This document shows, in pieces, positions 1-64,000 of a DNA stretch of 64,000 bases. Every line of letters begins with the position of its first letter. Within the stretch, counting starts at the first letter, position 1. A model generated the notes under the pieces. It was given only the letters and a program-made list of their open reading frames with translations. It was not told the DNA's origin and ran no database searches. A program made the position numbers and the translations under genes. Origin of the DNA: Coprobacter tertius (lineage in GTDB: Bacteria; Bacteroidota; Bacteroidia; Bacteroidales; Coprobacteraceae); contig NZ_JANDHW010000004.1 in NCBI RefSeq assembly GCF_024330105.1, positions 62,001 through 126,000 on the forward strand, given 5' to 3'.

Positions 1-383
1 CAAGCTCCCAGAACACGCTTTAACGTATTCACCTGATTATTCCACAATTCTATACTATCCTGTTTCTCCCCCTCTTCAGCAAAATCGGTGATTTCAAGAA
101 CAACATTTCCCGTAAGTTCAGCCACATTAATACGAAATTCAAAATATGTTTTCGTATCTTCATCATCCAACCAGTGAAAACGTATAAAGTTACCAACTCT
201 GAATGTCGTTTGCATGGCCTGCTGAGGTGTCTTATTCCAGTAAAATGTATATAATTTTCCGTCAGCGACAACATCGTCGGCAAACCAATCGGCAAGCCCG
301 TTAACAGTTCCGATATAAGTCCATAGTACCGAAGGAGATACATTATTTAAACTATATTCAACGATGTATTTTTCCTTTTTCAT
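1..383 (-). CDS. START-like domain (SRPBCC/AHSA1-like) protein, 3' end cut by window edge
   Basis: An open frame runs without a stop from an ATG at 381-383 to the window edge, giving 127 codons. The protein begins MKKEKYIVEYSLNNVSPSVLW and continues with a TYIGTVNGLADWFADDV stretch, TFYWN, and IRFHWLDDED. This is the pattern of the small START-like proteins of about 128 residues common in Bacteroidales, so only the last residue or so and the stop are probably missing. The fold is a helix-grip that binds a hydrophobic ligand in relatives; the ligand and role here are unknown. There is no signal peptide, so it should be cytoplasmic. It runs away from the tRNA gene and has no visible link to the mannan genes. 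I found no clear promoter upstream. Confidence 0.82.
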   Translation of the reverse strand, partial: MKKEKYIVEYSLNNVSPSVLWTYIGTVNGLADWFADDVVADGKLYTFYWNKTPQQAMQTTFRVGNFIRFHWLDDEDTKTYFEFRINVAELTGNVVLEITDFAEEGEKQDSIELWNNQVNTLKRVLGA

Positions 384-603
384 TCGTACAGATTTATAAG
401 ATTTATGTTCGTTTATGTAAAATCAAAAATTTATCGGCGGCTAATATATGTATTAAATTTATATCTTACATATCTTTATTTCATTTTTTAAAGCTCTAAT
501 TAGTTTTTTACGCTACAAAGCTTTGAGAAAAGAATTTACAATTCTGTATTATAGATCATTATCAAACAAGAAATAAAAACCGATATAAATTTATGTCCAA
601 ACG

Positions 604-634
604 TTGCATTATTTAAAAAAGTATTATATCTTTG
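604..634 (+). promoter_or_regulatory. Bacteroidetes-type promoter for tRNA-Met
   Basis: TTG at 604-606, a 20-base spacer, then TATCTTTG at 627-634. This fits the Bacteroidetes sigma-ABfr pattern (-33 TTTG, -7 TAnnTTTG). The start of transcription would fall just upstream of the tRNA at 653. Confidence 0.7.
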
Positions 635-652
635 CACCGCATTTAAAACGAT

Positions 653-726
653 GGCGGGATAGCTCAGTTGGTTAGAGCGTCGGATTCATAACCCGGAGGT
701 CACGAGTTCAACTCTCGTTCCCGCTA
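653..726 (+). tRNA. trnM: tRNA-Met (anticodon CAU)
   Basis: The sequence folds as a cloverleaf. The acceptor arm is GGCGGGA with TCCCGCT, giving a G-U first pair. The D arm is AGCTCAGTTGGTTAGAGC, the anticodon loop TTCATAA, and the T arm ACGAG-TTCAACT-CTCGT, with discriminator A at 726. CCA is not encoded. The anticodon stem has an A-C opposition next to the loop and lacks the three stacked G-C pairs typical of initiators, so it is more likely an elongator tRNA-Met. A tRNA-Ile read through lysidine modification of CAU cannot be excluded. It has a good promoter upstream and a terminator directly downstream, so it is transcribed alone. Confidence 0.92.
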
Positions 727-730
727 CATA

Positions 731-767
731 AAAGAAGAAATAATCAAAAGATTATTTCTTCTTTTTT
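731..767 (+). terminator. Intrinsic terminator of the tRNA gene
   Basis: A perfect 15-bp stem (731-745 with 750-764) with an AAAA loop is followed by a T run to 767. On the other strand the stem is also followed by T-rich sequence, so it may stop transcription arriving from the GH92 gene at 1004. Confidence 0.9.
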
Positions 768-902
768 ATTATTGTGTTGTTGACATATTCTAATGAGGGT
801 AAACAGTAAACATATCCTTATATAAAAAACGAAATCAAAGTTCTTTTTCCTCATCCGGTTCAGAACCCCCAAAAACGGCTGAACGCTTATAACTTCAAAT
901 AT

Positions 903-958
903 AATTGCCATATACTCCTTTACATAACAATTTGTACCCAAAGGATTATATGGCAATT
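903..958 (-). repeat. 19-bp inverted repeat downstream of GH92
   Basis: The arms at 903-921 and 940-958 pair over 19 bp with one mismatch around an 18-base loop. It lies 45 bases past the stop of the GH92 gene on the minus strand. There is no proper T run after it, so it is either a weak terminator, an mRNA 3'-end stabiliser, or a remnant of a small element. Confidence 0.55.
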
Positions 959-1003
959 AAAATTATCGATAAAAATCCGGTTATCTATAAAATATACAAT
1001 TTA

Positions 1004-3292
1004 TTATTCTCTTTCTTTGAGTATGAAACAGATAACTCCCGAATTTACCAATTCCTCATGCGTTATAAATCGGGAGGGTAATAGTTTGTTCCCTACTTGT
1101 ACCTTATCGATATATATCGAATTCGGTGTCGGACGCACGATTTTTATCTCTATTTTGTCTTTCTTATAATAACGCGAATCCAAATGTATTGTTATTTTAT
1201 CGAATGTCGGAGAAGTAATCGTATAACGTGGTAGCCCCGGACAATCGGGATAGAAACCCATCATACTGAAAACCGCCCAAGCAGACATTGTTCCGGTATC
1301 GTCGTTACCCGGAATTCCATCCGGCGTATTTTTGAAGTATTTTTTCAACAAACGATTTACCTCCCTATCGGTACGCCACCCCTCATCTTTAAATTGTGAG
1401 AACAAATACGGATATGCGATATCCGGTTCATTTGCGGGATCATACAGGTTTTCATCGAAGACCTTCTGCAATTTATTTACAAATGCCTTTTTACCTCCCA
1501 TAAGTTTGGCAAGTCCAGGAATATCATGTGGAACATAAAATGTATAATTCCAAGCATTTCCTTCATGGAAACCGGGCGACGGTTCGAAATTTTCGCCTTC
1601 TTTCGGATCGAATGGTGAATAAAATTTTCCATCGGGCAATATAGGACGTAGGGTCCCGAATTTCTTATCGTAATAATGTTTATAGCCTAAAGAACGTTTA
1701 TAAAATAAAACGGAATCGTCTTTTTTCCCCAAGTCAGCAGCCAGTCGCGACAAAGCAAAATCGGCAATATAATATTCGAGCGCATGCGATACCGAATTAT
1801 CGTATTTCTCGGTAAGAGGAACATATCCTTTACTCATATAATCGTCATTATCAGGACGCATCAGATTCTCTTTTCCGGGAAGAGTCGCTGATTTATACAT
1901 CGCCTCATAAGCAGTATTAATATCAAAATCACGCAAACCTCTCAACCATGTATCGGCAATAACCGGTATAGAAGGATCTCCTTCCATGGTGAGTGTTTCT
2001 CTCCCGTACAATTCCCATTTGGGTAACCAACCGTGCTCCTTATACATATCTATCATCGATCTTACCATATCGATCTGTTTCTCTGGATAAACCAGCGACA
2101 ACAGCTGATGAACATTCCGGTAAGTATCCCAAAGTGAAAATACAGTATAACGATTGCCTTTTGTCGTTTTAATTTCTGCACTTTCCATCGCCGGATATTG
2201 CCCGTTTACATCCTGTAATGTATTAGGATGTATCAAGAGATGGTATAATCCGGTGTAGAAAATAGTTTTTTCATCTTCGGTCCCCCCTGTAACATCGATG
2301 CGAGATAGTTGCTTGTCCCACTCCAACATGGCTTTATAACGAACGTTTTCAAAATCGAAACCCGGTTGTTCTTTATCGAGGTTCTCCCGAGCATTCTCGA
2401 TACTTACAAAAGAAACCCCTATTTGCACCTCTATCTGTTCATCCTTCTTTGTTTGATAAGTAAAAAAAGCCCCTACATCATCCCCCGCAATCTCTTTTGC
2501 ATACCGGGTATAAATTTTATAACGACCGTTATCGGGATCCCACTGAGCTTCAGTTCCTGTCATCGCCCTTTGTTTTTTCCAGTATCCCAATTGCAGAGGT
2601 GTCTTATTCACACGCATTACAAAGTAAATTGGGAAAACGGCTTGCGGATTATAACAGAATGTTCCGAGTAATTTTACGCCTTCAATTTCCCGGTCATTCA
2701 CTCGTCGCAACATAGCCCCGCTTTCATTGGTCAACCCCTCCCCTAAATTCATTAATATATGACTTTCTCCTTTCGGAAAAGTGAAACGGGCAATCGATGT
2801 ACGACGAGTAGCCGAAACTTCTGTCTGAATATTATAATTTGTCAAATGATTAGAATAATAACCCGGCTCGGCTTTCTCATCGTTATATGCACTACCATAC
2901 TTTTTATAATCTACCTCAAGGGTTCCAGAAATAGGCATAAGTAATAAACTTCCTAAATCGGGACATCCTACACCACTGAGATTTACATGAGAATAACCGG
3001 TAAAATATTTGTTATAGTATTCATACGGAGTAGACCACCATCGAGCATCTTTATCAAATTTATTAGTTTCAGAACCCATTACATTAAACGGAACGACAGA
3101 CATCATACCATTAGGCAAAACGGCACCCGGATTTGTAGTACCGAAGTTTGTAGTACCGATAAACGGATTTACATAATGAAATCCCGATATCCCGATGTCC
3201 GAATCATTCCAAAAATCATCTGTTTCCTGCGCAACCAATAAAAAGGGACACAACAAAATCATCAAAAAAAACACAATTACTACTCTTCTCAT
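1004..3292 (-). CDS. GH92 alpha-mannosidase (GH92-A)
   Basis: A 762-residue glycoside hydrolase family 92 exo-alpha-mannosidase. These are inverting, calcium-dependent enzymes that remove terminal alpha-mannose. A type I signal peptide ends near LLVAQE, so the enzyme is probably periplasmic. Family landmarks in order are VNPFIGTTNFGTTNPGA (near residue 40), GYSHVNLSGVGCPDLG (near 98), FSLWDTYRNVHQLL (near 385), EGNAWNYTFYVPHD with the expected general acid Glu577, and GNDDTGTMSAW with the expected base Asp665. Two variations stand out: NEPDIAYPYLF replaces the HGNEPSHH loop, and GT replaces GQ after the base. This suggests a linkage specificity different from the simple alpha-1,2 enzymes. It is the last gene of locus A, 8 bases after the GH130 gene, so the two are co-transcribed and probably act on the same glycan. 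Confidence 0.95.
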   Translation of the reverse strand: MRRVVIVFFLMILLCPFLLVAQETDDFWNDSDIGISGFHYVNPFIGTTNFGTTNPGAVLPNGMMSVVPFNVMGSETNKFDKDARWWSTPYEYYNKYFTGYSHVNLSGVGCPDLGSLLLMPISGTLEVDYKKYGSAYNDEKAEPGYYSNHLTNYNIQTEVSATRRTSIARFTFPKGESHILMNLGEGLTNESGAMLRRVNDREIEGVKLLGTFCYNPQAVFPIYFVMRVNKTPLQLGYWKKQRAMTGTEAQWDPDNGRYKIYTRYAKEIAGDDVGAFFTYQTKKDEQIEVQIGVSFVSIENARENLDKEQPGFDFENVRYKAMLEWDKQLSRIDVTGGTEDEKTIFYTGLYHLLIHPNTLQDVNGQYPAMESAEIKTTKGNRYTVFSLWDTYRNVHQLLSLVYPEKQIDMVRSMIDMYKEHGWLPKWELYGRETLTMEGDPSIPVIADTWLRGLRDFDINTAYEAMYKSATLPGKENLMRPDNDDYMSKGYVPLTEKYDNSVSHALEYYIADFALSRLAADLGKKDDSVLFYKRSLGYKHYYDKKFGTLRPILPDGKFYSPFDPKEGENFEPSPGFHEGNAWNYTFYVPHDIPGLAKLMGGKKAFVNKLQKVFDENLYDPANEPDIAYPYLFSQFKDEGWRTDREVNRLLKKYFKNTPDGIPGNDDTGTMSAWAVFSMMGFYPDCPGLPRYTITSPTFDKITIHLDSRYYKKDKIEIKIVRPTPNSIYIDKVQVGNKLLPSRFITHEELVNSGVICFILKERE

Positions 3293-3300
3293 ATTGTAAA

Positions 3301-4278
3301 TTATATATATGAATTTTCTTTTGTGAATTTCACAATTTCAGGAATATAACCGAATACCAACCCGGTAACCGTATCGGCACATCCGTAATAAACGGCAATT
3401 CTTCCCGTTTTCTCATCATGTAGAGCCGCACAAGGGAAAGTTACATTCGGGACATCACCCACACATTCATATATTTTCTGCGGAGAGATCAAATAAGGAC
3501 CCGAACGGTATTTCACTTTCCAGGGTTCGTCAAGATCGAGCAATGCCGAACCAAAACTATAAACAAACCCATTACAAGAGTTCAGTACTCCATGATAAAT
3601 AAGCAACCATCCTTCCGGTGTTTCTATGGGAGTGGGACCGGCTCCTATTTTAGTACATTGCCAGGCACTTTTCTCAAAAGGGGCCGGCGACATAACATGA
3701 CGATGACGTCCCCAATAACACATATCCGGCGTTTCGCTGTAAAATATGTCACCAAACGGTGTATGACCGTTATCACTCGGACGACTCAGCATGGCAAATT
3801 TACCGTTTATTTTCCGTGGAAACAAAACTCCGTTACGATTAAATGGAATAAACGCATTCTCGAGCTGATGAAATGTTTCGAAATCGGTTGTCCAAGCTAC
3901 CCCTATCGTAGGTCCGTGATAGCCATTACACCAAGTCACATAATATCGTCCTTCGATAAAACAAACACGAGGATCATATCCGTATACCCACTCTCCGATC
4001 TCAGGATCGTCACAACAAAATTTCAACGGTTGAGGGTTAATATTCCAATCGATACCGTTCTTACTAAAACCTACGTGCAGACGCATACGCCGGTTAGTAT
4101 CATCACAACGAAATACTCCGGCAAAAACACCGTTAAACCTCACGACAGCACTATTGAAAATACTGTTAGATGTCGGCAATAAATTACGGGGAATAATAGG
4201 ATTAGCCGAATAACGCCACATAACCTCTTTACATCCCTCAGGCCGCTCTTCCCACGGCATATTCATATTCTGACTCAT
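3301..4278 (-). CDS. GH130 phosphorylase, BT1033/UhgbMP-like (beta-1,4-mannosyl-GlcNAc phosphorylase)
   Basis: A 325-residue GH130 enzyme with no signal peptide, so cytoplasmic. Members of this subtype split beta-1,4-mannosyl-N-acetylglucosamine with phosphate, giving mannose-1-phosphate and GlcNAc. This is the last step of N-glycan core use. The five-bladed propeller family is recognised from [12 protein letters not shown] (near 35-46), VYGYDPRV with the proton-donor Asp102, [49 protein letters not shown] and [11 protein letters not shown]. Recalled similarity to Bacteroides BT1033 is very high along the whole length, and length matches that subtype (about 320-330), not the longer mannosylglucose phosphorylases. 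It sits between an inner-membrane permease (39 bases upstream) and a GH92, which fits import of Man-GlcNAc before phosphorolysis. No search could be run to confirm the subtype. Confidence 0.93.
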
Positions 4279-4317
4279 AGCTTTATTATTTTTAGCAAAT
4301 TGAATTATAATGTTATT

Positions 4318-5637
4318 TCATGCATTTTTTTTAGTAATCTCATCGTAAGTAAAAGGGACAAAATAGGTTATTAGAAAAGATGGTATAGTCGCAACCAATA
4401 CAAAGATGAAAAATATCTTATACCCCAAAAGATCACTTATATACCCGCTGGCCATTCCCGGCAACATAACCCCGAGGTTCATTATCCCCGATGCAAATGC
4501 GTAATGAGCCATCTGGTGTTTTCCGGGAGCGATTTGCTGCATCATAAATAATGTAAGACCAACAAACCCGAAACCATACCCGAAATATTCGAAAACTATG
4601 CCGCTTCCGATAATCCATTCGGAAGAAGGCTGAAACATTGCGAAGAAAGTATAAACCATAAATGGAAAATTAAAAACACAACACAGAGAAAATAATGTTT
4701 TCTTTAATCCGAAATGGGAAATATAATAGCCTGCCAAAAGCGATCCCAATACAAATGCCGCAGCTCCAAACGTACCGTAATATAAGCCGATCTGTTGTTC
4801 GGTTAATCCTAATCCGCCCTCTCCCCGTGACGCTTTTAAAAATAAAGGCACAACCTTCATGACAAAACCTTCGGCAAAACGGTAGAGGATAATAAAAAAA
4901 ACATAATAGATAATATGTTTTTTTCTAAAGAACTCTTTTATCACTTTCCATAAAGCCGCCAGTGTCTCTATTACCGTTTGGGTCCTCTGATGAGTTCCTC
5001 CTCCTGAAGGCAACATTTTGATATGGTACAAACCGAGTAATATCATCGTCGCTCCGATTATCATCATTATTATCATCCATGCCTTAACGTTCGCGTCATG
5101 ATTTGCTGTCGCAGAAGAATCTGCCCCTCCTCCATAATGATTTATCAGAAAACCGGCCAAATACACTAAAAAACCCGTACCCACAATCTTCGCAATATTG
5201 TAAAAAGCACCTTGCCAGCCGATATATTTAGCCTGTTGCGATTTCGACAGCTCATTCATATACACGCCATCGCACGCAATATCATGAGTCGCTCCACTAA
5301 ACGCTATTACTGCCAATAATACAATAGAAACAGCAAAATAATGAGGAAGATGCAATGAAAGTGCGACCAGACCAAATACAACGCCTGTTATAACTTGAGT
5401 GATAACGACAAAGAATTTTTTTGTTTTATACATTTCAAGGAAAGGACTCCACAAGGGTTTCAATGTCCAGGGCAGTATAATTAAAGAAGTCCAAAATGTA
5501 ATTTGCGCATCGGAGGTACCGAGCCCTTTAAACATAAGTACCGTCACCATATTTAGTATAACAAACGGCAACCCCATTGCAAAATACGAAGAAGGAACCC
5601 AACTTACAGGGTTTCGTTTCAATTTATTCAATTTCAT
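4318..5637 (-). CDS. MFS inner-membrane sugar permease
   Basis: A 439-residue integral membrane protein with about 12 hydrophobic segments and a central cytoplasmic loop (near GGGTHQRTQTVIETL, about residue 215). The overall look is that of the AmpG/PAT-like and sugar-cation symporter branch of the major facilitator superfamily. AmpG itself moves GlcNAc-containing muropeptides, so a GlcNAc-terminated disaccharide is a reasonable cargo. It lies 39 bases before the GH130 gene and 23 bases after a GH92 gene, all in one direction. The likely role is to carry mannosyl-GlcNAc (or mannose) across the inner membrane to the GH130 phosphorylase. The substrate is inferred from gene context, not seen in sequence. 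Confidence 0.88.
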   Translation of the reverse strand: MKLNKLKRNPVSWVPSSYFAMGLPFVILNMVTVLMFKGLGTSDAQITFWTSLIILPWTLKPLWSPFLEMYKTKKFFVVITQVITGVVFGLVALSLHLPHYFAVSIVLLAVIAFSGATHDIACDGVYMNELSKSQQAKYIGWQGAFYNIAKIVGTGFLVYLAGFLINHYGGGADSSATANHDANVKAWMIIMMIIGATMILLGLYHIKMLPSGGGTHQRTQTVIETLAALWKVIKEFFRKKHIIYYVFFIILYRFAEGFVMKVVPLFLKASRGEGGLGLTEQQIGLYYGTFGAAAFVLGSLLAGYYISHFGLKKTLFSLCCVFNFPFMVYTFFAMFQPSSEWIIGSGIVFEYFGYGFGFVGLTLFMMQQIAPGKHQMAHYAFASGIMNLGVMLPGMASGYISDLLGYKIFFIFVLVATIPSFLITYFVPFTYDEITKKNA

Positions 5638-5660
5638 GAAAAATAACGATTGATCAAATT

Positions 5661-7940
5661 TTATTTATCCGTTCCCCATTCCGAGGGTTTATCTCCCATC
5701 TCCAAAACCAGAGTTCCTCCGTTTTCTATATCACGATGGCTAAAGAAGGGAATATCCAGCTCGGCCCCGTTCAAAAAAGCCTGCTGTACATATTTATTTT
5801 TCGCCGAATTATTATGTGTCCTTACCGTAAAGATTTTGCCTCCGGGTAAATGTATTTTCACCTCATCGAACAGAGGGCGGCCAATCGAATAAGTAGGATC
5901 ACCCGGACAAACCTGATAAAAACCGATAGAATTAAGAATAAACCAAGCCGACATCTGCCCACAGTCTTCATTTCCTGACAGCCCATCGGGTTTTGCCGAA
6001 TACTGACTTACAAAAACACTATCCACCAATTGCTGAGTTTTCCATGGATAACCTACATAATTATACAAGTGTATTATATGATGACTCGGTTCATTCCCAT
6101 GCGCATACTGACCTATCAGTCCCGATATATCGGCTGATACCAAATTCCCGTCGATCTCGGAGCTGACCATAAATAATGAATCGAGTTTTCCGATAAATGC
6201 ATCACGTCCTCCCATGAGTTTTACCAACCCGGGAATATCCTGTGGAACAAACCAGGTCCATTGCCAAGCAGTACCTTCACAATAATCGTCGTTACGATGA
6301 TTCGACGATCGGGGATTGAAAGGTGTACGCCATTTGCCCTTATCGTCTAATCCTCTCATAAACCGAGTAGAAGGATCGAAATATTTTTTATACGCTTTAG
6401 AGAATTCATCGTATTTTTTATAATTAGTACTATCTCCCAACTGACCGGCTAACTGAGCGATACACCAATCATCATATGCATATTCCAAACCTTTAGCAAC
6501 CGACTCATCCTCGAGATTACAAGGAATATACCCCTGTTTGTTTTTATAATATTTTGCCTTAGGCATAAGAAAAGGCAAGACCGGCTTAGGACAATGAATA
6601 CCCGCCGTGTCATAAACAGCAGCACGCAAACACGCCTGATATGCTTTATACACATCAAAATCACGATATCCTTTCATATACGAATCCAAAATGAGCGATG
6701 CAGCATGATAGCCGATCATCGTTCCGGTATAATTCGAGGCCAAATCCCACATGGGGTAAATACCGCCTTCTTCCGACTTTTTGATCAGCGAGCGAATAAA
6801 TGCTTCATTCCTTGCCGGGTCTATAATTGTCAGTAAAGGATGTAAAGCTCTGAAAGTATCCCACAGAGAGAAAACCGTATAAACCGGTTCTTCGGGTAAC
6901 GTTTTATGTATTTTCAAATCCATCCCTAAATAACGGCCATCTACATCGGTAAAGAGATTCGGAGCTATAGCTGCATGATACATAGAGGTATAAAATATAG
7001 TCTTTTGCACACTGTCTTGTGTAGAAACTTCTATTTTAGAAAGGTAATTATTCCATTCTTTTTTAGCATCGGCCCTCACTTTGTCGAAATCCCAACCGGG
7101 GATTTCCGTTTCCACATTCTTTCGGGCTCCCTCACAATCTACAGCAGATATACCGATTTTCACCAAAACTTCTTCTGAATTTTTCGTCGTAAAACTCAAT
7201 AAAACTTTCGAGCGCGCTTCCTTTTTATCTTTTCCGGGAACATATACCGAATCATTAAAGACCTCAAAAGTAAACGGTTTCGAAAACTTTGCATAAAAAT
7301 TTATATATTGGTCGAAAGCCCAATAAGCAGTCTTTTTATGCCCTTGAATTTCTGTATCGCTAATAACTTCGATCTCCATATCTTCATTTTTCTGTCCCTG
7401 AAGACTATAATCAAGATCGACAATGAAGCCCGAATTATCACTCTTTGGAAACGTATATCGATGGATAGCCGAGCGTTTCGAAGAGGTAATTTCAGCCTTT
7501 ACTCCGTATCGATCTAAAAAAACAGAATAATACCCGGGAATCGCTACTTCATTTTTATGGGAAAACCGAGAAGCATATGTCTTTTGCTGACTATTATCCG
7601 GTTCAGGATCTATGTGTTTCTCCCCTACGGTCGGCATCAGCAATATATCCCCGTAATCTCCGCAACCTGTTCCGCTTAAATGCGTATGGGAAAATCCGTT
7701 TATCGTAGTATCGGAATAATGATACCCCGAACAAGCATCCCACTGGTAAATACGTGTATCGGGACTAGGCTGTATCATACCGTAAGGTACTACGGCACCC
7801 GGGAAAGTATGTCCGTGCCCACCGGTACCGATAAAAGGATCTACATAACGAGAGTAATCGGAAGTGTATTTTTCCGTAGTATTACATGCGATTAATAATA
7901 ATGCCTGAAGAGGCATCAATTTCAATAAAATGTGTTTCAT
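5661..7940 (-). CDS. GH92 alpha-mannosidase, lipoprotein (GH92-B)
   Basis: A 759-residue GH92 enzyme. The N-terminus ends in a lipobox (LLIAC, Cys19), so it is a lipoprotein, facing either the periplasm or the surface; no strong acidic export signal follows the Cys. Landmarks are VDPFIGTGGHGHTFPGAVVP, GFSHTHLSGTGCGDYGD, FSLWDTFRALHPLL, EGTAWQWTWFVPQD with general acid Glu555, HGNEPSHHIIHLYNY, and GNEDCGQMSAW with base Asp659. This is the canonical set seen in alpha-1,2-mannosidases. It follows the peptidase gene of locus A after a terminator and a 412-base spacer, and heads a tight four-gene run (GH92, permease, GH130, GH92). It is probably an early trimming enzyme for high-mannose glycans. 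Confidence 0.95.
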   Translation of the reverse strand: MKHILLKLMPLQALLLIACNTTEKYTSDYSRYVDPFIGTGGHGHTFPGAVVPYGMIQPSPDTRIYQWDACSGYHYSDTTINGFSHTHLSGTGCGDYGDILLMPTVGEKHIDPEPDNSQQKTYASRFSHKNEVAIPGYYSVFLDRYGVKAEITSSKRSAIHRYTFPKSDNSGFIVDLDYSLQGQKNEDMEIEVISDTEIQGHKKTAYWAFDQYINFYAKFSKPFTFEVFNDSVYVPGKDKKEARSKVLLSFTTKNSEEVLVKIGISAVDCEGARKNVETEIPGWDFDKVRADAKKEWNNYLSKIEVSTQDSVQKTIFYTSMYHAAIAPNLFTDVDGRYLGMDLKIHKTLPEEPVYTVFSLWDTFRALHPLLTIIDPARNEAFIRSLIKKSEEGGIYPMWDLASNYTGTMIGYHAASLILDSYMKGYRDFDVYKAYQACLRAAVYDTAGIHCPKPVLPFLMPKAKYYKNKQGYIPCNLEDESVAKGLEYAYDDWCIAQLAGQLGDSTNYKKYDEFSKAYKKYFDPSTRFMRGLDDKGKWRTPFNPRSSNHRNDDYCEGTAWQWTWFVPQDIPGLVKLMGGRDAFIGKLDSLFMVSSEIDGNLVSADISGLIGQYAHGNEPSHHIIHLYNYVGYPWKTQQLVDSVFVSQYSAKPDGLSGNEDCGQMSAWFILNSIGFYQVCPGDPTYSIGRPLFDEVKIHLPGGKIFTVRTHNNSAKNKYVQQAFLNGAELDIPFFSHRDIENGGTLVLEMGDKPSEWGTDK

Positions 7941-8303
7941 AAAAAGATTATTGGCCTATATTCCAAGGCATAAAAAACATACTACCCAACTGTGTTATCA
8001 ATTTAATAACCAGTATCAAATTCATCCAAAATCAATTGATAATTTTCCCGCACATGCCTAAAACCAAATTCATCAATATCGGGAAATCTTTTTCAGTCAA
8101 AAACTTTATGTTCGTATCACAATCAAAATAATTGTAATACCATTTATTCGCTATTAAATAATAACCGTTTTTACTATAATAATGCGATTTAAAAATACTA
8201 CATCATTACATAACCCATCGTATTTTTATTATTTTTCATGAATAATTATAAAATATATACATATTATTTATTTCGATTAAAAATGAGATCAACAACAATA
8301 AAA
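7941..8303. other. Long AT-rich spacer upstream of the GH92-B/permease/GH130/GH92-A run
   Basis: No gene was found here. It must hold the start signals for the four-gene run below 7940, because a terminator closes the gene on the other side. I could not find a clean TTTG/TAnnTTTG promoter. CAAATTCATC occurs twice in direct orientation (8017-8026 and 8065-8074), and TTATCAATT/AATTGATAA arms lie nearby; these are possible but unproven regulator sites. Confidence 0.4.
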
Positions 8304-8332
8304 AACGTCCTGCATATGATATGCAGGACGTT
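8291..8332 (-). terminator. Intrinsic terminator after the BSP-FN3 peptidase gene
   Basis: A 13-bp perfect stem (8304-8316 with 8320-8332) with a 3-base loop, followed on the minus strand by TTTTTATTGTTGTT. It lies 20 bases past the stop at 8353 and separates the SusCD/peptidase part of locus A from its enzyme part. Confidence 0.9.
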
Positions 8333-8352
8333 ATAAAAGTATCGACCGTAAA

Positions 8353-11226
8353 TTATTTTATTGTCTTTATTTTACCATACATAGGCGCTTGCGAAGAATT
8401 GAGAATAATCTGATATAAATAGATACCGGATAATCCGCTTTCTCCCTGTATAAATTGCAACCATTTTGCATAGGTCATAGATCCAGAATAAACGACACTT
8501 CCGTTTATATTATAAATATATACCCTGTTACCGGGAAATTCATCCAGTTTCCTGAAATCGGCATCATCGGTAACCGTTCCGTCGATTCCCAATATTTCAG
8601 TAGAAACCACATCGCTGTACTCAGACTCAGCTTCTCCTCCAAGTGCTTTCACCCGATAATAACGAGTCGCGTCTTCTTCCAAAGGATTAGTATCAAGATA
8701 GCTCATTTGGTTTGCATTCAATTTGGCTAATTCACCAAAACCCTCTGCAGCCTTTGTCGAAGACTCTACGACATAAGCATCATTAACAATCGAATAATCG
8801 CTCCATTGCAATAAAAGACCGTCGGTTTCTTCGGTCAGTTTAAGGCCAACCGGAGCCGTAGGGATATTTTTCAAAGTGCCTCTAAGCTCCCATTCAGATA
8901 AAGTTATCTTATTACCGAGACGAAGTTTAGAAATCGACAATTTAAATTTATTATAAGCAGCATCACCTACAGTAACATCATAACTTTTTTCCTCATATGC
9001 TTTACTGAAAATTTGACCACTTTGTGTATCCACTACTTTCCATTGTTCTCCATCTTCCGAAACCGACAATGTCCAATCAGCCGGAGGAGTAAGAGTTCCG
9101 CTACCACAGGTAAGGGAATATCCGCTAAGAATTACCGGTTTAACGGAAGAAAAAAAAATATCGAATGTTTCTCCTTCGCTAGTCCGAGTAGCCTCGTAAA
9201 AAGTCTTTTCATTTTTATCGAAAAGGTTTTCTACTCCGTTTTCGGCACTATTAGCATCGATCGAAGCAGAACCGGCTCCCCCTTCCATTACATTACCATC
9301 TGGATCTTTATAGTCGAATGGACATTCAGCCTGAGCTTTTGTCAACTGAAATTCCCATTCATCTTTCCAACCAAAAGCAACGGTAGCCTGACTTTTCAGA
9401 TTTACTCCTGCAGCGGCACTGTAACAATGAATAAATTCACCCATATTCATATCACGAGTATAATCTCCGTTTTTCTGAGGAATCAGTTTCTTCATGTAAA
9501 CAAAAAAATCGGCCAGTAATTTACTCCCCCCATACTGAGAATAAATAGGATAATAGAAATCACGGAACCAGTATATTCCGGGAGCCGGGGTAGAGCTATC
9601 GTTATTTTCCATCTGCATTTTTTTCCAACGCTCGGCCTGATCAGTAAGCCCACAACCTACATATACGTCATAATTAAATATTTCGGCATATTTACTATCT
9701 CCCCATACCACACGTTCGGGAGAACCATGTACATGCAACGATGCTCCTTCCATGATATGACCTATTTCATGTACCGGTAAATCGAGGTTATTACCGCCAT
9801 AACTCTGCCATGCTTCATTGGTTCCGGCACCTGTACCTAAGTCAAGGATATTTTTATAATGATGGTCGGCACGACTCCAGGTAGAAGGATGTCCTCCGGA
9901 ATACTTGCCGGCGTGAAAATATACTTCGAGACGCGGGTCACTATAATCCCCATAAACTTTTTTACAGTATCGCCAGATATCACCGAATACTTCTTTCGGC
10001 CAGGTAATCGACTTATCCATATCGTCGTCATAATAAATAGCAATGTCATCATCGTAATACTGTAATCTTAAAGTAGCTCTATGAACATCCCAGTCTTCAT
10101 TTATAGTTTCCGCAGGAATGTTATTCATTGTCGTAGCATCTGTCGAAACCCAGTCAGACGAACCGATATCGTTTACCGCTTTAATACGGAAATAATAATG
10201 GGTTTCAGGAGTCAAACAAACAGCGCGATACCGAGTATTATCCCGATCGACGGTGGTAGACCAATCCCATGTTGCATTATCGGTCGACCGTTCGATAACA
10301 AAATAGTCTTCATTATCCGAAGCATCACTCCATGTTAAAATGATTTGATTACTCGAAGGCATAATCTGAACTTCTCCGTTACTACTCATTTCACTCAAGA
10401 ATTTAAAATTTGAGGGAGTAGCAGGAACCGCGTCATTACGGGTAATTTCGCAATCAGCATACAATGTAAATTCCGCCATCTGCGTCATCGAACCACCGTT
10501 ATTGCTTTTAATATTCAAACGATAATATTTATACGACTTCGTATTTGAGATAGCATAATGCAGTTTTGCCTTGCGCCCCGGGAATGCAATATAATTTCTC
10601 GAATCTAATTCGCTCCAAGTAGAATTATCATTTGAACCTTCCAAAACCCAATTTTTAGGATCACGTTCAGAAGCATCATTCCCCGATACAATAGAATACT
10701 GAGTTACAACGGCACCTTGAGGAAACTCATATTTTACCCAACCCGAATTTTTATTAAACAAATATTTCGTATCTACAGAACCATCAATCAGTTTAGAAGT
10801 ATTTTCATTATTATTCAACCCGGCATATTGAGAGGTGATTTTTCCAGATACATCTGCCGTAATAGCACTCAAATTCGGTAACTTCAATGTTGCGACACCA
10901 ACTGCATCCGAAGTTTCGGAAATACCGCCTTTACGACCTACAACACGATATAAGTATGGTGCAGAAGCACTTACTGTTTCATCGATATAAAATTCTGTTC
11001 CAGCCGGCACGATAGCGACTCTTTGGAATGTGGTTCCATCGCTCGAACGTTGTACCCAATACTCAGTCGCATCTTCGCTTCCAGTCCAGATAAGTTTAAC
11101 ACTATTCGGCGTAAAAGACCGTCCCTTTACACCCGTCGGAGCTGCGGCATCCGCAACCCCGTGAAACATCAGACATCCGAGAGCTATAACTCCGAATTTC
11201 CGATACGTATGTCTATTAAATTTCAT
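8353..11226 (-). CDS. Secreted BSP-family metallopeptidase with FN3 and discoidin domains (locus A)
   Basis: A 957-residue secreted protein with a signal peptide (to about GVADAAAP). Domains in order are FN3 (about 30-110), F5/8-type discoidin (about 120-240), FN3 (about 260-355), a basic secretory protein (BSP) peptidase domain (about 375-600) with zinc motif HEIGH at 486-490 followed by WGDSKYAEIF, a second discoidin-like region (about 625-745), FN3 (about 755-835), and a tail ending GIYLYQIIL..KIKTIK that resembles a type IX sorting domain. BSP proteins are predicted zinc peptidases of plants and bacteria. Discoidin domains often bind sugars, so the protein may hold a glycan while cutting the peptide. 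It follows SusD, with a terminator and a separate promoter between them. A closely similar protein occupies the same place in locus B (42370-45660). Peptidase activity and substrate are inferred. Confidence 0.85.
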   Translation of the reverse strand: MKFNRHTYRKFGVIALGCLMFHGVADAAAPTGVKGRSFTPNSVKLIWTGSEDATEYWVQRSSDGTTFQRVAIVPAGTEFYIDETVSASAPYLYRVVGRKGGISETSDAVGVATLKLPNLSAITADVSGKITSQYAGLNNNENTSKLIDGSVDTKYLFNKNSGWVKYEFPQGAVVTQYSIVSGNDASERDPKNWVLEGSNDNSTWSELDSRNYIAFPGRKAKLHYAISNTKSYKYYRLNIKSNNGGSMTQMAEFTLYADCEITRNDAVPATPSNFKFLSEMSSNGEVQIMPSSNQIILTWSDASDNEDYFVIERSTDNATWDWSTTVDRDNTRYRAVCLTPETHYYFRIKAVNDIGSSDWVSTDATTMNNIPAETINEDWDVHRATLRLQYYDDDIAIYYDDDMDKSITWPKEVFGDIWRYCKKVYGDYSDPRLEVYFHAGKYSGGHPSTWSRADHHYKNILDLGTGAGTNEAWQSYGGNNLDLPVHEIGHIMEGASLHVHGSPERVVWGDSKYAEIFNYDVYVGCGLTDQAERWKKMQMENNDSSTPAPGIYWFRDFYYPIYSQYGGSKLLADFFVYMKKLIPQKNGDYTRDMNMGEFIHCYSAAAGVNLKSQATVAFGWKDEWEFQLTKAQAECPFDYKDPDGNVMEGGAGSASIDANSAENGVENLFDKNEKTFYEATRTSEGETFDIFFSSVKPVILSGYSLTCGSGTLTPPADWTLSVSEDGEQWKVVDTQSGQIFSKAYEEKSYDVTVGDAAYNKFKLSISKLRLGNKITLSEWELRGTLKNIPTAPVGLKLTEETDGLLLQWSDYSIVNDAYVVESSTKAAEGFGELAKLNANQMSYLDTNPLEEDATRYYRVKALGGEAESEYSDVVSTEILGIDGTVTDDADFRKLDEFPGNRVYIYNINGSVVYSGSMTYAKWLQFIQGESGLSGIYLYQIILNSSQAPMYGKIKTIK

Positions 11227-11422
11227 AGAGCATCATTTAAAAGGTTAATATTTGTGGTTTTATCATACATACTCAAATCATCCGATTTACTACCGGACTA
11301 ACATCATAAAAAAGAATCAGTATATTAGATGAGGATATCGAAAACAGAAGCACTTTAAAAAAATTTTAGATTATTTCTACGCTCTCAAACCATAATCTTA
11401 CATATATAACTGAATTCTACAA

Positions 11423-11452
11423 CAAATATACGGTATTTTTTATAATATCAAA
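11423..11452 (-). promoter_or_regulatory. Promoter for the BSP-FN3 peptidase gene
   Basis: Read on the minus strand: TTTG (11449-11452), an 18-base spacer, then TATATTTG (11423-11430). This matches the Bacteroidetes promoter pattern. It gives the peptidase its own start, with a leader of about 190 bases, independent of SusCD. Confidence 0.72.
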
Positions 11453-11514
11453 TTTTGGAAAAGATAAATCTTTCAAATTAAAACTATCAATAGTACTCTT
11501 GAAAGACATTTTAA

Positions 11515-11546
11515 AATAAAGGTGGCACAATTTTTATCATGCCACC
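11515..11546 (-). terminator. Terminator after SusD of locus A
   Basis: GGTGGCA/TGCCACC arms (11521-11527 and 11540-11546) with a 12-base loop, followed on the minus strand by TTTATTTTAAAA. It lies 29 bases past the SusD stop. The rest of the 349-base spacer (11227-11575) holds the promoter above and nothing else I can recognise. Confidence 0.75.
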
Positions 11547-11575
11547 CCATTAAAAACAACAAATGATCGGACTTA

Positions 11576-13510
11576 CTAATTTGCCCCGATTTCCCAACCG
11601 GTATTTTGTACAAGCATAGAATTTATACTCAGTTCATCTTTCGGAATCGGGAATAAATAATGTTTTTTATTAAATACCCGTTTTTCGAATACGATATTAT
11701 TAAAGAATAAAGGCGGATCATTATTTATATCCAAACCATGCATCTCGCCGCCTTCTCCACCTTTGTGATATGCAGGATAAACCCAATCGTCACCTGTAGC
11801 CATATCGGCAACGCACCAACGACGCACATCGAAGTAACGATGATTTTCAAAGGCCAACTCGATCGTACGTTCCCTCCTGATGCGATTACGTAATTCATCC
11901 TGATCTTTCGATATGGTTATACGCTCAAACCCATTGGCATCTGTACCTTCTCCATATTCAGGAATACCTGCACGTTCCCGGATATAATTAACATATTTGA
12001 TGGCTTCATCCACATCACCACATTCATTCAACGCTTCGGCATAATTAAGGTAAATCTCCGCCAAACGCATCAGAATACATGCCCTGTCTCCAGATGTACT
12101 CCAATCTCCCAAAGGAGCTCCTTTACGTACCAAATAACCGGTAACTGAATAGTTATTCTGTCCTACGGCTTTTCCCGAATTACCATTATAATATAATGTC
12201 GTCGTTATTTCTTCAGGATCTGTTTTTAACCACACAGAATTATTAAAGGTTACATCGGCATAAAAACGCGGTTCTCGCTCAACCCACTGATTCAAAGTAT
12301 TCACTTTAGCAAACACCCGTGAAGGAACAACCGGATCGGTGTACTTTTTACGAGACATAGATATTCCATTAATATATTCTTGATCTTCGGTTATACGTAA
12401 TCCGTTTTTAGTATAATAAAGATCGACCATTTCTTGCGTCATCGACTTTCCGCAACCACCGCTATATCCCGGAGAGGGGGCACCGTTATGAAACGGAGTC
12501 AGGTCATACTGAAAAATAGATGTAGCATTATACAATCGATAAAATATAATCTCGGGATTATACAGATTATCTCCCCGAACAACTTCCCGATACGACATAT
12601 ATGCATCTATTTTCTTTCCCGATCCCGGCTGGTAATCTTTGCCATCGGTATCGATCCGATACAAGTCATAAACCGAAGGAACATATTCTTTAATAAAATC
12701 CCGCATTGCATCTCTTGCTATTTCCCATTTTTTCTGACTTTTTTCTTTGGGAAACAAATACTTGCCATCGTGATTTTTCATATTAGCGTACACATCGCTA
12801 CCGCCATTATACAAAGGGCTGGCAGCATATAACAGAACCTGAGTACGCACAGCTAAAGCAATAGGTCTTGTAATACGTCCCAATGAATTATTATCGGCTA
12901 CAACAGGAAGATCATCAGCAGCCATTTTCAATTGTTTCTCTATAAAATCAATGCATTCCTCCACACTGTTGCGCGGCAATTGCACTTCGCCAAATGTAGC
13001 ATCGGGAGAGATTACCTTATCTCCTAAAATAACGACAGGACCATATATTTTAAATAAATTAAAATAATACATAGCTCTTAATGCCCGTGCTTCGGCTTTA
13101 CGATACTGACGAGTAAGAGGAGGCATTTCTTTACATTTGTCCACATTTTCTATAAATATGCTGGCTCTCGAAATTCCTTTATAATATTCATCCCAAAATC
13201 TTTTGCATAAATCATGAGCGGGTTCGAGTCCTCCGCTATTTAAAACCTGAGATGCTACAAATCCCCACACATATTCGGCTTCACTCGATCCACCGGTCCA
13301 CGCCCCCGAAGTATTAGCCCCCATACGTTGATTAAATTCGTCGGGAACGAATGAATATACGTTTGCAAGAAACTGTTCAGTCAACGTATTACTTTTAAAT
13401 GTTGTCTCTAACGTAAGGTCGTCATTCGGAATCGTATCGAAAAAATCACTACAGGCGACCAGCGACATGACAGTTAAAGGTATTATCAGATATTTCTTAA
13501 ATCGTTTCAT
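11576..13510 (-). CDS. SusD-like outer-membrane glycan-binding lipoprotein (locus A)
   Basis: A 644-residue SusD/RagB-family lipoprotein. The lipobox is SLVAC (Cys20), followed by SDFFDTIPNDD; the acidic residues after Cys fit surface export. Typical features are FLANVYSFVPDEF near residue 47, the helical-repeat core with RALRAMYYFNLFKIYGPVV (about 145-163), MRLAEIYLNYAEALNECGD, and the C-terminal ERTIELAFENHRYFDVRRWCVA. SusD proteins cap the SusC channel and bind the oligosaccharide to be imported. It starts 24 bases after the SusC gene, and the pair is surely co-transcribed. The paralogue in locus B (45760-47787) has the same layout, so the two pairs may take related but not identical ligands. 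Confidence 0.96.
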   Translation of the reverse strand: MKRFKKYLIIPLTVMSLVACSDFFDTIPNDDLTLETTFKSNTLTEQFLANVYSFVPDEFNQRMGANTSGAWTGGSSEAEYVWGFVASQVLNSGGLEPAHDLCKRFWDEYYKGISRASIFIENVDKCKEMPPLTRQYRKAEARALRAMYYFNLFKIYGPVVILGDKVISPDATFGEVQLPRNSVEECIDFIEKQLKMAADDLPVVADNNSLGRITRPIALAVRTQVLLYAASPLYNGGSDVYANMKNHDGKYLFPKEKSQKKWEIARDAMRDFIKEYVPSVYDLYRIDTDGKDYQPGSGKKIDAYMSYREVVRGDNLYNPEIIFYRLYNATSIFQYDLTPFHNGAPSPGYSGGCGKSMTQEMVDLYYTKNGLRITEDQEYINGISMSRKKYTDPVVPSRVFAKVNTLNQWVEREPRFYADVTFNNSVWLKTDPEEITTTLYYNGNSGKAVGQNNYSVTGYLVRKGAPLGDWSTSGDRACILMRLAEIYLNYAEALNECGDVDEAIKYVNYIRERAGIPEYGEGTDANGFERITISKDQDELRNRIRRERTIELAFENHRYFDVRRWCVADMATGDDWVYPAYHKGGEGGEMHGLDINNDPPLFFNNIVFEKRVFNKKHYLFPIPKDELSINSMLVQNTGWEIGAN

Positions 13511-13534
13511 TTATGATATATGTTTTTTTTAAGA

Positions 13535-16500
13535 TTAGAAATTAAAGTTCAATCCGATAGAATAACTACTGATATTAGGATATGCTCCTCCGTTCGAAGT
13601 ATTTAACTCGGGATCCCACAATTTAAATGGAGAAAAAGTAAACAGATTACTTCCCATTACATAAATACGAGCATTTTTTATCATAATCTTTTCCATCCAT
13701 TTACGAGGTAAATTATATGAAATAGAAAGTTGTTTGAAACGTAAATAACTAATATCTTTTACCCACCAAGTACTGGGCTTAAAATTATTCACATTATGAG
13801 CATCACCTCCTCCCCATGCCAAACGAGGATAAAAAACATTCTGATTAGTAGGATCATCGGCAGACCATCGATCGGTTATATTCGAATATAGATTTCCTAT
13901 ACCGCCGTCACCGATAAAAGGTTGTATACTTTTACCGCTTAAAAGGACATCGGCACCGTGAGTTCCCTGAAATAAAGCCCCAATCGCAAAATTACCGATT
14001 TGTATATCTACTCCGAACCCATATACCAGATTAGGAACGCGTCCTCGCCCAATCTTGGTCACATCATTCTGATCTATGGCACCGTCATTATTCAAATCGG
14101 CATATTTTATATCCCCTATTCTCGAGGTTTCTCCGGGCTCTGACTCCCCGAACTGACGGGCATGTTGCTTTATTTCTTCCTCACTCGTAAAAAGACCTTC
14201 CGCAACATAACCGTATCTCGCCAATACATTACGCCCTCTTTTCTCCATCCAAGGATAAGGCTGTGTCGGCTGATCATCTTCGATAATTTTATCTTCATTT
14301 AAAGAAAGATTAGCACGAGCCGTAATTGCGACATTCTTAGCCAAACGTTGCGTATAATCCATAGATATTTCAACACCTTTATTGTCTACTACACCCAAAT
14401 TGGCCCACGGCATCGAACTTAATCCGACAAACCCGGGAACAGCCGCACGCTCGAGAAATATCCCCGTACGATGCTCTTTATAAAAATCGAAAATAAAAGA
14501 TAACTGATCGTTCAGGAACTTGAGATCGATACCTAAATCCTGTTTTCTCGAAACCGACCAGCGTATATCAGTACCGTAATCGGTTATGGCGATACCTTCC
14601 ATCACTTTCTTTTCATTTCCGAAAGCATATCCGGTTTGTCCCGATTTTACGATTGTCAGATAACCGAAACGACGATTTCCGGCAACATCACTTCCCACCA
14701 AACCATTTGTGTATCTTACTTTCAGAAATGAGACATAAGGTTTTATCACTTTCCAGAAAGGTTCTTCAGATACAGCCCAGCCAGCTCCGAAGGCAGGGAA
14801 AAAGCCATACCTGTTTTTCGGTGAAAAATTTTCAGAAGCGTTATAACCGGCATTGAACTCCAAAAAATACCTGTCGAGAAAAGCATAAGTTACGCGCCCC
14901 GATATACCTCTGTTCTTATACGGTATAGCGGCGATAAAATCACCGGCATTCGCATCACGGTATGTTTTCAGATTAAATAAGAATAACGCTCCTACCCGAT
15001 GATTCTTAGCAAAAACACGATCATAATTCAATGCCGTTTCAAAATAAAAACTACGGTTGCCGAATAATGCACGACTATATGACAACGTTGGCGGATTGGC
15101 CTCCCAGGTACGTACCAACTTTAAGTTGCCGCTTTCATCGTAAGGATTCAGCCATAATCCAGTGGCAGGATCGCGGCCCACATCAGACGAAAGATAATAG
15201 GTATTCGCCTCTTTCTGATTATATATATTCTGATTATTATTTACATCGAAAGCAATCATAGCGTATGCCTTCAGACCTTTACTCCATTTCCAATAATCGA
15301 AATCTTGCGTTACACGTAAATTAGAATTTACCTGATTCCGATATTCATTTTTATATCCGCGCTGAGTAATCTCACCATAAGGATTTCGCATTCCGTAATT
15401 AGTACTTATTCCCGGTACGGAACCATCGGGATATAAAACCGGGAAATCGACGGGAGTAACATCCATTGCCTGCACGAAAGCCTCTGTTGTACCTACATAA
15501 GGATAATTACCTTCAGAAAAATAACCGTAAACACCAATATCGACAGCTGTTTTGTCAGTAGCCTTCAGATTGATATTCGTCGTATAATTATACCGGGTAA
15601 AACTCATATCGGCATTATAATTTGCTAAGGCATCCGTCTTAGTCAATCCGGTCTCATTGTAATAAGACAAAGAAGCATAATATGAAGCATTCGGCACACC
15701 ACCCCTTACATTTATATTGGCCCGGCGATTATGCCCCCAATCATTAAAGACTTCCTTCATCCAATCGACCGACGGATATAAATAGCTGTTGTACCTCGAA
15801 GGATCATCGTTAGGAATAAAACCGTTCGCTTTTTTTGTAGCGGTTATAAACTCAGGTGTATACTTAACGGCATCTCCTCCGGGGCTGCTATTTGCATACG
15901 CTTCATTAGCGGCTTCCATATAATCTATTCCATTAGCCAGACTTACCGTTTTGAAAAAACGCGTAAATCCTTCATAATAATCAATTGAAAACGAAGGTTT
16001 CCCCGGTTTTCCGGGCTTCGTTTTTATTATAATCACACCATTTGCACCACGTACTCCATAAACGGCCGTAGCTGAAGCATCTTTCAATACGGTAAACGAT
16101 TCGATATCTTCAGGGTCGATATTCGAAAAAGACCGTTCAACACCATCTACCAATATGAGCGGACTTTGGTTCTGATTGGTAAATGTAGAAATACCCCGAA
16201 TCCAAATATCAGAGTCGTCATGCCCCGGTTCACCGCTTTTCTGTATTACGACAACACCCGATAATCGTCCGGCAAGCGACGATGCAAGGTTACCCGCCGG
16301 AGTCTTCAGATCTTTTACTTTTAATTGAGACTGAGCTCCTACAGCTGCAATTTTTCGCTGTTCTCCGTAACCGACAACTACTACTTCATTTAGTTCAGAA
16401 ATGTTTTCTTCAAGTACGATATCAAGTATTTGTTGTTTAGGTCCTACCTGTATTTCTTGCGTTTTATATCCCAAATAGGTAACCACCAATACCGGCCGGT

Positions 16501-16723
16501 CACTTTCCAGAACAATGTTATAAGTTCCGTCTACAGAAGTAACCGTATTGTTATTCGTTCCTTTTTCCTTTATATTCACTCCGATCATAATCTCGCCCTT
16601 CTCATCGGTCACACGTCCCGACAATCGTATATTCGCTGAAAAAGCCGCAACGGGCAAGAGCCATAAAATAATTATTACAAGGCATATCTGCCGGAGACTC
16701 CGTATCTTATTTTTGGAAATCAT
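13535..16723 (-). CDS. SusC-like TonB-dependent outer-membrane transporter (locus A)
   Basis: A 1062-residue SusC/RagA-family transporter. After a signal peptide (to about AAFSAN) comes a carboxypeptidase-regulatory-like domain (GRVTDEKGEIMIGVNIKEKG), then the plug starting near LNEVVVVGYGEQRK with DIWIRGISTF and GVRGANGVIIIKTK, then a 22-stranded barrel ending in aromatic residues (YSIGLNFNF). It imports oligosaccharides or glycopeptides into the periplasm with energy from TonB. The stretch AAVGAQSQLKVKDLK after the TonB-box region is shared almost word for word with the locus B SusC and differs from the usual SusC plug start, which supports recent common ancestry of the two. It follows a GLUG-repeat gene after a 175-base spacer. 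Confidence 0.97.
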   Translation of the reverse strand: MISKNKIRSLRQICLVIIILWLLPVAAFSANIRLSGRVTDEKGEIMIGVNIKEKGTNNNTVTSVDGTYNIVLESDRPVLVVTYLGYKTQEIQVGPKQQILDIVLEENISELNEVVVVGYGEQRKIAAVGAQSQLKVKDLKTPAGNLASSLAGRLSGVVVIQKSGEPGHDDSDIWIRGISTFTNQNQSPLILVDGVERSFSNIDPEDIESFTVLKDASATAVYGVRGANGVIIIKTKPGKPGKPSFSIDYYEGFTRFFKTVSLANGIDYMEAANEAYANSSPGGDAVKYTPEFITATKKANGFIPNDDPSRYNSYLYPSVDWMKEVFNDWGHNRRANINVRGGVPNASYYASLSYYNETGLTKTDALANYNADMSFTRYNYTTNINLKATDKTAVDIGVYGYFSEGNYPYVGTTEAFVQAMDVTPVDFPVLYPDGSVPGISTNYGMRNPYGEITQRGYKNEYRNQVNSNLRVTQDFDYWKWSKGLKAYAMIAFDVNNNQNIYNQKEANTYYLSSDVGRDPATGLWLNPYDESGNLKLVRTWEANPPTLSYSRALFGNRSFYFETALNYDRVFAKNHRVGALFLFNLKTYRDANAGDFIAAIPYKNRGISGRVTYAFLDRYFLEFNAGYNASENFSPKNRYGFFPAFGAGWAVSEEPFWKVIKPYVSFLKVRYTNGLVGSDVAGNRRFGYLTIVKSGQTGYAFGNEKKVMEGIAITDYGTDIRWSVSRKQDLGIDLKFLNDQLSFIFDFYKEHRTGIFLERAAVPGFVGLSSMPWANLGVVDNKGVEISMDYTQRLAKNVAITARANLSLNEDKIIEDDQPTQPYPWMEKRGRNVLARYGYVAEGLFTSEEEIKQHARQFGESEPGETSRIGDIKYADLNNDGAIDQNDVTKIGRGRVPNLVYGFGVDIQIGNFAIGALFQGTHGADVLLSGKSIQPFIGDGGIGNLYSNITDRWSADDPTNQNVFYPRLAWGGGDAHNVNNFKPSTWWVKDISYLRFKQLSISYNLPRKWMEKIMIKNARIYVMGSNLFTFSPFKLWDPELNTSNGGAYPNISSYSIGLNFNF

Positions 16724-16845
16724 ATTTTAATTCTAATTATTCAATATTATAGACACCTTATCCTCATACCCTTAAAGCTGATTCACAGGATATTACTACC
16801 CAACAACACACCTAAATCGATATGAAAATATAAATGAAAGTATTG

Positions 16846-16888
16846 CGGCCGGCACATTCTTATGATATTTAACCGAACATGCCGGCCG
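16846..16888 (-). terminator. GC-rich hairpin between GLUG and SusC genes of locus A
   Basis: CGGCCGGCA/TGCCGGCCG arms (16846-16854 and 16880-16888) form a strong 9-bp stem around a 25-base loop, 10 bases past the GLUG stop. The sequence after it on the minus strand has only scattered Ts, so it may be an inefficient terminator or a processing site that sets the GLUG to SusC transcript ratio. Confidence 0.6.
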
Positions 16889-16898
16889 ACTACTATTC

Positions 16899-19800
16899 TT
16901 ATAAGTTAACAACTTTAAAGGTCATCGTTTTTCCGTTCTCAACAACACGTACTACATATATTCCTTTCGTTGGCAATTGTATACCCGTATCGGCTGACAT
17001 TGCGGATGAGCCGGCAATTAATCTGCCGTTCAGGTCGAATACGACAATCTCGGCTTTTCCAATACCGGTTATAAACAATTTTCCGTTTTGAACATAAGGT
17101 ACATACTCATTTTCGTCTGAATCAATATTTTCTATCCCCGAAATAATCTTTTTCTGTATCTGTAATGTCGGAAATTCGTTAGACTCGATTTTCCATACCG
17201 AAGAAAAATCCCACTCTAAAGCTTCATAAGTAGATTGTTTATAAAAACTGCTCAGATCCTTTTTGGCAGATTCACTCGGTTGATCATATCCGGGAACACT
17301 TTCGTCACCCACTGACAAAACCATATCCGAACGATATAAACTATTAGATATTACAGCTACATCACCTCTTGCGATCCACGGATTAGTCGTTCCTCCAGTT
17401 ACCGAAGAAGCCAGCGAAACCACCCCGTACAATTCATTATTCCCGTCATACGAAAGACCGACCAAGCCTCCTGCATTTTTCTGCCAATCGGTAGTAGGTG
17501 CGGTTACGGTACCTGAAGAATATGACCGTTCTATTTTCGTTGATTGTATAACACCGGCTAAGCCTCCGACCTGTGCCATACGGGTTGACATCGTAGCCCG
17601 ACAGTAACAATCTGAAATTGAGGAAGCACCTCCCGTATAAGTCATACCGACTATACCTCCGACATGGTCGTTTCCTTCAATAGTTCCGGTAACCCAAACC
17701 TGAGAGAATGTAGTACCAGTCGCGCCTCCGGAAACAGCAGCCACATCGGCATTTCCTATAATTTCAACATCGATCACACCCAGATTTTTAATGACTGCTC
17801 CGCTAGTATATCCGAAAAGTCCCACTTCATTTCCACCTGCATTATTATATTTCAAATTAATAATAGAATAACCGTTACCGTCTAATTTACCCTTGAAAGG
17901 ATTTTGCTTATTCCCTATAGGAGTCCAAGAAGCGATAGAAGTAAGATCGATATTACAAGTTAATTTATAATCGCCCATCATATCCTCTGTTATATTCATC
18001 AAATCTTCCACCGAACTGATCTCTTTTTTCAACGATTCGCCATCTATCACTTCAATATCGAAATATGTCTCCGATTCCGTAATAAATTCGGTAGCATCTG
18101 TCGACGATTTCACTGTAGCAGTCCCAAATTGCAAATTATCACCTATTGTTCCGAAAAGGGCAAAATCAATCTCATCATAAGCATTATATTCAAGCCACAT
18201 CGTTACAATCGTATTTTCCTGAGGTGTCTCAAAGTATATAGGCTGCCCCATCGATCCGTACCCTTTTATTTTCATTGAATTCCCTTTTACCAAACGCACC
18301 TTTTCTCGTGGTAAATTCAAAACAGATGCGGTTATAGGTGTTTTTTGCCATGCGAGAATAGGATAGATCACACCTTCACCCGCCATCTTCCAGATCGTAG
18401 TCATATCCCAATTCAACTGTGTCTCATAAAATTCAGAAGAATACACAAATTCTCGAGCTGTCGTTATACCGTTCAATCCTTCTGATATAGATTCCGGATC
18501 TTCAGGATCATAGCCCTGCAACGTACTCTCAGATTCCCCCCTCATTACATCATAACGGGCATAATTATTATTCAATGTAGCTTCCCTATTGTCTTTTGTA
18601 GCCAAAATACGACCTACATTTCTACCCAGCATAAAGGGTGAATGGCATATACAATTAGAAATCGTTTGCTCCACACCGTTATCGATCAACGAAACAATTC
18701 CGCCGGCATTCGAGGCTTGGGTTTTCACAATACCTGAATAAAAACATTTGTCGATGATGCCGTCTCCCATAGTTCCGGCAATACCTCCAGCCTGTGTCGA
18801 ACGAGAAGTGACTTCTGCTGTCGCATAACAATTCTGCACGATCGTACTGCCTTCTCCGTTAGGTAAAATACCTCCGATGATCGAACCGACATGATCTCGC
18901 CCTTCGATATAACTATTTGCAACATAACATTCCGTGATTTTCGTATTCTCAGCCGCTCCGACCAAAGCTCCCACATTTACATCACCGATCAACTCTGCAT
19001 TCTCTAAACCGAGTTTGCTGATAACCGCCCCTTTGGTCGATCCAAAGAGTCCGACATTACTTTTTTTCTCATCTCCAAAAGTTATCCCTTTTATTATATG
19101 GCCATTACCATTCAATATCCCCGAAAAACCTTCGATAGGTTCCCAAGGAGCATCCAAAACGATGTCTTCTTCAAGAGTATATTCACCTACAAGATCATAA
19201 CGTATATTATTCAAATCTTCAGCTGTACGTATCGAAGAGGATACCGTAATTACGTTAAGATGATACTCCGACGAAGCCGGCATAACCAAACTATTACCTG
19301 CCGTAGAAGCTTTAATAACGGTTTTTCCTGCTTTTAAACATGAAATTTTACCTTCTGCATCTATCGTTGCTACTTCCGGATCCTCTGATGTATAAGTAAC
19401 ATCGAGTCCCATAACAGAATATGCTGTAACCGAAATATCGGTACCTGAAGAAACATTTCCCGGTTCTGTCGGTAACCCTACCACACGATCGATATTAAGA
19501 GCTTCTTCAGGTTGCCAAAGTAATACCGGATAATTACCGTCATTCATTCTCCAAACACTTTCATCCCAACCCAATATACTTTTATAAAAGGCTGAACTCT
19601 TCAACTCATCCATTGTTTTGCTCTCTCCCTGTGGCATATCAGAGCCTATCATCGCTTCTTCGTCGTCGATCTGCACCCCGTTAATCAGCATATTCTGCAA
19701 TGCATAATTATTCATTAACTTATATGGCATACCTTTATCATTATCTCCCCGATTAGCTAAAATACGACGTGTAATTGTCCCCCCTTTCAAGTATGGAGAT

Positions 19801-20546
19801 ACAACTACTGAATTCGAAATGATATTCGCATCGTCGCCATAAACTTCCGATGCTTTATATATAAGAGAAACAATACCGCCCGTATTGGAATTGGGAGTAG
19901 AACATACGCCGGCAAAATATACATTATGTATTTCAACATCAGCCGCCAGTCCGAGAATACCTCCACATTGATAAGATACAGATACTACCTCTGCCGTAGA
20001 AAAACAATTAAAAATCATCGATTTTCCATTTCCTTCGGGATCGGTCGGATAGGTACCTCCTACAACTCCGCCAACATGGTCATAACCTTGTATATACCCA
20101 GTTGTATAACAACCCTCTATTGTTGAAGCAGTTGCCTTACCGATAATGGCGCCTACATCAGCGCGCCCTATAAAATATACATCTTCAAAACCGACGTTTT
20201 TGATCGTAGCATTTTGTGCTACTCCTATGAACCCGACGTTATTAGCAGTCTCATCACTAAACTTCAATCCTTTTATTATATGACCGTTCCCATCGAACGT
20301 ACCTGTAAAAGGATCATCTGTCGTTCCCAGAGGAACCCAATCTTCGGAGAGAGAGAGATCCGCTACCAATTTATAACTTCCTTCCGGATTATCCATTATC
20401 GACTTTAATTGATCGACTGTCGAAATTTCAGTTTGTGCCCACAAAGGTTGAGACATAAAAGCACACAGAAGAATAAATAACATCTTCTTTACAGATCCGA
20501 AACGATAATAACACGATCCGGATAAAGTTTTTGTAACCTTACTCAT
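16899..20546 (-). CDS. GLUG-repeat surface protein with type IX-like C-terminal domain (locus A)
   Basis: A 1215-residue secreted protein with a long n-region and a signal peptide ending near SQPLWAQ. Three large modules of the GLUG type occur at about 37-340, 440-720 and 844-1090. Each opens with an EISTVDQLKSI-like helix, then PFTGTFDGNGHIIKGL, then rungs such as GFEDVYFIGRADVGAIIG, DHVGGVVGG and QCGGILG; this pattern suggests a right-handed beta-helix. A bacterial Ig-like domain (AYSVMGLDVTYTSEDPEVATI) lies near 379-435 and another spacer domain near 742-840. The end (about 1150-1215, KAEIVVFDLNGRLIAG .. GIYVVRVVENGKTMTFKVV) looks like a type IX sorting domain. GLUG proteins are often adhesins. 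Position before SusC suggests a surface capture protein, but no ligand is known. Confidence 0.85.
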   Translation of the reverse strand: MSKVTKTLSGSCYYRFGSVKKMLFILLCAFMSQPLWAQTEISTVDQLKSIMDNPEGSYKLVADLSLSEDWVPLGTTDDPFTGTFDGNGHIIKGLKFSDETANNVGFIGVAQNATIKNVGFEDVYFIGRADVGAIIGKATASTIEGCYTTGYIQGYDHVGGVVGGTYPTDPEGNGKSMIFNCFSTAEVVSVSYQCGGILGLAADVEIHNVYFAGVCSTPNSNTGGIVSLIYKASEVYGDDANIISNSVVVSPYLKGGTITRRILANRGDNDKGMPYKLMNNYALQNMLINGVQIDDEEAMIGSDMPQGESKTMDELKSSAFYKSILGWDESVWRMNDGNYPVLLWQPEEALNIDRVVGLPTEPGNVSSGTDISVTAYSVMGLDVTYTSEDPEVATIDAEGKISCLKAGKTVIKASTAGNSLVMPASSEYHLNVITVSSSIRTAEDLNNIRYDLVGEYTLEEDIVLDAPWEPIEGFSGILNGNGHIIKGITFGDEKKSNVGLFGSTKGAVISKLGLENAELIGDVNVGALVGAAENTKITECYVANSYIEGRDHVGSIIGGILPNGEGSTIVQNCYATAEVTSRSTQAGGIAGTMGDGIIDKCFYSGIVKTQASNAGGIVSLIDNGVEQTISNCICHSPFMLGRNVGRILATKDNREATLNNNYARYDVMRGESESTLQGYDPEDPESISEGLNGITTAREFVYSSEFYETQLNWDMTTIWKMAGEGVIYPILAWQKTPITASVLNLPREKVRLVKGNSMKIKGYGSMGQPIYFETPQENTIVTMWLEYNAYDEIDFALFGTIGDNLQFGTATVKSSTDATEFITESETYFDIEVIDGESLKKEISSVEDLMNITEDMMGDYKLTCNIDLTSIASWTPIGNKQNPFKGKLDGNGYSIINLKYNNAGGNEVGLFGYTSGAVIKNLGVIDVEIIGNADVAAVSGGATGTTFSQVWVTGTIEGNDHVGGIVGMTYTGGASSISDCYCRATMSTRMAQVGGLAGVIQSTKIERSYSSGTVTAPTTDWQKNAGGLVGLSYDGNNELYGVVSLASSVTGGTTNPWIARGDVAVISNSLYRSDMVLSVGDESVPGYDQPSESAKKDLSSFYKQSTYEALEWDFSSVWKIESNEFPTLQIQKKIISGIENIDSDENEYVPYVQNGKLFITGIGKAEIVVFDLNGRLIAGSSAMSADTGIQLPTKGIYVVRVVENGKTMTFKVVNL

Positions 20547-20671
20547 GATATCAGATTTTAAAATTTGCAGATTTAAGATTTATTACCTTATTAATAATAT
20601 ATATTACTCTATCACAAGGACATAAAGATGCCCTGTATTCGTATCTATCTTCCCATAATCAATGTCAATAA

Positions 20672-23600
20672 TTAATCGGGAAGCCTGCCCACCCCCCAAT
20701 TTTTATTAGGAGTCTCTCCCATTTGGAGAATCAGAGTACCGCCTTTTAATAATTCCCGGGCCGGGAACCAGAAATTATTCAAGGGTTTACCATTCAAAAT
20801 CGCACTTTGTACATATTTATTTTTTCTCGAAACATCTTTCGCCTCTATCGTAAATGTATTTCCTCTTCCGAAACGTTTGCCCAAATCGATCACCGCTTTA
20901 CTGAACAACGGACTCGCTATTTCATATACAGGATCCACACGACAGCCTCCGTCAGTTTGGAAAAGTCCCAGAGAAGCCATAACCATCCAGGCACTCATCT
21001 GTCCTTGGTCCTCATCACCCAAATAAGCATTTCCAATTCCTTTTCCATAGTAACGGTCGATTACCGAACGACTCCATTTCTGCGTAAGCCAGGGTTCTCC
21101 TGCCCAATTGAACAGAAAAGCAAAATGCATCGACTGCTGATTTCCTTGTACAACCGGATAATCCCAATATTTATCATTAGGAGCATTATATCTTACAGAC
21201 TCGCTTACCTGAAATCCCCAATCGAGCCTTTTTATAAACTTTTCACGCCCGATTATATCGATTAAAGCCGGTACATCCTGAGGGACAAAATAGCTGAGTT
21301 GCCAAGCATTCCCTTCTACATATTGAGCATTACGTCCACTCGTAAAAGGATCGAAAGGAGTTACAAAACATCCGTCACTATTTCTCAGCTGCGCATATCC
21401 ACTATCAGGTTCGATCGCATTTTTCCACCAATATCCCCGATCGATAAATGTCTTATATTCATCCGGTTTATTTAATGATTTTGCAAACTGAGCTACCGTC
21501 CAGTCATCATAAGAATACTCGAGTGTATTTGAAAACCTTCCCAAATCGGCCGGCACAAACTTATATTTGAGATAGTGTTCCAAATCTCGGTTTCCGGCAA
21601 ACCCACCATCTACTTTTCGAGCAGATGTCGTCTGCATCTTTTTCACCGCTTCAAAAGCCTTTTGTACATCGTAATCCCGTATTCCCATCTGATAGGCTCC
21701 TACGATAAGCGGAATTTCATGTTCGGCTACCATCACCGGCACATATTCCATTCCAGCCGGACCTTTTGCAAGCCATCCACCTGCATCATACATAGCTAAT
21801 TGCGAATTCACCCAACGATTACTCCATTCGGGTACGACAAGATTCCAAAACTGATTCAGGTTCCAGAAAGTATTCCAGAAAGCGTCGCAACCCAAAGCAA
21901 CGTGATCGGGATTATCAAATTTGCGTATTCTCTCACCGGCATCCCGCCACTCGCCATTTACGTCACTCCAAATATTTCGACTACATATCGAACGATACAT
22001 ATTGTTATAAAAACGTTTCTTTTCAGAAAAATCATTCGATTCTACTTTTACCCGTTCCAACAAATCATTCCATACATTCAGTTGATTGTTTCTTACCGCA
22101 TCGAAACTCCAGTTAAACGGTTGGGTTATTTCAGTTTCAAGATTTAAAGAAGCATTCTCTACACTCACCAGAGACACGCCTGTACGTAGCTGGACGACAG
22201 GATTTTTTTTCACATCAAATTCCACATACAAACCGGCCGATTTCAAATTATTTCCCGCAAACTCTTTGCCTTCGGTTACGATATCATTCAACCATCCTCC
22301 GGTTTTGATAATCGGGCGATCAAACTCAATTACAAAAAACAACGTATAGTCCTGATCGGCATCTGCTCCCCAAACTCCTTTAGATAATTGATGCGAATAT
22401 CCTTCGATGCGATAATCCGAAACTTGCTTCACCTGCAACTCGAGAACTTCATATCCATACTCCGCCGGTATTTTAAAATCGATCATAACCCGGCCATTTC
22501 CTCCGTCTTTAGGGTAAGTATACCGTTGAAACCCACAGCGAGTAGTCGCCGTTAATTCTGCAAGAATATCGTAATCGGTTAGCTTTACCTTATAATAGCC
22601 GATAGGAGCTTCTTCAGAAGATCGATCGATACGAGATCGATAGCCGTCCGGATCATTCTCTTTTCCTATCCGAGTAACCAATTTCCCATTTGTCGGGAAC
22701 AGTCCTAATCCGGCCATAGTCCATTCATGTATATGACTGAAGGTTCCGATCGATTCTATCGAAGGTTGATATCCCGATTGCCAACCGGGATTCTGATTAT
22801 CGGGACTCAGTTTTACCATACTGAAAGGCATCCAAGGCCCGGGGGCAATCATCCATCTCGAATGAGCCGACCCCATTCTCGTATCTATATAATCTGCAGC
22901 AGTTTGAATGCTCTGAGGAGACCGAAGAACCATCCCCTCCTGATATAATTCCCTATTTACATAAACGGCATATTTACTGTTTTTCTGTTTTTTTACAGCA
23001 GGCATCGGTACTTCATAAATATAACGACCAGTATCGGGCCTTTCCTCAAAAATATTTTTTCCATCCAGATATACCTGTAATAACGGCTTACCCGAAAGAT
23101 GTTCTATATCTACAAGCAAAGGTTGAAATCGTTTCTTCGATACTTTTAGCTCATAATCTGCCGGAGAAATATTCCTAACAAACAGATTCTCGGCAGTCAT
23201 CATTTTTAAGCCTTCGGGAACTTCCAACTCGATGTTATCGAACATAATCCATGAACCTTCCCAAATCGTAAGAGTAATTTCATTTCCTCCCTTTTTCAAT
23301 TTTTCTACCGGAAAAGATATTTTGATTTCGGAACCGGCACCTTCAACCGGACCCTTCTTTAATGTTTCTTCTGTTCCTTTACCAATAACAACACCATTAT
23401 ATATCTGCTCCCCATTAAGCAAAACTTTCAATACTGGCGCATTATTCCGGGCTGCATCCGTAGTACGAACGATCAAGTTGGCGATACCCTCACTTTTAGT
23501 TTCTCTAATTCCAAAAAGTATATTCATATCATTTATTCTGATACCGGCCATTCCTCCTGTTCCTCCCCATACATCACGAGGCCCAGGAAGAACATAAGGA

Positions 23601-23812
23601 AATGATTCGCTTTCCTGTGAATAACCAACAAGAAAATATCGGTCTTCATACCCAAAATCATTTGCTAAAAATTCATTATATTTATCGGGAGCTAAAGCAA
23701 ATTCTGCAGAAGAATTATTTTTTACACCTATATTCCATAATGTTTTTATGCCTGCATTTACCAGACAAGAATACAGAATACCACAAACCAATAAAACCGA
23801 TCGCATTTTCAT
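20672..23812 (-). CDS. GH92 alpha-mannosidase with N-terminal accessory region (GH92-C)
   Basis: A GH92 enzyme of 1046 residues, far longer than the usual 750. The frame stays open upstream to 23935, but a promoter at 23938-23967 would start transcription there, so I chose the ATG at 23810-23812, which opens a signal peptide (MKMRSVLLVCG .. VNAG). Residues 20-300 form extra domains beginning TLWNIGVKNNSSAEFALAP, which recalls the C-terminal carbohydrate-binding-like domain of PL4-type lyases; this is tentative. The catalytic part has FSHIHEWTMAGLGLFPTNG, FWNTFWNLNQFWNLV, EGNAWQLSYFVPQD (Glu833) and GDEDQGQMSAW (Asp935). The usual FSHTHLSGTG, LWDTYRALHPL and HGNEPSHH motifs are all altered (QGNQQSMHFAFLFNW), so the substrate should differ from plain alpha-1,2-mannose. 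It is transcribed alone or together with the GLUG gene 125 bases downstream. Confidence 0.88.
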   Translation of the reverse strand: MKMRSVLLVCGILYSCLVNAGIKTLWNIGVKNNSSAEFALAPDKYNEFLANDFGYEDRYFLVGYSQESESFPYVLPGPRDVWGGTGGMAGIRINDMNILFGIRETKSEGIANLIVRTTDAARNNAPVLKVLLNGEQIYNGVVIGKGTEETLKKGPVEGAGSEIKISFPVEKLKKGGNEITLTIWEGSWIMFDNIELEVPEGLKMMTAENLFVRNISPADYELKVSKKRFQPLLVDIEHLSGKPLLQVYLDGKNIFEERPDTGRYIYEVPMPAVKKQKNSKYAVYVNRELYQEGMVLRSPQSIQTAADYIDTRMGSAHSRWMIAPGPWMPFSMVKLSPDNQNPGWQSGYQPSIESIGTFSHIHEWTMAGLGLFPTNGKLVTRIGKENDPDGYRSRIDRSSEEAPIGYYKVKLTDYDILAELTATTRCGFQRYTYPKDGGNGRVMIDFKIPAEYGYEVLELQVKQVSDYRIEGYSHQLSKGVWGADADQDYTLFFVIEFDRPIIKTGGWLNDIVTEGKEFAGNNLKSAGLYVEFDVKKNPVVQLRTGVSLVSVENASLNLETEITQPFNWSFDAVRNNQLNVWNDLLERVKVESNDFSEKKRFYNNMYRSICSRNIWSDVNGEWRDAGERIRKFDNPDHVALGCDAFWNTFWNLNQFWNLVVPEWSNRWVNSQLAMYDAGGWLAKGPAGMEYVPVMVAEHEIPLIVGAYQMGIRDYDVQKAFEAVKKMQTTSARKVDGGFAGNRDLEHYLKYKFVPADLGRFSNTLEYSYDDWTVAQFAKSLNKPDEYKTFIDRGYWWKNAIEPDSGYAQLRNSDGCFVTPFDPFTSGRNAQYVEGNAWQLSYFVPQDVPALIDIIGREKFIKRLDWGFQVSESVRYNAPNDKYWDYPVVQGNQQSMHFAFLFNWAGEPWLTQKWSRSVIDRYYGKGIGNAYLGDEDQGQMSAWMVMASLGLFQTDGGCRVDPVYEIASPLFSKAVIDLGKRFGRGNTFTIEAKDVSRKNKYVQSAILNGKPLNNFWFPARELLKGGTLILQMGETPNKNWGVGRLPD

Positions 23813-23937
23813 GATATTTAAATTAAGTTGCATCATCTTCCTCTTTACTCTCATTATAATTTCTATACCGTATCTACTACTCTTCATCAGATCATACAAT
23901 AATATGTACCCGAAAAAATTAATATGTTCAAACATTG

Positions 23938-23967
23938 CAAATATATTATTTTTTTATTACACACAAA
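23938..23967 (-). promoter_or_regulatory. Promoter for GH92-C
   Basis: On the minus strand: TTTG (23964-23967), an 18-base spacer, TATATTTG (23938-23945). Spacing and boxes are the same as in the promoters at 11423 and 25169. It implies a leader of about 115 bases before the ATG at 23812. Confidence 0.75.
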
Positions 23968-24250
23968 AAATAATTACAAAATATTTTCTATATTTTTTAT
24001 AACGCACTATATTTCAGTATATTATTATCTAATATATAAAATATACAATTGTACAAACAAATGAATTTAGAAGAAATTGGAAGTTTAATTGAAAAAAAAA
24101 ATAGAAACCCTAATATTTAAGAATAAAAAAAAAATCAATTACTATAAATAATTTATATTTAGACAAATAAATATCAATTACTTTTTAATCATCTGACTCG
24201 AAACAGCATTCTATAAAAGATTAGCATCTTCTCACAGACTATGTTCACAC
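23968..24250. other. AT-rich gene-free spacer between GH92-C and the GntR gene
   Basis: Apart from the GH92-C promoter on one side and the GntR terminator on the other, I see no gene or convincing signal in this stretch. It has several A runs and is strongly AT-rich. Confidence 0.5.
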
Positions 24251-24290
24251 ATAAAAAAAACTCCATATAATTCTATTATTTATATGGAGT
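24251..24290 (-). terminator. Terminator of the GntR-family regulator gene
   Basis: ACTCCATATAA/TTATATGGAGT arms (24260-24270 and 24280-24290) with a 9-base loop, followed on the minus strand by a run of eight Ts. It lies 16 bases past the regulator's stop. Confidence 0.92.
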
Positions 24291-24305
24291 GAAAAGATCG
24301 AGCAG

Positions 24306-25037
24306 TCAGTCCCTCAAGCATTCAATTATATAGGTAAAGCTATCGGCTCGATAATAGCCTAAATTATATTCCACCGGATTATTATTAACATCATAAACAA
24401 ATCTCTTACGCAACAACACCGGATCTCCCACTTTAATTTCGAGCTTCTCCGACAGAAAGGAATCAGCAACTAATGCACTTATCTCTTCTTTAGACTTATT
24501 TAATATTACTCCTTTATCTTTCTCTATAATATCATATAAAGGACGAGTAAAATCCTCATCTCCAGTAAGCTTTAAAGACGGGTTAAAATAAGAAATAAAA
24601 TATACGAAAGGGAAATTAACTTTGCCCCGTAACCGTTCGAGAACTAATAACTTTTGCTCAGGAGAAACTTCAAAAAGAGAGCAAACCTCTTCACTGGGAT
24701 ACTTACGTCCGATATATAATTCGAAATTACAAACTTCTATTCCCAAAGCCTTCATTTCTTGAGAAAAACTCATCCAGTTTTTAGCGCTGCTCAATACACC
24801 CTTTTTCACAACTCGGGTGCCGAATCCTTTTTTACGAACCAACAAACCCTCAAATACCAATTTATTAATGGCTTGGCGTAATGTATTGCGGGAAATATTC
24901 AATTGTGCCGATAATTCTATTTCATTGGGCAATAATTTTCCCTTCTGATATTCCTCTTTTTCGATAAGTTTGCGCAACAAACTTTCTGCCTGCAAATGCA
25001 AAGGAGTAGAACTATTGTGATCAATATTCAGATTCAT
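24306..25037 (-). CDS. GntR/HutC-family transcriptional regulator with UTRA domain
   Basis: A 243-residue cytoplasmic regulator. Residues 1-75 form the winged helix-turn-helix (LPNEIELSAQLNISRNTLRQAINKL .. GLLVRKKGFGTRV). Residues 95-238 are the UTRA ligand-binding domain of the HutC subfamily (FELYIGRKYPSEEV .. LLVLERLRGKVNFPFVYFISYF .. PVEYNLGYYRADSFTYIIE). Such proteins usually repress sugar genes until a phosphorylated sugar binds. The gene faces the mannose-6-phosphate isomerase/ROK kinase operon across a 200-base spacer with back-to-back promoters, so it probably controls both that operon and itself. A mannose-derived sugar phosphate is the obvious candidate effector, by context only. 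Confidence 0.93.
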   Translation of the reverse strand: MNLNIDHNSSTPLHLQAESLLRKLIEKEEYQKGKLLPNEIELSAQLNISRNTLRQAINKLVFEGLLVRKKGFGTRVVKKGVLSSAKNWMSFSQEMKALGIEVCNFELYIGRKYPSEEVCSLFEVSPEQKLLVLERLRGKVNFPFVYFISYFNPSLKLTGDEDFTRPLYDIIEKDKGVILNKSKEEISALVADSFLSEKLEIKVGDPVLLRKRFVYDVNNNPVEYNLGYYRADSFTYIIECLRD

Positions 25038-25133
25038 AACACATTACATTAAATATATTTATCAATCATTTGTTTAGTACATATCACTGAACAAAGGTTC
25101 CTTATCTGATTATACAGAAAGTTTAAACCTCTG

Positions 25134-25164
25134 CAAAGATATATATTCTCACTTTTAAAACAAA
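25134..25164 (-). promoter_or_regulatory. Promoter of the GntR-family gene
   Basis: On the minus strand: TTTG (25161-25164), a 19-base spacer, TATCTTTG (25134-25141). Its -33 box forms the left half of the palindrome CAAAATATTTTG at 25161-25172, whose right half is the -33 box of the opposite promoter. Confidence 0.75.
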
Positions 25165-25172
25165 ATATTTTG
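25161..25172. promoter_or_regulatory. 12-bp palindrome joining two divergent -33 boxes; candidate operator
   Basis: CAAAATATTTTG is a perfect palindrome. It contains the -33 element of both divergent promoters. A protein bound here would block both. GTACATA occurs on either side (25077-25083 and 25214-25220), the latter within ATGTACAT; these are further candidate sites for the GntR-family protein. None of this is proven. Confidence 0.55.
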
Positions 25173-25198
25173 ATTAATAGATTTTGTTCGTATATTTG
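25169..25198 (+). promoter_or_regulatory. Promoter of the mannose-6-phosphate isomerase/ROK operon
   Basis: TTTG (25169-25172), an 18-base spacer, TATATTTG (25191-25198), a very good match to the Bacteroidetes pattern. Transcription would start near 25205, which supports the ATG at 25238 as the true start of the isomerase gene and excludes an upstream in-frame ATG at 25184. Confidence 0.8.
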
Positions 25199-25237
25199 CA
25201 CAATCTATCAAATGTACATACATATAAAATAAAAACT

Positions 25238-26974
25238 ATGATACGTAAATCAAATTACGATAAATTCCCGGCTACAAAAGTAGATGGTATTCTTATTCGT
25301 GGATGGGAAAACATAATAGATGAGTTACAAAAAAATATAAACACCGGAAATTACACCATTGTTTTCGACTGTTATACGGGAATTTACGAGAATGAAATTA
25401 TACGGGAATTAAACAAATTATCTCCCGAATTATTCATAAATACACGCGATCTTTTTAAAACGCAAGAAGAAATATACGCAATGACACGCCCTTTTATGAC
25501 AGAAGATGTACTTTTCGGACATTTAAGCTGTCTGGGTATAAACGATTACTTCGATACCGGGAAACTCGATACCGCCCGGGAAAAAGTACATAAAACAAAT
25601 TCTTTAAACATTATATTCGGTACGGGAGCCTATTATGCAATTCCAAAAGCCGACCTTATTATATATGCCGATATGGCCCGTTGGGAAATACAACAACGGT
25701 TCAGAAAGCACGAAGTAAACGCATTGGGAATCGATAACCGTGCCGATGCCGTTTCTCTACAATATAAAAGAGGATACTTCAACGACTGGAAAATATGTGA
25801 TGAATATAAGCGGTCATTATACGATAAAATAGATTTTTGGGTAGATACGCACATTGCAGACGATCCCAAAATGATCGATAAAAAAACTTTTTTTAATGGA
25901 ATCGAATCTACCGTCGAAAAACCTTTCAGAGTCGTACCGTTCTTCGATCCTGCTCCCTGGGGCGGTAAATGGATGATAGACGTCTGCGACCTTCCGAATA
26001 ACAAGCCCAATTACGGATGGTGTTTCGATTGCGTTCCCGAAGAAAATAGCCTTTACCTGAACATAGATGGAATAAATTTCGAGATGCCATCGGTAAATGT
26101 AGTATATCTCGAAAGCAGGAAATTATTAGGTGAAGCCGTAGAGGCACGATTCGGAAAAGAATTTCCCATCCGTTTCGATTTTCTCGATACAATCGGGGGT
26201 GGAAATTTGAGTTTACAGGTACATCCTACCACTCAATTCGCACACGAAGCATTCGGAATACACTACACTCAAGACGAAAGCTATTATCTTCTCGATGCCG
26301 AAGAAGATGCATGCGTTTATCTGGGAATAAAAAACGATATCGATCCCGAAAATATGATCGACAGTCTTAAAACTGCACAAAAAGGAGATTCTATTTTCCA
26401 AACAGAAAAATATATAAACAAATTTCCAGCCCGTAAACACGATCATTTTTTAATTCCTGGAGGAACAATTCACTGTTCGGGTGCAAATTCTATGGTTTTA
26501 GAGATCAGTTCTACGCCAAATTTATTTACCTTTAAGCTCTGGGACTGGGAAAGACTCGGACTCGACGGAAAACCTCGTCCGATTAACATCGAACGGGGTG
26601 AAAAAGTGATCGATTTTTCCCGCGATACGGCTTATGTGAAAAACAATCTCGTAAACCAGATCACAGAGATCGCTAAAGGAGACGGATGGAAAGAGGAAAA
26701 AACAGGATTACACCCTAACGAATTTATAGAAACCCGTCGTCATTGGTTTACCAAACAAACTCCTCATCATACCGGAAACAGCGTTAATGTGCTGAATCTG
26801 GTAGAAGGAGAAGAAGTCATCGTGGAAAGTCCCCGCAAAAAATTCGAGCCATTTATCGTACATTATGCCGAAACATTCATTATTCCTGCGCATATCGGAG
26901 AATACACCATTACACCGCACGGAGTATCGAAAGGTAAAATGTGTGCTACGATAAAGGCCAGTGTAAGGATATGA
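25238..26974 (+). CDS. manA: Class I mannose-6-phosphate isomerase with extra N-terminal domain
   Basis: A 578-residue cytoplasmic protein. The C-terminal 350 residues or so are a type I phosphomannose isomerase, which converts mannose-6-phosphate to fructose-6-phosphate with zinc. Motifs are PAPWGGKWMIDV (near 243), IGGGNLSLQVHPTTQFAHEAFG (near 325-346), ESYYLLDAEEDACVYLG, FLIPGGTIHCSGANSMVLEIS, and LWDWERLGLDGKPRPINIERG. The first 220 residues are not part of that enzyme. They look like a degenerate nucleoside-kinase-type alpha/beta domain (NYTIVFDCYTGIYENEI where a P-loop would sit, and LIIYADMARWEIQQRFRKHE later), but have no intact Walker A lysine. The start was chosen from the promoter at 25169-25198. 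The ROK kinase gene follows after 19 bases in the same operon. Confidence 0.9.
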   Translation: MIRKSNYDKFPATKVDGILIRGWENIIDELQKNINTGNYTIVFDCYTGIYENEIIRELNKLSPELFINTRDLFKTQEEIYAMTRPFMTEDVLFGHLSCLGINDYFDTGKLDTAREKVHKTNSLNIIFGTGAYYAIPKADLIIYADMARWEIQQRFRKHEVNALGIDNRADAVSLQYKRGYFNDWKICDEYKRSLYDKIDFWVDTHIADDPKMIDKKTFFNGIESTVEKPFRVVPFFDPAPWGGKWMIDVCDLPNNKPNYGWCFDCVPEENSLYLNIDGINFEMPSVNVVYLESRKLLGEAVEARFGKEFPIRFDFLDTIGGGNLSLQVHPTTQFAHEAFGIHYTQDESYYLLDAEEDACVYLGIKNDIDPENMIDSLKTAQKGDSIFQTEKYINKFPARKHDHFLIPGGTIHCSGANSMVLEISSTPNLFTFKLWDWERLGLDGKPRPINIERGEKVIDFSRDTAYVKNNLVNQITEIAKGDGWKEEKTGLHPNEFIETRRHWFTKQTPHHTGNSVNVLNLVEGEEVIVESPRKKFEPFIVHYAETFIIPAHIGEYTITPHGVSKGKMCATIKASVRI

Positions 26975-26993
26975 ACCACAAAAAACTATAACT

Positions 26994-28100
26994 ATGTACA
27001 ATTACGACGAACGCATTGTGATGACTCTCGATGCAGGCGGCACAAATTTCGTTTTTTCAGCCATACAAGCCAATCGGGAAGTCGTTACCCCCATCACATT
27101 ACCGTCTCATGCAAATAATCTTCAAGAATGTCTCAAAACTCTTGTCGAAGGATTCGAATCGGTAATCAAACTTTTACCGACTCCACCCGTAGCAATCAGT
27201 TTCGCCTTCCCTGGCCCCGCAGATTATGTCAACGGAGTAATAGGAGACTTGCCCAATTTCCCCTCTTTCCGCGGCGGTATTGCTCTGGGACCGTATTTAC
27301 GATCTCGGTTTAATATTCCTGTTTACATCAATAATGACGGCAATCTATTCGCTTATGGTGAAGCACTGGCAGGCGCATTGCCTTCTTTGAATAAAAAGAT
27401 AGAAGAAGCCGGGTACAAACGCAGATACCGTAACCTACTGGGTATCACACTCGGAACAGGTTTCGGAGGAGGTGCCGTTATCAATAATATATTGTTAACC
27501 GGAGATAACGGATGCGGCGGAGATGTATGGATCTTCAGAAATAAAAAATATAAAAATATGATTGCCGAAGAAAGCGTAAGCATACGAGCAGTCATAAGAG
27601 TTTATGAAGAAAAAACCGGGGAAAAACATCCGGGAATTACCCCTAAAGACATCTTCGACATCGCTGAAGGAACTCAAAAAGGAGACCAAAACGCAGCCAA
27701 AGAAAGCTTTGCCGAATTAGGAGAAATTGCCGGTGACGTTATTGCACAGGCCGATTCTATCGTGGACGGAATCGTTGTCATCGGTGGGGGGCTTACCGGA
27801 GCATCCCGGTATATTATGCCCTCTTTAGTAAAAGAAATGCAACAAAGATTTTCAACATTTGCTGGCGACAGTTTTCCTCGTATGCAAACTTCGGTTTATA
27901 ATCTCGACGATCCTGAAGAAGCCGAACGTTTTCTCGAGTTGAAAGAAAACACGGTAAAAATTCCTGGTGGAAAAGAATCCGTACCTTATCTCCAAGATAT
28001 GCGCATCGGTGTTATTACCTCTGAAATAGGAACGAGCAGGGCTATTTCTTTAGGAGCATACGCTTTTGCCCTTTCCAGCATAGACGCAGAAGAAAAATAA
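26994..28100 (+). CDS. ROK-family sugar kinase (probable mannokinase/glucokinase)
   Basis: A 368-residue cytoplasmic ROK-family kinase. The ATP phosphate-binding motif is LDAGGTNFVFSA (near 13), sugar contacts include SFAFPGPADYVNGVIGDLPNFP, the catalytic Asp lies in YINNDGNLFAYGEA, and nucleotide contacts are LGITLGTGFGGGAVI and VIGGGLTGA. The zinc motif normally following (GHxxxxxxxxxCxCGxxGCxE) is absent; GDNGCGGDVWIFRNKKYKN stands in its place, so the enzyme is an atypical ROK member. It follows the isomerase gene by 19 bases. The pair would convert mannose to mannose-6-phosphate and then fructose-6-phosphate. Exact sugar specificity cannot be read from the sequence. Confidence 0.9.
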   Translation: MYNYDERIVMTLDAGGTNFVFSAIQANREVVTPITLPSHANNLQECLKTLVEGFESVIKLLPTPPVAISFAFPGPADYVNGVIGDLPNFPSFRGGIALGPYLRSRFNIPVYINNDGNLFAYGEALAGALPSLNKKIEEAGYKRRYRNLLGITLGTGFGGGAVINNILLTGDNGCGGDVWIFRNKKYKNMIAEESVSIRAVIRVYEEKTGEKHPGITPKDIFDIAEGTQKGDQNAAKESFAELGEIAGDVIAQADSIVDGIVVIGGGLTGASRYIMPSLVKEMQQRFSTFAGDSFPRMQTSVYNLDDPEEAERFLELKENTVKIPGGKESVPYLQDMRIGVITSEIGTSRAISLGAYAFALSSIDAEEK

Positions 28101-28114
28101 AAAATACCGTTTTT

Positions 28115-28166
28115 ATTATAATACAAAAAAAGGAATCCTTCGGGATTCCTTTTTTTGTATTATAAT
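28115..28166. terminator. Bidirectional terminator between ROK kinase and kbl
   Basis: A perfect 24-bp stem (28115-28138 with 28143-28166) closed by a TTCG tetraloop. An A run in one arm and a T run in the other let it stop both converging transcripts. Confidence 0.95.
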
Positions 28167-28177
28167 TTCTCAGAAGA

Positions 28178-29371
28178 TTACTTGATAACACCCAAGTGTT
28201 TTCCAACACGAATAAATGCGTCGATACAAGTATCGAGTTCTTCTTTTTTATGTGCAGCAGACAGCTGAACACGGATACGAGCTTGTCCTTGAGGAACAAC
28301 AGGATAATAGAAGCCGGTCACATAGATTCCTTCTTCGAGCATTTCGGCAGCAAAAGTCTGCGATAATTTAGCATCATACAGCATAATAGCACAAATAGCC
28401 GATTGTGTCGGTTTAATATCGAAGCCTGCCGCCATCATCTTCTCACGGAAATAAGTCACATTATTTACCAAAATAGTATGCAACTCATCACTTTCGTCAA
28501 GCATCTTAAACATTTCTATACCGGCTCCTACTACTGCGGGAGGCAATGAATTAGAAAACAGATAGGGACGAGAGCGCTGACGCAACATATCGATGATTTC
28601 TTTACGTCCGGTCGTAAAACCACCGACAGCACCACCGAATGCTTTGCCTAATGTACCGGTATATATATCGATACGGCCATAAACATCGAACTGTTCGCTT
28701 ACACCATGACCGGTTTTACCGACAACACCAGCCGAATGGCATTCATCTACCATAACCAATGCATCGTATTTTTCAGCCAAGTCACAAATTTTATCCATGG
28801 GAGCTACATTTCCATCCATAGAGAAAACTCCGTCGGTAACAATGATGCGGAAACGTTGAGCCTGAGCTTCTTTCAAACAACGCTCGAGATCATTCATATC
28901 GGCATTTGCATAACGATATCGTTTTGCTTTGCAAAGACGCACACCATCGATAATAGAAGCGTGATTCAACGAATCGGAGATAATAGCGTCTTCTTCGGTG
29001 AAGAGAGGCTCGAATACGCCCCCGTTAGCATCAAAACAAGCCGCATATAAAATCGTATCTTCCGTTTTAAAATAACGGGAAACCGCAGCTTCGAGTTCTT
29101 TGTGGATATCTTGTGTACCACAGATAAAGCGAACCGAAGACATACCGTATCCTCTCTTATCCATCATTTCCTTCGCCGCTTTTATAAGACGGGGATTATC
29201 GGACAAACCCAGATAATTGTTCGCGCAAAAATTCAACACTGTTCCTTTACGCTCAGCTACCTGTATGGCAGAACTTTGGGGGGTAATTATCGTACGCTCA
29301 TTCTTGTAAAGACCGTTTTCCTTAATCGACCCGAGTTCAGCCGAAAGGTGTTCTTTCATTTTTCCAAACAT
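28178..29371 (-). CDS. kbl: 2-amino-3-ketobutyrate CoA ligase (glycine C-acetyltransferase)
   Basis: A 397-residue PLP-dependent alpha-oxoamine synthase, cytoplasmic. It splits 2-amino-3-ketobutyrate with CoA to glycine and acetyl-CoA. Motifs are LNFCANNYLGLSDNPRLI (near 46), GYGMSSVRFICGTQDIHKELE, SDSLNHASIIDG, the cofactor Asp in VMVDECHSAGVVGKTGHG, and the PLP lysine Lys243 in GTLGKAFGGAVGG. Length matches the family (about 395-400). It follows the threonine dehydrogenase gene after 12 bases, so the two steps of threonine to glycine are in one operon. It ends against the bidirectional terminator at 28115-28166. Confidence 0.97.
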   Translation of the reverse strand: MFGKMKEHLSAELGSIKENGLYKNERTIITPQSSAIQVAERKGTVLNFCANNYLGLSDNPRLIKAAKEMMDKRGYGMSSVRFICGTQDIHKELEAAVSRYFKTEDTILYAACFDANGGVFEPLFTEEDAIISDSLNHASIIDGVRLCKAKRYRYANADMNDLERCLKEAQAQRFRIIVTDGVFSMDGNVAPMDKICDLAEKYDALVMVDECHSAGVVGKTGHGVSEQFDVYGRIDIYTGTLGKAFGGAVGGFTTGRKEIIDMLRQRSRPYLFSNSLPPAVVGAGIEMFKMLDESDELHTILVNNVTYFREKMMAAGFDIKPTQSAICAIMLYDAKLSQTFAAEMLEEGIYVTGFYYPVVPQGQARIRVQLSAAHKKEELDTCIDAFIRVGKHLGVIK

Positions 29372-29383
29372 AAGATACTGGTA

Positions 29384-30337
29384 TTAAAGATTCTTTAATT
29401 TTAAATGTTTTATCATATCTACCGTCATAGAAGACAGGTCGTACTCGGGCTTCCATCCCCATTCTTCACGGGCACAGGTATCATCGAGTGAGTTAGGCCA
29501 CGAATCGGCAATACTCTGACGCAAAGCATCTATTCGGTATTCCATTTCAAATGTAGGAAAATGTTTTTTAATTTCAGCATAAATCATCTCCGGATCAAAA
29601 CTCATCGAAGCGATATTGAACGAATTCCGGTGTATCAGCTTAGCAGGATCGGCTTCCATCAGCATAACGATCGCATGCAAAGCATCGGGCATATACATCA
29701 TATCCATAAACGTGCCGGCCTTAACAGGAGTATAAAATTTCTCTCCTTTCACAGCCGAATAATAAATATCGACAGCATAATCGGTCGTTCCACCTCCCGG
29801 AGGTGTCACATAGGAAATAAGTCCTGGGAAACGTACCGAACGCGTATCTACACCAAAACGATGGAAATAATAATCGCTCAACAGTTCACAGGTTACTTTA
29901 CTCACCCCATAAATCGTTTGTGGACGCTGTATCGTATCCTGCGGAGTTTTATCTTTGGGTGAAGACGGTCCGAAAGCTCCGATAGAACTGGGTGTAAATA
30001 CCGCACAATTCTTTTCACGGGCAATTTCGAGTAAGTTCAACACTCCGTTTATCTGTATGTTCCATGCCAATACGGGACGTTGTTCGGCTTGAGCCGACAA
30101 AATCGCCGCCAGGTTAAAAATACTATCGATGTGGTATTTATCGACAATTGCCGCAATTTGTTTAGTATTCAAAACATCGGCTTCTTCCAGAGGCCCACCA
30201 TCACGTAAACATTCTGGGATGGAAATTCCGGCAATGTGTCCGGCTACCACATTGTCACCACCATAGAGAGAGCGCAGTTTTACGGTCAACTCAGATCCGA
30301 TCTGGCCTGTGGCTCCAATTACAAGTATCTTCTTCAT
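29384..30337 (-). CDS. tdh: L-threonine 3-dehydrogenase, short-chain (NAD-epimerase-like) type
   Basis: A 317-residue cytoplasmic NAD-dependent dehydrogenase of the extended short-chain family. It has the Rossmann motif GATGQIGSEL (near 8), NLAAILSAQAE, FTPSSIGAFGP, and the catalytic YGVSKVTCELL (Tyr-x-x-x-Lys, near 143). This epimerase-like form of threonine dehydrogenase is typical of Bacteroidetes and differs from the zinc enzyme of enteric bacteria. Function is supported by the adjacent kbl. It starts 42 bases after the stop of a GH92 gene in the same direction, with a small AGGATA/TATCCT hairpin in the gap but no clear promoter or terminator, so read-through from the mannosidase locus is possible. 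Confidence 0.93.
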   Translation of the reverse strand: MKKILVIGATGQIGSELTVKLRSLYGGDNVVAGHIAGISIPECLRDGGPLEEADVLNTKQIAAIVDKYHIDSIFNLAAILSAQAEQRPVLAWNIQINGVLNLLEIAREKNCAVFTPSSIGAFGPSSPKDKTPQDTIQRPQTIYGVSKVTCELLSDYYFHRFGVDTRSVRFPGLISYVTPPGGGTTDYAVDIYYSAVKGEKFYTPVKAGTFMDMMYMPDALHAIVMLMEADPAKLIHRNSFNIASMSFDPEMIYAEIKKHFPTFEMEYRIDALRQSIADSWPNSLDDTCAREEWGWKPEYDLSSMTVDMIKHLKLKNL

Positions 30338-30379
30338 TTTACCAAGTTTAAGGATATTATTATCCTGTTTCTTTTATTA

Positions 30380-32731
30380 TTATTTGTTTTTTGTGTAAAG
30401 CAATGTTTCACCGGAGTTACTCAACGATGGGGGGACACAACCATCCGATACACCACGTTTGAGATTTGGAGTAGAACTCATTACAAAACGTATCTTCGCA
30501 CCGTCTTTTATATCGTCGTAAGTAAAATACGATCTATCGAGTTCCTTTCCATTCAGGAATACTTTATCTACATATACATTCTTTTCCGACCAATTTTCGG
30601 TAGTCACTTCTACTACCTTTCCATTGCTCATTCTCATCGTAACAGCCTCGAGTGCCGGAGAACCGATATTATAGACATTGCTGGATGGCGCTACCGGATA
30701 GAATCCCATACAGTTAAAGATATACCAAGCCGACATTTGCCCGCAATCGTCATTACCACTCAAAGATCCGGGTTCATTACCATAGAAATTATCAACAATC
30801 GTACGTACCCATTTCTGGCATTTCCACGGTTGTTTCAAGTAATTATACAAATACGTAATCTGATGACAGGGTTCGTTGCCATGCCAATAAGCACCTATAC
30901 GCCCCTGTATATCATGTGCACCGGGAATATCGTCGGGCAACTCCATTATAAACATAGAATCGAGTCGGGCGGCAAAATGTTCTTCTCCCATCGCATTGAT
31001 ATATCCCTGTACATCATGAGGTACATACCAAGTATACTGCATTGTAAATCCTTCGGTAATATCTCCCCAACCGTTTACAGAACCAGGGCCCTGATAAGCT
31101 ATCGGAGCAAATGGTGTACGCCATTCACCTTTACTATCTCGGCCTCTCATATATTTAGAAACCGGGTCGATCAGATTCTGATAGGAAAGAGAACGATTCA
31201 AGAAATATTCATAATCTTCCTTCTTACCCAATTTTTTAGCAGCTTGTGCGATACAATAGTCGTCATAAGCATATTCGAGTGTTTTCGAAACAGATTCTTT
31301 TTCTTTATCGAAAGGAACCCATCCCAAAGAATCATACTCGGGAAGACAATCGTAATTAGGATTCATGGCTGTACGTTTCATCGCTTCGTATGCCCTTTCA
31401 TAATCAAATCCTTTTACGTCTTTCATAATCATATCAGCCAATACCGATACCGAATGATAACCGATCATACACCAAGTTTCGTTTCCGTAGAACGACCAAA
31501 TCGGCAACATATGTTCAACGCTTTTATCGTAATGCGCGAGCATAGAATTGGCAATATCGGCGTTTACCCCCTGCTGTACCAGATTAAATAACGGATGTAA
31601 AGCACGATAAGTATCCCATAAAGAGAATACCGTCATATTGGTAAAGCCTTCGGCCGTATCGATATTCTTATCGAGTGCACGATACCGATTATCAGAATCC
31701 TGGAATATAAAGGGATGCTGGAATGCATGATAAACCGAAGTATAAAATGTTTCTTTCTGTTTTTTATTTCCTTTTATCGAGAATTTATTCAATTCTTTAT
31801 TCCAAAGTTTTTCCCCTTTTGCCTTCAGCGATTCGAAATTCTCACCGTCGAGCTCTTTCATATTTGCCAAAGCAGAAGCTGTACTTACTCCCGAAATCGC
31901 AGTTTTCACATACACCGGTTCTTTATCGTCGGTCTTAAACCGCATCCAGAATTTTACATTCTTACCCCAAGTTTCTTTCGAACTGCGGAAACGATTGGTA
32001 TTATAAATCACCGGAGAATTATTCAACATTATACCGGCCTGATCCAAAGGTTTAGAGAATACTGCTGCAAAATAAATGTGGCGTTCCGGCCCCCATCCTT
32101 TTACCAATTTATAACCGGTAATCGTTGAGTCGTTTTCGATACGCACATTCGCCCATTCACAAGATTGCCACAGTGTATGGTTAAGATCGATCATAATAAA
32201 AGAACTATCGCTCTGCGGATACGTAAAACGGAATATACCGCTACGTAACCCCGAAGTCATTTCGGCTTTTACACCATAATCGAGTAAATCTACCCCATAA
32301 TAATTGGGGGAAGCCCATTCCTTGTCATGTGAATAACGGGAACGATATCCCGAATCGGGATTTTCATGTGTACCCGGAGTAAACTTAATCTCCCCTGTTC
32401 CCGGAACAAAAAGGAAGTCCCCCAAATCGGGGATTCCCGTTCCGCTCAAATGAGAAAGACTAAAACCGAGTAAAGTCATGTGATTATACTTATAACCCGA
32501 AGCGGCATCGTAATAATCGAAATCGGTATCGGGGCTCATTTGTATTCCTCCAAAGGGAATCTGTGAACCAGGATAAACATTCCCGAAACCAGAAGTACCG
32601 ATCATGGGATTTACATATTGTATCAAGTCTTCTTCAGCCGCAGCCGTTTCGGTTCCCCGAGTTCCGGTACAGGCACTCAACAAAAGCACCTGAGCACCGA
32701 TAATTATATGTCTAAATTTAAATAGCACCAT
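30380..32731 (-). CDS. GH92 alpha-mannosidase, lipoprotein (GH92-D)
   Basis: A 783-residue GH92 enzyme. The ATG at 32729-32731 is preferred over one 24 bases upstream because it gives a compact signal with lipobox LLSAC. It is therefore a lipoprotein. Landmarks are VNPMIGTSGFGNVYPGSQIP, GFSLSHLSGTGIPDLGD, FSLWDTYRALHPLF, EGFTMQYTWYVPHD with general acid Glu560, HGNEPCHQITYLYNY, and GNDDCGQMSAW with base Asp662. The EGF in place of EGN before the aromatic pair and PCHQ in place of PSHH are mild departures from the alpha-1,2 pattern. It is the last enzyme gene of locus B, 29 bases after the small BSP peptidase gene, with tdh 42 bases downstream. Confidence 0.95.
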   Translation of the reverse strand: MVLFKFRHIIIGAQVLLLSACTGTRGTETAAAEEDLIQYVNPMIGTSGFGNVYPGSQIPFGGIQMSPDTDFDYYDAASGYKYNHMTLLGFSLSHLSGTGIPDLGDFLFVPGTGEIKFTPGTHENPDSGYRSRYSHDKEWASPNYYGVDLLDYGVKAEMTSGLRSGIFRFTYPQSDSSFIMIDLNHTLWQSCEWANVRIENDSTITGYKLVKGWGPERHIYFAAVFSKPLDQAGIMLNNSPVIYNTNRFRSSKETWGKNVKFWMRFKTDDKEPVYVKTAISGVSTASALANMKELDGENFESLKAKGEKLWNKELNKFSIKGNKKQKETFYTSVYHAFQHPFIFQDSDNRYRALDKNIDTAEGFTNMTVFSLWDTYRALHPLFNLVQQGVNADIANSMLAHYDKSVEHMLPIWSFYGNETWCMIGYHSVSVLADMIMKDVKGFDYERAYEAMKRTAMNPNYDCLPEYDSLGWVPFDKEKESVSKTLEYAYDDYCIAQAAKKLGKKEDYEYFLNRSLSYQNLIDPVSKYMRGRDSKGEWRTPFAPIAYQGPGSVNGWGDITEGFTMQYTWYVPHDVQGYINAMGEEHFAARLDSMFIMELPDDIPGAHDIQGRIGAYWHGNEPCHQITYLYNYLKQPWKCQKWVRTIVDNFYGNEPGSLSGNDDCGQMSAWYIFNCMGFYPVAPSSNVYNIGSPALEAVTMRMSNGKVVEVTTENWSEKNVYVDKVFLNGKELDRSYFTYDDIKDGAKIRFVMSSTPNLKRGVSDGCVPPSLSNSGETLLYTKNK

Positions 32732-32760
32732 AATTTCATAAATGAGTGTTATCAATCAGA

Positions 32761-33561
32761 TTAAATATCGCCCATCGCTTTCTGGTATTCGTTCCAGAGA
32801 TTTTCTACAGTATATTTCTCGTTATCTCCGAAAATATGCTTAAAAGCTCCCTCGAACGACCAAGGTATCACCTCAAGAGCCGAGCGATTAAATTTACGCA
32901 AAAAATTCTTATCTTTATTCTCTGCAATCCAATTCAAGAAAAAACCTGTCGTACGGTATCCGCTGGTCCAGGTTCCGCCTTTAGGACGATCTTTCGCAGT
33001 AAAACATCCATTGGCTACACGTACGGCATCAGCCATACCCTCAATGAATGCCCAGTATATTCCATGATCACCATAGGTACCACATCCCTTTGGTTCGAGT
33101 TGATACGCATGCGTCAATTCATGATAAAGTACACCACGGGTTTCATAGTCTAACTTAGCCGTATCGTTATTAGCGAAGCTTTTTTCGATCCAGCGTGTAC
33201 TGTAAACAATTCCGATCGTCTTGCCCGATCCGCTTTTTGCAGAAATACCGTCATAATCTTTCAAAGTATATATGATCGTTTCGAGCTTGGGAATACTATC
33301 TTTGGGCGAGAAATAAAGTGTCTGCAATACCCGTTTGGCATTCTCGGTTATATAAGACGAAGGATCGGGGATAATGTGTTTATATATTTCAGAACCGGCC
33401 GTATTAGGCGACACATCCCGAAAATCGACATTCCCTACAAAATATTTACGCCACTGCTTCTCGATAGGAGCCGGTTTATGAATATCTTTTTTTTCTTTAT
33501 TTTTTGCCATTGCCGGTGTCATCAACATAAGGCAAAGCATCATCGACACTATTTTTTTCAT
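32761..33561 (-). CDS. Small secreted BSP-family metallopeptidase
   Basis: A 266-residue secreted protein of the basic secretory protein family. The start at 33559-33561 gives a normal signal peptide (MKKIVSMMLCLMLMTPAMAK) and avoids overlapping the upstream gene; an in-frame ATG 33 bases earlier lies inside that gene's end. The zinc site is HELTH at residues 147-151, followed by AYQ and by WAFIEGMADAVRVANG, the usual downstream family motif. This is a bare peptidase domain with no FN3, discoidin or sorting tail, so it is probably periplasmic, unlike the two large BSP proteins in the window. It lies between two GH92 genes (gaps 19 and 29 bases), which ties peptide cutting to alpha-mannose removal. 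Substrate unknown. Confidence 0.87.
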   Translation of the reverse strand: MKKIVSMMLCLMLMTPAMAKNKEKKDIHKPAPIEKQWRKYFVGNVDFRDVSPNTAGSEIYKHIIPDPSSYITENAKRVLQTLYFSPKDSIPKLETIIYTLKDYDGISAKSGSGKTIGIVYSTRWIEKSFANNDTAKLDYETRGVLYHELTHAYQLEPKGCGTYGDHGIYWAFIEGMADAVRVANGCFTAKDRPKGGTWTSGYRTTGFFLNWIAENKDKNFLRKFNRSALEVIPWSFEGAFKHIFGDNEKYTVENLWNEYQKAMGDI

Positions 33562-33580
33562 ATATTCTGGTTTTTGAAGG

Positions 33581-35911
33581 TTAAAACTTTCCATCGGTCA
33601 TAGAATACGGTTTCGTTTCAGATGAGATCCCTCTTTTCTTATTCGGTTTAGACGACATCTCGAAAACGATTTCACCGCCATTCATAAGGTCTTCATGAGA
33701 AAGATACATTTTATCGTAATTCTTTCCATTGAGTTTTACGCTCTTCACGTAACGATTTTTATCACTAACTTTAGGAGCTTTTATTTCGAAAATTTTGCCA
33801 TTACCCAATTTCACTTTCATATAAGGTAAATATGGGGCTCCGAGTACATATTCATCCGAACCCGGGCATACCGGATAAAATCCCATTGCCGTAAAGATAT
33901 ACCATGCAGACATCTGTCCGCAATCATCATTGCCACATAAACCGTCGATATTATTTTTATACATGCGATTCATAATTTCTCTCACCCAATATTGAGTTTT
34001 CCAGGGTTGAGAACTCCATGCATACAAATAGGCAATGTGATGACTCGGTTCATTTCCATGTACATAGTTACCGATTAGCCCTTCTTTTGTCACATCTTCG
34101 GTATTTTCATAATATTTTGCAGGCAGTTCCATTACAAACAATGAATCGAGATTGCTGATAAATTTTTTATCACCGCCCATTGCAGTAATCAATCCGTTTA
34201 CATCATGAGGAACATAGAAAGAATAATTCCATGAATTACCTTCGATAAAACCTTCTCCATGTGTATTTAACAAACTGAAATTCTTTTTCCACTCGCCATT
34301 TTTATATTTAGGACGAGCCCAGCCCAAATCCCGATCGAATACGTTACGATAATTCAATGCTCTTTTTGCATATTCATCGGCCACTTTCTTATTCCCGGCT
34401 TTTTGTGCCATCTGATATATCGTCCAGTCGTCATATGCATATTCAAGCGTTACCGACACGGCACTACCATTACGATCGAAAGGGACATAACCATATTGCA
34501 TATAATCTTTTACCCCCTCATAATAAGGAAGAGTAGAACTGCTTACCATTGCCTCGATAGCTTTCGAAGCATCTACATTTCCTCCTTTTACATAAGTATC
34601 TGCCAAAACAGGAACCGCATGATAACCGATCATACACCAGTTTTCGTTCCCCATCAAAGACCATACCGGAAGAGCCTTGTGTACACTTTGTTCATAATGT
34701 TTCAGCATAGACTCTACCATATCGGCGTTACGCTGCGGATGAAGTACATTAAATAAAGGATGCAAGGCACGATAGGTATCCCACAAAGAGAAAATAGTAT
34801 AGTTGGTAAAACCGTCGGCCTGATGAATATTATGATCGAGACCACGATATTGGCCATCTACATCCATATAAATAGAAGGGTTAATCATTGTATGATACAA
34901 CGAAGTATACAACATCGCCAACTGGTCGTTATTTCCTTCAGCTTCGATCAGATCGAGATCTTCTTCCCATTTAGCTTTAGTACGTTCAGCCAATTGATCG
35001 AAATCAAGCCCGGCTGTTTCCGCTTTCAAATTTTTCAGAGCACCGTCGGTACTTACTGCCGAAAGAGCGACTTTCAATTCCAATGATTCTTTGTCGGCCA
35101 TATCGAAATCGAAATAAGCGACTACCTTACGGCCTGCAATTTCAGGGAAATTATGATTCAAATCGAATTTACGCAAAAAACCACTGTACAACACCCTTTC
35201 TTTATCTACATATCCATAATTTTTGATAGGCTTAGATAAAGAAATCGCAAAATAAGTATAATTGGTACGAGCCCAACCGTTAGTAATACGATATCCTGTA
35301 ATCAGCGTATCATTTTCTACACGTATAGTCGACCATAGAGTTTTTCCATCATAATTATATATACCATGTATCAGGTCGAGAATAATATGTGCATCTTTGC
35401 CTTTATTAAAAGTATATTTATGCACACCAACCCGCTCGGTTGCCGTCAACTGAGCTTTAATATCATAATCGTCTAAAACGACTTCATAATATCCGGGAGT
35501 ACATTTTTCGGTATCATGAGAATAGTTAGACCGATAGCCATTTTCGGGATGATCGCTCGTACCCGGATTCAACATCAGTTTTCCTACCGTAGGCATAATC
35601 AGTACATCTCCTAAATCGGAGTGACCCGTACCGCTCAAATGAGTATGGCTGAATCCTACGATCGTTTTATCACGATGTTGATAACCGGCACAATACTCAT
35701 ACACTTTTTTCTGATAAGCTCCATTCACATTTTGCGGAATCGTATCGGTATCCGGACTCAACTGTACAATACCGAAAGGAGCACATGCTCCCGGGAAAGT
35801 ATGCCCCATACCGTTCGTCCCGATAATGGGGTTTACATAATCTGTAAGTCCAGACTGTGCAAATAATGCACAGCTGAACATACAGAGAGATGATAATATT
35901 AAACGTTTCAT
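33581..35911 (-). CDS. GH92 alpha-mannosidase (GH92-E)
   Basis: A 776-residue GH92 enzyme with a signal peptide (MKRLILSSLCMFSCALFAQ); an ATG three codons earlier is possible. Landmarks are VNPIIGTNGMGHTFPGACAP, GFSHTHLSGTGHSDLGD, FSLWDTYRALHPLF, EGNSWNYSFYVPHD with general acid Glu557, HGNEPSHHIAYLYAW, and GNDDCGQMSAWYIF with base Asp663. This is the fullest match in the window to canonical alpha-1,2-mannosidases of the family. It lies in locus B, 49 bases after GH92-F and 19 bases before the small BSP peptidase gene. It probably trims alpha-1,2-mannose from high-mannose N-glycans or mannoproteins in the periplasm. Confidence 0.95.
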   Translation of the reverse strand: MKRLILSSLCMFSCALFAQSGLTDYVNPIIGTNGMGHTFPGACAPFGIVQLSPDTDTIPQNVNGAYQKKVYEYCAGYQHRDKTIVGFSHTHLSGTGHSDLGDVLIMPTVGKLMLNPGTSDHPENGYRSNYSHDTEKCTPGYYEVVLDDYDIKAQLTATERVGVHKYTFNKGKDAHIILDLIHGIYNYDGKTLWSTIRVENDTLITGYRITNGWARTNYTYFAISLSKPIKNYGYVDKERVLYSGFLRKFDLNHNFPEIAGRKVVAYFDFDMADKESLELKVALSAVSTDGALKNLKAETAGLDFDQLAERTKAKWEEDLDLIEAEGNNDQLAMLYTSLYHTMINPSIYMDVDGQYRGLDHNIHQADGFTNYTIFSLWDTYRALHPLFNVLHPQRNADMVESMLKHYEQSVHKALPVWSLMGNENWCMIGYHAVPVLADTYVKGGNVDASKAIEAMVSSSTLPYYEGVKDYMQYGYVPFDRNGSAVSVTLEYAYDDWTIYQMAQKAGNKKVADEYAKRALNYRNVFDRDLGWARPKYKNGEWKKNFSLLNTHGEGFIEGNSWNYSFYVPHDVNGLITAMGGDKKFISNLDSLFVMELPAKYYENTEDVTKEGLIGNYVHGNEPSHHIAYLYAWSSQPWKTQYWVREIMNRMYKNNIDGLCGNDDCGQMSAWYIFTAMGFYPVCPGSDEYVLGAPYLPYMKVKLGNGKIFEIKAPKVSDKNRYVKSVKLNGKNYDKMYLSHEDLMNGGEIVFEMSSKPNKKRGISSETKPYSMTDGKF

Positions 35912-35960
35912 TTCTTGCACTTTAAATTAAGGAATAAATGTAATGACGCACTGTAAAAAT

Positions 35961-38279
35961 TTATTTCTCGTTAGATAATGAATACGGGAAATCTTCTGCA
36001 TTTATACCTCGGTTGTAATTAGGCTTACTATCCATCACTACTTTTATCTTAGCGCCTTTCTGAAGGTCGTAATAGTTAAGATAATTTTTGGTATAATTTT
36101 TTCCGTTATATTTCATACTCTTGATGTAACGATTTTCCTTGCTTACCTCAGGTGCGGAAATTTCAATCGTCTTTCCGTTTTCGAGATGAATTTTTGCATT
36201 TTTAAAATAAGGAGCACCGATTACATACTCATCCGAAGCAGGACATACAGGATAGAATCCGAGAGCCGTAAATACATACCATGCAGAAGTCTGTCCGTTA
36301 TCTTCATCACCACAATATCCGTCGGGAGTAGCAAAATAAAAACGATCCATAACTTCACGCAACCAATACTGAGCTTTCCAAGGTTCACCGGCATAATTAT
36401 ACAAATAAATCATGTGCTGGATAGGTTGGTTACCATGTGCATAGTTACCCATATTCATAATTTCCATCTCACGTATTTCATGAATTACACCGCCATAATA
36501 GCTGTCATCGAAAATAGGAGGCAAACTAAAAATAGTATCGAGCATAGCGACAAAGCGGTTTTTACCACCCATCAAGTCAACTAAACCTTGAATATCATGA
36601 AATACCGACCATGAATAATGCCAGCTATTTCCCTCTGTAAATACACCACCCCATTTGAAAGGATTGAACGGAGTTTCGAAACTGCCGTCAGCATTTTTAC
36701 CTCTCATGAGGCTGGTTTCTTTATCGAAAAGATTTTTATAATTCAAACTACGTTTTTTATAAAGTTCGATTTCTTCGGCCGGACGATTAAGTTTTTTAGC
36801 CACCTGATAGATACACCAATCATCATAAGCATACTCGAGCGTACGGGCAGCACTTTCATTGATTCCCACATTACAGGGAACATAACCCAATTTATTATAA
36901 TAATCGTATCCCATACGACCGGTCGAGCCTACACGAGGATGTACATGGTTAGCACCGTACACCATGCCTTCGTATAATTTATTGTAATCAACCTTCGTAA
37001 TACCTTTCAACAGAGGATCGGCCACAACCGATGCAGAGTTATTACCTACCATACAACCACGATGACCAGGGCTTGCCCATTCCGGGAAGAAACCGCTTTC
37101 AAGATAGGTATTCAAAAGTCCTTCCTGCATTTGTTCCGCCATAGTCGGATATACCAAATTCACAAACGGGAAAAGACAACGGAAGGTATCCCAAAAACCA
37201 GTATCTGTAAACAAATGTCCCGGCAATACTTTTCCGTTATACGGACTGTAATGTACTACATTTCCTTGTGCATCGATCTCATGGAACATACGGGGGAAAA
37301 GAACAGAACGATAAAAACAAGAATAGAATGTGCGCAAATGATCTACATTATCGCTTTCTACTTCTACACGGCTCAATACATCATTCCAACGATCTTTAGC
37401 CGCCATTTTTACCTGGTCGAAAGACTGATTTCCAATCTCTTTCAGATTCAGTTCAGCCTGCTCGGGACTGATAAAAGAAGAAGCGACCTTAGCATGTACT
37501 TTCTCTCCTCTTTTGGTAGAAAACCCGATTGCGGCCCCTACATGATAATCACTCAACTCCGTTTTTCCATCAACTACAGAATACTGACGAGGTTTACCAC
37601 GTTCTTCACGAGTAGCACTCCATACTTTTTCAACTTCGAAAGGTTTGTCGAAAACAATTACAAAATAATTTTTGAAATTTTGAGGAACACCCCCGCTGTT
37701 ACGAGTAGTATAACCTACGATTTTATTTTCTTCGGGAATAATTTTCACATAGGATCCACGATCGAAAGCATCTACTACTACATAAGATTTATCTTTCTCG
37801 GGGAAAGTAAAACGAAAATAAGCACAACGTTCGGTAGGTGCTATTTCGGTCGTCATATCATACTCAGAAAGATATACACTGTAATAATACGGCTTAGCGA
37901 CTTCGGCTTTATGAGAAAACCACGAAGCACGATCATTTTCATTAATCTTAAGTTCGCCGGTAACTGGCATTATAGAAAACTGTCCGTAATCATTGATCCA
38001 CGGACTCGGCTGATGAGTCTGTTTAAATCCTCTGATCTTATCAGATGCATACGTATATGCCCATCCATCACCCATACGTCCGGTTTGAGGCATCCAAAAA
38101 TTCATTCCCCAGGGAAGGGCAATGGCGGGATATGTATTACCATTCGATAACGATATTTTAGAATCGGTACCCATTAACGGATTTACATAATCTACTACAT
38201 TTTTTTTCTCTGCAGCCCTGGCAAAACCTACACATCCCAGGAAAATCAACAAGGTTAATTCTAGCTTAAATCGGTTCAT
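35961..38279 (-). CDS. GH92 alpha-mannosidase of divergent subtype (GH92-F)
   Basis: A 772-residue GH92 enzyme with a signal peptide ending near GFARA. Family features are VNPLMGTDSKISLSNGNTYP, LFTDTGFWDTFRCLFPFV, EGNSWHYSWSVFHD with general acid Glu549, HGNQPIQHMIYLYNY, and GDEDNGQTSAWYVF with base Asp660. Where other members have GFSHTHLSGTG, this one has GFKQTHQPSPWINDYGQF, and HGNEPSHH is replaced by HGNQPIQH. These segments line the active site in known structures, so it likely cleaves a linkage other than alpha-1,2, for example alpha-1,3; that is inference. It follows the GH38 gene after a 147-base spacer with no recognisable signal. Confidence 0.93.
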   Translation of the reverse strand: MNRFKLELTLLIFLGCVGFARAAEKKNVVDYVNPLMGTDSKISLSNGNTYPAIALPWGMNFWMPQTGRMGDGWAYTYASDKIRGFKQTHQPSPWINDYGQFSIMPVTGELKINENDRASWFSHKAEVAKPYYYSVYLSEYDMTTEIAPTERCAYFRFTFPEKDKSYVVVDAFDRGSYVKIIPEENKIVGYTTRNSGGVPQNFKNYFVIVFDKPFEVEKVWSATREERGKPRQYSVVDGKTELSDYHVGAAIGFSTKRGEKVHAKVASSFISPEQAELNLKEIGNQSFDQVKMAAKDRWNDVLSRVEVESDNVDHLRTFYSCFYRSVLFPRMFHEIDAQGNVVHYSPYNGKVLPGHLFTDTGFWDTFRCLFPFVNLVYPTMAEQMQEGLLNTYLESGFFPEWASPGHRGCMVGNNSASVVADPLLKGITKVDYNKLYEGMVYGANHVHPRVGSTGRMGYDYYNKLGYVPCNVGINESAARTLEYAYDDWCIYQVAKKLNRPAEEIELYKKRSLNYKNLFDKETSLMRGKNADGSFETPFNPFKWGGVFTEGNSWHYSWSVFHDIQGLVDLMGGKNRFVAMLDTIFSLPPIFDDSYYGGVIHEIREMEIMNMGNYAHGNQPIQHMIYLYNYAGEPWKAQYWLREVMDRFYFATPDGYCGDEDNGQTSAWYVFTALGFYPVCPASDEYVIGAPYFKNAKIHLENGKTIEISAPEVSKENRYIKSMKYNGKNYTKNYLNYYDLQKGAKIKVVMDSKPNYNRGINAEDFPYSLSNEK

Positions 38280-38426
38280 TCGTCTTAGATTTTATATAGT
38301 TACTATTATAGACGACATTTACTCATAAAAACCTTCACACAAAATAAGATTTTACCTTAAAAATATACCCTCTATTCCGATGTTCCTGTTTTTATTTCAT
38401 AAATATCAATCGTTATTTACCTTTAT

Positions 38427-41400
38427 TTAATTAATAATCATTCTTTTACAATCTGTATATATGACCACACCATCTCTGACCGATGATAATTGATATAAGT
38501 AAACTCCCGCCGGAAGAGTGGTATTCCACCGATACGTATTCAGGCCGGCCTGAACCGCACTAAATTCCATTTCGGCCTGACGACGACCAGAGATATCCCA
38601 TACCGTAAGTCTTACCGGAAGATTACCGTCGGGCACTGTATATTCTATACTGGCACTTCCCGCAACAACCGGATTCGGATATATCCCCTTCAGAACAAAA
38701 TCTTTATCGACATCAGCGGGAATAATACTTTGAATATCGGAATTACCATATACTTTAAACTCGTATATACGAGCAGCATTATTCATACGATCGGCTTTCG
38801 TTATCAATAAACGTACTTTTTTTGCTAAGAAAGGTTCGACACTGCGGATCGTATGATTATCATAATTATCTACAACAGCATCTACATCAATCCAGCCGGA
38901 AGGGGTATATTTTTGTAACGCAAAATCGCTGGTAATGTATCTCGAACTTTCACTTCCGGCATGCAAAACCTCCCATTCACAAATATAGGCCTCTTCTTCC
39001 AACTCCACTTCGAGCCATTTATCATCCGATCCCGTAGCACACCATTTGGTAAACACATCGTTATCGACAGCATAAGCAGCTTGTTCTGAATCATTTACTT
39101 GCCCTGAAGCCAATACTCCTCTTATTTTTAACTCTTTCCCGCATCTTTCCTCTTCACCTGAATCATTCAAACTCACCTTAGGGATATCCATCAATTCTAC
39201 GGCAGGTTTTGTATCTTCATTGGCATTATCAGATACGGTAGCAGCAAATATAACAATATTTTCATCATCTGGCAATTGCAACTCACACTCTCCCTGTGGC
39301 AAAGATATAACATACTTGTAAATATACACAAAATCATACGACTCATTTTTATCTGTAGCACCATTATGACGGTGTGTACAAGTAGCAGCAATACGATCGG
39401 TTTTAAAATAACCTGTCGTAAATTCACCCGCAACCTGAGCTACGAATTTTGTAAAATATTGTATGTCGATATCCTGAGACTGTCCGTTTAAAATAAAACG
39501 AGCTGTTTTTCCAGCATTGTCACCGGTAGCTGCCAACAAATACAAATAAGAGCTGTTTCCATTAGAATTAAAATGCAATGTTTGTCCTTTACAAGCAACA
39601 GCATTGTTTTCTCCGTCAGTTGTAGGCCCCATTGTAAAACGTACACCTTCAGATTCCAATTCGGCAGGAATAAGTTCTGCTGGATACGATAAGCCGGAAC
39701 CACAAAAATCTCCATCCGATTTATTATTATCGGTACTGATTACATCCACATTATAATCGAGTGTAACGGGATACGATTCGGGAGTTTGTAATACCGGAAC
39801 GTCATTCCCTGAAGCAGCTAACTTCACGGCAAATGTCTTAGGCTTGAATTTAGTAGTGGAAAAAGTAAGTTTATTTCCTTCGAATACAGCTGCACCGATT
39901 GTTTCTTCCACTCCATTTGTTTCTTCTGCGGAAATAATGTTTGCCGGGAAAATAATTTCTACATTATCGGCATCTTTACCGGCCAATTCATATATACGAA
40001 CAATATATTCGTCACGATCTTCTCCTTTCTTAAATGCTCTGATAGCAACCTGATCGGTATTTACCGACGCCATAGATATTTCGTCATCGGTACCGGAATG
40101 TACCGGAGCAACAAACGTCAGCATCGGCTGATTAAGACTAGCAGCCTCCCACTGCGTATCAGCATTACTCCAGTTATTTTTATGACCATATATCGAATAG
40201 GTAAAACGATGATAACCCTGGTCCTGATATTTCTGGTATCCGTATCCTCCCTCATTAGGAGAATGAATCAGAGTAAGACGTATCGTATTATCGTTAGTTT
40301 TATCCCAACCATATTTACAATCGTTGAGAACAGAAACACCATAACTTCCCGATGTCCCGGTAAGGTCTGCCCACTGATGACCGGATACTTCATAAAGTTT
40401 GTCGTTCATATTCCCCCTTTCTATAGCGCCTAAACCAAGATCGAATGTAGCTTTAGGATTCGATTCGGTAAAACTGAAAGTTGCTTTTAATAAAGTGGTC
40501 AATTCATGCCATTCTACTTCGTTTTCACAATCGATACGTTCGGTTTCTCCTGCATTATACACACGTATATATTGAATAAAAATAGAATTATTCTTGGTGC
40601 GTTCAACTTTTAATGTCGAACGTAACGGTCCGTTTTCTGCAACCGAAACTTTTACATTTTCATCTACATAACCCAAAGTTGCATCCTCCAACAAATCTTC
40701 ATACAGGATTTCCCAAGAAGGAAATGTAGAGTTATTATTTACAGCATCGGTCGACAATCGTAAACGCACGGGAGAATCGAGCAATTCTTTATTCGAACTT
40801 TTCTTATCAATTATAGATGAAATATCTCCGTTAGCATCTAAAGAAACAATGTACTTGTCATTTTCTATCTTATCCTGAGATACTTGTGCTGTAGCGATTG
40901 ATTCCGCGACATCCGACATTTCTGCATGATACACTTTCATCCCCAACGAAGGAACGTCTGCCAGAAAAAGAAACGTAAGCTTCCCATTCTCGAATTCGAC
41001 AATTTGTGAAAGAACGCTATTTCCTTCTGCATCTTTCACGACTACACTTTCAGGACGAGAGGCGGCATCTATCGTTACAGTCGCCACTTCATTACGACGT
41101 TTCGATAATGGATTAAAAACAACAATAGGAGTCCCCACCCCTTCGGTATTCAACGTGCGGGTAACCGCACCAACACTGTTCAATAACACATTAGAGAACT
41201 GATTCTGTGCAATCGCTTCATCATTCCAGGTATAAGTATATGCTTTTGGAATAGAGGTTCCTGTAAGATCATCATGAAAATGATGCCAAAGAACCCGTGT
41301 CCAAGCATCAGTAAGTTTATCCGAATCATAAGATTTACCACCTAACCAATCGGCCATCACCGAACTTTTTTCAGCAGCTTCTGCCAAAAGTTCATTTTTT

Positions 41401-42362
41401 CGATTCCAGCGTTTTATCGTAGATTGAGACGTATAACAACCGACACCATGCTGTTTCATAACCAGTTCGTTTTCCCAAACCGGCAAATTCGAAACAGCTG
41501 TCGGGTTTTCGAGTAAATCATTAAAAAACTGGTCACTCGATGCCGATATAACTTTCACCAGACCGTTTGCTGCTACATTTTTTTGCAACCATTGTAGAGA
41601 TTGCTCATCCGGAGCTCCGCCCCGGTCACTTCTAGGACCATAATAACGCGGATACCACGATAATCCGTATTTCTTTTTATTATCGTTTATTTTATTAATG
41701 ATCTCTTGATCATTTGTCAGATCTTTCCAAAAATAACTTTGTTCATCATATGCTCCCATATTCAGCAAAGCCGGGATTTGTGATCCATCTACTCCTTGCC
41801 ACATACAAATATCATAAGGAATCCCATAAGCACTTCCCCATGTCAATTTTTGGGTATGAAAGCCAACAATACCGCAATGAGCGGCAACCGAAGGTAAATT
41901 ATAACCGAATCCGAAACAATCAGGCAACATAATATCCCGATTGTACATATCCCCGAACTCCCTCTTATAAAAAGATTGTCCGAAGAGAAAATTCCTGATC
42001 AGCGATTCAGACGAGGGAACATTTACATCACCTGCATCCACCGAGAAACCACTGACACGCCATCGCCCATCGGCAACATATTTTTTTAATCTCTGGTATT
42101 CTTCAGGATAATACTCTTTTGTCCATTGATATTTTATAGACCCCTCGAAATTAAATATATAATCGGGGTATTTTTCTAACAGATCGAGATTATCATGTAC
42201 GGTATTCCATAAATATTCATCGATCGTTTGTTTTACCGTCCAGTTCCATTGTGTATCGAGATGCGAGTCGGCGACCAAATACAATTTGTTTTGTGCCTGC
42301 ATTGCGGGCACAAAACAAATTATAAAGGAAAACAGACAGGCAAAACCTGTGTATCTTCTCAT
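38427..42362 (-). CDS. Secreted GH38 alpha-mannosidase with discoidin and type IX-like sorting domains
   Basis: A 1311-residue retaining alpha-mannosidase of family 38. After a signal peptide (to about AMQAQ), the zinc-binding H34-x-D36 occurs in DSHLDTQWNW. The nucleophile and zinc ligand is Asp148 in MLPDCFGFGYNLP, and HHFHDDLTGTSIPKAY carries the later zinc His. Beta domains typical of GH38 extend to about 870. A region near 870-1060 (TLHFNSNGNSSYLYLLAAT) and a discoidin-like domain (about 1085-1215) follow. The end (KGIYPNPVVAGSASIEY .. GVYLYQLSS .. KRMIIN) is a clear type A sorting domain, so the enzyme should sit at the surface or be released. The catalytic part alone is usually 850-1050 residues. 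It starts 7 bases after the BSP-FN3 peptidase gene, so the two are tightly co-transcribed. Confidence 0.9.
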   Translation of the reverse strand: MRRYTGFACLFSFIICFVPAMQAQNKLYLVADSHLDTQWNWTVKQTIDEYLWNTVHDNLDLLEKYPDYIFNFEGSIKYQWTKEYYPEEYQRLKKYVADGRWRVSGFSVDAGDVNVPSSESLIRNFLFGQSFYKREFGDMYNRDIMLPDCFGFGYNLPSVAAHCGIVGFHTQKLTWGSAYGIPYDICMWQGVDGSQIPALLNMGAYDEQSYFWKDLTNDQEIINKINDNKKKYGLSWYPRYYGPRSDRGGAPDEQSLQWLQKNVAANGLVKVISASSDQFFNDLLENPTAVSNLPVWENELVMKQHGVGCYTSQSTIKRWNRKNELLAEAAEKSSVMADWLGGKSYDSDKLTDAWTRVLWHHFHDDLTGTSIPKAYTYTWNDEAIAQNQFSNVLLNSVGAVTRTLNTEGVGTPIVVFNPLSKRRNEVATVTIDAASRPESVVVKDAEGNSVLSQIVEFENGKLTFLFLADVPSLGMKVYHAEMSDVAESIATAQVSQDKIENDKYIVSLDANGDISSIIDKKSSNKELLDSPVRLRLSTDAVNNNSTFPSWEILYEDLLEDATLGYVDENVKVSVAENGPLRSTLKVERTKNNSIFIQYIRVYNAGETERIDCENEVEWHELTTLLKATFSFTESNPKATFDLGLGAIERGNMNDKLYEVSGHQWADLTGTSGSYGVSVLNDCKYGWDKTNDNTIRLTLIHSPNEGGYGYQKYQDQGYHRFTYSIYGHKNNWSNADTQWEAASLNQPMLTFVAPVHSGTDDEISMASVNTDQVAIRAFKKGEDRDEYIVRIYELAGKDADNVEIIFPANIISAEETNGVEETIGAAVFEGNKLTFSTTKFKPKTFAVKLAASGNDVPVLQTPESYPVTLDYNVDVISTDNNKSDGDFCGSGLSYPAELIPAELESEGVRFTMGPTTDGENNAVACKGQTLHFNSNGNSSYLYLLAATGDNAGKTARFILNGQSQDIDIQYFTKFVAQVAGEFTTGYFKTDRIAATCTHRHNGATDKNESYDFVYIYKYVISLPQGECELQLPDDENIVIFAATVSDNANEDTKPAVELMDIPKVSLNDSGEEERCGKELKIRGVLASGQVNDSEQAAYAVDNDVFTKWCATGSDDKWLEVELEEEAYICEWEVLHAGSESSRYITSDFALQKYTPSGWIDVDAVVDNYDNHTIRSVEPFLAKKVRLLITKADRMNNAARIYEFKVYGNSDIQSIIPADVDKDFVLKGIYPNPVVAGSASIEYTVPDGNLPVRLTVWDISGRRQAEMEFSAVQAGLNTYRWNTTLPAGVYLYQLSSVRDGVVIYTDCKRMIIN

Positions 42363-42369
42363 GAGTTTA

Positions 42370-45300
42370 TTATTTAATAATTACTGTTTCTCTAACCGGA
42401 GCTGTTCCGTTACCTAAATCCAGAACTACAATATAAATACCGGTCTGTAAAATCGATCCTGTAGAAATCGCATTCCATTCGTTACCGGTATGATGACGGT
42501 CGTAAACCAATATCCCGGCCGGATTATAAAGTTTTACACGATTATCAGGATACTTACTCAAGTCATAAAGTAATTCAGAAGCAGACTTTACCGTAATATC
42601 TTCGATACCCAATTCCTCGGTATTTACATGAGCAACATTCGTATAATCCGATACATTTTCTGCATTTACCGAACGTAAGCGGTAATAATAATCCCCCGAT
42701 GCAAGATTCTCATCGAGATAAGACAGATTTATCGGATCTATATCTGCTATCTTCGTAAACGATGCCCCATCCGTAGAACGTTCCAATTCAAAATGATCTA
42801 CACTATTAAATGGAGCACTCCAATCGATATAAGCAGTTTTCTCATCTTTCATCCGAACTTTTAAATCCGTTGGATTTATCGGATAGAATTTCCCCCACAA
42901 TTCTAATTCGGCGATACCGACAGAGTTCATTATCTTCGACTTTATGCTAAGCTTAAATTGAGAATATGAAACTGTACCCGGCAAATCAACCGTTATACCA
43001 TTTTCAGTATAAACCGGAGAAGTCTGTTCATCTATAGCCACCCAATTTTCACCATCATTAGAACCGTATAATACCCAGCTTTTAGGCTGATAACCTAAAC
43101 TGGAGTCTACATATACCGTATATTTACTAAGAATAGCCGAGTTTTCGTCATTTTTATAAATGATATCGATATTTTCCGACTTAGTAACACGATAAACGGT
43201 CGAGGTATTTCCATCGGTCAAATAAGAAATATTGTTAGCTTCCGGTTCAGAAGTAAGTGTTCCTCCGGCCTTCAGTATATTGGTTTCTTCATCGGGTTCG
43301 GCATAGGTTAACTGAGGATAGTCACGTTGTGCCTGTAATAAAGACATTTCCATTTTATCCGTCCATCCGAACGCATCCTTCGCAAATCCTTTCACACTTT
43401 CTCCGGCCGCAGCACTCATAAAATGAATCAATTCTCCGATTGTACCGTTACCTTGTAACTCCATATTTTTCTGCTTGTAATTCTTTCCTAAAATATCGAA
43501 GAAAGTACGATATACTTCCCACCCCCCATATTTAGCATAAATCGGATACATAAAACCGGCATACCATTCAGAACCTGCATTGGGGAAATCAGCATAATGC
43601 GATCCTTTGGTCATATACTCTTCATGCCAGCTTTTAGCACGTTCGGGATTCATAATAGAGAATACTGCATATTGAAATATTTCGGCATATTTACTATCGC
43701 CCCATACGGCATAGAAAGGAGAATTTTTCCTTCCCGAACCAATACCTTCCACAATATGAAATACCTCATGAGTAAGTACATCATATTTAAATCCTCCAGT
43801 TTCGGCACGAGTCCAGTCCCAATCTTTATTAATGGTAACATGTACGATATTACGATATTTCTGATCATGATCACGATAGTGGAACAAACGGCCCAAGCCT
43901 CCCCCATCGGGGGTTTCATGAAGAACAATAAATAATCTGGGATCACTGAAAATTTCTGCACCACCCATCAATTGTTTCATCGTCTGCCACATTTTGGTAA
44001 ACGGTTCATAAGTCCATTCTACATTACCGCCATCTGCCAAAATATTATCATCATCCGGTAAATAAATACCAATATCATCATTACTATATACTTTCGTCAA
44101 ATTTCCTTCAGGATTACCATCGAACACAAAATCGGGCCAAGTATCGGGCCATTCGTCGCCTTCGGTGGTTGTCGTAACGACATTGGAGAAGTCCGAATCA
44201 CCTTCATCATTTACAGCACAAACCCGGAAATAATAAGTAGTATTAGGTTGTAAATGATAAGGATACCACGCAGTCGTATTATCCGGTGTCTCATAAACTC
44301 TATCGAGTGCCGTCCAATCTTCACCATTTAATGATTGTTCTACACGGAACGAAGTTTCATTATTGGAATTATCTTCCCAGGTAAGCTGAAGGTGATTAAA
44401 TGTACGCGGATTAAGTACCAGATTGGTAGGAGCCTCCGGTTTAGATACCGGAATCGCAATCGGATCGATATCGGCATATAACCCCCATTCGGCTAACTGC
44501 GTAATATTTGCACCTTGATTATCGGTTATGCTGAGACGATAATATTTGTATGCTTTATCGTTATCGATCGTATATACATTAGTTTGAAAGCGGCCACCGA
44601 AATACTGATCGGTCTTCTGGTCGATAGTAAACCAGGCGGTTCCGTTTTCCGAAGCTTCGAGCGACCAAGCTTTCGGATCACGTTCTTGCGCGTCATTTGC
44701 CGAAGTTATCGTATATTGACAAACGACAAAAGGCTCCTGAAGGTTTACTCTTACCCAGGTATCTTTAGTACGCGACAAATATTTGGTAAACTTATCACCA
44801 TCCATTACCATTTCCACTCCTTCAGCTCCTGTCGTACCATTCTTATCGGTTACAGAATAGGTACGGCCGTAAGTAACCGACGTTTTCAGTTCGACCTCTC
44901 GTGTACGTATCGGTTCGGAAAGAGCATAATTAGAGTAAATTCCACCATTACCGACTGCACGTACTCTATACATACAACCGATACCAGCCGAAATATCGGA
45001 ATCTTTAAAAGTCGTAACATCAGCCGATACCGACCCTAATTTTACGTAATTTTCAGAATCGTAAGAACGTTCGATTTCGAAACTATCTTCATTATCCGAA
45101 TTATCCCTCCATGCAATCGTAACAGTCCCATCTTCTTCAGAACGGGCTCTTACATCAGAAGGAACAGCCGGAATCTTTTTTTCTTCGCCATAAACGCGCC
45201 ATTCGTTCAGTTGGCAACTATTTCCGCTTTTAACAGAAGAAACCGTTAAACGAAAATAAATATATGGTTGTCCGTCACTCGACGGAATGAATTCTCTTGT

Positions 45301-45660
45301 TTGATTTGCAGTAAAAGACTGGAAAGACAAAGAATGTAATGTTTTCCATTCGTTACCGTCTTTTGAAACTTCAAGTTTCCAGGCAGTAGGATATGTTTTA
45401 GTATCATTCGATGATGTTATCGAATATTTTTTTACTTCAACCGCTTTCGGAGATTGAAAAACAATTTGAGTAGATGTAGGGAAAGTATAAGTCGTCGACA
45501 GATCATTATCTGTAAGATTAGCGAGATTTGTAGATACCGACGATATCATCGTTCCTCCTTCTAAAGAGAAAATATCAGTCAGATCATCAGCCGCCCATAA
45601 CGAAACCGGGAACAGCATCAGTATCGCCATCATCAATTTCAAGTGTAAGTTTCTTTTCAT
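42370..45660 (-). CDS. Secreted BSP-family metallopeptidase with FN3 and discoidin domains (locus B)
   Basis: A 1096-residue secreted protein, paralogue of the locus A peptidase but with an additional N-terminal discoidin domain. Order: signal peptide (to SLWAA), discoidin (about 30-155), FN3 (about 160-255), discoidin (about 260-395), FN3 (about 405-500), BSP peptidase domain (about 515-745) with HEVFH at 631-635 and WGDSKYAEIF downstream, discoidin-like (about 760-890), FN3 (about 895-985), and a C-terminal tail (YPDNRVKLYNPAGILVYD .. GIYIVVLDL) like a type IX sorting domain. It should bind a surface glycan through the discoidin domains and cleave protein. It is 7 bases before GH38 and follows SusD after a strong hairpin. 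Activity is inferred from the family. Confidence 0.86.
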   Translation of the reverse strand: MKRNLHLKLMMAILMLFPVSLWAADDLTDIFSLEGGTMISSVSTNLANLTDNDLSTTYTFPTSTQIVFQSPKAVEVKKYSITSSNDTKTYPTAWKLEVSKDGNEWKTLHSLSFQSFTANQTREFIPSSDGQPYIYFRLTVSSVKSGNSCQLNEWRVYGEEKKIPAVPSDVRARSEEDGTVTIAWRDNSDNEDSFEIERSYDSENYVKLGSVSADVTTFKDSDISAGIGCMYRVRAVGNGGIYSNYALSEPIRTREVELKTSVTYGRTYSVTDKNGTTGAEGVEMVMDGDKFTKYLSRTKDTWVRVNLQEPFVVCQYTITSANDAQERDPKAWSLEASENGTAWFTIDQKTDQYFGGRFQTNVYTIDNDKAYKYYRLSITDNQGANITQLAEWGLYADIDPIAIPVSKPEAPTNLVLNPRTFNHLQLTWEDNSNNETSFRVEQSLNGEDWTALDRVYETPDNTTAWYPYHLQPNTTYYFRVCAVNDEGDSDFSNVVTTTTEGDEWPDTWPDFVFDGNPEGNLTKVYSNDDIGIYLPDDDNILADGGNVEWTYEPFTKMWQTMKQLMGGAEIFSDPRLFIVLHETPDGGGLGRLFHYRDHDQKYRNIVHVTINKDWDWTRAETGGFKYDVLTHEVFHIVEGIGSGRKNSPFYAVWGDSKYAEIFQYAVFSIMNPERAKSWHEEYMTKGSHYADFPNAGSEWYAGFMYPIYAKYGGWEVYRTFFDILGKNYKQKNMELQGNGTIGELIHFMSAAAGESVKGFAKDAFGWTDKMEMSLLQAQRDYPQLTYAEPDEETNILKAGGTLTSEPEANNISYLTDGNTSTVYRVTKSENIDIIYKNDENSAILSKYTVYVDSSLGYQPKSWVLYGSNDGENWVAIDEQTSPVYTENGITVDLPGTVSYSQFKLSIKSKIMNSVGIAELELWGKFYPINPTDLKVRMKDEKTAYIDWSAPFNSVDHFELERSTDGASFTKIADIDPINLSYLDENLASGDYYYRLRSVNAENVSDYTNVAHVNTEELGIEDITVKSASELLYDLSKYPDNRVKLYNPAGILVYDRHHTGNEWNAISTGSILQTGIYIVVLDLGNGTAPVRETVIIK

Positions 45661-45705
45661 AGTAATTTTCTTAAAGATTAATACCTTATAATAAAAATAT
45701 TAATA

Positions 45706-45744
45706 AACAAATAAGGTGCTGAAAAATTCAGCGCCTTATTTGTT
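45706..45744 (-). terminator. Strong hairpin between SusD and the BSP peptidase gene of locus B
   Basis: Arms of 18 bases (45706-45723 and 45727-45744) pair with one mismatch around a 3-base loop, followed on the minus strand by T-rich sequence. It begins 16 bases past the SusD stop. It probably lowers transcription into the downstream enzyme genes relative to SusCD. Confidence 0.85.
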
Positions 45745-45759
45745 ATTATTCATATCCGA

Positions 45760-47787
45760 TTATTCAGACATCCATCCGGTATTCTGTCTCATCAACGGAT
45801 TACGGTTGATATCAGCCTGCGGAATCGGGAAGAGATTCATACGTTCGCTGTAACTACGGGTTTCGAACGGTTTTTTAATATAGAAACCATCGTATTCTGC
45901 ACGGTCATAAGAAAGGCCATAAGTATCGCCTCCTTCACCACCTCTATGATACGTCGGATATACCCAACCATCACCTTGAGCCATTCCGGCAACTTTCCAA
46001 CGACGAACATCGAAGTAACGTTGATTATCGAATGCCAATTCGATCGTACGTTCGCGACGGATTACATTCATTATAGAAGTATAGTCCTTATCGATCTGTA
46101 TGCAAGTTAATCCACGAGCATCTGTTGTACCTGCAGTAAAGCTATAACCCGGGATTCCGGCACGTGCACGTATCATGTTTACATAATCGATCGCTGTTTG
46201 ATATTGATCGGATACTCCAGAACTAGCCTGAGGAGCGATACCCCGATTCTGACATTCCGCTAAAGTTTCAGCATAGTTCAGATAAATTTCCGGCAGACGG
46301 ATCAAAATGATATTACCTTCAGCGGCAGTCCATGCTTTAGATGTAGCAGCTTTACGTACAACATATCCGGTACGAGAATAGTCATTCGATGCAGCATCCA
46401 TACCTGAATTACCATCACGAGCCAAACCTGTATAAATCGTAGCATCAGTAGCTAACCATTTCTGATTGTTGAAAGTAATGTCGGCATAAAAACGAGCTTC
46501 ACGGTCATAATATTGAGCCAAGACGTCTTTACCGGTTCTGGCAGCAATATATGTTCTTCCCGTAATCGGGTCATTATATCCTTCACCATATTTAAGATAA
46601 TCATAAATATCGTCTCCCAAATCGGTATTCAAAGGATAATCGGGATATGTACCGTCAGCAATCCAATCATCGATACGACGACCATCTTTCATAAAGTACA
46701 AATCTACCATTTCCTGAGTAGCATCTTTACCGGTACCACCTTTATAGCTACCGCTTGCACCTTTATGATAAGGAGTCATATCATAATAGAATACACTATG
46801 AGCACCATCCTTACGATAAAGAATCATTTCAGAGTTAGGCGTTACAGATTCCCAATATACAGCAGAACGAACCGAATTATACGGATCGACTTTCTTCATA
46901 TCCGTTACAGCTTCACCATTGGCATCCAAAGTAACGAGTTTATAATTGGTATACGTTTTCAGGAAATCACCGGCATAATTACGGGCTTTTTCCCATTTCG
47001 TATTATCTTCTGTCTGCGGGAATAATTGTTTTCCGTCGGCATTAACCAATGATCTGTAAAATGAATTACCATTGAACAGGGGACTGGCTGCATATAACCA
47101 AAGTTGTGAACGAACAGCATCTACAATATCACGGTTGATATGACCTACCAAAATAGGGGTAAATTCACCACCGCTATGAGCGACACTGAGATTACCGCGT
47201 ACAGCAGCCAACTCACTATCGATAAAGCTGATACATTCGTCAACGCTATTTCTGGGTAAATTCATTTCCTCATTCGTAGCATCGGCAGGATATACCTTGT
47301 CGAGGATTACGAAAGGTCCGTATATTTTGAAAATCCAGAAATAATAGATAGCACGCAATGCTCTGGCCTCATTATAATACTGAACTTTCAGTTCATCGGT
47401 AAGTTCCGGATTTTTATTTACGTTTTCCATAAAGATACCTGCTTTAGCAATACCTTTATAGTATTCGATCCACCAACGGTTAACCCAACCTGAAGTTGCA
47501 TTTACCGCACCATTATTCACCTCATTCGAGTTTACACCCGACCAGGTAAATTCAGCTTCACTACTGGCTGCAGTCCATACACCCACTGTACTACCACCTT
47601 GACGTTGGTTATGTTCATCGGGAATGTACGAATATACATTAGCCAGGAATTTTTCTGTCAATTCTTTGCTTTGGAAAACCGACTCAAGGGTCATACGTTC
47701 ACCGGGAACCGTGTCGAAATAATCGTTACACGAAGCGGTAACCAGTAACAATCCTGAAAGCAAGGCTACTTTTATCTTGTTTTTCAT
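45760..47787 (-). CDS. SusD-like outer-membrane glycan-binding lipoprotein (locus B)
   Basis: A 675-residue SusD/RagB-family lipoprotein with lipobox TASC (Cys20) followed by NDYFDTVPGER. The same landmarks as in locus A appear: KFLANVYSYIPDEHNQRQGG, RALRAIYYFWIFKIYGPFV, IRLPEIYLNYAETLAEC, and ERTIELAFDNQRYFDVRRW. It would cap the SusC channel encoded 21 bases upstream and bind its ligand at the surface. Compared with the locus A copy it has an inserted stretch around DDYIYDYLKYGEGYNDPITG-like residues 395-415, which could alter the binding face. No ligand can be assigned from sequence; context points to a mannose-rich glycan or glycopeptide. Confidence 0.96.
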   Translation of the reverse strand: MKNKIKVALLSGLLLVTASCNDYFDTVPGERMTLESVFQSKELTEKFLANVYSYIPDEHNQRQGGSTVGVWTAASSEAEFTWSGVNSNEVNNGAVNATSGWVNRWWIEYYKGIAKAGIFMENVNKNPELTDELKVQYYNEARALRAIYYFWIFKIYGPFVILDKVYPADATNEEMNLPRNSVDECISFIDSELAAVRGNLSVAHSGGEFTPILVGHINRDIVDAVRSQLWLYAASPLFNGNSFYRSLVNADGKQLFPQTEDNTKWEKARNYAGDFLKTYTNYKLVTLDANGEAVTDMKKVDPYNSVRSAVYWESVTPNSEMILYRKDGAHSVFYYDMTPYHKGASGSYKGGTGKDATQEMVDLYFMKDGRRIDDWIADGTYPDYPLNTDLGDDIYDYLKYGEGYNDPITGRTYIAARTGKDVLAQYYDREARFYADITFNNQKWLATDATIYTGLARDGNSGMDAASNDYSRTGYVVRKAATSKAWTAAEGNIILIRLPEIYLNYAETLAECQNRGIAPQASSGVSDQYQTAIDYVNMIRARAGIPGYSFTAGTTDARGLTCIQIDKDYTSIMNVIRRERTIELAFDNQRYFDVRRWKVAGMAQGDGWVYPTYHRGGEGGDTYGLSYDRAEYDGFYIKKPFETRSYSERMNLFPIPQADINRNPLMRQNTGWMSE

Positions 47788-47808
47788 TTTGTCAATATTC
47801 TTTATTAA

Positions 47809-50800
47809 TTAAAAATTAAAGCTTAACCCTACTGAATAAGTTCTTACATTAGGATAGCTGACACCATTATTAGTATTCAACTCGGGATCCCACAAATCAA
47901 ACTTCGACCAGGTAAGCAAGTTCGTTCCCATAACATATACACGAGCACCGCTTACACGAGTTCCATCGAACCATTTTTTCGGGAAATAATAAGAAATATT
48001 CACCTGTTTCAAACGTAAGAAACTTACATCACGTTTCCACCAAGTACTTGTTTTGAAGTTGTTCTGATTTGAGAAATCAGAAGAACCATAGCCTAAACGA
48101 GGATAGAATACATTCTGGTTAGTAGGATCATCTTCACTCCAACGATCTCCGATATTTGCATAAAGGTTACCTTTACCACCATCACCCTGGAACGGCATAA
48201 TACTTGAACCGCTCAGATTACGGTCTGCTTTAGCTACACCCTGGAACAATACACTCAAAGAAAGATTTCCAATTCTCAGGTCACCACCAAAACCATAATA
48301 CATCTTAGGCACATCACCGCGACCGATTTTTACCTGGTCGTATTCGTCGATAACACCGTCCCCGTTCATATCTTTATATTTGATATCACCAGGGCTCAAT
48401 TTACGGGGTTCTCCTGCGGTTTCACCGAACTGCAAAGGAGATGCTTCGATTTCTTCCATGCTGGTGAAAAGACCTTCAGCAACGTATCCCCAACGGGCCA
48501 ATACGTTAGAACCTTTTCTATCTAACCAAGGATATGCGGGAGGAGCATCGTCATTTTCGATGATCTTATCTTCATTCCAAGTAAAGTTACCACGTACCGT
48601 TAATGTTATATCTTTAGTAATGGGCTGAGTATAGTCCATAGAAAGTTCATAACCATGGTTTTCAACAATACCGAGGTTACCCATCGGCAGGTTATTCAAA
48701 CCGATATAGTCAGGAACAGAAATTCTCTGCAAGAAAATTCCCTCACGACGTTCGTGGAAATAATCGAATACGAATGACAAATTATCATTCAAGAATTTAA
48801 GATCGACACCAAAGTCTCTCTTACGGGAAGTCGACCATTTTACATTAACACCGTAATCTGAAATAGCGACACCTGATTTCGAGGTAGAACCCCATCTATA
48901 ACCAGCGTTACCATCTGTCATAAGAGTCATGTATCCGAAACGACGAGAACCAATAACGTCACTACCTACTTTACCGTCGGTATAACGGAATTTCAGGAAC
49001 GATACGTACGGTCTGATAGGATCCCAAAAACGTTCGTTAGAGGGTACCCAACCCACACCGACTGCCGGGAAGAAACCGAAACGATTGCTGGGTGCGAAGT
49101 TTTCAGAACCGTTATAACCCATATTAAGTTCCAAGAAATAACGGTCGTCATATGAATAAGTCGCACGAGCAGCGATACCCTGGTTCTTATAAGGAACAGA
49201 TGCGATCAGATCGCCAACATCGGTATATCTGAGTTCTTTTGTATTAAAAAGGAACATAGCCCCTACTCTGTGTTTACGAGCAAATACCCGATCATAGTTT
49301 AAAGCAGCTTCGAAATAGAAAGTACGGTTACCATTTTGTCCATTACCATATCCTAAAGTAGGATTACCACTTTCATAAGTACGAACCAGGTTCAGCGTAC
49401 CGTCCTCGTTATAAGGATTAACCCATAAACCATTTTCATCTTTTGAAGAATTGATAAAGAATGTACTTTCACGTTTGGTATAACTTGCAGTATGACCAGA
49501 AGTTACGTCAAAAGCAGCCAAAGCATATACTTTAAGTCCCTTACTCCAGTTCCAGAAATCGAGGTCCTGAGTAAGTTTGATATTCATATTTACTTTTGTC
49601 GTATATTCTTCTTTATATCCACGACGAGTCAAATCAGACCACGGGTTACGATAGTCACCGTTCGACTGAGTTCCCGGAACAGAACCATCGGGGTATTCTT
49701 TAGCATAAGCTACCGGACTTACATCCATTGCCTGAGCGAAAATATTTCCCGAACCTTCTGCAGGATAATGACCGTTTGCAAAATATCCCTGAACGCCCAC
49801 ATTGATCAAAGTCTTATCTGTAGCCTTCAAGTCAACATTCGATACAAAGTTATAACGACGATATTTCATCGTAACGTCATAAGATTCGATATCACCTTTA
49901 TTGGTAAGACCGCTTTCATCATAGTAAGACAACGAAACATAGTATGTCGCATTGGGCACACCACCACGTACACTCATATTCAAACGACGATTATGTCCCC
50001 AGTCTTTATACAGTTCATCGATCCAGTCAACATTAGGATAAAGATATTTGTTATACAGGTGAGGATTATCGTTGGGTATAAGACCATATGCTTTTTTAGT
50101 AGCTTCGATATATCCCGGTTTAAACAACACAGGACCTCCTGAGTTCTGAGAGGCTTCATTGGCAGCATCCATATATTGGAAACCATCGGCCATGTCAGGA
50201 ACATAAGTCAACTGAGTAAAACCTTCATAATAATCGAGAGAGAATTGCGGTTTACCCACTTTACCCGGTTTTGTTTGGATAAGGATAACACCGTTAGCAC
50301 CACGCACACCATAAACAGCCGTAGCAGATGCATCTTTTAAAACCGTGAAAGACTCGATGTCGTTAACGTCGATCTGAGAGAAATCACGTTCTACACCATC
50401 CACAAGAATCAACGGTTTAGAGTTCTGGTTAGTAAAAGTAGAGATACCACGAATCCAGATATCCGAATCATCGTGTCCCGGTTCACCGGTACGCTGTACC
50501 GATACCACACCCGAAAGACGACCTGCCAGAGAAGAACTCAAGTTAGCAGCCGGCATTTTCATATCGCCTACTTTCAATTGTGATTGCGAACCTACGGCAG
50601 CGATTTTACGTTGCTCGCCATAACCTACGACAACGACTTCATTCATAGCCGTTACATTCTCTTCAAGAACGATATCTAAAAGAGTCTGATTCGGCTTAAT
50701 TTTAATTTCCTGTGGTTTAAATCCGATATACGTTACCGAAATCACAGGATTAGCACCTTGGAGCACAATGTTATAAGTACCGTTCACGTCGGTAATTACC

Positions 50801-50973
50801 GCATTGTTCGTACCTTTTTCGGTTACTGTTACACCAATCATCAGTTCACCTTTGGTGTCGGTAACACGACCTGTTAATTTTTGCGCTGCTTCGACAAACG
50901 ATATTGAGGCAAAAAGCATCATGAATACCGCAAAAAGTTTAATCGAATGCAACTTCAAATGAATTTGTTTCAT
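47809..50973 (-). CDS. SusC-like TonB-dependent outer-membrane transporter (locus B)
   Basis: A 1054-residue SusC/RagA-family transporter. It has a signal peptide (to about SFVEAA), the N-terminal regulatory-like domain GRVTDTKGELMIGVTVTEKG, the TonB-box/plug region MNEVVVVGYGEQRKIAAVG, DIWIRGISTFTNQ, and GVRGANGVILIQTKPGK. The beta-barrel ends YSVGLSFNF. It imports oligosaccharide or glycopeptide. Long blocks are nearly identical to the locus A SusC (for example PGHDDSDIWIRGISTFTNQN and LASSLAGRLSGVV-like segments), so the two are close paralogues. It lies 21 bases before SusD and 145 bases after the GLUG gene, from which it is separated by a terminator-like hairpin. Confidence 0.97.
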   Translation of the reverse strand: MKQIHLKLHSIKLFAVFMMLFASISFVEAAQKLTGRVTDTKGELMIGVTVTEKGTNNAVITDVNGTYNIVLQGANPVISVTYIGFKPQEIKIKPNQTLLDIVLEENVTAMNEVVVVGYGEQRKIAAVGSQSQLKVGDMKMPAANLSSSLAGRLSGVVSVQRTGEPGHDDSDIWIRGISTFTNQNSKPLILVDGVERDFSQIDVNDIESFTVLKDASATAVYGVRGANGVILIQTKPGKVGKPQFSLDYYEGFTQLTYVPDMADGFQYMDAANEASQNSGGPVLFKPGYIEATKKAYGLIPNDNPHLYNKYLYPNVDWIDELYKDWGHNRRLNMSVRGGVPNATYYVSLSYYDESGLTNKGDIESYDVTMKYRRYNFVSNVDLKATDKTLINVGVQGYFANGHYPAEGSGNIFAQAMDVSPVAYAKEYPDGSVPGTQSNGDYRNPWSDLTRRGYKEEYTTKVNMNIKLTQDLDFWNWSKGLKVYALAAFDVTSGHTASYTKRESTFFINSSKDENGLWVNPYNEDGTLNLVRTYESGNPTLGYGNGQNGNRTFYFEAALNYDRVFARKHRVGAMFLFNTKELRYTDVGDLIASVPYKNQGIAARATYSYDDRYFLELNMGYNGSENFAPSNRFGFFPAVGVGWVPSNERFWDPIRPYVSFLKFRYTDGKVGSDVIGSRRFGYMTLMTDGNAGYRWGSTSKSGVAISDYGVNVKWSTSRKRDFGVDLKFLNDNLSFVFDYFHERREGIFLQRISVPDYIGLNNLPMGNLGIVENHGYELSMDYTQPITKDITLTVRGNFTWNEDKIIENDDAPPAYPWLDRKGSNVLARWGYVAEGLFTSMEEIEASPLQFGETAGEPRKLSPGDIKYKDMNGDGVIDEYDQVKIGRGDVPKMYYGFGGDLRIGNLSLSVLFQGVAKADRNLSGSSIMPFQGDGGKGNLYANIGDRWSEDDPTNQNVFYPRLGYGSSDFSNQNNFKTSTWWKRDVSFLRLKQVNISYYFPKKWFDGTRVSGARVYVMGTNLLTWSKFDLWDPELNTNNGVSYPNVRTYSVGLSFNF

Positions 50974-51060
50974 GCATTTTCACATTTAAATAATTAATAT
51001 TTAATGAGATAATTCTAAAAGAGAGTTAAGTAAATAATTAGTATTAGATTTCGATTTCAT

Positions 51061-51103
51061 GGAAAAAAGAAATAATAGCCGCCGTTTTACCAACGGCTAT
51101 TAT
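51061..51103 (-). terminator. Terminator after the second GLUG gene of locus B
   Basis: ATAATAGCCG/CGGCTATTAT arms (51072-51081 and 51094-51103) around a 12-base loop, followed on the minus strand by TTTCTTTTTTCC. It lies 15 bases past the GLUG stop and before SusC, so SusCD needs its own promoter or read-through. I did not find a clean promoter in 50974-51060. Confidence 0.85.
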
Positions 51104-51118
51104 CTCTATTATTAATAA

Positions 51119-54100
51119 TTATAAATTCAGCACTTTTTCGGTATAAGCTTTACCGTTTTCTACAATACGCACAATGTAAATTCCTGTTGTCGGCAAAGAC
51201 AAGGTTGCAATTCCATCCTGACCAACTGTTTGTTTAATCAACTGACCGTTGGTATTGTACAGACTTACATCAGCTTTGTCGATACCGGTTATCGTTACAA
51301 TACCGCCATTTACTACGATCTTGTAAGCAGATTCCGCTACATTATCTTCGATACCGGAAGGATCCCAGGGTTTCTGAACTTTAAGAGTCGGATAAGAAAC
51401 TCCTTCCTCTATCGTCCATACATTATCGAAATCCCATCCCATTTCTACATAAGTAGTTTGCTTGTAGAATTCTTCAGAAGCACGAGCATCAGATTCACTT
51501 ACTCTGGGATATCCGGCAAAATCGGTAGATTGTTCGTAGTTAGGATTACCTACTTCTCCGGAAACAGAATTGAAGGTTGCAGCCATATCGTAACGACACT
51601 TATTGAATTCTTTCAATACAGAACCTGTTCCGTCAGCAGTTACAATAAAGCGTCCAGCCAGACCGGCTTCGATGTTAGCCATTACTGCCAATCCATTCAT
51701 AGTCGTAAGATCGCTACTTCCTTCTGAAGCTTTGGTTTCATCCATACCCAAAATACCACCGGCACGGTTAAACCAGCTTGCTGTAGAAATAGATCTTACC
51801 TGACCGGCAACATACGAGTTCTTGAATGTAGTAGCCATACATACACCGGCCAAACCACCACCTTGGTAATTATCGGTATTCATATCGCCATTGAAGTAGC
51901 AGTTTTCGATTGTAGATCTTACCGATTTACCCACTATACCGCCCACATGGTCGTTACCGTTTACACTACCTGTAACATAACACTGAGAGATAAGATCACC
52001 TTCAGACCAACCTACGATACCACCGACATCCTGACCCTTTGCAGAGAAATTAAGATCGGTAACTCCTAAATTAGTAATAGTAGCTCTTCTGGTTACATTA
52101 AATAAACCGCCTTTCTTATTAGGACTTCCCGTATAGATACATTTAATATTACGTATCTGATGTCCCTGGCCATCAAATGTTCCGGTGAAAGGATTATCTT
52201 CTGTACCGATACCTGTGAATGTAACACCGGTCATATCGATATCATTCATCAGTTTATAATTACCTACAACAAAATTCTGAGCGGCAACTAAATCCTGAGG
52301 AGTTCTAATTTCACGGTTAGCTCCATCTTCGAGATAAACTGTTACCGTGAATGATTTACCGACTGTTTTAACATCTGTTCCTTCTACTGCTCCATTACCA
52401 TAATCATCAGCTTCCGGTGTAAATGTAACAACAGTCATTTCAGACGGATTTCTCGTTACGTTCAAGAATAATTCATGAGCATCGTTTACAACACCGTCAG
52501 TACGGAATAAATTGCTATCAAAGCTATATTTTACATTCTGTCCGTTAGAACCATAAATATGAGTAAGTGTAGTCGAAGGAAGAACACCTACAATAAGGTC
52601 AACATTGTCAGGAGCACCGATTACATGTACATCAATCGGAGTATTCTGCCATTTCAGCACCGGATACAAACCATTTACCATTTTCCAGGTATTCGTCATA
52701 TCCCAGCCAGCAGCTTCAGCATAGAATGTTTCATCTTTTGCAAAACTTACCTCTTCCAATGGATTTCCATGTTCAGTATTGTCTCCCATTTCCTCTACAC
52801 TCGGAGTTGTAAGGCTGTTCAAATCTTTACCATAAGCTGTGGTAGGCAATGAGTAACAATTTATCACCTGAGCAGTTTTAGTTTCACCGCCGAATACAAC
52901 CATACGCTTACCGTTACCAGCGATCAGATAAGGAGAAAGACAAAGGCTGTTTTCAATACGTGCATATGTGTTTTCTTTATCAACCAGGCAAGCAACACCT
53001 CCGACATTAGAACCCGGACATCTTGCAATACCACTGAAATAAGAATTTTCTATTACAGCAGCAATCATCGTACCCATCAGACCGGCAGCCTGATATTGTC
53101 TTGAATAAACTTCCGAATTAGAATAACAGTCGGTCATAAGAGTGTTAACGATTTGACTCTGAGGATCGAGACAATCATCCATAGTACCACCAATAATAGC
53201 AGCAACATGGTCGCGACCTTCTACATAACTGTTACCTACATAACATTGCGATACAGTAGTACCAGCTGCACGTCCGACGATAACACCGGTATTTGCATTA
53301 CCGTTAACGTTTGCATTTTCAAAACCTAATTTTTCGATTGTAGCTCCACTGGCAGCACCGATGAAACCGGTATTGTCATTATCGGGAGTATTAATTGTAA
53401 GATTTTTAATAATGTGTCCTTCACCTTTAATAGTACCGGTAAAAGGTGCATCTACCGTACCGATAGCAGCAAATTCAACACCTGCCAGATCGATATCAGC
53501 AGTTAAAGTATATTCACCGTCGAGTTTATAACGAATATTATCGAGTTCTTCAGCCGTAGCGATTGTAGGAGAAACTTCGATAACAGTAAGTTCGAAACTT
53601 TGAGAAGCGGCATTAGAATTATCGTCTGCTACTGTTGAAGCGGTAATAGTTGTAGTACCAACTGATTTAGAAGTAATAACACCGTCAGCAATAGTTGCAA
53701 CAGCCTCATTACTGCTGGTATAAGTTACCACTTTACCAAAGGTAGAATAAGCGCCAACAGTTTTCGTACCGTTATTTACCATCTTACAATCTTCGGGCAA
53801 ACCATAAACCTGATCGAATTCTTTTATACCTTTATCTTTAACCCATTTCAATAAAGGTAAAGAAGAATTTCCTACAGTCCATATAGTTGCATCCCATGCT
53901 AAAGTACTGGTAATAAAATCAGCAGATTTCAGTTCTTCCAATGATTTTTTGTCACCGTCCATACCTGAAGGATCTTGGGTGGGATCTTCCGGATCGATAG
54001 CAACACCATTAATCAGGGTCCCTTCCCAACCATAAGAATTCGAGATAGTATATGGTTTGGGAGTATCACCGGCATACCCCAAAATGCGATGAACTCGGCC

Positions 54101-54847
54101 ATTGTTTCCGGTTAAATAAGGAGAAGCCACGAAACTAGCGACAATATTAGTCGCTTCGTTACCCCAAACTTCCGAAGCATTGTCAATCAACGCCACAATA
54201 CCACCGGTATTCGATTTATTCTCGCAAATACCCGAGAAGTAGCAATTTACAATATCTACGTCATACGAAGTACCTACGATACCTCCAGCCTGGCTGAGAG
54301 AGGAAATAATCAAGGCCGTAGAAAAACAATCTTTCACCCGGCTTTTTTCCGTAGCACTCGCTCCGAAACCACCGACAATACCGGCAACATGGTCTGCACC
54401 ATTAATGATACCAGATACAAAACAGCCTTCGACAACTGTACCGTTTGCCGCATTACCAACGATACCAGCTACGTCTTGTTTACCCGCTAACGATACATTC
54501 ACAAGACCCACTTTAGAAATTTGGGCTCCATTAGCAGCACCGAACAACCCCACTTTATCCGCCTCGGGGGTATCGACTTTTAATCCATTAATTACAAATC
54601 CGTTTCCATCAAAGATTCCGGTAAAAGGAGCTTCTGCAGTTCCTATCGGAGTCCAGTCACCAGACAAAGTAATATCGGCTGTCAACTGATAGTGACCACC
54701 CAGATCATCGGCTATCGCCTTTAATCCAGCTTCATCACTAATCGGAGTCTGAGCCAACATTACGGAAGGGGCACAACAAAGGAGCCCCACAAAAGCCATC
54801 TTCAACATACGTGAAGACAGCCCTGACAATTGCGTAAGTCTTTTCAT
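51119..54847 (-). CDS. GLUG-repeat surface protein with type IX-like C-terminal domain (locus B, copy 2)
   Basis: A 1242-residue secreted protein, signal peptide ending near SVMLAQ. It has three GLUG modules (about 33-330, 424-700 and 847-1100) separated by an Ig-like domain (AYSTFGKVVTYTSSNEAVATI, near 371) and a second spacer domain (TPIDVHVIGAPDNVDLIV, near 734). Each module has the entry PFTGTFDGNGHxIxxL and the rungs GLVNVSLAGKQDVAGIVG, DHVAGIVGG, QAGGIVGTS. The tail (about 1170-1242) ends GIYIVRIVENGKAYTEKVLNL, a type IX-like sorting signal. Architecture is the same as the locus A GLUG protein and the first 1100 residues of its upstream neighbour. The 5' leader and first codons closely match those of the neighbour at 61118. 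Role is probably surface binding of glycoprotein or host surface; ligand unknown. Confidence 0.86.
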   Translation of the reverse strand: MKRLTQLSGLSSRMLKMAFVGLLCCAPSVMLAQTPISDEAGLKAIADDLGGHYQLTADITLSGDWTPIGTAEAPFTGIFDGNGFVINGLKVDTPEADKVGLFGAANGAQISKVGLVNVSLAGKQDVAGIVGNAANGTVVEGCFVSGIINGADHVAGIVGGFGASATEKSRVKDCFSTALIISSLSQAGGIVGTSYDVDIVNCYFSGICENKSNTGGIVALIDNASEVWGNEATNIVASFVASPYLTGNNGRVHRILGYAGDTPKPYTISNSYGWEGTLINGVAIDPEDPTQDPSGMDGDKKSLEELKSADFITSTLAWDATIWTVGNSSLPLLKWVKDKGIKEFDQVYGLPEDCKMVNNGTKTVGAYSTFGKVVTYTSSNEAVATIADGVITSKSVGTTTITASTVADDNSNAASQSFELTVIEVSPTIATAEELDNIRYKLDGEYTLTADIDLAGVEFAAIGTVDAPFTGTIKGEGHIIKNLTINTPDNDNTGFIGAASGATIEKLGFENANVNGNANTGVIVGRAAGTTVSQCYVGNSYVEGRDHVAAIIGGTMDDCLDPQSQIVNTLMTDCYSNSEVYSRQYQAAGLMGTMIAAVIENSYFSGIARCPGSNVGGVACLVDKENTYARIENSLCLSPYLIAGNGKRMVVFGGETKTAQVINCYSLPTTAYGKDLNSLTTPSVEEMGDNTEHGNPLEEVSFAKDETFYAEAAGWDMTNTWKMVNGLYPVLKWQNTPIDVHVIGAPDNVDLIVGVLPSTTLTHIYGSNGQNVKYSFDSNLFRTDGVVNDAHELFLNVTRNPSEMTVVTFTPEADDYGNGAVEGTDVKTVGKSFTVTVYLEDGANREIRTPQDLVAAQNFVVGNYKLMNDIDMTGVTFTGIGTEDNPFTGTFDGQGHQIRNIKCIYTGSPNKKGGLFNVTRRATITNLGVTDLNFSAKGQDVGGIVGWSEGDLISQCYVTGSVNGNDHVGGIVGKSVRSTIENCYFNGDMNTDNYQGGGLAGVCMATTFKNSYVAGQVRSISTASWFNRAGGILGMDETKASEGSSDLTTMNGLAVMANIEAGLAGRFIVTADGTGSVLKEFNKCRYDMAATFNSVSGEVGNPNYEQSTDFAGYPRVSESDARASEEFYKQTTYVEMGWDFDNVWTIEEGVSYPTLKVQKPWDPSGIEDNVAESAYKIVVNGGIVTITGIDKADVSLYNTNGQLIKQTVGQDGIATLSLPTTGIYIVRIVENGKAYTEKVLNL

Positions 54848-54973
54848 GTCGTTTAATTTAAGTTACTAATAAGTGGAATAAAGAGGGAAAGGGAACACGA
54901 TCTCAACACTTTTACTCTTTATTTCATGTCAAATTTGGGGATAAACCAATAGGGAAAGATTTCTGTGTAAGAC
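54848..54973. other. Leader region of the second GLUG gene
   Basis: No gene. On the minus strand, GTAACTTAAA occurs at 54857-54866, nine bases before the start codon; the same ten bases at the same distance precede the other locus B GLUG gene (61128-61137). I saw no clear TAnnTTTG promoter. Confidence 0.5.
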
Positions 54974-55018
54974 AAAAAGGTGTCATAATCATCTCTTTGT
55001 AGATTATGACACCTTTTT
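54974..55018. terminator. Terminator between the two locus B GLUG genes
   Basis: A perfect 17-bp stem (54974-54990 with 55002-55018) with an 11-base loop. A run of five or six A/T at each end makes it work in both directions. The core AAAAAGGTGTCA is shared with the terminator at 61228. Confidence 0.92.
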
Positions 55019-55124
55019 TGCTATTTATGACACTACGGCTATTTCAGAGCATTTTTTCGCATAAAACACTGTATATATTCTATTTGATACTCGAAATTAC
55101 TTATAATGCCTTTATTTTTTTCAA

Positions 55125-55160
55125 ATTATCACGAACAATAATGTAATTGTTCGTGATAAT
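55125..55160. repeat. 15-bp perfect hairpin just after the large GLUG gene
   Basis: ATTATCACGAACAAT/ATTGTTCGTGATAAT arms (55125-55139 and 55146-55160) around a 6-base loop, 18 bases past the stop. No T run follows on either strand, so it is more likely an mRNA-stabilising or protein-binding element than a terminator. Confidence 0.6.
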
Positions 55161-55178
55161 ATAATCATTCGAAACTGA

Positions 55179-58100
55179 TTAATTCATTACTTTTTGAGTA
55201 TATACAGTACCATTTTCTACAATACGTACTACATATACACCTGAAGTAGGAATATCAATCATTACAGTACCTGACTGACCCGACAGTTGCGCTGCAACCT
55301 GACCATTCATGCCAACCAGAGCAACCTGAGCATTTGTCAATCCGGAGATTATAACTTGACCATTTGATACAGTCACTTTATAGCCGTCTGCCGTTGCACC
55401 ATCGATAGCATCGGTATCAAGAGTTACCGTTACATCGGTCGTTGCAGGTTCTGCATTTATCAACACATACTTCTCTGCATTCGTAACTCCGAATGTCAAC
55501 AAACAAGTACCGTCGGTTTCAGCACCATCTTTAATACTCAAAATACCATCAGTCATTACAACCGATTCGGCTGCATCACCTGTAATCTCACATGAGAGAC
55601 CCGATAAGAGCGTCATACCATAATTGGTAACCGGTTTCTTCGTAAAGTCTGAAGTCGTTGTTTCATCAACCTCAGAAAGTGTTACAGATTCCGGAACATC
55701 TACAATTGTCATGTATACTTTATCTTGCCATTTCAAGACAGGATAAGTTCCGTCGGCTGTCCAGACATCAGAAGACCATCCCATTGTCGTAATCACATCG
55801 GCAGAAGTTGCACTTACAGGAAGATTCGCTCCGTGAGGTTTATCAAGGCCATAATTGTAGTCTGTTTCAGGAACCGTACCTAATTCACCTTTACCGATTA
55901 ACAACCAAGGTGCGGCATAATTATTTTCGAGGGTACATTTTTCGTTTCCGGGAACAATACGCAAAGATACGCCACCATCGATCGTTGTTGCCAAACATAA
56001 TACATTTTTAATATAGGATTGTTCATTTCCTTCTATCAATGAAACAATTCCGCAAGTATTTTGAATGTTACATTTAACCGATCCGGCAAAATACGATTTT
56101 TCTACCGTTCCATTACTTAATACACCCACGAGGCCACCTGCTTGGTATCCAGTAGAAACGATTTCTGCAATTCCATAACAGTTAGAAATGCTAGAGCCAG
56201 AACCATCTGTCATACCGACTAATGAAGCTACATGATCATATCCTTCGATATAGCTGTTTGCTACATAACATTCAGAAATTGTTGTAGCGAAAGCTCTACC
56301 AACGATTCCAGCAACATCAGCTTTACCTTTAAGATTTGCACTTTCAAGTCCTACCTGAGAAATCGTAGCGCCATTCGTTACTCCGAACAAACCTACTCGA
56401 TCAGCTTCAGGTGTATTTATTACTAAACCTTTGATAATATGCCCATTACCAATAAGTTTTCCAGTAAACGGAGCATCAGTAGTTCCTATCGGAGAAAATT
56501 CAACTTCGGTAAGATCGATATCATTTACTAAAGTGTATTCTGCATCGAGTTTAAAACGGATATTATCCAGATCTTCTGCAGTTTCGATCTGCGTCTTAAT
56601 GGTTACTACAGATAAAGTGAACGATGCTGTAGCAGCATTAGAATGAGCATCTTCAACCGTAGAAGCCGTAATTGCACTTTCTCCATTGCCAACGATAGTA
56701 ACGACGTTACCTTCGATTGTCGCTACATCTGTATTGCCAGAGGTATAAACAACATCTTTTCCGAATAACGAATAAGCATTCAAATCGATTGTGGAACCTA
56801 TTTCACCTTTTAAGATTCCGGTCTGCAATCCGTAGATAACATCGAGATTTGCCGGAACTGTTTGCCATGCTAAAACAGGAAGCGTTCCGTCAGTAATCTT
56901 CCATTCCGATCCGAATCCGACAGTATTGGTTTGGAAATCTGCAGATTTCAGTTCTTCCATAGTCTTCGATTCACCATCAAAACCGGCAACATCACTGGTT
57001 GCAGTAAGAATATTTCCTTTCTGATCGAGAATAGTAACATCCAAACCGTAGTTATTGGTTAATGTATATTTCTTTCCGTCGGGATTACCGAGAATACGAT
57101 TACATCCTTCTCCAGCCCATTCTCCTGCATATATATAAGGTGCAACAGAGAAACAGTTTGTAACGATCGTTATTGAAGCATCGTCACCGCCTTCGGGTAA
57201 AGCAACAATACCGCCACCATTAGAAAAACCGCTGCTATTAGCTTTAATATAACCGGCAAAATAACATTTATCTACTGTTATCGGTTTTGTCGTTCCGGCA
57301 ATACCACCGCACTGACCACCAATAAGAACAGCCGTAGAATAAGAGTTAGAAACAGTATTCATCGGTTGATCTCCGCTACAACCGCCAATAAACGAGGCAT
57401 TATGATCGTTTCCGAGAATGGTTCCCGTTACATAACACTGGTCGATCGTTACACCACCTTTGGCCAAACCTACAACAGCAGCGACATTTTGTTTACCGGC
57501 CTTAATCGATACATTTTCGAATCCGAGTTTAGAAATAGTCGCATTTTTAGCAGCAGAAATAAATCCGATTCTATCAGCGTTTGTGGTAATCAACATATTC
57601 TTAATGATATGACCGTTACCATTGATCGTACCCGTAAACGGAGCCTGATCAGAACCGATCGGAGTCCATTCAACAGGAGCAAGATCGATATCGGCAGTAA
57701 GAATATATTTACCATCGAGTTTATCGTTAATAGCTTGCAGTTGTTCAACCGTAGAAATTTCGATATATTGTTCCATACCGAATAATCTCAATGTAGGAAG
57801 CGATTCACCATAAGAGAATCCCCATACATTATCCATATCCCAACCAATACCTGCGTACGTAGCGGGATCACTGAATGCGGCCAAAGGTCTTGCGTCTTCA
57901 GCTTTCTTTCTGGGACTATCTTTATAAGAATCCGAGAGTTCATATGCATTGGTAGCAGCAGACTCTTCGTTTCTCGAAACAGCCTCGTTACCCTCGTCAT
58001 AGAGACAGTTTGTAAAGGCTGTTAGAGCGCAAGAAGCGTTATCGGCCATCGACAAGAATTTGCCACTTACAGGCGAAGATACCGATGCCAAAGACACGAT

Positions 58101-61100
58101 ACCGGTCAACGTACAATCAGGACCATCGGTAAGGCCAATAATACCACCGGCACGATAGAACCACTCGGTTGCTTGGGTAGAGGAGGTAACACTACCGGCA
58201 ACATAACAATTTTCGAATACCGTTGCATCTGCCGTTCCCGTAATACCTCCTGCTTGATAAGCTGCAGTTTCTACCGTTGCGTTTACATAACAATTCTTAA
58301 TCGTAGAACCGTGTGAAGCACCTGTAATAGCACCCACATGATCATTCCCTTTAATTCTACCTGTTACGTAGCACAAAGAAATATTATCGTTCTGAGAATA
58401 AGCCACGAGACCGGCAATATCTTGATCTATGTTTTCTATATCTACATTCTCGAGACCGACTCCGGTAATTGTCGCACCCTTAGATACATTGATTAACGCT
58501 CCGGTTTTCTTACCTGAAGGTCTGCGGGTAATATTTTTAATTTTGTGTCCCTGGCCATCGAAAGAACCGATAAACGGCTGAGCTTCAGAACCGATACCAT
58601 CAAAGTTTTCACCCGACATATCGATATCATTCGTCAGTTTAAAATGACCTACAGGATACTGCGCAGCCAATCTAAGATCTTCGGGAGATGCAATATTCCG
58701 TTCAGCATCCAATATCTTAACCTGCAATTTTACTTCGTCAGAATTTATTATACTAAATGCAGGGTCAGAACAGCCGAATGTAGCTTCGAAATCGCCGGCC
58801 TGAGCTTCGTCTTTCAAAGTAATTACTCCATCGACCAATTCTGTAGAAGCCGCAGCTTCTCCATCTAAAGTACATGTAAGAGAAGATTTACAAGTTAAAC
58901 CATAGTTAGTCATCACTTCTTTAGAAAGATCAAAAGTAGTTTGCAGACCTTTTACTAAAAGAATAGCAGGAACAGAAATATCATTTAATTTCATATTGAT
59001 CGTACGACCGTTCTGCCAACTCAGTACCGGATAAATTCCATCTTTCATACACCATTGATCCGCAGTCCAATTCATCGTAGTAATGATATCGGCCGACCGA
59101 GGATCGGTTTCGAGATTTGCACCGTGAGGTTTGCCAAGGCCATAATTCTGATCCTGTTCAGAGATAGTTTTATCTCCTACTAATCCATAATTGTTTTCGA
59201 GAACACAAGGGCGGCCTTGAGTAGAAACAATACGAAGCATACCCGGACCATTTATCTTGGTAGCGATACACAACGCATTTTTTACCGCATTATTATCACT
59301 CTCTCCATCAACCAATCCGACGATACCGCAAGTCTGTCCTCCGCGACATTCAACAGAACCGGCAAAATAAGAATCCAATACCTGGGCATTTTTCATCGTA
59401 CCCAAAATACCACCTGCCTGCCAGTCTCTCGAATAGATATCTACGGTTGCATAGCAATTAGAAATCACCGTAGTACCTTCATTTCCGTTTTCGGTACCCC
59501 CTACAATGGCGGCCACATGGTCGCGACCCTCGATGTAACCATTGGCGACATAACAAGATGTTACTTTAGTACCCCAAGCTTTACCCACAATGGCAGCCAC
59601 GTCGGCATTTCCATTGATATTTACATTTTCAAAGCCTACGTTAGAAATTTCAGCAGCTTTCGCTACACCGAAGAAACCGGAACGATCCTGAGCCGGAAGC
59701 TGGAATTTCAAACCGCTTATCACATGTCCGTTACCATCAAATTTACCGGTAAACGGAGCATTATCTGTACCTACAGGTGTCCAATCTTCGGTAAGTTCGA
59801 TATCGTTTGCCAAAGTAAATTCACCTGCGAGATCAAAACGAATATTATCCAACTCATCGGCTGTCGTAATATTATATACAACTTCTACGACCTTCAATTG
59901 TGTCTCAACTGATGAAGCAAGAGAGTGAGCATCGGCTTCGGTAGAAGCTGTAATCGTCACATCACCTTTAGCAACTCCCGTTACAAGACCTGTATTTTCA
60001 TCAACCGTTGCAATCTCAGGATTGCTCGATACATACTTAACTGTCTTACCGAAAGTAGAATACGCACTCAACGTATTTGTTTCTCCAGCTTTAACCTTAG
60101 AGGTCGCAGGCATACCATAAAGATAATCGAGTGCCGAATATTCTTTCTGCCAAGCTAATACAGGGAGTGCACCTGCCTCGATTTTCCATTGGTCTCCCAA
60201 AGTAAGGGTTGTGGTCTGGAAATCGGCAGACTTAATTTCATCTAATGTTTTCGATCCTCCTTCTACACCGGCGATATCGCCACCATCAGTAACGGTTTTC
60301 GGAGTTCCTCCTTGAATTAACTGAGTACCTTCCCATGCGTAATTATTAACAAGTTCCGGTGTACGGCCGTTATTATTTCCGACAAAACGATGAGTAGAAC
60401 CCGAACCATTTAGATAAGGAGAAACAACAAGCGAATTAGTTATTTTAGTAGCACCTTCCAATAAAGAAACAAAGCCTCCGGTATTCGAATTGCTCGTGCT
60501 GCAAATACCGGAAAAATAACATTTATCCAATATTATGTTTTTGGTGGTACCTACCATACCTCCCGCCTGACTACTTATAGATATAACTATAGCTGTAGAA
60601 TAAGTATCGGTCACTTTATTCTCGCCGTTTTCATTACTGCAACCACCGATAATGGCACCTACGTGGTCCGATCCGGTTACAAAACCGGTAACATAACATT
60701 CGCTGATAGTAACATTTTCAACCGCCTGTCCTACCAAACCGCCCACATCTTGTTTACCTTTGAAATTTACATTTTCAAGGCCGAGTTTTGTAATGGTAGC
60801 ACCTTTGGCCACAGCAAAAAAGCCGACTTTGTTATTAGTACCGCCATCATACGCAGCGTTTTTAATAACGAAACCGTTTCCATCAAAAGTTCCTGTAAAA
60901 GGATTACCATCGGTTCCGATAGGAATAAATCCATCCGATAAAGTTATATCGGCTGTCAGTTTGTAACTACCGTTCATATCGGTAATTCCTTTTAGACCCG
61001 CCTCATCACTGATTTCCGTCTGTGCGAACGTGACGGAAGGGACACTAAGCAGCAGTCCCAACGCTACTGTCTTCCATAAACCAGAAGGCAGTTTCCAAAA

Positions 61101-61118
61101 ATGTGTAAGTTTTTTCAC
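55179..61118 (-). CDS. Giant GLUG-repeat surface protein with type IX-like C-terminal domain (locus B, copy 1)
   Basis: A 1979-residue secreted protein starting at a GTG codon (61116-61118), supported by exact alignment with the neighbouring paralogue's ATG start. The signal peptide ends near SVTFAQ. Five GLUG modules occur (starting near 33, 415, 806, 1117 and 1510). Ig-like domains (AYSTFGKTVKYVSSNPEIATV near 350; AYSLFGKDVVYTSGNTDVATI near 1450) and spacer domains (near 705 and 1815) lie between them. The order module-Ig-module-spacer-module equals the whole of the two shorter paralogues; a further module-Ig-module-spacer block then follows, as if part of the protein had been duplicated in place. 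The tail (about 1900-1979, GVYVVRIVENGTVYTQKVMN) resembles a type IX sorting signal. It probably forms a long surface fibre of beta-helices. Function as adhesin or glycoprotein receptor is inferred. Confidence 0.86.
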   Translation of the reverse strand: MKKLTHFWKLPSGLWKTVALGLLLSVPSVTFAQTEISDEAGLKGITDMNGSYKLTADITLSDGFIPIGTDGNPFTGTFDGNGFVIKNAAYDGGTNNKVGFFAVAKGATITKLGLENVNFKGKQDVGGLVGQAVENVTISECYVTGFVTGSDHVGAIIGGCSNENGENKVTDTYSTAIVISISSQAGGMVGTTKNIILDKCYFSGICSTSNSNTGGFVSLLEGATKITNSLVVSPYLNGSGSTHRFVGNNNGRTPELVNNYAWEGTQLIQGGTPKTVTDGGDIAGVEGGSKTLDEIKSADFQTTTLTLGDQWKIEAGALPVLAWQKEYSALDYLYGMPATSKVKAGETNTLSAYSTFGKTVKYVSSNPEIATVDENTGLVTGVAKGDVTITASTEADAHSLASSVETQLKVVEVVYNITTADELDNIRFDLAGEFTLANDIELTEDWTPVGTDNAPFTGKFDGNGHVISGLKFQLPAQDRSGFFGVAKAAEISNVGFENVNINGNADVAAIVGKAWGTKVTSCYVANGYIEGRDHVAAIVGGTENGNEGTTVISNCYATVDIYSRDWQAGGILGTMKNAQVLDSYFAGSVECRGGQTCGIVGLVDGESDNNAVKNALCIATKINGPGMLRIVSTQGRPCVLENNYGLVGDKTISEQDQNYGLGKPHGANLETDPRSADIITTMNWTADQWCMKDGIYPVLSWQNGRTINMKLNDISVPAILLVKGLQTTFDLSKEVMTNYGLTCKSSLTCTLDGEAAASTELVDGVITLKDEAQAGDFEATFGCSDPAFSIINSDEVKLQVKILDAERNIASPEDLRLAAQYPVGHFKLTNDIDMSGENFDGIGSEAQPFIGSFDGQGHKIKNITRRPSGKKTGALINVSKGATITGVGLENVDIENIDQDIAGLVAYSQNDNISLCYVTGRIKGNDHVGAITGASHGSTIKNCYVNATVETAAYQAGGITGTADATVFENCYVAGSVTSSTQATEWFYRAGGIIGLTDGPDCTLTGIVSLASVSSPVSGKFLSMADNASCALTAFTNCLYDEGNEAVSRNEESAATNAYELSDSYKDSPRKKAEDARPLAAFSDPATYAGIGWDMDNVWGFSYGESLPTLRLFGMEQYIEISTVEQLQAINDKLDGKYILTADIDLAPVEWTPIGSDQAPFTGTINGNGHIIKNMLITTNADRIGFISAAKNATISKLGFENVSIKAGKQNVAAVVGLAKGGVTIDQCYVTGTILGNDHNASFIGGCSGDQPMNTVSNSYSTAVLIGGQCGGIAGTTKPITVDKCYFAGYIKANSSGFSNGGGIVALPEGGDDASITIVTNCFSVAPYIYAGEWAGEGCNRILGNPDGKKYTLTNNYGLDVTILDQKGNILTATSDVAGFDGESKTMEELKSADFQTNTVGFGSEWKITDGTLPVLAWQTVPANLDVIYGLQTGILKGEIGSTIDLNAYSLFGKDVVYTSGNTDVATIEGNVVTIVGNGESAITASTVEDAHSNAATASFTLSVVTIKTQIETAEDLDNIRFKLDAEYTLVNDIDLTEVEFSPIGTTDAPFTGKLIGNGHIIKGLVINTPEADRVGLFGVTNGATISQVGLESANLKGKADVAGIVGRAFATTISECYVANSYIEGYDHVASLVGMTDGSGSSISNCYGIAEIVSTGYQAGGLVGVLSNGTVEKSYFAGSVKCNIQNTCGIVSLIEGNEQSYIKNVLCLATTIDGGVSLRIVPGNEKCTLENNYAAPWLLIGKGELGTVPETDYNYGLDKPHGANLPVSATSADVITTMGWSSDVWTADGTYPVLKWQDKVYMTIVDVPESVTLSEVDETTTSDFTKKPVTNYGMTLLSGLSCEITGDAAESVVMTDGILSIKDGAETDGTCLLTFGVTNAEKYVLINAEPATTDVTVTLDTDAIDGATADGYKVTVSNGQVIISGLTNAQVALVGMNGQVAAQLSGQSGTVMIDIPTSGVYVVRIVENGTVYTQKVMN

Positions 61119-61227
61119 GTCTTTGATTTTAAGTTACGAATAAAAAAATTTCTCTCTATACTTTATTACTAAAATAAAGTTCCGAAATTTAACCTGTAAA
61201 ATATATATCAAAGTTTCTTACCACGAC

Positions 61228-61275
61228 AAAAAGGTGTCACAATCTACCTATGGTAAATTATAACACCTTTTTAAT
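61228..61275 (-). terminator. Terminator of the hybrid two-component gene
   Basis: Arms at 61228-61246 and about 61257-61275 can pair along about 20 bases. Where they are not Watson-Crick, the minus-strand RNA has G-U pairs and the plus-strand RNA has A-C mismatches. So the stem is kept for minus-strand transcription, i.e. for the regulator ending at 61330. A T run follows on that strand. Confidence 0.85.
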
Positions 61276-61329
61276 TATTTTTCCACTAACCCGGTTTAGC
61301 AAACTATTTTATTCATAATCTTTTAAATA

Positions 61330-64000
61330 TCAAACTTTAAGTCGATATTCACGTGGGGTCATATTATACTTTTTAAAGAATTCACGATAAAAATAAGATT
61401 TATTCGACATTCCGACCTTATAAATAATCTCTTGAACGGAAAGATTCGTGGTCAAAAGCAATTTTGCAGCATAAGAAAAACGATAATCTTTTATAAAATC
61501 ACTGGGGGATAACGAAGAAACCTTCTTAAACTTACGATATAAGCTTCGGGTATTCATCCCCATTTTCTCCGCAACGGTTTCTGGACGTAATGATTCTTCG
61601 TCGAGATTTTCGTTAATTACTTTTATCACGGCATCAAGAAAATCTTTATCTTCCTGATGTACCAATATCCCATCGGTCATTTCATAAGCACTTTCCCGGG
61701 AACTGAAATAATCTTTCAATCCTTTTTTATTCGATATCAGGCGATTCACCATAGAATACAACACAGCAGAAGAAAATGGTTTGGTCAAATATGCATCTGC
61801 TCCCATTTTCAACCCGTCGGTCTGATCCTGATCCGTTACTTTAGCCGAAACAATGATAAGCGGGATGTATTTGGTATACTTATTCGACCGTATACGGCGG
61901 ACAAGTTCCAAACCATCGATTCCCGGCATTAGGACATCTGTAATTATCAAATCAGGAGTCTGCTTCTCTAAAATAGAAAAAGCCTCATCAGCATTGTTCG
62001 CCTTAAGTACCGTATATTCGTCTTTAAGAATATCTTCTATCAACCAGATAATTTCTTTATTATCATCTACCGCAAGCACCAGAGGCTTATCCGGATCGAT
62101 ACCGGTTTTTATAACTTCCAAATCGGATATTTGCGGCTGCTGTATTGCAGAAATTGCAGACATAACCGTACTTTCTTCATTATTATCGGCATCTACCTGT
62201 AATTCGGGCAATGACACTTCAAATTCCGCATACTCTCCAACCACACTTCTCACCGATATATTCCCATCGAGCAAATCAGTCATTCCATGACATATCGACA
62301 AGCCGAGCCCATTTCGGGAAGTCATATCGGTATAAGCATTACGATCCATGTTCTCAAGAATATTATACCTGTCGAAAAGTGTCGATAACTTATCGGCTTC
62401 GATACCATTACCGGTATTATGAACGATAATCTTTAATTCCGAATCCCGAATCTCGGCCAGAATACTTATCTTTCCGTTTCGAGGCGTATATTTAAATGCA
62501 TTGGAAAGAAGATTCACGACAATTTTCCCCAGACAGGAAGTATCGGTATTCCAATATAAATCCTCCGGAACTTTCGTTATAAATTCTATACCGTTCAGAC
62601 TTGCCACTTCATTATAAGGTAAAACCCACCGATTTACTAATTCTGCAATAGATACACGACGTATATGACGTTCGATGTGCCCACCTTCTTCTATTTTACG
62701 AAAATCGATGATTTCCTGAACCAGATCATTCAAATAACGAGAATTAGATTGTAACATCGAAACATATTCCCGAATTTTTTTATCGGTTTTTTCATAAGTC
62801 ATTATACGCTCGCAAAAACCATTTATAAGCGTTAAAGGCGTACAAAACTCATGTGTTATGTTGGTAAAGAAATCGATCTTCTCCTGAAATAATTTTTCTC
62901 GTTGTTCTTCCTTCAACTTATTGGCAATTGCCATTTGGCGTTGCTTTATCTTTCTCATTCCTACATATATAACTCCCGAACAGATAAGCAGGAATATAAT
63001 TATATACGCTACATAGGCCCAAGGTGAACAATACCAAGGAGACAAAATCGTAATGGGTAACGAGAAAAATTTATCTTCCGAATCATAAACATCGTTTTTA
63101 TACTTTACTTTAAGTATATAGTGCCCGGCCGGAAGATTTGTAAAAGAAGCTTCATTTACTTTCTGAGTACTCATCCAATGAGAATCGAAATTCTCAAGCT
63201 TATAATAGTATTCATAATGCTTACCGTCGATATAATCGAGGGCAACAAAAGAAACGGAAAAAGAATTATCAGAAAAAGGCAATACAAGCGTTCCTTTCTC
63301 TTTTTTAATAAAATCGAAAAGGTTTCTGTCTTCCCCTCTTACTTCAAGACCGGTAAAATAAAATTCTGGTAAAAAATCCTGATTTACTTTTTCATCATGT
63401 TCTACCCACGCCACACCATTTACTCCTCCAAAAAACAAACGCCCGGAATAAGGACACCGATAATAAGCATCATCGCAAAATTCTACCACATCGGTACCAT
63501 ATTTAAAGTAATTATGGAAGAAATTGTTTTTCGGATTATATTTCACAAGACCTTTATTCGTCCCCATCCAAATACAGCCGTTATCATCCTCGAGTATACC
63601 ATGTATCATATCATTCAGAATACCGTCTTTACGATCGAATTGTTGAGCCTGCTGTTTGCCATTCTCATCGACCCAAACTTTGGATAGTCCCGAACTGGCT
63701 CCGAAATAAAATACCGAATCCCGGCTCTGATATACACAAATTACATCACCTATCGCCGAAATGTCATTTGAAACAAAATCATAATCATAAGTACGGATAT
63801 TAAATCGTATGACTCCATATCCGCCACGGCTGCCGAGCCACAAAGTATTATGACCATCATAACTCATCGAAAAGAATTCGCTGCAAAGATTTCCGCTTTT
63901 ATAAAACAGAAAACGTCTTACCGATTTTACGCTTATATCCGGGGTACGTCCTTCGACGACTACGCGCAATAACCCCATTCCGGCTGTCGACATCCACAGC
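61330..64000 (-). CDS. Hybrid two-component system sensor-regulator (HTCS), N-terminus outside window
   Basis: The C-terminal 890 residues of a hybrid two-component protein; the frame stays open to the window edge, so the start is not visible. In order it has periplasmic propeller repeats (for example NGCIWMGTNKGLVKYNPKNN), a Y_Y_Y domain (about 240-315), a membrane segment (about 328-348), histidine kinase dimerisation domain with the phospho-accepting His in FFTNITHEFCTPLTLING (near 381), an ATPase domain (NLLSNAFKYTPRNGK; NGLGLSICHG), a receiver domain (VLAVDDNKEI; Asp in LIITDVLMPGIDG near 686; Lys in YLTKPF), and an AraC-type DNA-binding domain to the end (SLYRKFKKVSSLSPSDFI). In Bacteroides such proteins sense imported oligosaccharide and activate a neighbouring polysaccharide locus. 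It lies directly upstream of locus B in the same direction. Confidence 0.96.
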   Translation of the reverse strand, partial: LWMSTAGMGLLRVVVEGRTPDISVKSVRRFLFYKSGNLCSEFFSMSYDGHNTLWLGSRGGYGVIRFNIRTYDYDFVSNDISAIGDVICVYQSRDSVFYFGASSGLSKVWVDENGKQQAQQFDRKDGILNDMIHGILEDDNGCIWMGTNKGLVKYNPKNNFFHNYFKYGTDVVEFCDDAYYRCPYSGRLFFGGVNGVAWVEHDEKVNQDFLPEFYFTGLEVRGEDRNLFDFIKKEKGTLVLPFSDNSFSVSFVALDYIDGKHYEYYYKLENFDSHWMSTQKVNEASFTNLPAGHYILKVKYKNDVYDSEDKFFSLPITILSPWYCSPWAYVAYIIIFLLICSGVIYVGMRKIKQRQMAIANKLKEEQREKLFQEKIDFFTNITHEFCTPLTLINGFCERIMTYEKTDKKIREYVSMLQSNSRYLNDLVQEIIDFRKIEEGGHIERHIRRVSIAELVNRWVLPYNEVASLNGIEFITKVPEDLYWNTDTSCLGKIVVNLLSNAFKYTPRNGKISILAEIRDSELKIIVHNTGNGIEADKLSTLFDRYNILENMDRNAYTDMTSRNGLGLSICHGMTDLLDGNISVRSVVGEYAEFEVSLPELQVDADNNEESTVMSAISAIQQPQISDLEVIKTGIDPDKPLVLAVDDNKEIIWLIEDILKDEYTVLKANNADEAFSILEKQTPDLIITDVLMPGIDGLELVRRIRSNKYTKYIPLIIVSAKVTDQDQTDGLKMGADAYLTKPFSSAVLYSMVNRLISNKKGLKDYFSSRESAYEMTDGILVHQEDKDFLDAVIKVINENLDEESLRPETVAEKMGMNTRSLYRKFKKVSSLSPSDFIKDYRFSYAAKLLLTTNLSVQEIIYKVGMSNKSYFYREFFKKYNMTPREYRLKV

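Follow-up and report, generated by a model that had tools for sequence, protein, structure and literature searches.

A predicted pseudokinase domain precedes a probable long-form phosphomannose isomerase in a mannoside utilisation locus of Coprobacter tertius

What is the stretch of some 225 residues that stands in front of the catalytic cupin of a phosphomannose isomerase (PMI) of Coprobacter tertius, and what might it contribute to the enzyme? The gene lies in a stretch of 64,000 nucleotides (contig NZ_JANDHW010000004.1, hereafter the window) as a plus-strand open reading frame of 578 amino acids, running from an ATG at 25238 to a stop codon that ends at 26974 (25238..26974); all features of this gene given below are on the same strand. 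The reading frame, a sequence match and a full-length structure model make this most likely a gene for the long, catabolic form of class I PMI, members of which are often annotated as class I mannose-6-phosphate isomerase. A preliminary description of the window had counted about 220 residues ahead of the cupin and placed the end of the extension at 25910, which agrees well with our count of about 225 residues and with a PMI domain that begins at about residue 229, near 25922; the strings it quoted, FDCYTGIYENEI and RWEIQQRFRKHE, are indeed present as residues 43-54 and 148-159. The frame is beyond chance read-through, because at least 535 stretches of a genome collection encode relatives of the domain and because residues are conserved over 121 aligned proteins.

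The PMI cupin domain (residues 229-578; 25922..26971) was delimited by sequence, by structural match and by its position in a tree. Residues 226-459 matched the B. subtilis PMI 1qwr in a search of PDB sequences (E 2.2e-10), and the full-length model is predicted to have the PMI cupin fold of the same protein (E 1.8e-26, target TM 0.84). The window protein scored below the curated thresholds of both family libraries, with 16.3 bits against a cut-off of 22 for PF20511 (Pfam) and 12.9 bits against a cut-off of 571 for NF011710 (NCBIfam); these scores reflect a library threshold and no biochemical trait, as the sequence is divergent and the fold is that of a PMI. The protein shares its C-terminal fold with the B. 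subtilis class I enzyme and carries the motifs QVHP and DESYY, but differs from it by the approximately 225 extra residues in front. The residues that we presume to be zinc ligands, Q327, H329, E347 and H412, lie within 26216..26473. H329, E347, H412 and R439 are kept in all 121 aligned proteins and Q327 is Gln in 116 of them; the zinc-ligand or catalytic roles of these five residues are assigned by motif and from general knowledge of PMIs. Four divergent long PMIs (L232, L233, L234 and L236) read IHNHP at the QVHP position and have Gly instead of His at position 401, and may, judging by these sequences, act on another sugar phosphate.

GH92 enzymes release mannose, and on the strength of this established knowledge we regard the window as a mannoside utilisation locus, since it holds three minus-strand genes of this alpha-mannosidase family (20672..23935, PF07971 E 8.5e-136; 30380..32755, PF07971 E 1.4e-165; 33581..35920, PF07971 E 2.4e-181). 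A gene for a ROK-family sugar kinase (26994..28100, plus strand; PF00480 E 1.9e-23) begins 19 bases downstream of the isomerase. Upstream, a divergent GntR/UTRA regulator (24306..25037, minus strand; PF07702 E 1.7e-27, PF00392 E 9.2e-16) is separated from the isomerase by an intergenic region at 25038..25237. Ten further window proteins were scanned; besides the GH92 enzymes they include an MFS transporter and a SusD protein that has a TonB-receptor-type protein next to it. Two other groups of minus-strand genes were observed. Between the ROK gene and the next GH92 gene, an aminotransferase-family gene and an NAD-epimerase-family gene occupy 28178-30337, a pair that looks like 2-amino-3-ketobutyrate CoA ligase and threonine dehydrogenase. 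A protein of 1215 amino acids with GLUG and M26-N-like matches is encoded at 16899-20546, between a GH92 gene and the SusD/TonB-receptor pair.

The N-terminal domain (residues 1-225; 25238..25912) was delimited by an AlphaFold2 model, Foldseek and VIA-align. Residues 1-236 alone had no significant match in Pfam or NCBIfam (best Pfam E 0.25), and their sole match among PDB sequences was an uncharacterised protein (E 0.76), with no kinase found. The AlphaFold2 model of these residues, built on 76 aligned sequences, is confident (pLDDT 92.1, pTM 0.88). When it was searched with Foldseek, 42 matches had E values of 0.001 or lower; predicted similarity was best to type I pantothenate kinases (1sq5, E 1.5e-5), followed further down by nicotinamide riboside kinase 1 (NRK1), uridine kinase, phosphoribulokinase and other small-molecule and nucleotide kinases. 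VIA-align superposed the model on pantothenate kinase 5xlv_B (Z 13.3, rmsd 3.6, 184 aligned residues, 11% identity), on NRK1 2qsy (Z 11.1, rmsd 3.4, 157 aligned) and on uridine kinase 3asy_B (Z 10.6, rmsd 3.1, 152 aligned). It is this predicted model that gives the domain the P-loop kinase fold of the NRK, uridine-kinase and pantothenate-kinase type, as the preliminary description had suggested when it spoke of a nucleoside-kinase fold. The best fold match, type I pantothenate kinase (1sq5, 5xlv), covers residues 14-217 of the window model; the window domain differs from it in lacking the Walker A motif, in its 11% identity and in being shorter than the 288-residue chain. That the domain is merely a longer cupin was ruled out by the predicted kinase-like fold.

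One sequence comparison points in the same direction, at the border of significance. A profile of 32 diverse relatives (A6), searched against 177,635 PDB sequences with E values up to 10, had only two matches, both of them NRK1 chains (E 0.023 and 0.026); this match, borderline when taken alone, agrees with the predicted fold, and in its alignment the degenerate P-loop of the domain falls on the true P-loop. NRK1 (2p0e, 2qsy) would resemble the domain in its fold and, from the P-loop to Asp56, in a borderline sequence match, and differs in that the window domain is fused to a PMI and has no equivalents of Lys16 and Asp36. A narrower profile (A3) matched only proteasome subunits in the PDB (E 1.2), and no kinase. 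With hhalign, neither profile showed significant homology to 18 uridine kinases from related genomes; the non-significant alignment covers 157 columns, in which the P-loop, Asp, Glu-Gly and Asp145 line up as expected and D90 does not. When 76 and then 32 members were scanned one by one against Pfam, at E values up to 1, the hits were scattered over unrelated families, each matched by between one and seven members; the best were EutQ (E 0.00069) and Cytidylate_kin2 (E 0.0015), each in one member.

We then compared 121 aligned proteins, namely the window protein, 75 of 80 genome-collection proteins (complete and longer than 500 amino acids), 40 from the wide loci described below and 5 from plasmid records, taking the register of the kinase positions from the A6/NRK1 and the uridine-kinase hhalign alignments, neither of which is individually significant. 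In NRK1, Lys16 is the Walker A lysine, Asp36 the catalytic residue and Asp56 a ribose-binding residue; the uridine-kinase Glu is catalytic. Both alignments place a degenerate P-loop at residues 40-52 (TIVFDCYTGIYEN; 25355..25393). Its glycine G48 is Gly in 120 of the 121 proteins, and the Walker A lysine position, E51 in the window protein, is Lys in a single one (L088, which has no GK[ST] there), which bears out the earlier claim that this lysine has been lost. The motif GxxxxGK[ST] is absent from the window domain; GK[ST] strings in L025, L229, L209 and L233 lie elsewhere in the domain, seemingly outside the P-loop. R70 (25445..25447) occupies, in both alignments, the position of the catalytic Asp (NRK1 Asp36), where Asp is found in 6 of 121, and F127-G128 (25616..25621) stand, in the hhalign register, at the uridine-kinase Glu-Gly, with Glu in none and Gly in all of the proteins. 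From these counts, which show the Walker A lysine and both catalytic acids to be gone from all or nearly all of the 121 proteins, an active kinase was judged unlikely.

Other positions have been kept. D90, in the segment TEDVLFG (residues 88-94; 25499..25519), is Asp in 115 of the 121 proteins; it falls on NRK1 Asp56 in the A6 alignment and, in the hhalign alignment, on a serine a few columns past the uridine-kinase Asp. Within YADMARWEIQQRFR (residues 143-156; 25664..25705), D145 is invariant, and R154 and R156 are Arg in 113 and 108 proteins. The helix YKRGYFNDWKICDEYK (residues 176-191; 25763..25810), seen in the AlphaFold2 model and the alignment, has at residue 177 a Lys (115 proteins) or an Arg (6). 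On average, the domain varies more than the PMI domain, with a mean column entropy of 2.18 versus 1.36 bits and 18 versus 70 columns below 0.45 bits over the 121 proteins; among the 18 are the charged residues D90, D145, K177, D183, K191 and D203. Taken together, the predicted fold, the loss of the ATP and catalytic residues, the constraint on charged residues and the lasting attachment to an enzyme whose step follows that of a kinase are the anatomy of a pseudokinase, as far as model and alignment can tell.

The extension called an unexplained fusion in the preliminary description is real, but it is no local peculiarity: it is the regular architecture of a widespread clade of long PMIs. Searches located the domain in 11 of 60 genomes, in 8 of 295 genomes of the class with a narrow profile and in 21 of 296 Bacteroidota genomes with a wider one (own genome included each time; the match in G400, counted among the 21, is weak and partial). 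In a second phylum, 19 of the 194 genomes searched carry it. Among the relatives encoded by the genome collection, 80 were kept; 65 records of a plasmid collection match the whole protein, with a coverage of at least 80% in 19 cases, under labels that include Parabacteroides, Photobacterium, Hymenobacter, Listeria, Deinococcus, Arthrobacter and Streptomyces. This wide conservation, over the genome collection and two sampled phyla, ruled out a local fusion artefact or a misassembly.

The linkage between the two domains is close. When the long-form PMI domain alone was searched against the 296 Bacteroidota genomes, 20 matches scored at least 478.6 bits in frames of at least 584 amino acids, and these are exactly the 20 places with a full N-terminal domain; the next match scored 140.2 bits, and the 41 from there to E 1e-30 lie in frames of 320-344 amino acids. 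The 194 genomes of the second phylum gave 16 PMI matches of at least 399.9 bits and 7 divergent ones (140.4-177.9 bits), which together are the 23 places of the domain, while the other PMI matches scored at most 145 bits, mostly in frames of about 315-480 amino acids, with three longer (520, 538 and 677). In a tree, 53 long PMI domains, the clade of the window protein, stood apart from 30 short ones at 100/100, with a bootstrap not fully settled and a sample in which the long domains were picked by hand from the 121 and the short ones were those with loci returned. The simplest reading of these sequences is that the long clade arose by one old fusion. The preliminary description had set a kinase resemblance against an integral part of a known long isomerase subtype; the domain does prove integral to such a subtype, yet the kinase resemblance is there as well.

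Exceptions are few. Apart from the weak partial match in G400 (E 2.9e-4), where the domain occurs without an intact long PMI, the domain is followed by a shortened PMI in L004 and L084, and the frames of L033 and L063 are broken early. The frame at L084:8001-9518 (Dysgonomonas sp. 511), like that in L004, has 506 amino acids, and its PMI ends early; from its sequence it looks as if it ran into the C-terminal end of an apparent ROK kinase, as after an in-frame deletion. The second half of the domain and the start of the PMI are joined in frame to glycoside-hydrolase-like sequence in L012 (G026:C180), which is either an assembly chimera or a deletion. Frames of 901, 910 and 769 amino acids in L140, L156 and L165 were discarded as fusions, for they look like out-of-frame upstream readings in G+C-rich DNA. 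In nearly every intact copy the domain and the PMI occur together, which suggests a controlling or supporting role of the dead kinase for the isomerase.

The preliminary description had noted that a ROK kinase is encoded next, and ROK is in fact the usual neighbour. Of the 80 loci of the genome collection, 73 are assessable, and 66 of these have a ROK frame on the same strand that begins no more than 2.5 kb downstream; one of the other seven (L067) has ROK directly upstream. Seven more loci end too soon. We also read 40 wide loci, out of 45 domain places outside the own genome, from 37 genomes. A sugar kinase lies near the domain in 29 of them, ROK in 23 (three times as a single ROK-domain-PMI chain) and a BadF-type kinase in 6; neither was found in the stretch read at the other 11, one of which (L217) is on a contig of only 5.3 kb. 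At 20 short-PMI loci, read for about 7 kb on either side or as far as the contig reached, there was neither a ROK nor a BadF-type gene, a contrast that is indicative, as these loci came from relatives of the own genome and the wide loci are taxonomically broader. No ROK was found within about 7 kb at a Listeria locus with an incomplete gene table. Beside two of the BadF-type kinase genes and their long PMIs we observed an adjoining gene for a cupin-type glucose-6-phosphate isomerase (PF06560; L218:5993-6610 and L226:6355-7134). Single chains of ROK, pseudokinase and PMI, 886-896 amino acids long, occur in four loci (L104:5059-7719, L143, L144 and L146). The first, WP_144076932.1 of Flammeovirga kamogawensis, has the same pseudokinase and PMI domains as the window protein, differs in having the ROK kinase fused to them, bears no annotation beyond 'ROK family protein' and is followed by a transporter, a hypothetical protein and a GH92 gene.

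Sugar kinases make mannose 6-phosphate, which PMI converts to fructose 6-phosphate. At the window locus, the GH92 enzymes would free mannose, the ROK kinase would turn it into mannose 6-phosphate and the isomerase would yield fructose 6-phosphate. The N-terminal domain would no longer phosphorylate anything; it may have kept part of its old substrate pocket (D90, D145, R154, R156 and K177), where it would bind a sugar or sugar phosphate, or less likely a nucleotide, and it could pass the state of this ligand to the isomerase domain packed against it, so that glycolytic flux would follow supply. That the pseudokinase is a ligand-sensing domain of a catabolic PMI is the reading we favour over a structural role, a docking role and a second activity, in this order, and we hold it tentatively, short of conviction. 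The fuller proposal, of a multi-phylum clade of catabolic PMIs under allosteric control by a built-in dead nucleoside-type kinase turned sugar or sugar-phosphate sensor, is possible but somewhat more doubtful. Several points weigh against a sensor: conservation is lower in the domain than in the PMI part, the similarity to NRK1 in sequence is borderline, and the first ten Foldseek matches have modest TM values by query (0.37-0.51) and rmsd values of 5.9-11.4. Moreover, the register of D90 differs between the two alignments, so the argument for a kept pocket rests on one borderline alignment, and the conserved residues could form the domain interface instead of a pocket.

The dead fold might, alternatively, only stabilise or oligomerise the long PMI and bind no regulator. 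The loss of the catalytic residues, the co-occurrence of the two domains and their predicted single, definite arrangement (full-length model, pTM 0.92) would all be expected of a purely structural part, although such an arrangement is needed by sensing and structural readings alike. Packing alone, however, need not keep 18 columns, several of which are charged, under 0.45 bits in all 121 proteins, and PMIs without such a domain are common, with a short-form match in 57 of the 60 genomes (own included), among them all 11 that have the long form; we consider a purely structural role rather unlikely, if a serious competitor. Still less probable is a docking module that holds ROK next to the PMI and channels mannose 6-phosphate, which is close to the scaffold for the ROK kinase imagined earlier. 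It would explain why ROK follows in 66 of 73 loci and occurs in 23 of 40 wide loci versus none of 20 short-PMI loci, and the four fused chains speak for it too. Yet the domain and its motifs are kept in those very chains, where ROK is already attached, and they persist beside a BadF-type kinase (6 of 40 wide loci) or with neither kinase in the stretch read (11 of 40, and likewise in Listeria), so a ROK dock is insufficient as the whole story. A second enzyme, be it a kinase, a phosphatase or another activity that needs no Walker A lysine, would account for the invariant D145 and G128, for a residue 177 that is basic in all 121 proteins, as in an active site, and for the P-loop glycine kept in 120; given the lost lysine, Asp and Glu positions and the real sugar kinase often encoded nearby, we deem it very improbable.

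Pseudokinases are well known from the protein kinases; examples among the small-molecule P-loop kinases are far less familiar. Within the open-access literature, no paper on the domain appeared among the titles and abstract openings of the matches listed, a scope outside which most subscription papers fall, and passages of PMC13118837 and PMC12965863 do not describe it. If the ligand-sensing reading held true, Bacteroidota and other bacteria would regulate their mannose catabolism through a domain that the versions of Pfam and NCBIfam searched do not recognise. The long, domain-bearing PMI and the short PMI of the same cell offer a clean test pair; in C. tertius the short enzyme, encoded elsewhere in the genome, has 324 residues and is 26% identical to the window protein over residues 215-462.
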